In this document: positions 1-39,782 of the stretch, piece after piece | Numbering within the stretch: the first letter of the stretch is position 1 | Layout of the letters: every line of letters begins with the position of its first letter | Origin: a virus | Length of the DNA stretch: 39,782 nucleotides | Strand: one strand, 5' to 3' | IMG/VR virus record: IMGVR_UViG_3300018876_000035 | Span: 1-39,782 of that record | The notes under the pieces: generated by a model | What the model saw: only the letters and a program-made list of their open reading frames with translations | Databases searched by the model: none | What the model was told of the DNA's origin: nothing | Program-made: the position numbers and the translations under genes

Positions 1-257
1 AAGTATACTTTTTCGAAATTATCGTTTAACTTCTTTAAGTCCTTGATACTAGCGTTTAACGTTGCTACATTAATAGTGGAACGATGATGAGACCAGTCTC
101 CTAAAAAGATACAAGTCTCGGCATTCCTTGCTTTTGCTTCGGCAATAAACCAATCTATGAAGCGGTGGCAGTCCTCTAAATGGACACGACTGTTTTGCTT
201 TAATCCGTAATGAATGTCTGTGAAAACTGCGGCTGTTTTAAATAATTGTTTACTCAT
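1..257 (-). CDS. 47: gp47-like recombination endonuclease subunit (SbcD/Mre11-type), N-terminal part only
   Basis: The minus strand reads from an ATG at 257 off the left window edge, giving about 85 N-terminal residues. The start MSKQLFKTAAVFTDIHYG carries the D-x-H metal-binding motif of calcineurin-like phosphoesterases, and GDWSHHR is the second metal motif (GD..H). This pattern and the INVATLN segment after it match gp47 of T4-like phages. With gp46 it forms an SbcCD/Mre11-Rad50-type nuclease that resects DNA ends for recombination-dependent replication and host DNA breakdown. A purine-rich GAGAGG lies 5 bases before the ATG on the minus strand. The gene lies directly downstream of gp55 on the same strand, with a 32-base gap. 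The rest of the protein lies outside the window. Identification rests on motifs and context. Confidence 0.85.
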   Translation of the reverse strand, partial: MSKQLFKTAAVFTDIHYGLKQNSRVHLEDCHRFIDWFIAEAKARNAETCIFLGDWSHHRSTINVATLNASIKDLKKLNDNFEKVY

Positions 258-289
258 GTAACCTCTCGTTCTTATTATTATTGTAAGGC

Positions 290-1246
290 TTAAATATCGT
301 TGGTATCTTCTGCTTCTGCGGCTTCTCTCATATTACGCATTTCTGCTTCGTGTGCCAACTGTCTGCCATAACTAGGTAAGTGGCCTTCATCTATAAGAAT
401 GTCATCCCTAATTTTTTGATTGTGTTTTTCTATATTAAGTACCCTAGTAAAACAGTTGTTTACTACCGCAGTGTAATATGCGAATGGGTTGTTTGACTTA
501 GATTCATTAAACTGTAAGCCAATTTGAGATAGCTGTACAAGGGCTTGTCCACGCATTTCATCTACGTAAGTGTATCCTCTCCAATTGCCTCGATGGGAAT
601 AACGTTCAACTAGCTTCAACATCATTGTACCTAGCTTATTAGTAAGTCTACCATGTGTACAACAGAATTCGCCAGTTTCCATATCACCCTTCCAGTGGCT
701 TCTTGCGACTTCGGTAATTTTGCCATCTACGTAAGCATAATGCTTAAAAGGAGGGAAATTTACCTTTTCGTAGCTGTCGCCTTCGTTGCGTATAGTTTTC
801 TTACGTCCCGGAGCCAACGGGATATGGTCAAACGTCATCACCCTAAAGACTATCTCTTCGTCATCAAACTCGGCAATATCTATAGCAAAGTCTTTTTGTT
901 TGGGCTTGTTTTTATAGTCAGCGCGGTCATGTAGCTTCATTGCAGCCGCATAACGTTCGCTTTGGATACGAGATGCTTTGTTTTCTTTAGCATCCTGCAT
1001 AATTGTACGCTTTTCGATTGTAAAGCGTTCACGACCAGTTTCAGTGAGTTCGGGGTTACCGTTCTCATCTAAAACAGGGTGCTGTACAGTATATTCTTTG
1101 GTAATGTCTTCGATATCGTTTAAAATAATATCGGGTAAGAAGTATTTTTCATCTGTCAAAAAGCAAAACGACATCTTGCTTTTATGTATCTCTTTTAATA
1201 TATCTTTGTTATTAAGATAATTAACTGGCGGCGTCTTTTTTATCAT
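290..1246 (-). CDS. 55: gp55-like sigma factor for late transcription, with a large N-terminal insertion
   Basis: 318 residues from the ATG at 1246. This start is preferred over the upstream ATG at 1291: a GGAG lies 6 bases before it, it lies below the predicted promoter, and it begins with the conserved N-terminal segment (VNYLNNKDILKEI; T4 gp55 has NYVNNKELLQAI). The conserved sigma-like block lies near residues 190-275: TNKLGTMMLKLVERYS, GYTYVDEMRGQAL, then SKSNNPFAYYTAVVNNCF, matching the region-2-like core of T4 gp55. T4 gp55 has 185 residues. The extra length is mostly a charged insertion of about 150 residues between the first helix and the core. T4 gp55 ends in a hydrophobic SLDFLYE-type sliding-clamp epitope, but this protein ends in an acidic tail with no such motif. 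It should direct RNA polymerase to the GATAAATA late promoters seen in the window. Confidence 0.85.
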   Translation of the reverse strand: MIKKTPPVNYLNNKDILKEIHKSKMSFCFLTDEKYFLPDIILNDIEDITKEYTVQHPVLDENGNPELTETGRERFTIEKRTIMQDAKENKASRIQSERYAAAMKLHDRADYKNKPKQKDFAIDIAEFDDEEIVFRVMTFDHIPLAPGRKKTIRNEGDSYEKVNFPPFKHYAYVDGKITEVARSHWKGDMETGEFCCTHGRLTNKLGTMMLKLVERYSHRGNWRGYTYVDEMRGQALVQLSQIGLQFNESKSNNPFAYYTAVVNNCFTRVLNIEKHNQKIRDDILIDEGHLPSYGRQLAHEAEMRNMREAAEAEDTNDI

Positions 1247-1274
1247 TATTATCTCCGTGGCGCAGTTAACAACT

Positions 1275-1302
1275 AGTATACATGGACGCATACAGAAGTC
1301 AA
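1275..1302 (-). promoter_or_regulatory. sigma70-like (early) promoter for gp55
   Basis: On the minus strand, a -35 box TTGACT (1297-1302) is followed after 16 bases by a -10 box TATACT (1275-1280). The transcript would start near 1268, about 20 bases before the gp55 ATG. The same arrangement, with identical flanking bases (TTGACTT, then ATGTATA, then TAG), precedes the minus-strand gene at 7493-7741. This suggests a class of phage promoters read by host RNA polymerase. Confidence 0.65.
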
Positions 1303-1384
1303 CCGCATTATACTATATACGTAAAAAAGTGGCAAAAATGCCCAAAAACTGGCAACCAATATTAAAACAGTATTTAAAGATAAT

Positions 1385-1392
1385 GATAAATA
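1385..1392 (+). promoter_or_regulatory. late promoter GATAAATA before the tail-tube cap gene
   Basis: GATAAATA matches the late-promoter octamer (TATAAATA in T4, NATAAATA in cyanophages) recognised by gp55. The expected start is about 6 bases downstream, near 1398, leaving a 13-base leader that contains AGGAG (1401-1405) before the ATG at 1411. It opens the plus-strand baseplate operon. Confidence 0.75.
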
Positions 1393-1410
1393 TGAACATA
1401 AGGAGAACAT

Positions 1411-2259
1411 ATGGCACTTAATCCGTTTGACGCAATAGGTACAGTTGTAGAAGGCTACCGCAATTATAAATCCGGTAACAACCCTATCAGCGAAGCAATA
1501 AAACAAGGACTACTAACCTCTAGGAGTTTAGAACTTAGCAGGCAGGTCGAATCTTTTGCGGACCAAGTACCCGACACTGGCACACAGGAAGGTATTACTA
1601 CTTCTGTAGACTGGCGAGCAAGACTGCGTCCTAAAGACGGTGGCCAAGCATTGTTTTGGTATGGTGACCACGACGGCACTAAAACACCAAACAACATTGA
1701 TTATTTGCTAAAACCGTTACATAATTCAGGCGGATTAGTATGGCAGTACACTCCAAATATATTCCTATCGGGCTCTGCTAATTATACCCCTACAGATTTC
1801 CACGGACAAAACTATCCATTAGTTACATATAAAAATAGTACACCTCCTATTATACCAGTGCAAGCTGAATTTTCTGCAAACTCTCAAAAAGAAGCTAGGT
1901 ATCTACTTGGTGTCATGCACTTCTTAAAAGTAGCAACTAAAGCATTTACCGGGGATTCAGCAGTAACTACAGGACTATACGGAACACCTCCTCCTGTTAT
2001 GTTATTTGAATACTTAGGAAGTCATGGATTTAACAAAGTTCCAGTAGTAGTTACTAACTACAGTATGACACTGTCCGACAGTGTAGACTACGTTCCAGTA
2101 AAAACAAATGTAAACGGTAAGAAAGAAACTACATACGTGCCAACTATAGCAGATATTATGGTTACATTACAGCCAACTTATGCCCCACACAAATTGCGCA
2201 AACGATTTGATTTAGGCGCATTTACTACTGGACAAAACTACGAGGATGGATTTATATAA
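1411..2259 (+). CDS. 48: gp48-like baseplate tail-tube cap
   Basis: 282 residues, with AGGAG 5 bases before the ATG and a late promoter just upstream. The C-terminal half has the tail-tube-like pattern of T4 gp48: a helix QKEARYLLGVMHFLKVATKAF, a Pro-rich PPPVMLFEYLG strand, then VPVVVTNYSMTLSDSVDYVP and a final beta segment DIMVTLQPTY. T4 gp48 and gp54 cap the hub and start tail-tube polymerisation. No separate gp54 is seen nearby, so this protein may fill either role. Its stop overlaps the next start (TAATG), so it is translationally coupled to the gp53-like gene. The gp48 assignment is from pattern and gene order, and gp54 is the main alternative. Confidence 0.6.
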   Translation: MALNPFDAIGTVVEGYRNYKSGNNPISEAIKQGLLTSRSLELSRQVESFADQVPDTGTQEGITTSVDWRARLRPKDGGQALFWYGDHDGTKTPNNIDYLLKPLHNSGGLVWQYTPNIFLSGSANYTPTDFHGQNYPLVTYKNSTPPIIPVQAEFSANSQKEARYLLGVMHFLKVATKAFTGDSAVTTGLYGTPPPVMLFEYLGSHGFNKVPVVVTNYSMTLSDSVDYVPVKTNVNGKKETTYVPTIADIMVTLQPTYAPHKLRKRFDLGAFTTGQNYEDGFI

Positions 2260-2558
2260 TGGCTAGTTTTAATAGAAAAGATAGTTTTATGCGTAATGCT
2301 GGAGTATATGACATATTCCAGGATGTTAATAATCTGCCAAAAGTTCCTGCGACTGCAAGCGACACAACCTATATTATTGAATCCAAATACAGCGAACGAG
2401 TTGATTTGTTAGCATACGACTTGTATGGATCCAGCCGACTTTGGTGGATTATTGTATTACGAAATCTAGATGTTATAGAAGACCCTATTAAAGGGTTTAA
2501 AGAAGGACTAGTTATTAAATTACCTAGTAAAAAAACAGCACAAGAGCTAACAGGATAA
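2259..2558 (+). CDS. 53: gp53-like baseplate wedge protein (short form)
   Basis: 99 residues. The core ERVDLLAYDLYGSSRLWWII, followed by VLRNLDVIEDPIKGFKEG, is the signature of the gp53/tail-protein-X (LysM-like) fold, which strengthens contacts between baseplate wedges. T4 gp53 has 196 residues, so this is roughly the conserved domain alone. The start overlaps the stop of the tube-cap gene by one base. The downstream gene begins two bases after its stop. Confidence 0.75.
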   Translation: MASFNRKDSFMRNAGVYDIFQDVNNLPKVPATASDTTYIIESKYSERVDLLAYDLYGSSRLWWIIVLRNLDVIEDPIKGFKEGLVIKLPSKKTAQELTG

Positions 2559-2559
2559 C

Positions 2560-5043
2560 ATGGCAGACATTACACCAGCAGAAAACTATGAACCGATAAT
2601 AAAGAAAACAGTATATGGTAATGTATTAGATAAGTTCGATAGCTATCAATATAATGCTAAACTTTATATGATCCCGCCTGTTACCGGCAATCCACAATCA
2701 TCCGTTCAATCGTCGCAAGATAGTACAGACGCAAGAGCTGAAACAGGATCAAGTGCGGCATCGGCATCCAATACTGGAGGCGGATACTTGAATGGCGCAA
2801 TGATAGCTGATCCTTCCGAAACTGTAATACTGGCACAAACAGGAGTAACAGGAACACAAATTGATAACATAGAGATTGAAACTATTCCAGGGCCTGGCAA
2901 TACTATATCACCTACAAAGGTTAGTTTTGAAATTACACAGGCAGGCTCAGCTGATTTTCTCGATCAAATTATAGCGGCTAAAGCATATCTGGGCGACAAA
3001 GTCTTAGCTAACAATGCTCCTATGTTTTTAGAAATTATATTTAAAGGCTACACAGATGATCTCGATGATGTTAATAAAGGCGGCATTCCGACAGATGGCC
3101 CCGGCCCGTATCGCTTCAGGCTAACACTCAGTGCCGTAACCTTAGAAATAACAGATGAAGGAAGTACTTATTCATTTGCATGTGTTACAGACACAGCCAC
3201 TGCCTTTAGTGACGATGCTTTCCGTGTTCCTAAAGAAATGGATTCTGTTGGATCTACTATTGAGGAACACGTAGAAGACTTAGTTAAAAAAATTAATGAG
3301 TACTCGAATGAGAATTATAACGACTACTCTATACAGGATGAAATAGCTATAGATTTGTCAGGTCTAACCGAAGGAAGGTATGCATTAACAGATTTGTCAA
3401 TTACAACTCCGGATGAGCAAAAAGCAGAAGAAATAAATCGTATTATGAATCCGGAAATTGAAGGGAAAGACGAAGCAGAGCAACGAGCAATTTTAGTAGA
3501 AGCACCGAAAGATACCGGAACCTCAGACATTGTCCCAAACCAAGCAAAGATTACAGTAAGAGAAAAGATAAAATTAGATCGGTACATTGCTACACTATTG
3601 TCGATGAATGACGAGTTTTATAATAAGGCAACGAGAAGTGTAAAACCTAACGAAGCAGGAGACCTAGAAGTAGATAAATCTCGCCCATTTATATATTGGT
3701 TTAGGATTAACGCAAGCATACAATACTTAGGTTATGATAAAAAGAGAAAAAAATACGCAATAAGAACTATATATAAACCGGTCATATATGCTACCGCAAA
3801 AAGCACGGCACAAAAGAATGTCGACGAAAGTGCAAACTTAACACCGGAAGAGACCGAGAGTCGAGTTAATGCAATGCCTGTTAAAAAATCGTATAATTAT
3901 TTTTATACAGGTGTTAACGACCAAATTAGAAATTGTAAAATAGTTTATAATCCTGCGATAGCAATTTTAAGTGCGCCATCAGGCGGAGCCGCCGGCGACA
4001 CAAGCACAACACTTGCTGCCACTTTAAGTTCGGAAGCTAGTGCCACAGAAGATTTGACTGGCGAAACTATAGCCACACAAGCCGTTAAAATAAGAAATGA
4101 AGAATCCTTAGGAAATCTTGTAAGAGACTTATTGTCAAATCCAGAAAGGGAAAACGATGTTAAAAACTTTGCGACTCAAATATTAGGATTTAATGCAAGC
4201 GAAGCGGCAGACTTACTACAAAACAAAACAGGTCTTAATGCTTCACTATTTAAAAACGCATTAGCAGATAAGAACATAGTAAGAGCGGCTCTTAACGCAG
4301 AAAAACAATTAGCTAAAAGTAATACAACAAGCGATACTACTAAAAATTTAGATGGCACAGATTATACTCCTACGTTAAGCGGTTATGTATATGCCCCAGA
4401 CATTTTAGGAAGTGTATCGGAAAGACTAGACGCCGCAGCCGCCGAAGACTACGCAGTAAGGGCTACACAAGATAAGAGAAAAGAATTAGAAGCTGAGGAA
4501 TCTTCAGAGGTAGGTGCAGAACAGAGTATTGTTACTGACCATATACAAAGCCAGGTAGCAGACGCAACGTATGACGGTACAGTTAGGAATACAATTTTTG
4601 GTTATTTGCTAGAACAGCATGCCGCATCTGATTTCTTGGTTACATTGGATATGGAGATTAAAGGTGACCCGTGGTACTTAGGCAGACCAGATTTAACTGG
4701 ATCTGTTAGTGCAAATGAAAAAGGCAGTGCCGCAACAGATGAAATAAATGCTAGTGACGAAAAAAGCGCCAACCTTGCAGGGGACGATAATTACATATTA
4801 TTTAATTTGCAAACACCTAGGCGATTTGACTTTAATGTTGAAAACGAAGATGAGAATACAGGGTACTGGTCGCCGCAAGGAACTTCATATTTTATAACAG
4901 GACTGTACACAATTAAATCAGTTATACATACATTTAGTGACGGGGTATTTGTACAAAATGTAAACTTAATAAAGGAATCTTCATTACAATTAAGTAAAAT
5001 AAAAAATGAAGCAGAAAGCACAACAGATGAGGATGACAGCTAA
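2560..5043 (+). CDS. putative baseplate hub protein (gp27-like position)
   Basis: 827 residues. N-terminal residues 1-230 look like a hub barrel domain (segments KVSFEITQAGSADFLDQI, MFLEIIFKGY, YRFRLTLSAVTLEITDEG). A charged middle part (about 230-600) is rich in Glu, Ala and Thr and probably helical or linker-like. The C-terminal part again looks tail-specific: FLVTLDMEIKGDPWYLG, as in many tail proteins that report a bound partner, then YILFNLQTPRRFDF and GVFVQNVNLIKESSLQ. It sits immediately before gp5, where the gp27 partner would be expected, and its stop overlaps the gp5 start. It is twice the length of T4 gp27 (391). The hub assignment is from position and domain style, not a clear sequence match. 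Confidence 0.5.
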   Translation: MADITPAENYEPIIKKTVYGNVLDKFDSYQYNAKLYMIPPVTGNPQSSVQSSQDSTDARAETGSSAASASNTGGGYLNGAMIADPSETVILAQTGVTGTQIDNIEIETIPGPGNTISPTKVSFEITQAGSADFLDQIIAAKAYLGDKVLANNAPMFLEIIFKGYTDDLDDVNKGGIPTDGPGPYRFRLTLSAVTLEITDEGSTYSFACVTDTATAFSDDAFRVPKEMDSVGSTIEEHVEDLVKKINEYSNENYNDYSIQDEIAIDLSGLTEGRYALTDLSITTPDEQKAEEINRIMNPEIEGKDEAEQRAILVEAPKDTGTSDIVPNQAKITVREKIKLDRYIATLLSMNDEFYNKATRSVKPNEAGDLEVDKSRPFIYWFRINASIQYLGYDKKRKKYAIRTIYKPVIYATAKSTAQKNVDESANLTPEETESRVNAMPVKKSYNYFYTGVNDQIRNCKIVYNPAIAILSAPSGGAAGDTSTTLAATLSSEASATEDLTGETIATQAVKIRNEESLGNLVRDLLSNPERENDVKNFATQILGFNASEAADLLQNKTGLNASLFKNALADKNIVRAALNAEKQLAKSNTTSDTTKNLDGTDYTPTLSGYVYAPDILGSVSERLDAAAAEDYAVRATQDKRKELEAEESSEVGAEQSIVTDHIQSQVADATYDGTVRNTIFGYLLEQHAASDFLVTLDMEIKGDPWYLGRPDLTGSVSANEKGSAATDEINASDEKSANLAGDDNYILFNLQTPRRFDFNVENEDENTGYWSPQGTSYFITGLYTIKSVIHTFSDGVFVQNVNLIKESSLQLSKIKNEAESTTDEDDS

Positions 5044-7496
5044 TGTCAAGAAGTCCCAACACTTTGAGAAGTACAAGAACTAATCCAATCGGAAAACGCA
5101 ACGATGATCCAGTTTTCGGGATTTATATTGCGGAAGTAATTGCTACAAAAGATGTAAGCAGAACAGGAACAATTAAAGTTTTCGTTCCCGCTATCGGAAA
5201 AGATAAAAACACAGGCACTGGCTACTTTGATGCGACCTGGACAAGTCCGTTTGCTGGTAGTACAGATCCTAGACAAGCAGGAACAGAGGTAGAAAATCCT
5301 CAACAAACGACAAGCAGTTACGGTCTATGGGCAGTGCCTCCGGATTTAGGAAACTTAGTTCTCATTGCATTCGGTGACGGTAACACAAAAAATCCTCTAG
5401 TAATAAGTTGCTTATACCAAGACAAATTTAACTATATGCTTCCAGGTAACGCAGGCGGAAAGACATTTCAAGCGCCTGGCGTAAATTTGCCTACAATGGA
5501 AAAGAATAAACGTAGCGCAGAAACTTCCCATAACAACGCAACTAGGCCTATACAGCATACCTTAGCAGAAGCTATAACTAAGCAAGGTTTAGCACACGAT
5601 CCAGTACGAGGTGCAGGAAACAGTTCGGCTCGCAGAGAATCACCCAGCGAGGTTTTTGGTTTACTTACTCCTGGTCCGCGAGATCCGGAAAATTTCGACT
5701 ATAGATTAGGTGGGCATAGTATTACACTTGATGATAATTTAGAAAGTAGAAACATAAGAATAAGAACTGCGCAAGGCAATCAGTTACTTTTAGATGACAC
5801 CAAGGGCATTATATACCTTATTAATAAAGAAGGCAAGGCTTGGATGGAATTAAACCAAGCAGGCGATATTTTAATGTATGCTGAAGGTAGCATAAACATG
5901 AGAGCAAAGAAAGACTTTAATATACGTGCTGATTACAATGTAAACATAGAGGCAGGGCAAGATGTAAACATAAAAGCCGCAGGCGATAACGTAGCCGGCG
6001 ACTACTTAGGCGAAGGCAAGGGCACCGGAGGTAAAGTGCAAGTAGAAGGCAAATCCGATGTAAGTTTATTAGCAGAAAAAAATATATACGGCACAGCATA
6101 TTATGGTGACATTAACCTAAGTTCATCAGGACCGATTAATGCAACCAGCAGTGCCGATGTGAATATAAAAGCTGGAAAAGCAATGAATCAGCAAAGCGGG
6201 AAAAACTTTAGTATTAAGTCAAGCGAATCAACATTGCTTACAGCCGGCAAAGACATTGTAGAAAATGCTCCCCAAATTTTACTTAATAGCAATGGCCCCG
6301 ATGCCGCATCAGCTGAGGTTGCAGAAACTGCCGAACCGTTAACTACTGTAAAATTACAAGACGCTCCAGAAAAACAAGCTGAATATGATACTACGGCCCC
6401 GGCACCACTAACCACCGGCGGAAAGCGCACTGGTAAAACAGCAAAAGTAGCCACAATTTTATCATCTATGCCTACTGCGGAGCCGTATAACGGACACGCT
6501 ACGCCTGATCCAACAAAAGATAATCCAACAGCGATGACACCAAATACAGCACTAACCAGCAGTTTACCGGACGGAAGCAACGGCTTAGCCAATGCCGCCG
6601 GTGAACAAATTCCAGCCCCGGCTAACACTCCATCTGGAATAATGAATGGGATAGGACACACAGCATCCGGCGCCGCAAACATGTCATTACCCCAAGAGGT
6701 AGCAAACAACTTTTCTCCGGCTAGCCAAAAGCAGTTACTTAATGCGCCAGCTTTATCCGCAATGTCAGGCGCAATATTAAGTTCTATTCCTCCGTTAAGA
6801 TTTCCTAAACCATTGAATGGGGCAAAAGCAACGTTTGTTACAGGCCTAGGACAGAAAATTAGTGAATTCAGCGCAAGGGCAAAAGCTGTAGCAATCGATG
6901 CCCAGGGCGCTATATCAGACGTACAAGGCACCGCAATTGCCGCATTAAAGGATGGAATAAACAGTGCCGCACAAGCCGCAAGAACACCCGAAGAGTTAGA
7001 AAAGGCATTAGCTAAAGCCGGAGTATCTGTACAAACAGATGGTACAACTAAAATATATCAAGATGCCGCAGGCAATAGGATAATAGATTTTTCTAACGGT
7101 TTGGCAGATACCTCGGCTAAAACGTTATTAATAGCTGACCTAAATGCTACGGCAAACTCTATTAAAAATTCAATAAAAGTACCGATTTCGGATAATCAAA
7201 TGGTGGCACTAACTAGCATGGCTAACCACGTAGGTACCAACAACTTTGCAAAAAGCCAAGCGTTATCTGAGCTAAACAGTGGTAATTATGGTGGGGTACC
7301 TAAAGCAATGATGGAATTTACTTCCCGCGAAGGTGTAACACAAGATGATTATGTGCAACGTAGGCAACTAGAAGGCGAAATATTTGCTACACCGGATGGA
7401 GTGCCGTTACCGGACAGTACTAGCCCTAACTATGCCCAAAATGCATTAAATGTAAGGGAAGCTAGGGACCAGTACTTAGGGAATGGTAATACTTAA
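5043..7496 (+). CDS. 5: gp5-like hub/spike protein with C-terminal, probably inactive, lysozyme-like domain
   Basis: 817 residues. Residues about 20-130 form the gp5/VgrG OB-fold (FGIYIAEVIATKDVSRTGTI, then SSYGLWAVPPDLGNLVLIAF). Residues about 215-420 form the spike: ITLDDNLESRNIRIRT and a long run of short repeats such as INMRAKKDFNIRA and VNIEAGQDVNIKA, typical of the triple beta-helix. A Pro/Ala/Thr-rich linker follows. Residues about 655-780 resemble the glycoside hydrolase 24 fold (KIYQDAAGN, NQMVALTSMANHVGTNNF, LSELNSGNYGG, VQRRQLEGEIF). In T4 gp5 the lysozyme lies between OB-fold and spike; here it is at the C-terminus. The equivalents of T4 lysozyme Glu11 and Thr26 are absent and only the Asp20-like D674 remains, so catalysis is doubtful. 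The stop overlaps the convergent minus-strand gene by 4 bases. Confidence 0.8.
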   Translation: MSRSPNTLRSTRTNPIGKRNDDPVFGIYIAEVIATKDVSRTGTIKVFVPAIGKDKNTGTGYFDATWTSPFAGSTDPRQAGTEVENPQQTTSSYGLWAVPPDLGNLVLIAFGDGNTKNPLVISCLYQDKFNYMLPGNAGGKTFQAPGVNLPTMEKNKRSAETSHNNATRPIQHTLAEAITKQGLAHDPVRGAGNSSARRESPSEVFGLLTPGPRDPENFDYRLGGHSITLDDNLESRNIRIRTAQGNQLLLDDTKGIIYLINKEGKAWMELNQAGDILMYAEGSINMRAKKDFNIRADYNVNIEAGQDVNIKAAGDNVAGDYLGEGKGTGGKVQVEGKSDVSLLAEKNIYGTAYYGDINLSSSGPINATSSADVNIKAGKAMNQQSGKNFSIKSSESTLLTAGKDIVENAPQILLNSNGPDAASAEVAETAEPLTTVKLQDAPEKQAEYDTTAPAPLTTGGKRTGKTAKVATILSSMPTAEPYNGHATPDPTKDNPTAMTPNTALTSSLPDGSNGLANAAGEQIPAPANTPSGIMNGIGHTASGAANMSLPQEVANNFSPASQKQLLNAPALSAMSGAILSSIPPLRFPKPLNGAKATFVTGLGQKISEFSARAKAVAIDAQGAISDVQGTAIAALKDGINSAAQAARTPEELEKALAKAGVSVQTDGTTKIYQDAAGNRIIDFSNGLADTSAKTLLIADLNATANSIKNSIKVPISDNQMVALTSMANHVGTNNFAKSQALSELNSGNYGGVPKAMMEFTSREGVTQDDYVQRRQLEGEIFATPDGVPLPDSTSPNYAQNALNVREARDQYLGNGNT

Positions 7497-7741
7497 ATAG
7501 AAAGCATTCTTTCCATTCTGGCAAATTCAGGCGGCTTAACATTTTTGTTATACCGATAATTGCCAGCAAAATTAATGCTGTCAAACAACTCGTACTTCTT
7601 AGTTACACTATCGTAAACGCCGACAGTAACAAATCGCTTGTTAGTTTGGAAGATAGTATGAAAACGATTCATACCCAGTCTTTTGTTGAGTCCATTTGCT
7701 TTTTTTGTTAGTACTTCGAACTCTTTGGTTAATTTAAACAT
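7493..7741 (-). CDS. small basic protein of unknown function, antisense to the late cluster
   Basis: 82 residues, rich in Lys and Arg, with no recognised motif (MFKLTKEFEVLTKKANGLNK at the N-terminus; FVTVGVYDSVTKKYELFD suggests a beta hairpin). It is real rather than a shadow: it lies in an intergenic space, has its own good sigma70-like promoter at 7793-7820, and that promoter matches the gp55 one. It overlaps the gp5 stop by only 4 bases, in convergent orientation. Expression is expected early, from host RNA polymerase. Function cannot be inferred; small early phage proteins often act on host enzymes, but nothing in the sequence proves this. Confidence 0.65.
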   Translation of the reverse strand: MFKLTKEFEVLTKKANGLNKRLGMNRFHTIFQTNKRFVTVGVYDSVTKKYELFDSINFAGNYRYNKNVKPPEFARMERMLSI

Positions 7742-7792
7742 CTCTGTTTACCTTTGGTTGTTAATGGAACGTGATTTCTAAGTCACAAAGCT

Positions 7793-7820
7793 ATTATACA
7801 TAATCTTTGATATAAGTCAA
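7793..7820 (-). promoter_or_regulatory. sigma70-like (early) promoter for the small antisense gene
   Basis: On the minus strand TTGACT (7815-7820) and TATAAT (7793-7798) are separated by 16 bases. The flanks TTGACTT and ATGTATAATAG are the same as in the gp55 promoter except for one -10 base. The transcript would begin near 7786, giving a leader of about 45 bases. Confidence 0.75.
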
Positions 7821-7859
7821 CCTAATATTTGGCGAATTAAAGTATCTTATAATGATATT

Positions 7860-7867
7860 GATAAATA
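7860..7867 (+). promoter_or_regulatory. late promoter GATAAATA for gp25, predicted leaderless
   Basis: The GATAAATA octamer is followed by 5 bases and then the ATG at 7873. In T4 the octamer occupies about -13 to -6, which would place +1 exactly on the A of this ATG. No Shine-Dalgarno sequence is present before the gene. Confidence 0.7.
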
Positions 7868-7872
7868 TGTGT

Positions 7873-8238
7873 ATGGCAAGATTATTCAGGGGATTTAGCA
7901 CAGTAGACAAGGTTCGAGCACCGTATACACTTACCGACGTGGATTTGGTGAAACGAGACCTCCAAAACGAATTTTACACCAGAAAAGGCGAAAGAGTAAT
8001 GCGTCCAAATTTTGGTAGTATTGTTTGGGACTTACTTATGGATCCGACTGATACTTTTACAGAGCAGGATATAAGCGATGATGTGGAAAGAATAGTCAAC
8101 AAAGACCCAAGGGTTGAGTTGATTAATATTTCAATTTTCTCATCAGACCATGCTATAAGAGTGGAAGTAGAACTAAAATATGTGATACTAAACAGCAAAG
8201 ACATTCTATACTTAGAATTCACAAGACAAGAACAGTAA
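7873..8238 (+). CDS. 25: gp25-like baseplate wedge subunit
   Basis: 121 residues starting MARLFRGFSTVDKVRAPYTL. The core VKRDLQNEFYTRKGERVMRP, then NFGSIVWDLLMDP and DVERIVNKDPRVEL, is the classic gp25/GPW (lysozyme-like fold, non-enzymatic) family, which joins the wedge to the sheath in contractile tails. T4 gp25 has 132 residues. The reading frame is open upstream to an ATG at 7852, but that start would lie before the expected transcription start and add residues not typical of the family, so 7873 is chosen. There is no ribosome-binding site; the late promoter sits 5 bases before the ATG. gp6 follows after 10 bases. Confidence 0.9.
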   Translation: MARLFRGFSTVDKVRAPYTLTDVDLVKRDLQNEFYTRKGERVMRPNFGSIVWDLLMDPTDTFTEQDISDDVERIVNKDPRVELINISIFSSDHAIRVEVELKYVILNSKDILYLEFTRQEQ

Positions 8239-8248
8239 GGGTTAAAAT

Positions 8249-11200
8249 ATGGCATTAGTGAGCAGACAGAACAATTTATTCGCCGCGGAAGACTGGAAAG
8301 TTGCTTACCGCGCATATAGTGAGGTAAATTTCCAAGCGTACGATTTTGACACAATACGATCCGCGCTTGTTGAGTACGTCCGCACAAATTTCCCTGAAAA
8401 TTTTAATGACTATATCGAGAGCTCAGAATTTATAGCAATTATTGAATTGCTAGCTTATTTGTCTCAGTCACTAGCATTTAGAATGGACCTTAACAGCCGT
8501 GAAAATTTCCTAGAAACTGCTGAACGTAGAGATAGTGTTTTCAAATTAGCACGTATGCTTGGGTATAACCCAAAGCGTAATATCCCAGCAAGCGGCTTAA
8601 TGAAGATTGTAGCAGTTAAAACCTCCGAGCCTATACAGGATAGTTTAGGTAATGAGTTAAACAATGTTGACGTATTTTGGGATGATGCGAATAATCCGGA
8701 TAGTTACGAACAGTTTATTACTATATTAAATGCCGCTATGAATTCAACTAACAGATTTAGTACACCTACTAAATCCGGAACAGTAAATAACATTCCTACA
8801 GATTTGTATGAAATTAAAACCGCATTAAGTTCGCCTTTAGCATATTCATTTAACTTAAATGTAAGCGGTGTAACTAGAGCATTCCAAGCTGTAAATCCAG
8901 ATTTCGAAGACAATGGTGTCTTTTCGGAGTTGCCGCCGGATCCTATTAATAATTTTAATCTTATATACAGAAACGATGGCACAGGAATTAGCAGTAGCAA
9001 TACCGGCTTTTTTGTAATGTTTAAACAAGGATCACTTGCATACAACGATTACAATTATACAACTGCGGTAGAAAATAGAACCGAAGAAATAGGAATCGCA
9101 AACATAAACGAAACAGATGTATTCCTGCAGGAAATTGATTCTTCAGGTGCGGTGCTTAACCAGTGGACTAAAATTCCAAATACTGTAGGGCAAACACTAA
9201 ATTATAACGATGTAGCATTTGGTACTAGGACACTTTATGCGGTTGAAAATTTAAACAGTTCAGGCATTAAGCTAAGATTTCCAGATGGAAACTTTGGCGA
9301 TATTCCTTACGGATTATTTAGATTGTACTACAGAACTAGTGATCCAGAAACTTTTACAATACAGCCAGAAGATGCGAGAAACGCTAGGATTACAATTCCT
9401 TATTTAAACGCTCAAGGTACACAGTTTAACCTTACACTTACTTTTAGTTTACAAGATAGTGTAAGCAATAGCTTACCTCCAGAAAGTAAAGCGGCAATTA
9501 AAGAACGTGCTCCGCAGGTTTACTATACTCAAAACAGAATGGTAAGTGCGCAGGACTATAATGTATTCCCTTATAGCCAAACAACAAATATTACTAAATT
9601 AAAAGCTATTAATAAAACTCACGCTGGCCATAGTAGATTTATAGATATTAATGATCCAACAGGCACATATCAAAATGTCGATGTGTACACTACTGACGGC
9701 GCTATCTATACTGAATTTGTAAACGGAACCGATAGCGTTACTATTAACGAAAATAATACAACTACTGAATCTATAACATATGATTTGCCAATCGTACTGA
9801 AAAATACAAATTTGAACAACTTTGTTTACGAACAATTTAGGCAGTCGTGGAACGTAACCGATGTAAACAAATTTGATTTAGAGACTAAGAATATAATTTG
9901 GAAGGGCTTACCGGTTACACTAGGTACAAGTGGCACAGGTTACTTTACAGAAACCACAAGCGATCCAGGAAACTTAAGTGTGCTTGATAACAGAGTAGAC
10001 GGCTTCGGGATGTTTATAGAAAATAATTTTATTAAATTTGTAAACCCAAGCGATGAAACTGAATTTTCGTGGGCAAGAGTTACTAATGTAGATAACTTTG
10101 GTACATTGTCTAGCGGATTAAGCACCGCAGTAGGACCGTTTAGTTTAAGCGACAGAATTCAAGACGGCTGGAGAGCTAATGAATATATTGCAACCATGCG
10201 TAAAGAATTTACGGCAGCGGAAGAAACTGCAATAAAAGCCGAAATGGATAATAAGAGAACATTTGGACTAGGATACGAACCGGAAGAAGACACTTGGTAC
10301 GTAATTGCTAATTCTGATTTAAATAAAACAGGAACCTGGAATCCAGATAGCGCAGGCGATACTTCAAGCGCAGGCAAAGACAGTAGCTGGTTATTATTAT
10401 TTTCCTACAGCGCATTAGACACGACGTCATACAGATATCTTATTACATTAAGAGGACAGCGTTATATTGTGGAAAGTAAAAATGATCTTAAATTCTATAA
10501 CATTAGTAATATAAAGATTGCAGATTCATTAAACCAAGCTAGCAGAGATGTTATTACATTTCCTACATTAAACTTTAAACCAGGAACAAGCGAAGTATTT
10601 ACTTGGTACGATTCGAATAGTGATTCTATAGGTGATAAATGGAAAAGCAATGAAACGTTTGAAAGCTATACATCGGACGGATTTAACACTGGGCTACCAC
10701 TACGAACACGTAGTACAACATTTTTTGATGTAGAGATTAATTATATTACAAATATGGGCATATACAGGGACGGCGACTTTGCTTCTAACATTTTTGTAAA
10801 TGCTAGTGCTGTTCCTCTTAATCCATATTTTGCCGACGGTACAGAAGGTACAACGTCTACAAGTAATATTACAATTGCAAATAATAGTGGAATCATTAAT
10901 ACATGGCCTGCTAATATAACTGTACCGTTTACTAATACTACCTTTGGATACAATATACTTGATAGCGCAAACGGCAACGTAATATACAGAGATTACAATT
11001 ATGATACTGGATCCTTTGAAACATATCAAGCAAATGTATCTACAGGAACATTTAGTTTTGGTGCCGGCGGAGCAACATATAATGCCAGTGCGATAGGACG
11101 AATAATTTTAGCAGATGCTAACCTTACAACACAAACCGGCAACTTAATTATAAGCGGAATGCAAAATAATAGATATACGTATGCGTTCGACAGCACAGGT

Positions 11201-12415
11201 GGAGCATCACAGGATAAACTAGAAGTTAATTATTCAACAGATAAAGAGAAAATTGATCAAGACATTAACTGGAATATTATTTCACCGGTAAAATACAATG
11301 ACGGGTACACTGATAACAGAAAAGCTATTATTGTACCGGTGGATACAGATGGCGATTTAGTACCTGATCGTCCACTTCAGTTTACAGAATTTGTAAGTGC
11401 TGATGATATTATATTCTTTGAATACTATACTGACTTTGATGGATATACATACGACAGGCCAGTTACTGGTAACATTGCAGATTATCGTTACGAAGCATCG
11501 TTAACTATAAACTACGGAGGTAATACAATTTCTCCAGGCAGTATTAACCGTCCGCAAACACTAAGTGATATAGACTTGCTTGTAGTCAAAAGTATAGATT
11601 TAATAAGCAGTTCTATAACAGGCGAAGCCGCAATAACTAATACTAACGGATTGGTTATTTACGATATAACAGATGAAATAGTATATGAAATGCAATTAAA
11701 CAGTACAAATACTAATGTGTTAAGTCCTATAGAAACGACAGATTACTTTGTGCGTAACGGCAGAGCAGCCGGCCAGAATACTGCATTAATAAGCAACGAT
11801 GAAATTATCTTTAAGTGGAAGCACGTTGCACCTAAGGATGTTAGAATAGATCCAAGTATCAGTAATGTTGTAGAAATGCTTGTGTTAACTACTGCGTATA
11901 ATGCCGAAATACAAAAATATAAAAATGTTCCCGGTACAAATTTTCCTCTGCCGCCGACAAGTGCAGAGCTTGCAAACGAATTTGCGGCACTAGACGAATT
12001 TAAGAGTGCCAGTGATACATTAGTATACAGGAGCGCAGAATTTAAATTACTATTCGGTGCAGATGCAGAACCAGAAAATCAAGCGAGATTTAGAATTGTT
12101 AAATTAGCAGGAACAACAATAAGTGATAACGAAATTAAGAGTCGTGTAATTAAAGCAATGGATACATTCTTTGATGTAAGTAACTGGGAGTTCGGCGAAA
12201 CATTTTACTTTACAGAACTCAGCAGTTATATACACCAACGACTAGGAAGCAATATAGGCAGTATTGTTATATTACCTAAAAATAGTTCAGGTAGTTTTGG
12301 CGATCTATTCCAGATCAAAGCCGAACCGAACGAAATGTTTTTAAGTACAGCCAGAGTGACTGATATCGAAATCATTGAAAAGATTAGTTCACAAACATTA
12401 AGGGCCGACAGGTAA
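8249..12415 (+). CDS. 6: gp6-like baseplate wedge protein, enlarged
   Basis: 1,388 residues against about 660 in T4. The N-terminal region (about 1-130) has the gp6 signature: QAYDFDTIRSALVEYVRTNF, FIAIIELLAYLSQSLAFRMD, NFLETAERRDSVFKLARMLG. Residues about 330-460 include a baseplate-J-like stretch (KLRFPDGNFGDIPYGLFRLY, PQVYYTQNRMVSAQDYNVFP). The C-terminus again matches wedge proteins (NWEFGETFYFTELSSYIHQR, then LGSNIGSIVILP). Between these lie roughly 700 residues of Thr/Asn/Ser-rich beta sequence that T4 lacks, probably extra surface domains. gp6 dimers form the inner ring of the baseplate that drives the sheath contraction switch. It starts 10 bases after gp25 and ends 7 bases before the giant gene. 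Confidence 0.85.
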   Translation: MALVSRQNNLFAAEDWKVAYRAYSEVNFQAYDFDTIRSALVEYVRTNFPENFNDYIESSEFIAIIELLAYLSQSLAFRMDLNSRENFLETAERRDSVFKLARMLGYNPKRNIPASGLMKIVAVKTSEPIQDSLGNELNNVDVFWDDANNPDSYEQFITILNAAMNSTNRFSTPTKSGTVNNIPTDLYEIKTALSSPLAYSFNLNVSGVTRAFQAVNPDFEDNGVFSELPPDPINNFNLIYRNDGTGISSSNTGFFVMFKQGSLAYNDYNYTTAVENRTEEIGIANINETDVFLQEIDSSGAVLNQWTKIPNTVGQTLNYNDVAFGTRTLYAVENLNSSGIKLRFPDGNFGDIPYGLFRLYYRTSDPETFTIQPEDARNARITIPYLNAQGTQFNLTLTFSLQDSVSNSLPPESKAAIKERAPQVYYTQNRMVSAQDYNVFPYSQTTNITKLKAINKTHAGHSRFIDINDPTGTYQNVDVYTTDGAIYTEFVNGTDSVTINENNTTTESITYDLPIVLKNTNLNNFVYEQFRQSWNVTDVNKFDLETKNIIWKGLPVTLGTSGTGYFTETTSDPGNLSVLDNRVDGFGMFIENNFIKFVNPSDETEFSWARVTNVDNFGTLSSGLSTAVGPFSLSDRIQDGWRANEYIATMRKEFTAAEETAIKAEMDNKRTFGLGYEPEEDTWYVIANSDLNKTGTWNPDSAGDTSSAGKDSSWLLLFSYSALDTTSYRYLITLRGQRYIVESKNDLKFYNISNIKIADSLNQASRDVITFPTLNFKPGTSEVFTWYDSNSDSIGDKWKSNETFESYTSDGFNTGLPLRTRSTTFFDVEINYITNMGIYRDGDFASNIFVNASAVPLNPYFADGTEGTTSTSNITIANNSGIINTWPANITVPFTNTTFGYNILDSANGNVIYRDYNYDTGSFETYQANVSTGTFSFGAGGATYNASAIGRIILADANLTTQTGNLIISGMQNNRYTYAFDSTGGASQDKLEVNYSTDKEKIDQDINWNIISPVKYNDGYTDNRKAIIVPVDTDGDLVPDRPLQFTEFVSADDIIFFEYYTDFDGYTYDRPVTGNIADYRYEASLTINYGGNTISPGSINRPQTLSDIDLLVVKSIDLISSSITGEAAITNTNGLVIYDITDEIVYEMQLNSTNTNVLSPIETTDYFVRNGRAAGQNTALISNDEIIFKWKHVAPKDVRIDPSISNVVEMLVLTTAYNAEIQKYKNVPGTNFPLPPTSAELANEFAALDEFKSASDTLVYRSAEFKLLFGADAEPENQARFRIVKLAGTTISDNEIKSRVIKAMDTFFDVSNWEFGETFYFTELSSYIHQRLGSNIGSIVILPKNSSGSFGDLFQIKAEPNEMFLSTARVTDIEIIEKISSQTLRADR

Positions 12416-12422
12416 GAAGTAA

Positions 12423-15400
12423 ATGACAAAGAAAATTGTAAATAATTTACCAGTTGTTTTACAAACAACTGCGATACGTAACTTTTTTGAAAGTACTGTA
12501 GAACAGCTATACAGCACCGCAAATACTACTCCACTTAAAGGATTTATAGGTAAACGCACCGGCGACGATGTAGGACTATCTGGCGCCTTTATAAAAGAGG
12601 ACACTGCGGATCGTAGAGAATATAACCTGACGCCTGCTGTTAATACCGTTAACAGTGTAACTGGCAATAGTGAAAACTTAGTGTTTTACGATGAGTTTAT
12701 AGACACATTAGAAATATACGGAGTTGACACTACAAATCATAACACTATATTTGGTAGCAGATATAATGTGTTTATGCCACCTATTGACATTGATAAGTTT
12801 GTAAACTTCCAAGAATATTACTGGGTTCCTGCTGGCCCAACTGCTATTACTATTTCTGCAACATTAGCTGATCCGATAAACATAGAATTAGATGTTATAG
12901 GCCAAGCAACTTTCAGCCATAGCGGTACTACGCTAAGAGACGGCATGGTAGTTATTTTTGATGACAACGGTTACAGTATCCCTGCAAACGCAACAAGCAA
13001 AGAATATAAAGCTGGCAAAGAATACATTGTTTACGGTGTAGGCACCAGCATACAGCTAATAGACAAAGCGGCCAGCACAAACATTACACGTTACGGCGGA
13101 AGCACAGCAGACGACAAAGATTATATCGTAATGGAACGTGGCGCCCCAAACCAAAACGCATGGAGTAGAACTAACCACTGGTACCATAGGAATAACTTTG
13201 CTGATGCAGGAGATAGTTTGCCAGCAAGAGAATACAGAGCTAAACGTCCTATTATAGAATTTGATAGATTGTTAGAGATGTATGACCACGGAACAGGCGC
13301 TTACGGTATTGCTACTGTCGCCGGCCCAGATCACACTGTAGCAGACATCGAAGGCAATGCTACGTTTATAGTTGATGGCTATACACTAGAAGACGGTGAT
13401 ACAATTTTATTCCCTAACGAATCTCTGGCAAACAAAGTATACTTGTATACAGTATCCGGCGTTGGCGCATCGATAGTACTTACACCAAGCAGTACCGCAA
13501 TACAAGCGCAAGAAACTGTGGTTATAACTGACGGTATTAATTTCATAGGACGCGAATACATATTTAATGGATCTGTATATTCTTACGCCCAAGAAAAATT
13601 ATCAATAAATCAAGAACCCACATTTGTATTATACGATGATGCTAAAAATCGATTAGACAATTCAGGCTTATATCCTAACAGCACATTTGTTGGAAGTAAG
13701 ATTTTTAATTACCAACGCGGCGAAGGAACTAGCGACACTGAACTAGGCTTCCCTCTTGTATACACGCCGTTTAAAAGTGTAAGTGAAATTACCTTCGAAA
13801 ACTTCATTGAATCCGAAAGAGTATCATATACTGCTTTCGGAAGTACAGCATCTAAAGAGATACTAGGTAGTTACTACTATAAAAGATTAGAAACAGTAGA
13901 GGAATACTTCTCATACTGGAAACCAAGTGGCGAGCGCAACGAACAAAAAATTATAACTACGTATGAAATTGACCAGTTATTTGTAGACCAGCAAACAATA
14001 GTTTACGATATAGGTGCGACTCCGATTGTTAATCCTGCTAGACCTAGCGGTTATGATATAATTGTTAAGGTGAATGGCGATATACGAAGCGACTATATTT
14101 ACAGGTCACCTAATAAAATTCAATTTAACGAGTTTAATGTAAGCGCAGGCGATGTAATTGACATAGAGGTAGTGTCCCAAGAAGGCATCACGTTAGAAAA
14201 CAATAGTCGATACGGCTTACCTATTAGCTGGAGAGCTAATCCGACTAATGAAGAAATAGAATTTGTTGCAGAGCCTGAATATATTAGTCACTTTAAACGT
14301 TACATAGAGAGCCAGGACGGCTTCCAAGGCGATCCGCTAGGGTCAAGTAATTTTACTAGCACAGCTAAAGACGTAGTATTTGCAAAAGATATTGTGCAAA
14401 CTGACGAGGATTTAATTCTTGCGGCATTCCTACTGGACGATCAACCACATAATATTGTTGATTCGATAAGATTTACAGCTAGAGAATATGAAAAATATAA
14501 GGCTCGGCTGGATAAAGAAATAACAAATTATTATAACACGTTTGACACGTCAAGTCTAACAAACGAATATATTTTAGAAAGAGTATTACGTAACTTAATT
14601 TCCTTTAGTATCGGTAAAGATGTATTTAATAGTACATACATTCTGCCATTCGGCGATAACTATATTCAAGAAGATTTTGATGTGGCAGATGTTGCCGTAG
14701 TAGACTACACACTAGCAAATTACCTAGATTTAGGTAAAATAGAAAATGGTTTGCTAGTATACCAAGTTAGCGCAGTTACAGGTAGTAGCACATTATTACA
14801 GGTAGACAACGAATACACAATTACTAGCACAAACCCTATCTCAATTGAACTAAATGTGTCCCTTGGATTAGGTGATACTATTGTTACTAAATTATACAAT
14901 GAAAATAGAGATAGTGCAGAATGTCCACCAACGCCAAGTGCAATGGGGATATATCCATTGTTTGTTCCTGCTATTATAACTGATAATAGTTTTGAAACAC
15001 CTATTGAAGTATTAAGAGGACACGACGGTAGCAGAACTCCGATTAAGGGAGATGTTCGAGATGACATATTACTAGAATACGAAAATCGAATATACAACAC
15101 TGCAAAGAGTGAATTCAGAGACATTAGCGCAAGACCTATACTAAATGAACTTAGAATTCGTCCAGGCGCATTTAGAGAAGAAACACTAGGCATAAGGCAG
15201 TTTACTGACTTGCTACGAAACAGTTATACTAACTGGGTAAACGCAAATAAAGTAGATCCTATTGTAAACGAATTTTACGATGCTACAGATGAGTGGACTT
15301 GGAACTATAGAGGCACAACTGACATTCCGGGTTACTGGAAAGGTTTTTACGAATACTATTATGACACTGTGCGCCCACATACTGCACCATGGGAGATGCT

Positions 15401-18400
15401 TGGCTTCTTCGAACAGCCAACATGGTGGGAAGATGAGTACGGCACGGATTACAGTAGCACAAATACTGCTCTATGGAGCGACTTAGAAGAAGGTATTATT
15501 CGTCAAGGTATTAGAGAAAATATTTCCGATAATTTTTACCTAACTAACAATCCTTACAAACGAACAGGTCTTAGTGAAATTATCCCAGTGGATGCTGTAG
15601 GGGCGTTAAAAACTCCTAAAGAACTTGCAACTACAGGAGCAACTACTCAAACACTAACATGGACTAATTCACAGTTAGTGTCCAACGACGTAGTTGATAC
15701 TTTAAAAGACTACACTGATAACGGAACAAATAATCGTCCTAACGGAATTACTGCTACAGTTGATAGCGCAAATGTTTATATTACAAATAGCAATACTGAT
15801 AAGACTTATAAGATTTCTAATTACGGATTCGCTAACTTAACACTAGGTAACATTGTAAGCAACATAAGCTCGCTGTCTAGCACTACTATCGGCGTTACAG
15901 TAACTGGCACACCTATATTAAATCCAGCAAGCGGAACATGGAACGACGAAGGCAATTGGTCATACAATGCTGTATTTAGAAATGAAACGAATACAGACGG
16001 TGTATACACTATAGCACCAGAGAACGCCGGACTAACAGAATGGGACGAAGCAAATCATTCACCGATTGTAGGTTGGGCATTTGACGGCATTCCTATTTAC
16101 GGCCCATATGGTTACACTGAATATGCCGCAAACGGATCTATTATTGATGCGAACGTAACATCAATACAAAGTGCGTTTGAAGTAAGAAGCGGAACAAGAA
16201 GCACTGCTCCGTTTGGGTCTTTCACTGGAGAGTTTACACAAGATTATACAGCAAACGCTTCAGTTTACGGCACTCCTGGCTTTACAGGATCACCAGGACA
16301 ACCATTGTTAGCTGAATTTAATATGCGCTACGGTGTTACACCTGAGAGCCCGTCTACTCCTATTTACTTTTATGTAGCAACAGATGACTTCCCATTTATT
16401 ATAGGCGGAACAGAAAGTCTGTCTAATACTTACGAAGGACAGTTCTGGGCTGAAACATTAGATATAGAAAATAATAACTTAGGCACAGCAACAGACGACG
16501 GCACAACTTCCGCCTTAACTAGTACAAGTGCATATACATATGAAGTAGACGATACTGCAATAGATAATGCTTGGAGATTCGGAGACGGCGCACCTGTAGA
16601 GAATGTATGGAAATATTCTGTTGGTTATCCATTTGCTGTAGCAGAATCGTTACTACTAGCAAAACCAGGCAAGTTTGCTACATTGTTTGCTGACCCTACA
16701 AATGTAGAAGTTCCGTTGACTGAAAGATTTAAAACTATTAGTAAAGTTACAAGAAAGCCATTTAACTTTACTGATTCCGAAGATTTCCGTATACACGGAT
16801 CTGTCGATACGGCAACTAATGACATTGTGTATAACGCCGGTTATACACAGTTTATCCATAGCTGGTTAACTTACCAAAAGTATAATACTACTACAGACTT
16901 TGCAGATAAGGTACGAACAGTTAATATTAAATTAGCGCACAGAGTAGCAGGATTTACTGATAAAGATACACTAACAATAAGGACAGACCAAGTTAGCGCA
17001 ACGTCACTGTCTAGCAGTTTAATTATTCCAGACGAAAATATCGATGTTGTAGTACACAGCTCGCCGTATAAGAACAGAAATTTTTATACAGGCGTAATGG
17101 TACAGAAGGTAGAAGATGGATATAAAGTACGTGGGTACGATAAGAACTTTGGTTACTTTAACGTTCTAAGACGAAACTTCGGCGGCAAAACTACTGCAAT
17201 CGAAGTAGGCGGTCAGCCTGTGAGCTACACTAACTGGACCGTCGGAACAAGTTATAAACAAAATACTATTGTTTTCTACAATAACGCATTTTATAAAGCA
17301 CCGACAACTGTACCTAAAAGTGACACATTTATTGCGTCACTGTGGACAAGACTTGCTTCACTACCACAACAAGGCGCAGTAAAAGCAACTCTTTATTTAG
17401 ACAGCTTGCCGCAAGTAGATAGAGTAGAATACGAAACTGTATTTGAAACATATCAAGACGTAGTAAACTTCTTAATCTCATTAGGCGACTACCAAGAAGC
17501 ATTAGGTTACGATTTTGGCGAAGTAGACAACGACATTAACGATGTAAGAAACTGGGTATATACTACTAAACAGTTCTTGTTCTGGATAGCAGGCGGATGG
17601 GAAAACAACAACACCATCGAACTAAGTCCTCTAGCAAACAAAGTTAAATTTGTTAGCACCACAGGAATGATCTCTAAAATTAATAGAGTAGACAAAAATC
17701 AGTTTACACTTATAGATCAAAACAGTACAGCAATACAGCCTACTTCTTGTGAAATTATACGTGACGGCACAACTATAGAAATTGTTCCACCGGAAGGAAC
17801 ACAAATTTACGGAACAATGCTGTTCACTAAAGAAATAGAACATGCACTGATATTTGACAATGTTACAAACTTTAACGATACACTGTTTAACCCATTGTAC
17901 AACCAGTTGCAAAAACGACTAAGAATTAAAGGTAAGAAAACTGCTAACTGGAGCGGCTTGTTAAGTTCTGAAGGATTTATAATACAAGACGATGAACTTA
18001 GACCTAACCTAGACAACATGGCGCAGAGCTTAGGACGTTATCACGAACTTGGCTTTATCCCAGTTGAGAAACAAATATATCAAACTGCGCGTGGGTTGTT
18101 CGGATACAAAGAGCGTGCATACCTTAACGATTTAGAAATTGAGGACGACGACCAGTTTGAATTCTATAAAGGCATGCTACAAAATAAAGGTACTGTGCCT
18201 AGCTTACGAAAAATTGCTAAGAGTAATAAGATTGTTCAAGGTACTATGGATGTATTTGACGAATGGGCATTCCGAGTAGGAGACTTTGGCGACTTAGAAA
18301 ACGATCAAAGCATAGAATTAAAATTAGAAAAATCCGATGTTACACAAGATCCGCAGATGATTACTTTAGCGTTTCCTGAAGACACAACCGGTGTAGTTAG

Positions 18401-21400
18401 CGAAGTTAGAGTAATAGAAGCAAAACATACATATTACGAAGCGCCGGTGCTAGAAATTGCCGCACCGACTAATACGCCAGCTGTACAAGCAACTGCTACT
18501 ACTTCAATAGACGGTTCAGGCTTGTTATCTACAATTACTGTAACAAACGAAGGTAGCGGATATGCCGAACCTGTTAGAATAGAAATTATTGCAGGCGAGC
18601 TAGTTGTTGCAAATGTCAACACTACATTTAACCAGGCAGTAGCACAAAGTTCGGGCTTTATTTTAGAAAGCGACATTGCTTCCCTTGGCCTTGCAAATCT
18701 TATTATCACTAATAACAAGATAGGTGGCAATGTTACTGCCTCACTTGATGTGAGCGGTATCACTTCTTTTGCAAATATTGTAACATTAGTTAATGAAGAA
18801 GGTACTATTAATGCTAATATAACAGCGAGTTTTGTTGAAGCACAAAGAATTGTGGGCGGCAATGTTGTTAATCAATATACATTAAGATTGATAGGTGATG
18901 ACTTTACATTAACAGAAGATGGCAGTACTCTTGCAAATCTAAATATTACTGCTGGACGATATCAGCCTAGACAGCGTTATAGTATATTTGCTGTAGGCGA
19001 TCATCCAGTAACAGGAACAGGTGCTACAGAAGAAAGTAATATTTCTGTAACTGTAGACGGCACAGAAGTTCTTAGCGACAGCGGAAACAACTGGATTTAT
19101 GATGAAGGATCCCGACAAAGTATTCCTTTTGTAATCTCAGGATCAGGCGCAGTTGATGTAGACGGAGATATTGTTGTTAGCGGAGACGTTAATGTGCCGT
19201 TAGACACAACACTGGATGCAAACAATATAATTAACTACGAGGCAACTTTCACATATCCTCACGTAGATTTATATATTAACGGAACACAAATAGAAAATTC
19301 AGGATACGAGCAAAAGTATAGTTTAACTACAGGTCAATTAACTATTTACGATGTAGAGACTTTGCCGGAAGGACACTTACAGCAAGGCGCAAACATTTAT
19401 GTAGTTGAAAATCCAACTGTAGATTTTGAAAATGCGTACTTCGGTGATCTACCAGGCGCAACGTTAAGAATTAAGACAACTACTAATGATCGCATTGCGA
19501 TTATTACAGGGTCTAAGAGAATTTATGAAATTACAGAAGATATAAAAGGCGACGAAACTATTCTTATTGATATTGACGATACAGAAAGATTCCTGAAGCG
19601 TCCGATTAATGTTAAAGAATATTCATTATGGCCTACTATGACTGTAAACTACAACGGTGTTGTGGAGGATAGATACTATGACATTCCTAATGCAGGTTAT
19701 GTGAGTAGCTCAACTGTAGATTTCAGAAGCTTTGACATATTCAGTATGAAGGATATGTTCGGAGATGATATATTAACTTCACCGAGCGAAGACAATCTTG
19801 TGCATATTGCGGTTAGCGAAAATAGAGACTGGAACGTTTACAAACTTCGCGATGCAAACATGAGCGTGAGTTTTATAGAACAAGAAAGCAATGACGAAAC
19901 TACATATCTATATACTGATAAGTCATTATTTGATTATACTGATAGCAACCAAATTGGTAATGTAGACTTAGGTAGATTTTTAGATTATCACATTGTACTA
20001 AAGAACGGTGTAGTAAATGAAGAATTTGTAGTTTGGGTTAACGAACAAGTAGTAGATTCTAAACAGCTACGTTTAAGTAATATTAGCGGTGTAGTAATGA
20101 CCGAATCTACTATTACATCTATCGGACCGGAAGCAAATTCCATATTAGCTATTAGCAATATTACTCCGGGCGTAAGCGGATTTAGTACCGCAGAAGCAGA
20201 AGCAAACATAGACGGTGTAGGCACAGCGTTAATTACGTCGGACACTTTCCAATTACTCGACGGCGACATAGTAATGTTCACAAGTGCCGAAGGTAATACG
20301 AACCCATTACATGCTAATACTTACGCAGTATCTAATGTAACAACCGACACATTTACTATTAACGATCCTGCTTTAACTAGCAACGTAGATTTAGGTAACT
20401 TGATTGTAGCCTACTACGGCAAAACTACAATTGAAAGTGTAGGTCACGAATTAGGCACAGGCGAACTAGTTAAGATTGTAGCAGGCCCTTATAGTGGTAA
20501 CTACTTAGTAGAAAGCGCATCGGCAAACACATTTGTAATTGATGCTGTTTATCAATCAAGCGCAACTACTACAGGTAATATTTTACTAGATAGTATTACT
20601 ATTACAACTGGTAGCGCACACGGTATTGACACTAACTATGCCGGCAAAAAGATTGCAGTACATAACGCTGAACCAAGATACTATAACCAAGTTTACACAG
20701 TAGCATCGACTACGTCTAATACAATTACAGTTAGCGGAACCTTTGCGTATGCCGACGAAGCAAACGTAATGGCAAATGCGGTAGTAACTACATTAGACCA
20801 CGATATGTTCTACTTGAACAATAGTGCAATTAAGCTAGATAACATTAATAGTGTTGACGGAATAATTGATTCGTTTAATAGAGGCATGGAATTACGAAGA
20901 GGTTGGGTAACTGGCTCAGGTAGCTTCACTATGTCGATCCCAATGAACAAACGTACAATTTCATCACAAGGCGTAAGCGGATCACAAGTAGCAGGCAGTA
21001 TGCCTTATCAAACTGCTCTGCCGCAAAGTTCATTGAAGAATGTTAATATTACAGGTAGTCTTAAAGTTGATCCAGCTATAGTTTCTAAGGTAGGATTTGG
21101 CAACAATGTACAGAGTGCGTCGAGTACGCTAAATGCTTCACCATTTAATCCTACTATGGCAACAGGCAATAATCCTGGTAACTTTGATCCTTCGCAGTAT
21201 ACAGCTACAGATGTTACCGGTAGGTCACTATTTAATTACGGAATGATGGCAGGATTTAATCCTGGAAACTCCAACGGACAGTACTTGAACTTCTTGCCAG
21301 CAATAGGAACTAGCAATCAAAGTTACTTGTCTTGGATAAACATTCCTAAAATAACGCCGACAAACAGGTCAACAAATTCTACACCTAATAATACAGGCGC

Positions 21401-24400
21401 AGTAGTTATTAATCCTACTGCGGTTGTATCTGCGCCAAGACCAAAAGTGTGCGGAGACCCTGTTGGCACGCCTACAATTACAGGTGGCGGAGCAAACAAT
21501 GGTATATACGAAAAGTGCGAATTTGTCCAGCAAGCTAATACTTCCGTAGGCGTAATAGATACATGGTATTATAAGATTGTCGTTCCAGGTACTGTGAAAA
21601 TTATCTTTGATATGGGGCCAGAGTCTAGTGAAATACAAGTTTACCAAGGAAGCACAAGAGGTAGTAGCACGTACACTCTTGCGAGAACAACCGGCGGCAT
21701 AAGAAGAGCAACCTCCGACGAAAAACTTCTTTTAAATAAAGGAAAATCAGGAACATATTCTAGCACCAGCACAAGTTTGCCGGTCGATTGGTCTGTTGAT
21801 AACGCAGGGTATGTATTCAATTGTGGTGTTTTAGAATTCAAATATAACCCAGCCAAAGGCGAATGGTTGTATATTCATGTAGACAAAGGACCAAGTAGTG
21901 TAAGTTACAGGTATGCTGTATGCTATCCAAGTCCGACAGATACAGTAAATCCTAAGCTAAACATAAATGCCGGTCAGCCAGCAAGCATACCGCCATATAC
22001 CGGACAAGGCACACCGGATATGTCGGGCATTGCGCAGACACCTATTATACAGCCGTCCGTAATGCCTACAACAAAGAGAAAGAAAACAGGCAATGGTTCT
22101 TATACTTACTATAATACAAACGAGCAATGGAAATATGCTCCAGGTGGCGAATCAGGGTACTACCATAACTTTGGTGGATTTAGCCTTGCGCCTATGGCAG
22201 GATACAGCTTTATTCCTAGTACGTTTAGACGTACAGTAAAATCTACTACACCGGAAAACACAGGTAGGTATCAAGATTTATCTTCCGGAAGATATGTTAA
22301 CACATCTGTACAACGGGTGTCCGGCGGCGCAGTTGTGCCGTTGGCTGCAAAAGTACGAGCACCTATTAGCATTGATCCGAAACCGTTACGAGGATTAGAC
22401 CTTAGCAACGATCCATTGTATAAGACATTAGGCGATGTCGCCGGCGGTAAAGATATATATCTAAAATACCAGCCTAAGAAAATAGGAAGCAATTTATACA
22501 GCACTGATTTACAAAGTATCTCATCTGGACAAACAACAGGTAACACAGGCCCAGACTCAGTTATTACATTTAATGTTCTGCCTGGAGCACTTCCGTCTAC
22601 TGTGCCTGGAAGCCCTCTTGCTTCTACTGGCGAATATGCTGAAGATTTAATTCCAGCATACACATTAGACGCGGCTGACTCTCCTGTTAATATCGATGAC
22701 TTTGATTATAACAGAACACCGGTGATGACAATTCTTCCAAAAAGATTAGATGAGAACGGCGACTTAGTAGCCGCAGGACCAGTTGCGTATGCTCCTATAT
22801 CTAGACCAACACCGTCTGTTACTATTGGACTAAATGATTTAGTAGGCGCAAGACCGGGCGATGAAATTTTTATTAATGGACAAAGTATTACAATTGAAGC
22901 TAGTCCAGAAGGAACTTTAAAGAATCTTGAATGTTCGGTTGGATCGGGATACACAGCAATTAAAACTAGCAAGAAAGGTGACCCGGCTCTTAAACTAACA
23001 AGTTGTACTAATGCCCCTATTAACTTTAAGAACGGATGTAGAGGCGGAGTATACAAAGAAGTATTAGACTACCATATTGTAAAATCATTTAGTATGAGTA
23101 CTAGTGAGACGAGTAACACTGCGGTAATGCCTAGTGTGTCAGGATGGTACAACGGTACTACAGGTGACGTTGAAAGAACTGCTACATATACATTATACGA
23201 TGCAGAAGGTGTCTCAACAGGAACAGCTCCGCAAACTTCTACCACAACAACAGGCTCAATACTTTCGAGTGTAAACGAAACCACTCACACCGGCGGTAGC
23301 GGATATAGTGTAGGCGACAGGCTGCGTGTAGTTGGCGGCACACCTGTAGCATCTCCATTTGGCGAGGTTAAGAATATTTGTATTGGTAATACTGGTGCTA
23401 ATTATACCTCAGCGGCCAACGTTAAGGTATTCATAGGCGACGGTAGCACACCGGGCACTGGCGCAACTGTAAGCAGTGTTACATTAGATGAAAATGGCGG
23501 AATCGACAGTATTGTGATGGGTTCAGTTGGAGCAGGATACGATCCATCTCGTCCACCTACAGTTAGAATTATCGACGTAGGCGAAGCTTCGTCGAGCGAT
23601 ACTATTGTGCCAGCTAAATTACAAGCAGAGATACGTAGAAGAACAGATTCAGGCAGAATTGGTTATGGCTTGCCAGAACGACCAGCTAAATTTATTGTTT
23701 CTGGTGTATCTGCTACTGGTGCTATTACCGGCTTAACTGCAATCGACAGAGGTATTTACAAGGACTTCCCGAGCGACTTAACAACAGGTATTCCACTAGA
23801 ATACGACATAGTCAACTTAGGCGACGAATATGATGGTTCAATTCCTCCAACAGATTCAACTGGACTCGGAACATATGATCCGATTACTTACGAAAAGTTA
23901 GGTACTCCAGGCGGATACGATCCGATAAGAGGCAAGTATGAAGGCGGCACAGGTGCTAGGGTATTCTTAACAGCAAGAGAATTGCCAGACTGTTCTGAAA
24001 AGAGCGATGCACTAAGCAAATTACAAATTCCTATAACCCTTCCAGATATAAGCGTACCTTCGCACTTGGCAGATTTGCTAAATGCTAGCTTGATTGGTGC
24101 TGGCTATGATCCGAATGATATTAATTTTAGCATCGATCCTATTAACGATGATCTAGATTCCTTAGTGCTTAATGCTCCAGGGTTCGACGGAATAGAAGTA
24201 GGTGAGATGACTCCAGGCTTCCTAGATAAATTAGGACTACCGCCCGGCGACTATAACGCTTCTCTAACTGAATATGCGGCTGTGGGCACAGGCGACGGTA
24301 TGTCGATTTACGGAACATGTGGATTTGCAAATGATGTGTCTAGCATATTAGGTACTGCTACGACTGAATGTATTAGCGATTTATATCAGTATGAGCTACG

Positions 24401-27400
24401 TGCTCTTTCAGGCAACAATGTTACTTCTACTAAAGATAGTAAGAATGTGCAAGTACTTTATATGGAAAGCCAACGTTACTCGACTGAAGCAGACATTGCT
24501 ACTGCAAATGCGTCTTACACCGAAATCCCAGCTACTATTGCAGAGTTTGACAATATATGGATAGATGATTACAATAACACAGGATGGGCTTATTTAGAAA
24601 ATGGTGTAGTTAAACGCCAGCAAGAAGCATTAGTTGATCCTAAGTTTATTAAGAATACTATAATTTACGATAGCACAACAGGCAGAAAAGATTACGATTA
24701 TGATATTTGGGATCCGTTTAAAGGCGTGCTTCCTGCTATCATAGATGCAGAAATAAAATACGTTAGCAAGAGAGATCCGGTTGTATATAACGCAAGTCGA
24801 GCAATGTTCGGTAAAAAGAATGTTGGACAAGTATGGTGGGATACAAGCACTGTACGCTACAACTGGTACGAACAAGGCACAAACAGAGAGCGTTGGCTAA
24901 ACTGGGGCTCATCATTCCCAGGTAGTATCATCACAATATTTGAATGGGCAGAAAGTGTTAACCCACCGTTAGAATATGTTGGCACTGGTACGCCTAAAAA
25001 CGGCAGTGAATATATTATTGAACGTAGAAAAGATCCTGTTTCTAACGAATACAGAAACTACTATTACTTCTGGGTACAAAATGTAGAAGAAATTAGTAGT
25101 ACGGCGGCGACTGCGCAGAATAGAAAATTCAATGGATTGCAGATTGCTAGGTATCTTGCTGACCCGAACGGACAAGGTCTGAACACCATCGGCTTTATTA
25201 GTGCAGGACAAGAAAGCACAACAAATGCCGCTAGTTTTGTAATGTCAAATCTTACTAAGACTTTAAGAGAAGATGAACAAAATATACAAATTAACTTAAG
25301 TAGAAACTTAAATCCAATAGGATTAAAACATAGCTCTTGGAAATTAATAAGAGAAGGCAACAATGCACTACCTGAAGATTTAATTCTTAAATTAATCGAC
25401 AGCTTAACTGAAGTTGACTCAGCAGGCAATGTTGTTCCTGCTGATAACTTAAGTAATGTGGAAAGGTACGGTGTTAAATTTAGACCAAGACAGACTATGT
25501 TTAAGAATGCCAAAGAAGCAAGACGTGTACTACATTATGTCGTAAATGAAATATTTGCAGATACTAAACTTGAAACATTAAGCCCTGGCTGGAACGATAA
25601 CTTAACTAGCACAGAATATATAAAAACTATAAACTGGTATGCGGTTGATCGTATAGATAGCGCAACTAACGAAAAGATACGTTTTGATAATTCATACAAA
25701 GCATCGTTCACTGTATCTAGTGTAAAAGAACTTAACACATTAACAGGCGGTAATTTACCAGACGGTTCTGTGATTATGGTTCGAGCATTAACTACCGATA
25801 GATATCAGCTATGGCGTTATACTTCAAATGATGGCTTTACGTTAATTGCAATCGAAAACGAAACTATACGCCTCGCAGATACTGTATATACAGATGATTC
25901 GAACAGTACCATGCAAGAAGAACTTCGAGCATTGCTAGTATCTATTAGAGATACTATATTCAATGGCACAGAGATCCTTAACGAAATATTCTTTGCACTA
26001 GTTAAGTACGCAGTAGGTGAACAGCAACAACTAGACTGGGTATTTAAGACTTCTTATGTTTACATACAAAAAGAAGAAGAAGATTTAGTACAGCGAATAG
26101 GTTACAAGCCGGACAATTTTGACTCTGTGGTAGAGTACCTAAACGAAGTTAAACCGTATACAGCTAAAGTCAGAGAATACAAAGACGGAAAACGTGCCCC
26201 GCTTGAAGAAATTACAGATCAAATGATAAGCGACTATGATTTCCCGGCGTATGCAGACTCTACTATTGCCGCAAATAGAATACTAGATTTCGATAATGTA
26301 ATAGATCAAGAAATACTAGCAAGCGATCCAGATTACAATAAGATTAATAGTGTATTTGTTCCAGGACAAACCGAATGGGATGCTAACGCGCCTGTAAGGG
26401 TAGGAACTATTAACCTTACATTCGACAGAATAGACTGGAGACTAGTCGAAAATGATTTCGATGCTAATGCGTCTTCATATTCTCAAAGCATTGCAGTTAA
26501 CATTGCAAATCTAAATGCGGCAACAACTGAAGAAGTAAGTAATACATTATCTAATGCTTACTCGATGTCAAGTAGAATATTTAAGTTTGACCCAGACGTA
26601 CAGCTTGTCTTTAATGCGGAAATAGATGCATACTTTGGCGCTGGTTCTAGTAGTAACACTAGCATTACACAAAACAGTTCACTATTAGAACCTGCTATCG
26701 ACGCAGGTGCTCTTAACAATACTTTATATCTTGTTAAAGAAAAAGTAGGCGGCACATGGCAAGGTGAAGAACTTGACGGCGATTTATTTAATAGGGTTGT
26801 TCCTGGCAGTAACGGATTAATAGTTCGCGAGTGGTATGCGTGGGACACTGGCGAATGGGATAGTACTATAGGATTCGGCGCAGAATGGGATAGCGCGATT
26901 AGTGTAGAAAACTTCGAAGGGTTGTTCGACGGTAATAGCACATACAGAGAAGGCGGAATTACATACGATGGATTTGACGGCTTTAGCTTTAAGCACATGC
27001 TTTATGGCGAAGAACGCCCCGAAGAACTAGTTTACTTAAGTCCGCTAGAAAACTTTGTGATGCACGTAAGAACAGACACTTTCGCTTATTCCTATGACGG
27101 TAATGGAAATATTACTGGAATACAGGATGCGTTAAGCGTAGGACCATATGAGGCTAATATAAGCACAAGTGACGGTAACGCTACTGTAACAGTTACATCT
27201 GTGCTAGCAGTTCCGTTCTTAGACGATGGCGACAACGTAACACTAGCAGGAACGGCAAATACTATTGTAGACGGTTCTTACATTATATCTAATATAAATG
27301 TTTCAGCAAACACATTTACAATCGGCTTAGCTAACGTAGATGCAAACGTTGTAACTACTGCTGGCACTATAACATTAACAAGTGGCATCACAGCAGTACC

Positions 27401-27959
27401 GGTAGAATACTTAATACATTTAGATTTATTCGGCGGAACAGAATACTTACGAGTACTAGGCGACGGTTCAACATCGACAACTACAACTGCTAAAGTTGAG
27501 TACTGGGACGAGATAATAGAGGTACTTGATGCTTCTGTATTACCGGTTCCAAACGGATTTATCCCTGGTGTTATATGGTTGGATCACAGCGAACGAATAG
27601 AATATAGAAGAATAGACGGCAACACAATCCGGGATATAACAAGGGGCACACGAGGTACTACTATACCTAACAGTGTAGTTCACGAATATGACCCAGTCAC
27701 CGGTGAGATGATTAATACAACTGTGTGGAATGCGCATCCACCGGGTGTTAGCGTAATTGCAGGTTCAGGGGATAACGCAATTAATTTTGATAATGCTGGC
27801 GGAGATCCTGAGGATGCAATATGGATACGTTCAGATGCACTGAGCTTAACTGATACAAATACAAATAATGCCCCTATAGCAGGATTTATACAAGGCGGAT
27901 TATCACTATCAGTAGGGTGGGATAGTAAAGGCTGGGACACTGACTTGTTTGACAGTTAA
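12423..27959 (+). CDS. giant virion structural protein (baseplate wedge/fibre, 5,178 residues) in the gp7 position
   Basis: One uninterrupted frame of 5,178 residues, 39% of the window. The N-terminal ~1,075 residues look like an extended wedge protein (QEYYWVPAGP, DRLLEMYDHGTGAYG, EQPTWWEDEYGTDYSSTN). Residues about 1,080-1,345 hold a YHYH-like domain. Residues about 1,560-1,980 continue the wedge style (YKVRGYDKNFGYFNVLRRNF, then DFGEVDNDINDVRNW). Residues about 2,605-2,790 are a tandem array of small beta units. About 2,850-3,010 is low-complexity, rich in Gly, Asn, Ser and Pro, followed by a Cys-containing domain. Two GSGY-type modules lie near 2,040 and 3,650. The C-terminal ~1,150 residues return to wedge style (VGQVWWDTSTVRYNWYEQG, NWGSSFPGSIITIFEWAES). 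Position after gp6 suggests a gp7-like role carrying added fibre or host-contact domains. No catalytic motif was recognised. Separate gp7-gp12 genes are not seen in this window. Confidence 0.7.
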   Translation: MTKKIVNNLPVVLQTTAIRNFFESTVEQLYSTANTTPLKGFIGKRTGDDVGLSGAFIKEDTADRREYNLTPAVNTVNSVTGNSENLVFYDEFIDTLEIYGVDTTNHNTIFGSRYNVFMPPIDIDKFVNFQEYYWVPAGPTAITISATLADPINIELDVIGQATFSHSGTTLRDGMVVIFDDNGYSIPANATSKEYKAGKEYIVYGVGTSIQLIDKAASTNITRYGGSTADDKDYIVMERGAPNQNAWSRTNHWYHRNNFADAGDSLPAREYRAKRPIIEFDRLLEMYDHGTGAYGIATVAGPDHTVADIEGNATFIVDGYTLEDGDTILFPNESLANKVYLYTVSGVGASIVLTPSSTAIQAQETVVITDGINFIGREYIFNGSVYSYAQEKLSINQEPTFVLYDDAKNRLDNSGLYPNSTFVGSKIFNYQRGEGTSDTELGFPLVYTPFKSVSEITFENFIESERVSYTAFGSTASKEILGSYYYKRLETVEEYFSYWKPSGERNEQKIITTYEIDQLFVDQQTIVYDIGATPIVNPARPSGYDIIVKVNGDIRSDYIYRSPNKIQFNEFNVSAGDVIDIEVVSQEGITLENNSRYGLPISWRANPTNEEIEFVAEPEYISHFKRYIESQDGFQGDPLGSSNFTSTAKDVVFAKDIVQTDEDLILAAFLLDDQPHNIVDSIRFTAREYEKYKARLDKEITNYYNTFDTSSLTNEYILERVLRNLISFSIGKDVFNSTYILPFGDNYIQEDFDVADVAVVDYTLANYLDLGKIENGLLVYQVSAVTGSSTLLQVDNEYTITSTNPISIELNVSLGLGDTIVTKLYNENRDSAECPPTPSAMGIYPLFVPAIITDNSFETPIEVLRGHDGSRTPIKGDVRDDILLEYENRIYNTAKSEFRDISARPILNELRIRPGAFREETLGIRQFTDLLRNSYTNWVNANKVDPIVNEFYDATDEWTWNYRGTTDIPGYWKGFYEYYYDTVRPHTAPWEMLGFFEQPTWWEDEYGTDYSSTNTALWSDLEEGIIRQGIRENISDNFYLTNNPYKRTGLSEIIPVDAVGALKTPKELATTGATTQTLTWTNSQLVSNDVVDTLKDYTDNGTNNRPNGITATVDSANVYITNSNTDKTYKISNYGFANLTLGNIVSNISSLSSTTIGVTVTGTPILNPASGTWNDEGNWSYNAVFRNETNTDGVYTIAPENAGLTEWDEANHSPIVGWAFDGIPIYGPYGYTEYAANGSIIDANVTSIQSAFEVRSGTRSTAPFGSFTGEFTQDYTANASVYGTPGFTGSPGQPLLAEFNMRYGVTPESPSTPIYFYVATDDFPFIIGGTESLSNTYEGQFWAETLDIENNNLGTATDDGTTSALTSTSAYTYEVDDTAIDNAWRFGDGAPVENVWKYSVGYPFAVAESLLLAKPGKFATLFADPTNVEVPLTERFKTISKVTRKPFNFTDSEDFRIHGSVDTATNDIVYNAGYTQFIHSWLTYQKYNTTTDFADKVRTVNIKLAHRVAGFTDKDTLTIRTDQVSATSLSSSLIIPDENIDVVVHSSPYKNRNFYTGVMVQKVEDGYKVRGYDKNFGYFNVLRRNFGGKTTAIEVGGQPVSYTNWTVGTSYKQNTIVFYNNAFYKAPTTVPKSDTFIASLWTRLASLPQQGAVKATLYLDSLPQVDRVEYETVFETYQDVVNFLISLGDYQEALGYDFGEVDNDINDVRNWVYTTKQFLFWIAGGWENNNTIELSPLANKVKFVSTTGMISKINRVDKNQFTLIDQNSTAIQPTSCEIIRDGTTIEIVPPEGTQIYGTMLFTKEIEHALIFDNVTNFNDTLFNPLYNQLQKRLRIKGKKTANWSGLLSSEGFIIQDDELRPNLDNMAQSLGRYHELGFIPVEKQIYQTARGLFGYKERAYLNDLEIEDDDQFEFYKGMLQNKGTVPSLRKIAKSNKIVQGTMDVFDEWAFRVGDFGDLENDQSIELKLEKSDVTQDPQMITLAFPEDTTGVVSEVRVIEAKHTYYEAPVLEIAAPTNTPAVQATATTSIDGSGLLSTITVTNEGSGYAEPVRIEIIAGELVVANVNTTFNQAVAQSSGFILESDIASLGLANLIITNNKIGGNVTASLDVSGITSFANIVTLVNEEGTINANITASFVEAQRIVGGNVVNQYTLRLIGDDFTLTEDGSTLANLNITAGRYQPRQRYSIFAVGDHPVTGTGATEESNISVTVDGTEVLSDSGNNWIYDEGSRQSIPFVISGSGAVDVDGDIVVSGDVNVPLDTTLDANNIINYEATFTYPHVDLYINGTQIENSGYEQKYSLTTGQLTIYDVETLPEGHLQQGANIYVVENPTVDFENAYFGDLPGATLRIKTTTNDRIAIITGSKRIYEITEDIKGDETILIDIDDTERFLKRPINVKEYSLWPTMTVNYNGVVEDRYYDIPNAGYVSSSTVDFRSFDIFSMKDMFGDDILTSPSEDNLVHIAVSENRDWNVYKLRDANMSVSFIEQESNDETTYLYTDKSLFDYTDSNQIGNVDLGRFLDYHIVLKNGVVNEEFVVWVNEQVVDSKQLRLSNISGVVMTESTITSIGPEANSILAISNITPGVSGFSTAEAEANIDGVGTALITSDTFQLLDGDIVMFTSAEGNTNPLHANTYAVSNVTTDTFTINDPALTSNVDLGNLIVAYYGKTTIESVGHELGTGELVKIVAGPYSGNYLVESASANTFVIDAVYQSSATTTGNILLDSITITTGSAHGIDTNYAGKKIAVHNAEPRYYNQVYTVASTTSNTITVSGTFAYADEANVMANAVVTTLDHDMFYLNNSAIKLDNINSVDGIIDSFNRGMELRRGWVTGSGSFTMSIPMNKRTISSQGVSGSQVAGSMPYQTALPQSSLKNVNITGSLKVDPAIVSKVGFGNNVQSASSTLNASPFNPTMATGNNPGNFDPSQYTATDVTGRSLFNYGMMAGFNPGNSNGQYLNFLPAIGTSNQSYLSWINIPKITPTNRSTNSTPNNTGAVVINPTAVVSAPRPKVCGDPVGTPTITGGGANNGIYEKCEFVQQANTSVGVIDTWYYKIVVPGTVKIIFDMGPESSEIQVYQGSTRGSSTYTLARTTGGIRRATSDEKLLLNKGKSGTYSSTSTSLPVDWSVDNAGYVFNCGVLEFKYNPAKGEWLYIHVDKGPSSVSYRYAVCYPSPTDTVNPKLNINAGQPASIPPYTGQGTPDMSGIAQTPIIQPSVMPTTKRKKTGNGSYTYYNTNEQWKYAPGGESGYYHNFGGFSLAPMAGYSFIPSTFRRTVKSTTPENTGRYQDLSSGRYVNTSVQRVSGGAVVPLAAKVRAPISIDPKPLRGLDLSNDPLYKTLGDVAGGKDIYLKYQPKKIGSNLYSTDLQSISSGQTTGNTGPDSVITFNVLPGALPSTVPGSPLASTGEYAEDLIPAYTLDAADSPVNIDDFDYNRTPVMTILPKRLDENGDLVAAGPVAYAPISRPTPSVTIGLNDLVGARPGDEIFINGQSITIEASPEGTLKNLECSVGSGYTAIKTSKKGDPALKLTSCTNAPINFKNGCRGGVYKEVLDYHIVKSFSMSTSETSNTAVMPSVSGWYNGTTGDVERTATYTLYDAEGVSTGTAPQTSTTTTGSILSSVNETTHTGGSGYSVGDRLRVVGGTPVASPFGEVKNICIGNTGANYTSAANVKVFIGDGSTPGTGATVSSVTLDENGGIDSIVMGSVGAGYDPSRPPTVRIIDVGEASSSDTIVPAKLQAEIRRRTDSGRIGYGLPERPAKFIVSGVSATGAITGLTAIDRGIYKDFPSDLTTGIPLEYDIVNLGDEYDGSIPPTDSTGLGTYDPITYEKLGTPGGYDPIRGKYEGGTGARVFLTARELPDCSEKSDALSKLQIPITLPDISVPSHLADLLNASLIGAGYDPNDINFSIDPINDDLDSLVLNAPGFDGIEVGEMTPGFLDKLGLPPGDYNASLTEYAAVGTGDGMSIYGTCGFANDVSSILGTATTECISDLYQYELRALSGNNVTSTKDSKNVQVLYMESQRYSTEADIATANASYTEIPATIAEFDNIWIDDYNNTGWAYLENGVVKRQQEALVDPKFIKNTIIYDSTTGRKDYDYDIWDPFKGVLPAIIDAEIKYVSKRDPVVYNASRAMFGKKNVGQVWWDTSTVRYNWYEQGTNRERWLNWGSSFPGSIITIFEWAESVNPPLEYVGTGTPKNGSEYIIERRKDPVSNEYRNYYYFWVQNVEEISSTAATAQNRKFNGLQIARYLADPNGQGLNTIGFISAGQESTTNAASFVMSNLTKTLREDEQNIQINLSRNLNPIGLKHSSWKLIREGNNALPEDLILKLIDSLTEVDSAGNVVPADNLSNVERYGVKFRPRQTMFKNAKEARRVLHYVVNEIFADTKLETLSPGWNDNLTSTEYIKTINWYAVDRIDSATNEKIRFDNSYKASFTVSSVKELNTLTGGNLPDGSVIMVRALTTDRYQLWRYTSNDGFTLIAIENETIRLADTVYTDDSNSTMQEELRALLVSIRDTIFNGTEILNEIFFALVKYAVGEQQQLDWVFKTSYVYIQKEEEDLVQRIGYKPDNFDSVVEYLNEVKPYTAKVREYKDGKRAPLEEITDQMISDYDFPAYADSTIAANRILDFDNVIDQEILASDPDYNKINSVFVPGQTEWDANAPVRVGTINLTFDRIDWRLVENDFDANASSYSQSIAVNIANLNAATTEEVSNTLSNAYSMSSRIFKFDPDVQLVFNAEIDAYFGAGSSSNTSITQNSSLLEPAIDAGALNNTLYLVKEKVGGTWQGEELDGDLFNRVVPGSNGLIVREWYAWDTGEWDSTIGFGAEWDSAISVENFEGLFDGNSTYREGGITYDGFDGFSFKHMLYGEERPEELVYLSPLENFVMHVRTDTFAYSYDGNGNITGIQDALSVGPYEANISTSDGNATVTVTSVLAVPFLDDGDNVTLAGTANTIVDGSYIISNINVSANTFTIGLANVDANVVTTAGTITLTSGITAVPVEYLIHLDLFGGTEYLRVLGDGSTSTTTTAKVEYWDEIIEVLDASVLPVPNGFIPGVIWLDHSERIEYRRIDGNTIRDITRGTRGTTIPNSVVHEYDPVTGEMINTTVWNAHPPGVSVIAGSGDNAINFDNAGGDPEDAIWIRSDALSLTDTNTNNAPIAGFIQGGLSLSVGWDSKGWDTDLFDS
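15660..16440 (+). other. YHYH-like domain within the giant structural protein
   Basis: Residues about 1,080-1,340 of the giant protein. The signature SPIVGWAFDGIPIYGPYGY (about 1,213-1,231) matches the YHYH family core (AFDGFPIYG), and NMRYGVTPESPSTPIYFYVA followed by DDFPFIIGG (about 1,300-1,330) corresponds to the family's C-terminal strand. The family's name-giving Tyr-His-Tyr-His residues are not evident here. Such domains occur in secreted bacterial proteins and, from memory, in marine phage structural proteins. Their biochemical role is not settled. Confidence 0.6.
20230..20790 (+). repeat. tandem array of three small beta units in the giant protein
   Basis: Three successive units of about 50-65 residues share the plan of a polar strand, a turn, a Val/Ile-rich strand, then a Tyr-x-Val strand and a T-[FI]-[TV]-[IV] strand: TFQLLDGDIVMF with NTYAVSNVTTDTFTI; GHELGTGELVKIV with GNYLVESASANTFVI; AHGIDTNYAGKKIAV with QVYTVASTTSNTITV. 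Related single copies occur at about 12900-13080, 13330-13540 and 27150-27390. Likely small barrel or Ig-like spacer domains. Confidence 0.5.
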
Positions 27960-27991
27960 TAACCAAAATAATAACTACATTTAATAAAAGT

Positions 27992-27999
27992 GATAAATA
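27992..27999 (+). promoter_or_regulatory. late promoter GATAAATA, predicted leaderless
   Basis: GATAAATA, then 5 bases, then the ATG at 28005. As for gp25, the expected +1 is the A of the start codon, and no Shine-Dalgarno sequence lies between. It would restart late transcription after the 15.5-kb giant gene. Confidence 0.65.
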
Positions 28000-28004
28000 A
28001 GTAC

Positions 28005-28640
28005 ATGCCCGATAAACAACAAGATGCGAAGCAGGATATGAATAAAAATAAAGCAGAAAATACTGATAATGCTGGTATAAACATGAGCGGACACATTGTG
28101 ATCCGTGACAAAGATACAAAAGAAGAGCTTATCAACAAGCGCAACTCAATCCATTATGGAAATATGGCCCGTATTGTAGCCTTAGCATTAAACAATACTG
28201 CGGACTCTTATATTAACTTTATGGCGTTCGGTAACGGCGGAACAACCGTTGATACCAGCGGCGGCAAGGTAGTTTATAGGTCTCCGAGAGTAAGCGAAGC
28301 GTACGAAGCATCTGCGTCATTATATAATGTTACCTATAATAAGGACATACAGGGTGCAGAAGCAGACGATAGCAATAAATTAGAAATTATTACTGGACCG
28401 TCTTACACTGATATAAAAATGACAACAACATTAGGATACAACGAACCGTCAGGGCAAGAAGTATTTGATAACAGTACAACTAATGAAGGCGATTATATTT
28501 TCGACGAACTAGGCGTATTCACAAACGCATTAGATTTTAATGACTCTATCATGTTAACGCATGTTATATTTCACCCAGTACAAAAGAGTCAAAACAGAAT
28601 AATTGAAATAATTTATACAATAAGGGTGCAGTTAAGCTAA
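28005..28640 (+). CDS. T4-like virion structural protein (baseplate or tail periphery)
   Basis: 211 residues from the ATG at 28005. After a charged N-terminal tail, the conserved part is MSGHIVIRDKDTKEELINKR, NSIHYGNMARIVALAL, FMAFGNGGTTVDTSGGKVVY, then DYIFDELGVF and LTHVIFHPVQKSQNRIIEII. I recognise this pattern from structural proteins of marine T4-like phages but not its exact place in the particle. The conserved domain starts only near residue 27, so starts at 28038 (CAGGAT before it) or 28083 are possible; 28005 is chosen because the late promoter sits 5 bases upstream. The next gene follows after 12 bases with a good AGAGGAA ribosome-binding site. Confidence 0.6.
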   Translation: MPDKQQDAKQDMNKNKAENTDNAGINMSGHIVIRDKDTKEELINKRNSIHYGNMARIVALALNNTADSYINFMAFGNGGTTVDTSGGKVVYRSPRVSEAYEASASLYNVTYNKDIQGAEADDSNKLEIITGPSYTDIKMTTTLGYNEPSGQEVFDNSTTNEGDYIFDELGVFTNALDFNDSIMLTHVIFHPVQKSQNRIIEIIYTIRVQLS

Positions 28641-28652
28641 GAGGAATTATAA

Positions 28653-30623
28653 ATGGCATATACAGTTACAACTAACGATGGAGTTACAATTAATGTCGCT
28701 GACGAAACTAAAGACAGCGGATCGTTATCTCTAACTTTAATCGGCAGAAACGCTACAAACTATGGGCAAGGACTGGCTACTAACACTGTACAGCAATTAG
28801 AAAATTTTGCTGACACTACTCCTCCTACTGCTACATATATCCCAACAGGGCACCTTTGGTATAACAAATCTGACGACACTATGCGAGTTTATGACGGCTC
28901 AGCGTGGAAACGAATGACAAACATTCCGGTTTCCACGTCGGCTATAACTGGCAACCTTGTAGCAGGTACAGCATTTTTTAATAGCGAAGACGATCAACTT
29001 AAAATTTATGACGGTACTACATTTAAAAATGCAGTCGTTCCAGGTGGTAATGTATCCGCAGCCTATGCAGGATTACTAGCGTCAGGTAATGCAACTAACT
29101 ACGGAGCAAAGGTTGAAGCAATATATATAACATCTGCTTCTAGCGAAATTGTTCCAGTACTTGCAATGAAATATGTAAGTGATTCTACAGACGGCAGTGT
29201 GTCCGGTATAACACCAGATGCAGAACATGACGGAGCAAATGCAACGATCATGGCAATCTTTAGTGACAGGGCGTTTGTAGTTGATGCATCAGACCCGTAT
29301 TACACTGAACTTTCGTCCGCAGACGCATTTAGCGCAAATATTACAGCTGGATTTAACTTACGCGCAGAATATACAGAATCCTCAATTAGTTTAGCAGACC
29401 AATCAGAATGGGCAGACAAAGCCAACGCAATTTACACTGGTACAATTATCCCAGCGGCAGACATTATTCATGTAGGGTCAACTAACTGGACACCTTCGGG
29501 CACGGTTAGCACAAACTATAGTTTAGGTAATGCTACAAATAGATTTGGTGTTATATATGTAGACAGTATAGAATTAGGTAATCCCTCTAGTAGCAAAACT
29601 TTAGGTATTGTTGGAACGGTTGATATTGGTAATGCTACTAGCGCAGTTAACCACATTTATACAACAGATTTAACCGTATCAGGCAACGTAGCGTTTGATA
29701 GTGGAATACAAAATATAGGTACAAGCGGCTCCCCGGTAGAGAATTTATATGCCACTAACGTAGAATTAACAACAGGGACAATTTCTACTACACCGTCATC
29801 AAACACTGATATTGCTAATAAATTATATGTAGACAACGCACTGTCGGGCGTAGGGACAAATGCAACCACAGTGACACTAGTAGCAACGAATACTACAGCC
29901 TCTACGCATTATCCGACATTTGTTGATAGCGCAACAGGAAACGAGAACATAAGAACTGATACTTCTTATACTTACAATCCCAGTACAAATACGCTTACAG
30001 CAAGCATATTTAACGGTAACGCTACATCTGCTACTACAGCGACTACTGCTACTACAGCGACTACCGCTACTACGGTTACATTGGTAGCAACTAATACTAC
30101 AGCTTCTACTCATTATCCGTTATTCGCAGAAGCGGCTACCGGTAGTGAAGAAGCACGTACTGATACAGGATACACTTATAATCCAAGTACAGGGACATTA
30201 ACTTCAACTATCTTTAGTGGCACAGCAACGCAGGCACAATATGCTGACCTTGCAGAACTTTATACTTCCGATGAGCAGTATGCTCCAGGCACAGTAGTTA
30301 AAATAGGCGGCACTGCTGAGATTACACAAACTACTGGTGCAAACGATGTAGATGTGTTTGGTGTTATATCAACTAACCCAGCATTTTTAATGAACAAAGA
30401 TTTAGAGAATGGTCTTCCAGTAGCTTTACAAGGACGAGTTCCAGTTAAAGTAATTGGTACTGTAAGCAAAGGACAGCGATTAGTAAGTGCAGGCGCGGCT
30501 GGCACAGCAATGGCGCAAAGCACATACGAACCTAGCGATAACAGAGCTATTATAGGAAGAGCATTAGAAGATAAAATCACAGAAGGCCCAGGCTTTGTGG
30601 AAGCCGTAATAGGAGTTAAGTAA
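28653..30623 (+). CDS. tail fibre-like structural protein with internal duplication
   Basis: 656 residues, AGAGGAA 10 bases before the ATG. The N-terminus (TNDGVTINVADETKDSGSLS, then LIGRNATNYGQGLATNTVQQ) is the attachment segment common in marine phage tail proteins, followed by a TGHLWYNKSDDTMRVYDGSAW motif shared by many fibres. The middle is Thr/Ala/Ser-rich. A 68-residue module beginning TTVTLVATNTTASTHYP is present twice in tandem (29865-30236). The C-terminal ~110 residues form a distinct domain (QYADLAELYTSDEQYAPGTV, ALQGRVPVKVIGTVSKGQRL, then GFVEAVIGVK) found at fibre ends. It may help trimer formation. A chaperone/protease type domain is possible, but I see no catalytic residues to support it. 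Likely a host-recognition or accessory fibre. Confidence 0.65.
   Translation: MAYTVTTNDGVTINVADETKDSGSLSLTLIGRNATNYGQGLATNTVQQLENFADTTPPTATYIPTGHLWYNKSDDTMRVYDGSAWKRMTNIPVSTSAITGNLVAGTAFFNSEDDQLKIYDGTTFKNAVVPGGNVSAAYAGLLASGNATNYGAKVEAIYITSASSEIVPVLAMKYVSDSTDGSVSGITPDAEHDGANATIMAIFSDRAFVVDASDPYYTELSSADAFSANITAGFNLRAEYTESSISLADQSEWADKANAIYTGTIIPAADIIHVGSTNWTPSGTVSTNYSLGNATNRFGVIYVDSIELGNPSSSKTLGIVGTVDIGNATSAVNHIYTTDLTVSGNVAFDSGIQNIGTSGSPVENLYATNVELTTGTISTTPSSNTDIANKLYVDNALSGVGTNATTVTLVATNTTASTHYPTFVDSATGNENIRTDTSYTYNPSTNTLTASIFNGNATSATTATTATTATTATTVTLVATNTTASTHYPLFAEAATGSEEARTDTGYTYNPSTGTLTSTIFSGTATQAQYADLAELYTSDEQYAPGTVVKIGGTAEITQTTGANDVDVFGVISTNPAFLMNKDLENGLPVALQGRVPVKVIGTVSKGQRLVSAGAAGTAMAQSTYEPSDNRAIIGRALEDKITEGPGFVEAVIGVK
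29865..30236 (+). repeat. tandem 68-residue module in the fibre gene plus an 18-base microrepeat
   Basis: Unit 1 is 29865-30068 and unit 2 is 30069 to about 30236. Both begin TTVTLVATNTTASTHYP and contain YTYNPST-x-TLT. At their boundary an 18-base unit encoding Ala-Thr-Thr-Ala-Thr-Thr repeats about 2.5 times (30030-30075). The DNA of the two large units differs mostly at third codon positions, so the duplication is old or selection preserves the protein. Confidence 0.85.
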
Positions 30624-30624
30624 T

Positions 30625-31599
30625 ATGGCATCAGGTGCACCAGTAACAGTAACAGGAGGTACTACTATGACTCAAGTTGTAGCAGGTACTGATTCTGTCG
30701 AAGCGGCAGATTTCAATAATCCGCGCACTAATGTTAATACCTTATTAACTACTCCCGCAGACGTTACATTAGGCACTTATGTAGAATCTAGTACGTTTGG
30801 CTATAATCAAGGCGGCGCAGGTGTCGGAGCGGCATCCATTAGCGGAAGTGTGCTTGCTACAGGCGCAAACGGTGCGTTTAAAGATTTACAAGATGACGTT
30901 CAGGCCTTATGTGCATTTTTAGGACAGGCAGTTAGGACCGGAGTAGGCACTGATGTAACAACATCAGATACTATTACTGCCGCAACGTGGAGCAATTTAA
31001 TGCTTAACATTAAGGATTGTTGGGATAATAGATTTGTACCAGCTTCCGTGTCAACTACAACTGATGCCACTGTACAGAGGCTAACAGCTTGGACAAACAC
31101 ATTAACCCAGATTACAACATGGACTTTTGCTAACGAAGCAGACTGTCGTGCATTTTTTAACGGAGGCGGCCAATTAGGTGTAAGCGCAAGCAGAACAGGC
31201 GGCACAGCATCTACGCAGAATACGTCCTGGACAACTAAATTAAGCACAATTGGAGATATATTTTTAACCCATAATACTACAACCGCCGGCGCAGGAACAA
31301 TTGCAGGCATTGGTTTTTACGAATTAACTACTTCGGATCAACAGTTGGTACAATATTTTGGCGGCACCACACCATATACCGCCGACTATATACGTGTATT
31401 AGCAAAAGTAAACAGCATAACAGATCCAACTGTAGTTACTATTACAACTGAACTAGTTGACGCAACTGACAACTCTATTGACGATCCACCAGATGGCACA
31501 CTAAGCATTAATGCTAGACGTAAACAGCCAGACGCAAGTGGCTCAGGCTTTACGTTTGCTACGCCAACAGACAGCGCAGGCGCTATCACAGGCTCATAA
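30625..31599 (+). CDS. virion structural protein, last gene of the structural operon
   Basis: 324 residues, with GGAG 12 bases before the ATG and only one base after the previous stop. The sequence is Thr/Ala/Gly-rich with the motifs FFNGGGQLGVSASRTGG, TSWTTKLSTIGDIFLTHN and GIGFYELTTSDQQLVQYFGG, which I recognise from structural proteins of marine T4-like phages. No signal peptide or catalytic motif. A strong terminator follows 12 bases after the stop, so this closes the long late operon. A peripheral tail or capsid-decoration role is likely, but the exact location is unknown. Confidence 0.6.
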   Translation: MASGAPVTVTGGTTMTQVVAGTDSVEAADFNNPRTNVNTLLTTPADVTLGTYVESSTFGYNQGGAGVGAASISGSVLATGANGAFKDLQDDVQALCAFLGQAVRTGVGTDVTTSDTITAATWSNLMLNIKDCWDNRFVPASVSTTTDATVQRLTAWTNTLTQITTWTFANEADCRAFFNGGGQLGVSASRTGGTASTQNTSWTTKLSTIGDIFLTHNTTTAGAGTIAGIGFYELTTSDQQLVQYFGGTTPYTADYIRVLAKVNSITDPTVVTITTELVDATDNSIDDPPDGTLSINARRKQPDASGSGFTFATPTDSAGAITGS

Positions 31600-31611
31600 G
31601 CATTATGATTT

Positions 31612-31643
31612 AAGCCAGTAATTAACCTTACTGGCTTTTTTTT
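31612..31643 (+). terminator. intrinsic terminator ending the structural operon
   Basis: A perfect 10-bp stem (AAGCCAGTAA, six-base loop, TTACTGGCTT; 31612-31637) runs into an eight-T tract (31636-31643). This is the clearest Rho-independent terminator in the window and separates the structural genes from the accessory operon. Confidence 0.92.
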
Positions 31644-31645
31644 GA

Positions 31646-31653
31646 CGTAAATA
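31646..31653 (+). promoter_or_regulatory. possible late promoter (CGTAAATA) for the accessory operon
   Basis: CGTAAATA differs from GATAAATA at the first two bases but lies exactly 5 bases before the ATG at 31659, the same spacing as at gp25 and at 28005, and directly after the terminator. Similar GTAAATA strings occur by chance inside genes (e.g. near 8780 and 12437), so the call rests on position. Confidence 0.45.
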
Positions 31654-31658
31654 ATGGT

Positions 31659-32027
31659 ATGAGTACTAAATTAACTAAAGCCCTAGAATTTTCTAATTAT
31701 CGGGCCACATTAAATAACCAACAAGCCGCATTAAAAGCTAAAACACAAAGCCAGCTAAGTTACAGTCTTAACCGCGGATCCTTTACGATTGATTTACCCC
31801 TGCTTACATTTTGTAAACAATTACTAGACCAGGAATATACCGAAGCCGTCCTGCTAGACATTTATCAAAATCCAATCAAAATAGATCTCGAGCCGTTTTA
31901 CGAAGAAATTTTTAGTAGATATTTTGAGGTAACAAACGATTACTATTTAGAGTATGAGAAATTGTGCAAGGCAAGAAAAGTACACAAAGTAGTAGACATA
32001 AAAGAAGAGGAAACAAAAGATGAGTAA
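31659..32027 (+). CDS. conserved phage protein of unknown function
   Basis: 122 residues starting MSTKLTKALEFSNYRATLNN. The style (N-terminal helix, SFTIDLPLLTFCKQLLD, then EPFYEEIFSRYFEVTNDYYL and a charged C-terminal tail) is one I associate with small conserved proteins of T4-like marine phages, but no function is known to me. It is probably mostly helical and soluble. No ribosome-binding site is visible; the gene may be read from a leaderless transcript. Its stop overlaps the next start by 8 bases. Confidence 0.6.
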   Translation: MSTKLTKALEFSNYRATLNNQQAALKAKTQSQLSYSLNRGSFTIDLPLLTFCKQLLDQEYTEAVLLDIYQNPIKIDLEPFYEEIFSRYFEVTNDYYLEYEKLCKARKVHKVVDIKEEETKDE

Positions 32028-32193
32028 ATTAACATACGAAGAATTCTGTGAAAAAATGAAAATGACAGTGGAAATGGCACCAGCAGAGATTGCCCTTGCT
32101 AAAGAGACACATGGCATAGATATATTAGGTGAGATGGAACAAGCTCGCAAAAAAGAATATCAATTATATTTAGATGGCGACTTTGACAAATAA
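32020..32193 (+). CDS. small acidic/amphipathic protein of unknown function
   Basis: 57 residues, from the ATG at 32020 to TAA at 32191-32193 (MSKLTYEEFCEKMKMTVEMA at the N-terminus, EYQLYLDGDFDK at the end). It overlaps the upstream gene by 8 bases and the downstream glycosyltransferase-like gene by 20 bases. The AGAGGAA at 32006-32012 serves as ribosome-binding site. Such chained overlaps on both sides support a real gene. Predicted helical; no known motif. Confidence 0.7.
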   Translation: MSKLTYEEFCEKMKMTVEMAPAEIALAKETHGIDILGEMEQARKKEYQLYLDGDFDK

Positions 32194-33082
32194 ACCCACA
32201 CGCGGCATTTTAATGTTTGCTAACAATAATACCGAGATTGATTATTTTAAAATCGCAGTGGTTAACAGTTTCTTAGTGCAGAAGCATTTAGGCATAAAAG
32301 ACATCACGGTAGTTACAGATTCGCATACTTTGGACTACGCAGAAAAAAGTTTAGGCAAACGCTTAATTAAGAAAGCCATCAACAATATTATAGTCGTAGA
32401 AAAGGATATGGATTTCAAAAATAGAAATATCCGAACGTACAAAGACACAACACATAACGCACAAAACTTATCATTTTATAATGCAGGCAGACCGGATGCG
32501 TACGAACTAAGTCCGTACGATGAAACTATAATGATAGATGCGGACTATTTAATCCTAAGCGACACACTAAATCAATGTTGGGGTAATAACAATGACTTGA
32601 TGATGAATTGGAAATGGCAAGACATAATGTACGAAAGAGAATACCCAGACCTCAACAGATTACATGATATGGGAATTACAATGTATTGGGCTACAGTAGT
32701 TTACTTTAAAAAGACAGACTATGTAGAGAGCTTTTTTGATTGCGTTAAACATGTAAAAGCAAACACTAAATTTTATAAAGACTTATACAAGTGGGATGGC
32801 GGCATATATCGAAACGATTATAGTTTTAGTATTGCGGCACACATGTTAGGTGGGTTCGTTGATAAAAATATCCCACAACTGCCCACGACACTATACAAGA
32901 CATTTGACACAGACGACATACACAGCGCAGTAGATGCTAGTACATTACTAATGTACTTAGAAAAGCCTCGCTCCCCAGGAGATTTTATTCTTACTAAGTG
33001 GAGCGGGGTTGATCTACATGTTATGAATAAATGGGCAATCAACCGCATAGGCGACGAAATGTTAGATTTCGCAAAAGGATAA
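32174..33082 (+). CDS. glycosyltransferase-like protein 1 (GT-A fold, D-x-D)
   Basis: 302 residues. The N-terminus (RGILMFANNNTEIDYFKIAV, then IKDITVVTDSHTLDY) has the alternating beta/alpha pattern of a nucleotide-sugar-binding domain. SPYDETIMIDADYLI contains the Asp122-Ala-Asp124 D-x-D metal/nucleotide-sugar motif after a hydrophobic strand, as in GT8-like and related GT-A enzymes. Later motifs include GITMYWATVVYFKK and WDGGIYRNDYSFSIAAHMLG, resembling the acceptor/product region with a His. It overlaps the upstream gene by 20 bases. The gene at 33273 is a paralogue (SPYDETVILDTDMI). Probable role: adding sugars to host surface polysaccharide, a virion protein or DNA; the substrate cannot be read from sequence. 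Confidence 0.6.
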   Translation: MATLTNKPTRGILMFANNNTEIDYFKIAVVNSFLVQKHLGIKDITVVTDSHTLDYAEKSLGKRLIKKAINNIIVVEKDMDFKNRNIRTYKDTTHNAQNLSFYNAGRPDAYELSPYDETIMIDADYLILSDTLNQCWGNNNDLMMNWKWQDIMYEREYPDLNRLHDMGITMYWATVVYFKKTDYVESFFDCVKHVKANTKFYKDLYKWDGGIYRNDYSFSIAAHMLGGFVDKNIPQLPTTLYKTFDTDDIHSAVDASTLLMYLEKPRSPGDFILTKWSGVDLHVMNKWAINRIGDEMLDFAKG

Positions 33083-33084
33083 TT

Positions 33085-33276
33085 ATGGATTATACTAAAC
33101 GACTTTGGAATAGCTTAACACAGTTAATGAAAAAGATAGAAGACGACGGCCACGAAGAAGTAATATACTTTAATGGGCACATGTTAGAAACTGATAAGTG
33201 GGTGTATGGCTTATACGACAGAGTGTTAACCAGAGAACCAGCCGAGCCTAAGAAAAAGAAAACTAAGAAAAAATGA
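33085..33276 (+). CDS. small protein with Lys-rich tail, unknown function
   Basis: 63 residues from the ATG at 33085 (AAGGAT upstream), chosen over an in-frame ATG at 33031 inside the preceding gene. Sequence MDYTKRLWNSLTQLMKKIED, then EEVIYFNGHMLETDKWVYGL, with a C-terminal PKKKKTKKK tail that could bind nucleic acid or acidic partners. Its stop overlaps the next start (ATGA). It lies between two glycosyltransferase-like paralogues. Confidence 0.6.
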   Translation: MDYTKRLWNSLTQLMKKIEDDGHEEVIYFNGHMLETDKWVYGLYDRVLTREPAEPKKKKTKKK

Positions 33277-34139
33277 GTCGAGGTTATATCTGTATAGCAC
33301 AAAATAATAGCACTGTTGATTATTTGGAACAGGCGTATGCCCTTGCCTTAAATTTAAAATTAACACAATCCACTGTAAACAACTTAACAGTGTGCGTAGA
33401 TCCAGCTACAAAGAAGTTAATTAAACCTAAGCACAAAAAAGTATTCGATAACATTGTTGACATTCCTTGGCTAGATGATGCGAAAGATGCTGAATGGAAG
33501 ATAAACAATAAGTGGAAATTTTTATACATGAGCCCGTATGATGAAACTGTTATACTTGATACCGATATGATATTTCCTACCGATGTTAGTTACTGGTGGG
33601 ATATCCTAGCGCAAAGAGAGGTATGGGCCACAACCCATGTAAGAACATTTAGGGGAGAAACTGTTACAAGTGACGCATACCGTAAAACATTTACTGCGAA
33701 TGAACTACCTAATGTGTATATGGCCTTTTTCTATTTTAAGAAAGGAGAATTAGCTAGTGAATTATTTACAATGATTGAAATTATTTTTCAGCACTGGCAA
33801 AGAATGTACCACAAATATCTACCCAACGGAAAACCTGAGCACCTTAGCGGAGATGTAGCATTTGCATTAGCTATGCAAATACTAGGCGTAGAGCATGAAT
33901 GTACTAGAGAAAATGTAGATGCGGTTCCTACATTTGTACACATGAAAAGCCACGTACAAAATATACCAGACGCAAAGATTTCAACAAAATGGTCAGATAC
34001 ATTGCCGACATATTATGACACATGCTCTAATTTTAAAATAGGCAATTTCCAACAAATTTATCCTTTTCACTATGTCGAAAAAGACTGGATGACAACGGAG
34101 AAGATATCACAAATGGAAAACGACTATGTCAATAAGTAA
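33273..34139 (+). CDS. glycosyltransferase-like protein 2 (paralogue of the 32.2-kb gene)
   Basis: 288 residues. The start RGYICIAQNNSTVDYLEQAY parallels RGILMFANNNTEIDYFKIAV of protein 1, and SPYDETVILDTDMIFPTD aligns with SPYDETIMIDADYLILSD, giving a D-x-D at Asp96-Thr-Asp98. The downstream motif PNVYMAFFYFKK matches TMYWATVVYFKK, and GDVAFALAMQILG matches FSIAAHMLG, so the two genes arose by duplication and diverged strongly. It overlaps the upstream stop by 4 bases (ATGA) and the next gene by 14 bases. Role as for protein 1, with a different acceptor or donor likely. Confidence 0.6.
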   Translation: MSRGYICIAQNNSTVDYLEQAYALALNLKLTQSTVNNLTVCVDPATKKLIKPKHKKVFDNIVDIPWLDDAKDAEWKINNKWKFLYMSPYDETVILDTDMIFPTDVSYWWDILAQREVWATTHVRTFRGETVTSDAYRKTFTANELPNVYMAFFYFKKGELASELFTMIEIIFQHWQRMYHKYLPNGKPEHLSGDVAFALAMQILGVEHECTRENVDAVPTFVHMKSHVQNIPDAKISTKWSDTLPTYYDTCSNFKIGNFQQIYPFHYVEKDWMTTEKISQMENDYVNK

Positions 34140-34782
34140 AGACGCTTTAGCGAGAAAGAAACGATTCCAAAAGATTAAAGACACGCATGGCGGCATTCAC
34201 TTCGTACAGTCTCATATAAAAAATCAGATGTGGAATTTATGGTTTAACGATGAAGGCGACATAGTAGGCTTAAGTAAAAGTCCAAATGAAAAGATGTCTA
34301 AGGCGTACAATGTAACACAATTTACACAGGATCAAATTGACATGTTAACTGATAACAATTGGTTTTCGTATCGCGTAAGACAAGATCCTAAATCCGAAGT
34401 TATTTTTTACTTAGAACCCAAACCTATAGATTCGAGCATAGTGAGCACAAACGACTTCTTGTATCAAGTGCCGAGAGGAAAATCGCCGGTTTACGACTTA
34501 AACATTATTGTACAAAAAAGCAAGTTGATAGTAAAAGCACATAGTAAATTGCTAGCAGAATTTGATGATATAGATTTAGACGTAGCTTCTGCTAGAGGGC
34601 ATAAGAGATTACCCTTCTATTTTACTACAGTAAACGATCCTAGTTTTATGTTTCACACTGAAATTATACAGTTACGAGACCTGTTAGCAAATAAACAAGT
34701 AGAAGTCTTGTTACCGGCAGATTTACGCCAATGTGATGTATTTACTATAAAAGCGTTTGATAAGTATATTAGAGAGGAATAA
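34126..34782 (+). CDS. unknown phage protein in the glycosyltransferase-like operon
   Basis: 218 residues. A basic N-terminus (SKDALARKKRFQKIKDTHGG) is followed by mixed alpha/beta sequence (MWNLWFNDEGDIVGLSKSP, FSYRVRQDPKSEVIFYLEP, FYFTTVNDPSFMFHTEIIQL). No signal peptide, membrane segment or catalytic motif was recognised. It overlaps the upstream gene by 14 bases and ends in TAATG, whose ATG begins a 14-residue micro-ORF. Membership of the operon is clear; function is not. Confidence 0.55.
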   Translation: MSISKDALARKKRFQKIKDTHGGIHFVQSHIKNQMWNLWFNDEGDIVGLSKSPNEKMSKAYNVTQFTQDQIDMLTDNNWFSYRVRQDPKSEVIFYLEPKPIDSSIVSTNDFLYQVPRGKSPVYDLNIIVQKSKLIVKAHSKLLAEFDDIDLDVASARGHKRLPFYFTTVNDPSFMFHTEIIQLRDLLANKQVEVLLPADLRQCDVFTIKAFDKYIREE

Positions 34783-34826
34783 TGATGGCTAAGATTGACA
34801 TCGATATCGATAAAGGAAAAGAATAA
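34782..34826 (+). CDS. 14-residue bridging micro-ORF
   Basis: MMAKIDIDIDKGKE. Its ATG overlaps the previous stop (TAATG) and its own stop overlaps the next ATG (TAATG), so ribosomes could pass from gene to gene. The string MAKIDI is identical to the first six residues of the gene at 35273, suggesting a duplicated gene start left behind by insertion of the intervening genes. Confidence 0.4.
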   Translation: MMAKIDIDIDKGKE

Positions 34827-35209
34827 TGGAATTTATAGGAAAAATTGCAACTGCTGGGGAACCAATGCCAGAATCAGGCAGGACGTTCCCAAAAGAAGAG
34901 TTGGAAAAGGCAATAGCAAAATATAACGAAAAAGAAACCAAATTAGGGCATTTGGGATTACAAGAAAGCTCGACAGTTAATTTAGACCGAGTGTCACACA
35001 AAGTTAATAACGTGTACATGAAAGATAACACAGTGTATGCTGAAGTTACTGTATTAGACACCCCTATGGGCAATATTACAAAACAATTAATAGAAGCTGA
35101 TGCTACGATGACACTAGTACCAACAGGCACCGGCAAAGTTGACGAAAATAATACTATCACAGATTATGAATTAACATCTATTGATTTTTCTGAAACAAGG
35201 ATAGAATAA
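34826..35209 (+). CDS. prohead-protease-like protein, probably without protease activity
   Basis: 127 residues. The layout follows phage prohead/capsid maturation proteases (T4 gp21, family S77, and S78): an N-terminal SGRTFPKEELEKAIAKY (T4: NKRLYPKRILEKAVKDY), a His in KLGHLG (His42), then VSHKVNNVYMKDNTVYAEV and VLDTPMGNITKQLIEA. The segment where these enzymes have VSSRG, with the catalytic Ser, reads VPTGTG (98-103) here, so the nucleophile is missing. T4 gp21 has 212 residues. It lies among sugar genes, not capsid genes, so it is probably a repurposed or inhibitory homologue rather than the capsid protease. GGAAAAGAA lies upstream of the ATG. Family assignment is by eye. Confidence 0.5.
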   Translation: MEFIGKIATAGEPMPESGRTFPKEELEKAIAKYNEKETKLGHLGLQESSTVNLDRVSHKVNNVYMKDNTVYAEVTVLDTPMGNITKQLIEADATMTLVPTGTGKVDENNTITDYELTSIDFSETRIE

Positions 35210-35280
35210 TGGAAATAACAGGAGAGCCGTCTACTGGTGCTAGATGCCCGCAATGTGAATATGAGATAAGTAATGGCTAA
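35209..35280 (+). CDS. 23-residue CxxC micro-ORF
   Basis: The short frame opens at the TAATG of the previous gene and overlaps the next start by 8 bases. It contains ARCPQCEYEI, a single C-P-x-C knuckle like one half of a zinc ribbon. It may be a truncated zinc ribbon, a homodimeric zinc binder, or only a coupling ORF. Confidence 0.4.
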   Translation: MEITGEPSTGARCPQCEYEISNG

Positions 35281-36286
35281 AATTGATATAAGTGAACTTT
35301 GCCTTTTCTACATCAGCTACGACGAGCCAAATTGTGAAGAGAATTGGGCCGACCTGTTGAATAAAGTCCCGTGGGCAAAACGTGTGCATGGTGTTAAGGG
35401 ATTTGATGCGGCACATAAAGAATGCGCAAGGCAAAGTGAAACAGAACGCTTTATTACAGTAGACGGCGATAATATTGTTATGGATGATTTCTTCGAACAA
35501 GTTCTTGACGTCCCGGACAGCGATCACGACGGTAACGATATTAGCCACAGTATTTTTAGTTGGAATGCTAAAAATTTACTTAACGGTTTAGTATATGGCA
35601 ATGGCGGATTAAAGTGCTGGCCAAAACAATACGTGCTAGACATGAAAACACATGAGGAAGCCGAAGACGGCGAAGGCATGGAATTCTGTTGGAAGCTAAA
35701 CTACATACAGCTAAACGATACTTTTAGTGAAGTACATCAAACAGCATCTCCCTTCCAAGCATTTAGAGCAGGATTCCGTGAAGGTGTTAAAATGTCCTTA
35801 GATCAAGGTAAGCGCGTTCCTGCAGATGAATTTAAAAATAAGATATGGTGGCAGAACTATAACAGATTACAAACATGGTGCAACATAGGCAGTGATGTTG
35901 AAAACGGCTTATGGGCAATATACGGCGCAAGGCTAGGGTGTTATAAAGCAGTTTTAACAGACTGGGACACAAACGAAATAGCTGACTATGAGTGGTTTAA
36001 AAATTTCTTTGAAAAAGAAGTATTTCCTAAATTCGCTCCCATTGCTGATACAAAAACTAAAAAGATTTGCGCTAGAACTAAATTAGCATGGGACGAAGAA
36101 CAGCTAATGGAAGAAACTCGCCGAGTAGGCGATGTATTAAACGATGATATAAATGAAATGATGTTGTTTGATCCTAACCCGCAAATGTGTAAATTTTTTA
36201 AACAAACTTACGTTAATCCTCGTAGATGGGGCGTAATGATACGTGAGAAACAAATTCAAGAACTTTTAGAAAAAGGATTATTATAA
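35273..36286 (+). CDS. glycosyltransferase-like protein 3
   Basis: 337 residues. N-terminal segment LCLFYISYDEPNCEENW, then PWAKRVHGVKGFDAAHKECA and RFITVDGDNIV give the nucleotide-sugar fold with Asp64-Gly-Asp66 as D-x-D. The run SWNAKNLLNGLVYGNGGLKC and the stretch containing MEFCWKLNYIQL follow. This H-x-x-C-A...VDGDN pattern is one I recognise in uncharacterised phage proteins related to GT-A glycosyltransferases. The C-terminal third is charged and helical and not recognised. The start overlaps the CxxC micro-ORF. It shares MAKIDI with the micro-ORF at 34782. The donor and acceptor are unknown. Confidence 0.5.
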   Translation: MAKIDISELCLFYISYDEPNCEENWADLLNKVPWAKRVHGVKGFDAAHKECARQSETERFITVDGDNIVMDDFFEQVLDVPDSDHDGNDISHSIFSWNAKNLLNGLVYGNGGLKCWPKQYVLDMKTHEEAEDGEGMEFCWKLNYIQLNDTFSEVHQTASPFQAFRAGFREGVKMSLDQGKRVPADEFKNKIWWQNYNRLQTWCNIGSDVENGLWAIYGARLGCYKAVLTDWDTNEIADYEWFKNFFEKEVFPKFAPIADTKTKKICARTKLAWDEEQLMEETRRVGDVLNDDINEMMLFDPNPQMCKFFKQTYVNPRRWGVMIREKQIQELLEKGLL

Positions 36287-36321
36287 TGTCCCACGGAAAG
36301 GATAAAAAATGTTGGAACTAA
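36286..36321 (+). CDS. 11-residue bridging micro-ORF
   Basis: MSHGKDKKCWN. Its start overlaps the stop of the upstream gene (TAATG) and its end overlaps the dehydrogenase start by 13 bases. Most likely a coupling ORF; it could equally be chance. Confidence 0.3.
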   Translation: MSHGKDKKCWN

Positions 36322-37121
36322 GATTAGGCGTCATAGGCGCTGGTTTTGTTGGTGGTGCAGTTATCAACGCATTTAACAACAATACCGTTATGCTATCCAT
36401 AGTGGATACTAACGCAAAAAAAGCAACTTGTACTTTTGAAGAAATGATGCTAGAAGAACCTGAGGCAATTTTTGTATGCTTGCCTACTCCGTGTACTACG
36501 AAGGGCGATGTAAATGCTTCAGCAATATTCGAGGTGCTTGATAAATTACTAAAAGACTCATATAAAGGTGTAGTTATAATTAAAAGTACAATTACGCCAG
36601 ACAAAGTAAAAGAGATGAAACATAATTATCCTTTACATATTGTATACAATCCCGAATTTTTAACAGAAGCAAACGCACACGAAGATTTCAAACATCCATC
36701 TATGCAGATACTAGGCGGAGATTGGAAGGACTGCGAAGAAGCAGAACGCATATACTTACAACACAGCGATGTAAAGATTGTTCCTACTTTTAAAACAGAC
36801 ATTGTCACAGCTAGCTTATTAAAATATACAATTAATAGTTGGTTAGCTACAAAAGTTGTGTTTATGAATGAACTAAAAGAGTTACACGACAGAAGTGGCG
36901 CAACTAGTTCGTGGGAGCAGTTTAGCGATATGTTACGCAGGGATGAAAGAATCGGAGACAGTCATTTAAAAGTACCAGGACCTGATGGACAATACGGCTT
37001 CGGCGGTCATTGCTTTCCTAAAGATACTACAGCATTTTTAGAGTATGCGAGAAGTTTAGGAGCAGACATGGAAGTACTGAGGTATGCTGTCCGTAAGAAT
37101 AATTTATTACGTGGAAAATAA
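36309..37121 (+). CDS. shortened nucleotide-sugar (UDP-glucose-type) dehydrogenase, intein-free
   Basis: 270 residues, against about 400-450 in the family. Rossmann motif GVIGAGFVGG (residues 7-16), then IFVCLPTPCTTKGDVNAS and the STITPDKVK segment. Catalytic positions of UDP-glucose 6-dehydrogenase are all present: Glu in NPEFLTE, Lys172 and Asn176 in LLKYTINSW, and the thiohemiacetal Cys235 in GFGGHCFPKDT. Missing are part of the first domain's middle loops and the whole C-terminal UDP-binding Rossmann domain. It would oxidise a nucleotide sugar to the uronic acid using two NAD+, if the truncated form binds substrate. AAGGA lies 11 bases before the ATG. It ends the accessory operon; no terminator is visible after it. 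Confidence 0.75.
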   Translation: MLELRLGVIGAGFVGGAVINAFNNNTVMLSIVDTNAKKATCTFEEMMLEEPEAIFVCLPTPCTTKGDVNASAIFEVLDKLLKDSYKGVVIIKSTITPDKVKEMKHNYPLHIVYNPEFLTEANAHEDFKHPSMQILGGDWKDCEEAERIYLQHSDVKIVPTFKTDIVTASLLKYTINSWLATKVVFMNELKELHDRSGATSSWEQFSDMLRRDERIGDSHLKVPGPDGQYGFGGHCFPKDTTAFLEYARSLGADMEVLRYAVRKNNLLRGK

Positions 37122-37167
37122 ATCTAATCTTAATCTCTCGTCAAAATTTAATTAAAAATTATTAGAA

Positions 37168-37202
37168 CCTTAATCGTTCCTTAATCGGTTATTTGTTAAA
37201 TA
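37168..37202 (+). promoter_or_regulatory. Pho-box-like direct repeats and -10 box before the outer-membrane protein gene
   Basis: CCTTAATCG occurs twice, at 37168-37176 and 37179-37187, an 11-base period. Read as 8-mers, CTTAATCG-TTC-CTTAATCG follows the cyanobacterial Pho box plan (PyTTAAPyPy[T/A] repeats separated by 3 bases) except for the last base. TTTAATTA at 37147-37154 fits the same consensus two periods upstream. A possible -10, TAAATA, lies at 37197-37202. No -35 consensus is present, as expected for an activator-dependent promoter. Confidence 0.5.
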
Positions 37203-37204
37203 AC
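37188..37204 (+). repeat. perfect inverted repeat in the promoter/leader of the outer-membrane protein gene
   Basis: GTTATTT (37188-37194), GTT loop, AAATAAC (37198-37204): a 7-bp perfect hairpin directly after the Pho-box-like repeats and overlapping the possible -10 box. It could be an operator. There is no T tract, so it is not a terminator. Confidence 0.55.
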
Positions 37205-37225
37205 AGCAACCAATTAAGGAACACA

Positions 37226-37765
37226 ATGAAATATCTCGCAATTCTACTAGCCTTGTCGTTTTCAGCACACGCACAAGACGCGCACGAATACAATTACAAA
37301 GTCACTAAAGACAATTGGACAGCTACAGCACGACACCGTGAAGGAACCTGGCACACAGAGCTAGGTTACAGTTTTGACAAAATTGATGTAATGTATCGCT
37401 ATGCACGCCTCGGCACAAAGAACGAACACCGCATTAAATTCACCCAAGGACTAGCAAAATGGAATGGCTTCTCCTTGTCCCATAGAATGGAATACAGGCA
37501 GTTTGATGTTAAAGAAAACTACTGGCGTTACCGTTTTATTCTTGGCTACAAATACGACATAACACCTAATGCCCAATTTTGGGTTAAAATACAGCCACGC
37601 TGGTCCCTCAAAGACGAGCGCACAAAGTTTGATGCTCGAGACCAAATGGGCGTTAAATTTAAGTTTGGCAACCTTTCAATCAGCCCTTTTGCAGAACGTG
37701 GCGCCACTGACGATTACAAATTTGATCACAACGTATATGGTATACATACCGAATATAAGCTATAG
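37226..37765 (+). CDS. outer-membrane beta-barrel (porin-like) protein
   Basis: 179 residues from the ATG at 37226 (AAGGA 5 bases upstream), chosen over an in-frame ATG at 37193 because it gives a proper signal peptide: MKYLAILLALSFSAHA with cleavage likely after Ala16 (A-H-A/Q). The mature part is an unbroken series of amphipathic strands with alternating aromatic residues (WHTELGYSFDKIDVMYRYA, YWRYRFILGYKYDI, AQFWVKIQPRWSL, VKFKFGNLSISPFAE), enough for about 10-12 strands. It resembles small oligosaccharide porins such as the KdgM family in style, without a firm match. The C-terminal residue is Leu rather than the usual aromatic. Expected in the host outer membrane, for solute entry, superinfection block or lysis. 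It is monocistronic by appearance. Confidence 0.7.
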   Translation: MKYLAILLALSFSAHAQDAHEYNYKVTKDNWTATARHREGTWHTELGYSFDKIDVMYRYARLGTKNEHRIKFTQGLAKWNGFSLSHRMEYRQFDVKENYWRYRFILGYKYDITPNAQFWVKIQPRWSLKDERTKFDARDQMGVKFKFGNLSISPFAERGATDDYKFDHNVYGIHTEYKL

Positions 37766-37779
37766 TCAAAATACCTCCT

Positions 37780-37787
37780 GATAAATA
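37780..37787 (+). promoter_or_regulatory. late promoter GATAAATA for the intein-containing dehydrogenase
   Basis: GATAAATA with expected start near 37793, giving a 37-base leader that carries AAGGAG (37818-37823) seven bases before the ATG at 37830. This gene is therefore late but conventionally initiated, unlike gp25. Confidence 0.7.
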
Positions 37788-37829
37788 TATGCGTAGTTAA
37801 TAAACTACCAATAATTTAAGGAGAACAGA

Positions 37830-39782
37830 ATGGCCTCAATCGGAAAAAAGCTCAGCGTGTCGTTTATCGGAGTTGGAAAACTCGGACAAGCCTGCGCAGA
37901 AATGGTTGCTGAAGTACATGATGTTGTCGGATACGATATTAACCCTCGAGCCCCTGAAAACTTCCCTATGGTTGCAACCTTAGCGGAAGCAGTAACAGGA
38001 AGGGATATCGTTTTTATTGCAGTGGAAACACCGCATGATCCGCAGTATGATGGAAAAGCGCCTACCAGCCATTTACCAAACAAAGACTTTGATTACAGTG
38101 TAGTCAAGACAGTACTTAAGCAGGTAAATGAAGTAGCAACAAAAAATCAATTAGTAGTGCTAATCAGCACAGTTTTACCTGGAACTACACGTAGTCAGTT
38201 TATTGACTTAATTCCAAACGCACGTTTCGTTTACAATCCATACCTAATTGCCATGGGCACTGTAAAGTGGGATATGGTTAATCCAGAGATGGTAATGATA
38301 GGAACAGAAGACGGGTCCGAAACCGGAGACGCAAAAGAGCTTGTAGATTTTTACAAGACTGTAATGCAGAACGATCCGGCTTATCATGTTGGTACATGGG
38401 ACGAATGCGAATGCCTAAAGGTATTTTATAATTGTTACTCAGATGATACTGAAGTTTTAACATCGTCTGGCTGGAAGTTATTTAAAGATGCGCAAGATGA
38501 CGACATGGTGTTCTCTCTTGATCCAGAAAGAATGCGTCCAGAGTGGGTAAAACCAGATAAATGGGCTTCGCGCGACTGGGATGATGAAATGATCCATTTT
38601 CATAGTTCTAAAGATGATATTTTGGTAACACCCGGTCATAACATGTTTGTTGGAAGAATGTCTACAAAAGATAAGTTACCAGGAAAGAATTATGGATATA
38701 CCTGGGAATTAGATTCAGCTGAAAATATCATTGAAAGAAGCGGGTTTGTATTTCAACGTTCTACTACTTGGCACAAATTAAAATCTGAGACGATAAACGT
38801 GCCTAATACTGATCTTGAGTTCAAGACTGAGGATTTTGTCCAGTTTATGGCTTGGTTTTTAGCTGAAGGTTGTATCTGCAATCAATCTGGTAGAATTATT
38901 GTATCGCAAGACAGAAATAAAAATTCTGAAAAATATGAGATGATAAATGAAACATTTTTGAAATTGTATGAAAATCATCCAGCCCAAGATAGGTTTTCTT
39001 TGTTGACAGGACCAACTGGAATTTCAGTACTGTGGCCAGAATTTTCTGAATATTTAAGAAAATTTGGAAAAAGTTTTGACAAATTTATTCCAGATGAAAT
39101 TAAGAATTTAGATGTGGATATGCTCCGTCTGTTTTTGGATACATATAATTTAGCAGATGGTTCAGCTCTGCATACCAGTCGATTTGATGGTTCAAAAGAA
39201 GACGATGATAAAAGATACAAATATTATGCTACAAGTTCGGACCAAATGGCCGCTGACATTGGTGAATTAATAATCAAAGTAGGAAGGTTCCCATCGTATA
39301 GAACTACTATTACAGATTTATCAAATAAGGAATGCCATTTAATATATGAACTAGTAAATAAAACTTCTTTATATCAGCGTTCGTCATCTGTTGGGTTGAA
39401 ATTTAATAAAGTGCAATATTCAGGGAAAGTATACTGTGCTATGTTACCTAAGAACCACATATTTTTGACAAGAAGAAACGGCAAGTGTACGTGGCAAGGG
39501 AACACATTTATCAGTGCAAAAGTTTCACTTGTTAACATGATACAAGACGTAGCAGAGAAGCAAGGCAATATCAACTCCGAGTGGGTATGCGATGCTCTTG
39601 CTAAATCAGATAGGCGCATTATGGGTCCTGCTTACATGAAACCAGGCATGGGTGACGGCGGCCACTGTCATCCTCGCGATAACATTGCGTTACGATATAT
39701 GGCAGAAAAATTAGACCTAGGGTACGACTTGTTTGATTCCATCATGCTTAGTAGAGAAGTACAAGCAGAAAACATGGCTAAG
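37830..39782 (+). CDS. nucleotide-sugar dehydrogenase precursor containing an intein (3' end beyond the window)
   Basis: The frame is open from the ATG at 37830 to the window end (651 codons). N-extein residues 1-201 carry FIGVGKLGQ (GxGxxG), ETPHDP and STVLPGTT of the UDP-glucose/GDP-mannose dehydrogenase family. The intein occupies 202-558. The C-extein resumes with TFISAKVSLVNMIQDVA and has the catalytic Cys613 (position 256 after splicing) and Asp617 in GGHCHPRDN. Lys197 and Asn201 in LKVFYN match the family's catalytic Lys and Asn. The Glu-containing NPEFLRE motif is replaced by NPYLIAM (Tyr138 region), so one general base is missing and the chemistry may differ. It is the second such enzyme in the window and has its own late promoter. 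The C-terminal part cannot be judged. Confidence 0.85.
   Translation, partial: MASIGKKLSVSFIGVGKLGQACAEMVAEVHDVVGYDINPRAPENFPMVATLAEAVTGRDIVFIAVETPHDPQYDGKAPTSHLPNKDFDYSVVKTVLKQVNEVATKNQLVVLISTVLPGTTRSQFIDLIPNARFVYNPYLIAMGTVKWDMVNPEMVMIGTEDGSETGDAKELVDFYKTVMQNDPAYHVGTWDECECLKVFYNCYSDDTEVLTSSGWKLFKDAQDDDMVFSLDPERMRPEWVKPDKWASRDWDDEMIHFHSSKDDILVTPGHNMFVGRMSTKDKLPGKNYGYTWELDSAENIIERSGFVFQRSTTWHKLKSETINVPNTDLEFKTEDFVQFMAWFLAEGCICNQSGRIIVSQDRNKNSEKYEMINETFLKLYENHPAQDRFSLLTGPTGISVLWPEFSEYLRKFGKSFDKFIPDEIKNLDVDMLRLFLDTYNLADGSALHTSRFDGSKEDDDKRYKYYATSSDQMAADIGELIIKVGRFPSYRTTITDLSNKECHLIYELVNKTSLYQRSSSVGLKFNKVQYSGKVYCAMLPKNHIFLTRRNGKCTWQGNTFISAKVSLVNMIQDVAEKQGNINSEWVCDALAKSDRRIMGPAYMKPGMGDGGHCHPRDNIALRYMAEKLDLGYDLFDSIMLSREVQAENMAK
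38433..39503 (+). mobile_element. intein (357 residues) with LAGLIDADG-type homing endonuclease domain
   Basis: Precursor residues 202-558. Block A: Cys202 in CYSDDTEVLTSSGWKLF. Block B: ILVTPGHNMF with T267 and H270. Endonuclease block C: WFLAEGCI (acidic residue E346); block E: YNLADGSA (D443), about 97 residues apart as in two-motif LAGLIDADG enzymes. Blocks F/G: GKVYCAMLPKNHIFLTRRNG, then KCTWQGN, ending in Asn558, with Thr559 as the +1 extein nucleophile. The penultimate residue is Gly, not the usual His, as in some other inteins. Spliced product joins FYN to TFISAK, restoring the dehydrogenase helix. The frame is intact and both endonuclease acidic residues are present, so splicing and homing both look possible. 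Confidence 0.93.

What the first reader, a model, noticed from the sequence alone, without database searches (positions are those of the whole stretch)
38433..39503. Full-length intein inserted at the active site of a phage nucleotide-sugar dehydrogenase
The sequence shows all splicing blocks (Cys1, TxxH, terminal Asn, +1 Thr) and two LAGLIDADG-like motifs in one open frame. The insertion is directly after Asn201, which aligns with the catalytic Asn of UDP-glucose dehydrogenases (four residues after the catalytic Lys). Inteins favour such conserved sites, but I do not know of a described phage intein in this enzyme. Splicing would act as an on/off switch for the enzyme.
Basis: partly seen in the sequence, partly recalled or inferred. 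Interest (0 to 1): 0.85.

Follow-up and report, generated by a model that had tools for sequence, protein, structure and literature searches.

The report
Homing intein at phage dehydrogenase active site
A gene for a sugar-processing enzyme in an uncultured aquatic phage carries a self-splicing, probably self-spreading protein insert (an intein) directly after a catalytic residue; it is an ordinary kind of intein, but at a site for which I found no earlier report in this enzyme.

Summary
Window 38433-39503 encodes a 357-aa insert in one open frame of an NDP-sugar dehydrogenase gene (37830 to the contig end). It has Cys1, T66xxH69, two LAGLIDADG-like motifs, terminal Asn357 and Thr +1. Dozens of phage homologues lack it and read ...KVFYN|TFISAK... 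across the junction. The residue before it, Asn201, aligns with Asn214 of GDP-mannose dehydrogenase. Pfam misses the insert, but its predicted structure matches endonuclease-bearing inteins (PI-PkoII Z 26.8; TliVMA Z 26.2) over its whole length. Two other IMG/VR phage lineages carry an allele at the same site (75% and 65% identical). The window's nearest extein relative lacks it: a patchy distribution, as homing elements have. Best reading: a class 1 intein with a LAGLIDADG homing endonuclease that splices by default. The proposed on/off switch has no support. Inteins in this enzyme were known from archaea; those I examined sit at a second site, before the catalytic Cys. In phages that second site also holds inteins, mostly split ones with an endonuclease-like ORF between the halves; one phage has both sites filled. 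New member of a known kind; splicing and homing remain untested.

The parts
37830..38432 (+). N-extein: NAD-binding half of the NDP-sugar dehydrogenase, ending with catalytic Lys197 (38418-38420) and Asn201 (38430-38432)
   Evidence: ORF; PF03721 E 6.6e-15; TIGR03026 E 3e-31; K197/N201 align with K210/N214 of 1mfz
38433..39503 (+). Intein, 357 aa, class 1 with LAGLIDADG homing endonuclease domain
38433..38471 (+). Splicing block A (Cys1, CYSDDTEVLTSSG)
   Evidence: Cys1 invariant in six relatives
38616..38648 (+). Splicing block B (DILVTPGHNMF; T66xxH69)
   Evidence: T66 and H69 invariant in six relatives
38790..39359 (+). LAGLIDADG homing-endonuclease domain (intein residues 120-309)
   Evidence: VIA-align to I-DmoI 4unb, Z 14.0, model residues 120-309
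38841..38870 (+). LAGLIDADG-like motif 1 (QFMAWFLAEG; acid E145)
   Evidence: sequence; E or D in all six relatives
39135..39161 (+). LAGLIDADG-like motif 2 (LDTYNLADG; acid D242)
   Evidence: sequence; D242 G243 invariant in six relatives
39417..39503 (+). Splicing blocks F and G (YSGKVYCAMLPKNHIFLTRRNGKCTWQGN; terminal Asn357, penultimate Gly356, Cys335 at what looks like position F:4)
39504..39782 (+). C-extein, 5' part only (Thr +1; catalytic Cys at 39666-39668; cut by contig end)
   Evidence: PF00984 E 6e-15; window end = record end
36309..37121 (+). Context: second, intein-free NDP-sugar dehydrogenase paralogue (270 aa) with the Lys/Asn and Cys motifs intact
   Evidence: PF00984 E 1.5e-17; phrog_9148 UDP-glucose dehydrogenase E 1.8e-45; sequence

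Best explanation
The 357 residues are a full-length class 1 intein with a LAGLIDADG homing endonuclease, living as a selfish mobile element in the NDP-sugar (UDP-glucose-type) dehydrogenase gene of a T4-like phage. In the precursor the active site is broken between catalytic Asn201 and the next residue, Thr. Cys1 attacks the Asn201-Cys1 bond, the N-extein passes to Thr +1, Asn357 cyclises, and the exteins join as ...KVFYN-TFISAK..., restoring the enzyme by default (inferred from class 1 inteins). The freed intein is expected to cut the intein-free allele of co-infecting phages at the conserved codons for KVFYN|TFISA and to be copied in by repair. Shown here: insertion, blocks, predicted fold, intein-free and intein-bearing alleles, patchy distribution. 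Inferred: splicing, DNA cleavage, homing.
For: Blocks A, B, F, G present; nucleophiles conserved across six relatives. AF2 model (pLDDT 75) matches endonuclease-bearing inteins across residues 1-357: PI-PkoII 2cw7 Z 26.8, TliVMA 7qss Z 26.2, PI-PfuI Z 21.5, PI-SceI Z about 19.8; the endonuclease part matches I-DmoI. Intein-free homologues: Synechococcus phage Bellamy, marine virus AG-345-E15, HTVC008M and hundreds of IMG/VR stretches. Same-site alleles L007/L008 and L105. Extein tree: the window's sister L009 is intein-free (100/97), L007 and L105 lie in another well-supported clade of mostly intein-free rows, at least 2 forced changes. Low pN against saturated or near-saturated pS in both splicing and endonuclease parts. 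Intein GC 35.0% against 42.5% and 43.7% in the exteins, below all 151 coding segments sampled from the window. The empty site is conserved at the fixed codon positions in 78 distinct alleles.
Against: No splicing or cleavage experiment. Pfam has no intein hit on the 357 aa, and NCBIfam intein_Nterm reaches only 14.5 bits (cut-off 24.5). Penultimate Gly instead of His, a less common variant. The C-extein is truncated by the contig end, so the full enzyme cannot be checked. Weak loops of the model (residues 109-114, 243-259, 294-296, 310-321) lie in or beside the endonuclease domain.
Confidence: 0.9

Rival explanations
1. Regulatory intein: splicing is conditional (for example redox-gated through Cys1 and Cys335 in block F) and switches the dehydrogenase on during infection.
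For: Inserted at a catalytic residue, so the precursor should be inactive. A Cys at the F:4-like position is present in five of six relatives, and mycobacterial DnaB inteins respond to stress (PMC6195587 abstract).
Against: Close relatives run the same enzyme without the intein; patchy distribution and a conserved endonuclease point to a parasite; an intein-free paralogue sits next door (36309-37121); [quoted passage not shown]
Confidence: 0.07
2. Degenerate intein: it no longer splices, or its endonuclease is dead, and the phage relies on the paralogue.
For: Penultimate Gly; paralogue present; endonuclease activity not tested.
Against: All splicing nucleophiles and both LAGLIDADG acids kept; low pN against saturated pS between three diverged alleles, over the endonuclease part as well; no frameshift or stop in any of the three.
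Confidence: 0.06
3. Assembly chimera: the insert was joined to the dehydrogenase gene by a metagenome assembly error.
For: Single contig, gene at the contig end, insert GC differs.
Against: Exact in-frame junctions and two further lineages with the same insertion.
Confidence: 0.01

Closest known systems
Archaeal UDP-glucose 6-dehydrogenase inteins (haloarchaeal 'udp' allele, PMC4071816; copies found here in the class of Methanocaldococcus; InBase 'Mja UDP GD' from memory)
   Same: Full-length LAGLIDADG inteins in the same enzyme family, at the active site
   Different: Those examined sit before the catalytic Cys (GYGGS|C...HN|CFPKD), not after the catalytic Asn; little sequence similarity to the window intein (best local E 0.003 to 0.03)
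Phage full-length inteins such as Corynebacterium phage P1201 thymidylate synthase gp22, Gordonia phage GMA6 TerL, a Prevotella Lak phage protein
   Same: Homologous over the whole intein (22-26% identity, pairwise E about 1e-14 to 1e-21), similar C[YF]..DTE.LT..GW start and R.(N/H)G...(S/W).GN-type end
   Different: Other host proteins and sites; P1201's is annotated only as 'hypothetical intein'
Fractured genes with split inteins (Dassa et al. 2009, cited in PMC7090010 and PMC5867893; paper itself not held)
   Same: The second site of this same phage enzyme shows split intein halves flanking an endonuclease-like ORF
   Different: The window intein is contiguous and at another site; I could not check whether that paper lists this enzyme
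PI-PkoII, TliVMA, PI-SceI (solved endonuclease-bearing inteins)
   Same: Same two-domain fold, Z 18.3 to 26.8
   Different: Other hosts; 13-18% identity

Membership tests
Class 1 intein | N-terminal Cys or Ser nucleophile | tested here: met
   Cys1, invariant in six relatives
Class 1 intein | Block B TxxH | tested here: met
   T66-P-G-H69
Class 1 intein | C-terminal Asn and Cys/Ser/Thr at +1 | tested here: met
   Asn357, Thr +1
Class 1 intein | Penultimate His (usual, not obligatory) | tested here: not met
   Gly356; Gly or Ser in relatives; splicing without it is cited in PMC4031507, so this does not exclude membership
Class 1 intein | HINT fold | tested here: met
   AF2 model against solved inteins, Z up to 26.8 over residues 1-357
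Class 1 intein | Uninterrupted homologues lacking exactly the insert | tested here: met
Class 1 intein | Autocatalytic splicing | not testable with these tools
   needs expression
LAGLIDADG homing endonuclease | Two LAGLIDADG helices each ending in an acid | tested here: met
   E145, D242; I-DmoI match, Z 14.0
LAGLIDADG homing endonuclease | Cleaves the intein-free allele | not testable with these tools
   needs purified protein
Class 3 intein | No nucleophile at position 1, Cys at F:4 used instead | tested here: not met
   Cys1 present although Cys335 occupies the F:4-like position
Archaeal UGDH intein allele (site before catalytic Cys) | Same insertion site | tested here: not met
   Archaeal HN|CFPKD against window FYN|C...GN|TFIS
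NDP-sugar dehydrogenase (extein) | NAD-binding plus central domain with Lys/Asn/Cys catalytic residues | tested here: met
   PF03721, PF00984 over cut-off; K197, N201 and the Cys align
NDP-sugar dehydrogenase (extein) | UDP/GDP-binding C-terminal domain | not testable with these tools
   Beyond the contig end

The most novel reading that the evidence does not exclude
The phage dehydrogenase is matured in a controlled way by active-site inteins: one after the catalytic Asn and, in some phages, a split one whose +1 nucleophile is itself the catalytic Cys, so that enzyme activity is gated by splicing conditions in the infected cell. The anatomy (two sites, both at catalytic residues, both filled in contig 3300010316_000005) is shown; the gating is not.
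Probability: 0.06. Interest if true: 0.8.

Novelty: new member of a known kind. Interest (0 to 1): 0.42.

Why it matters
It adds an insertion site, apparently unreported, to an enzyme already known to attract inteins, and shows that in T4-like aquatic phages the dehydrogenase active site is invaded at two catalytic positions: by a contiguous LAGLIDADG intein (this one) and by a set of split, contiguous and mini inteins at the catalytic Cys. That gives a natural set for asking why homing elements choose catalytic codons, and offers candidate natural split inteins whose +1 residue is a catalytic Cys, to be tested for trans-splicing.

Tried and rejected
Pfam and phmmer against PDB on the intein gave nothing; only the predicted fold placed it. 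Megablast of 14.8 kb against the phage collection: no near relative. Pattern search for more same-site inteins (E-C-[LI]-K-V-F-Y-N-C) found only the two contigs of the L007 lineage and L105; a different sequence at the site or a Ser1 intein would be missed. The intein tree among the three alleles is unresolved (47/2), so I do not claim which allele moved; by identity the window-L007 inteins are closer (75%) than their exteins (69%) while L007-L105 is the reverse (68% against 78%), suggestive only. GC3 does not separate intein from genome. L006 is an intein-like segment in a helicase-type protein, not this allele. First attempts to set a centre genome by locus id failed and were redone through handles. 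Foldseek on the ORF between the split intein halves: nothing significant (best E 0.1). A first version of the flanking-site script failed on a faulty pattern and was rerun.

Full report
Check of the observation. The frame 37830-39782 (+) is open for 651 codons with no stop before the record ends; the window is the complete 39,782-base virus record. Residues 202-558 (38433-39503) are the 357-aa insert. The exteins are those of an NDP-sugar dehydrogenase: PF03721 and PF00984 above their cut-offs, TIGR03026 E 3e-31 (below that model's full-length cut-off, as expected for a truncated, interrupted protein). phmmer against PDB aligns K197 and N201 with K210 and N214 of GDP-mannose dehydrogenase 1mfz, and the C-extein Cys with its GGSCLPKD motif. 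The catalytic roles of those residues are established knowledge that I recall, not tested here.

The insert is real and discrete. tblastn of the precursor found phage homologues that lack it: Synechococcus phage Bellamy and marine virus AG-345-E15 (70%), Pelagibacter phage HTVC008M (57%). In IMG/VR at least 599 stretches encode a relative; most of the 80 fetched match the exteins without the insert, the best at over 80% identity. A direct alignment shows L009 and L001 running ...KVFY|NTFISAK... (L001: KIFY|NTFISAK) where the window, L007 and L105 have the insert. Because Asn stands at both ends, the gap could be slid by one residue; the chemistry (Cys first, Asn last) fixes it as Asn201|Cys1 and Asn357|Thr.

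Relatives of the insert. Same-site alleles exist in two further lineages: L007/L008 (contigs 3300010316_000005 and 3300017697_000150, identical over 10.6 kb; 74.8% identity to the window intein) and L105 (3300037285_000249; 65%). More distant inteins lie in other phage proteins: P1201 thymidylate synthase (annotated 'contains hypothetical intein'), GMA6 TerL, a Lak phage protein, a Nitratidesulfovibrio phage protein, and L005 at 33%. So it belongs to a broad phage intein group.

Fold. Pfam does not recognise the insert and NCBIfam's intein N-terminal model is below cut-off, so I tested the fold. An AF2 model from six relatives (pLDDT 75, pTM 0.64) has TliVMA, PhoVMA and PI-SceI as top Foldseek hits (E 3.5e-17 to 1e-9) and, by VIA-align, PI-PkoII (2cw7; that name from memory) Z 26.8, TliVMA Z 26.2, PI-PfuI Z 21.5 over residues 1-357, and I-DmoI Z 14 over 120-309. 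This is a HINT domain with a two-motif LAGLIDADG nuclease in it.

Mobility. In the extein tree (65 rows) the window's sister is intein-free L009 (100/97) and its clade of 29 has 28 free rows (100/99), while L007 and L105 lie in another clade with 17 free rows; presence/absence needs three changes, at least two forced by starred branches. Gain and loss cannot be told apart by that count. The insert is AT-richer (35.0% GC) than the exteins (42.5, 43.7%) and than every one of 151 sampled coding segments of the window; the L007 and L105 inteins show the same direction. Synonymous sites are saturated or near it while pN is 0.16 to 0.25 between the three inteins, in the endonuclease part too, so both parts look constrained. 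The codons around the junction are invariant at their fixed positions in 78 distinct empty alleles; that follows from the conserved protein motif and is what makes it a good homing target. Preference of inteins for conserved sites is established (PMC2814812).

Known inteins in this enzyme. PMC4071816 lists a 'udp' allele in haloarchaeal UDP-glucose 6-dehydrogenase. Six of 36 in the first have PF00984 split over an ORF of 895-931 aa; the three read out carry the intein as GYGGS|CFHPDE...HN|CFPKD. Four in the second (ORFs of 890-938 aa) end in HN|CFPKD likewise, with the Asn region unbroken; whether any of them is a haloarchaeon is not told. Hence the archaeal inteins examined all sit before the catalytic Cys, and the window's site after the catalytic Asn is distinct.

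A second site in phages. Searching IMG/VR for HN|CHPRDNI gave 46 stretches, at least 18 distinct C-terminal sequences. At this catalytic-Cys site the phage dehydrogenase carries several architectures: contiguous full-length inteins (L114; L126/L132), one contiguous mini-intein (L149), and most often a split intein: the upstream gene ends in a stop about 103-107 residues into the intein, and a separate short ORF restarts with the C-intein and the rest of the enzyme. Between the halves lies, in most, an ORF of about 270 aa (L007:7178-7987) with E...PD...DxK and two CxxC pairs conserved, PF05367 at 29.6 bits against a cut-off of 29.1 in L007 and an 'endonuclease' PHROG. It is probably a PD-(D/E)XK-type nuclease; its predicted fold found no significant match. 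L121 and relatives are split with no ORF between. L117 has a different ORF there, GIY-YIG-like by eye only (Pfam none). L007 carries both the window-type intein and the split one, so its dehydrogenase would need cis- and trans-splicing. This resembles the published 'fractured gene' arrangement; I could not read that paper, so I cannot say whether this enzyme is in it.

Mechanism and switch. The default reading is a constitutively splicing, homing parasite. The precursor cannot hold a finished active site, but inteins commonly interrupt functional sites; no result here shows regulated splicing. A Cys in block F, kept in five of six relatives, leaves redox gating possible but untested. An intein-free paralogue in the same contig (36309-37121) weakens any claim that splicing alone controls the pathway.

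Limits. Names of most archaeal genomes are hidden; IMG/VR scans used exact short patterns and can miss diverged cases; literature was limited to open-licence papers; nothing was tested at the bench.

Noticed in passing
L007:6813-8118 (also L062, L063, L074, L108, L112, L115, L119, L130, L133 and others): Split intein at the catalytic Cys of the same phage dehydrogenase (GDGGG|C ... stop ... ORF ... HN|CHPRDN), usually with an endonuclease-like ORF of about 270 aa between the halves; at least 18 distinct C-terminal sequences in IMG/VR.
   Followed up: partly
L007 (contig IMGVR_UViG_3300010316_000005): One dehydrogenase gene with both active-site positions occupied: contiguous LAGLIDADG intein after the catalytic Asn and split intein before the catalytic Cys.
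   Followed up: partly
L114, L126/L132, L149, L121: Other architectures at the same catalytic-Cys site: contiguous full-length inteins, a contiguous mini-intein, and a split intein without an intervening ORF.
   Followed up: partly
window 36309-37121: Second, intein-free NDP-sugar dehydrogenase of 270 aa directly upstream; L020 shows a similar tandem arrangement.
   Followed up: partly
window 12423-27959: A single 5178-aa ORF, presumably a giant virion or tail protein, in a T4-like baseplate gene cluster (the product of 8249-12415 is 39% identical to baseplate wedge proteins of Pseudomonas jumbo phages).
   Followed up: no
window 37193-37765: 190-aa ORF with a weak outer-membrane beta-barrel match (PF13505, below cut-off) between the two dehydrogenase genes; odd for a phage.
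   Followed up: no
L117, between the two intein halves (upstream of the C-half at 2657): The ORF between split intein halves is of another type here (starts AYIYKWTYKPTGMWYIGSRT, GIY-YIG-like by eye), suggesting that different homing nucleases have been placed in the same kind of split intein.
   Followed up: no
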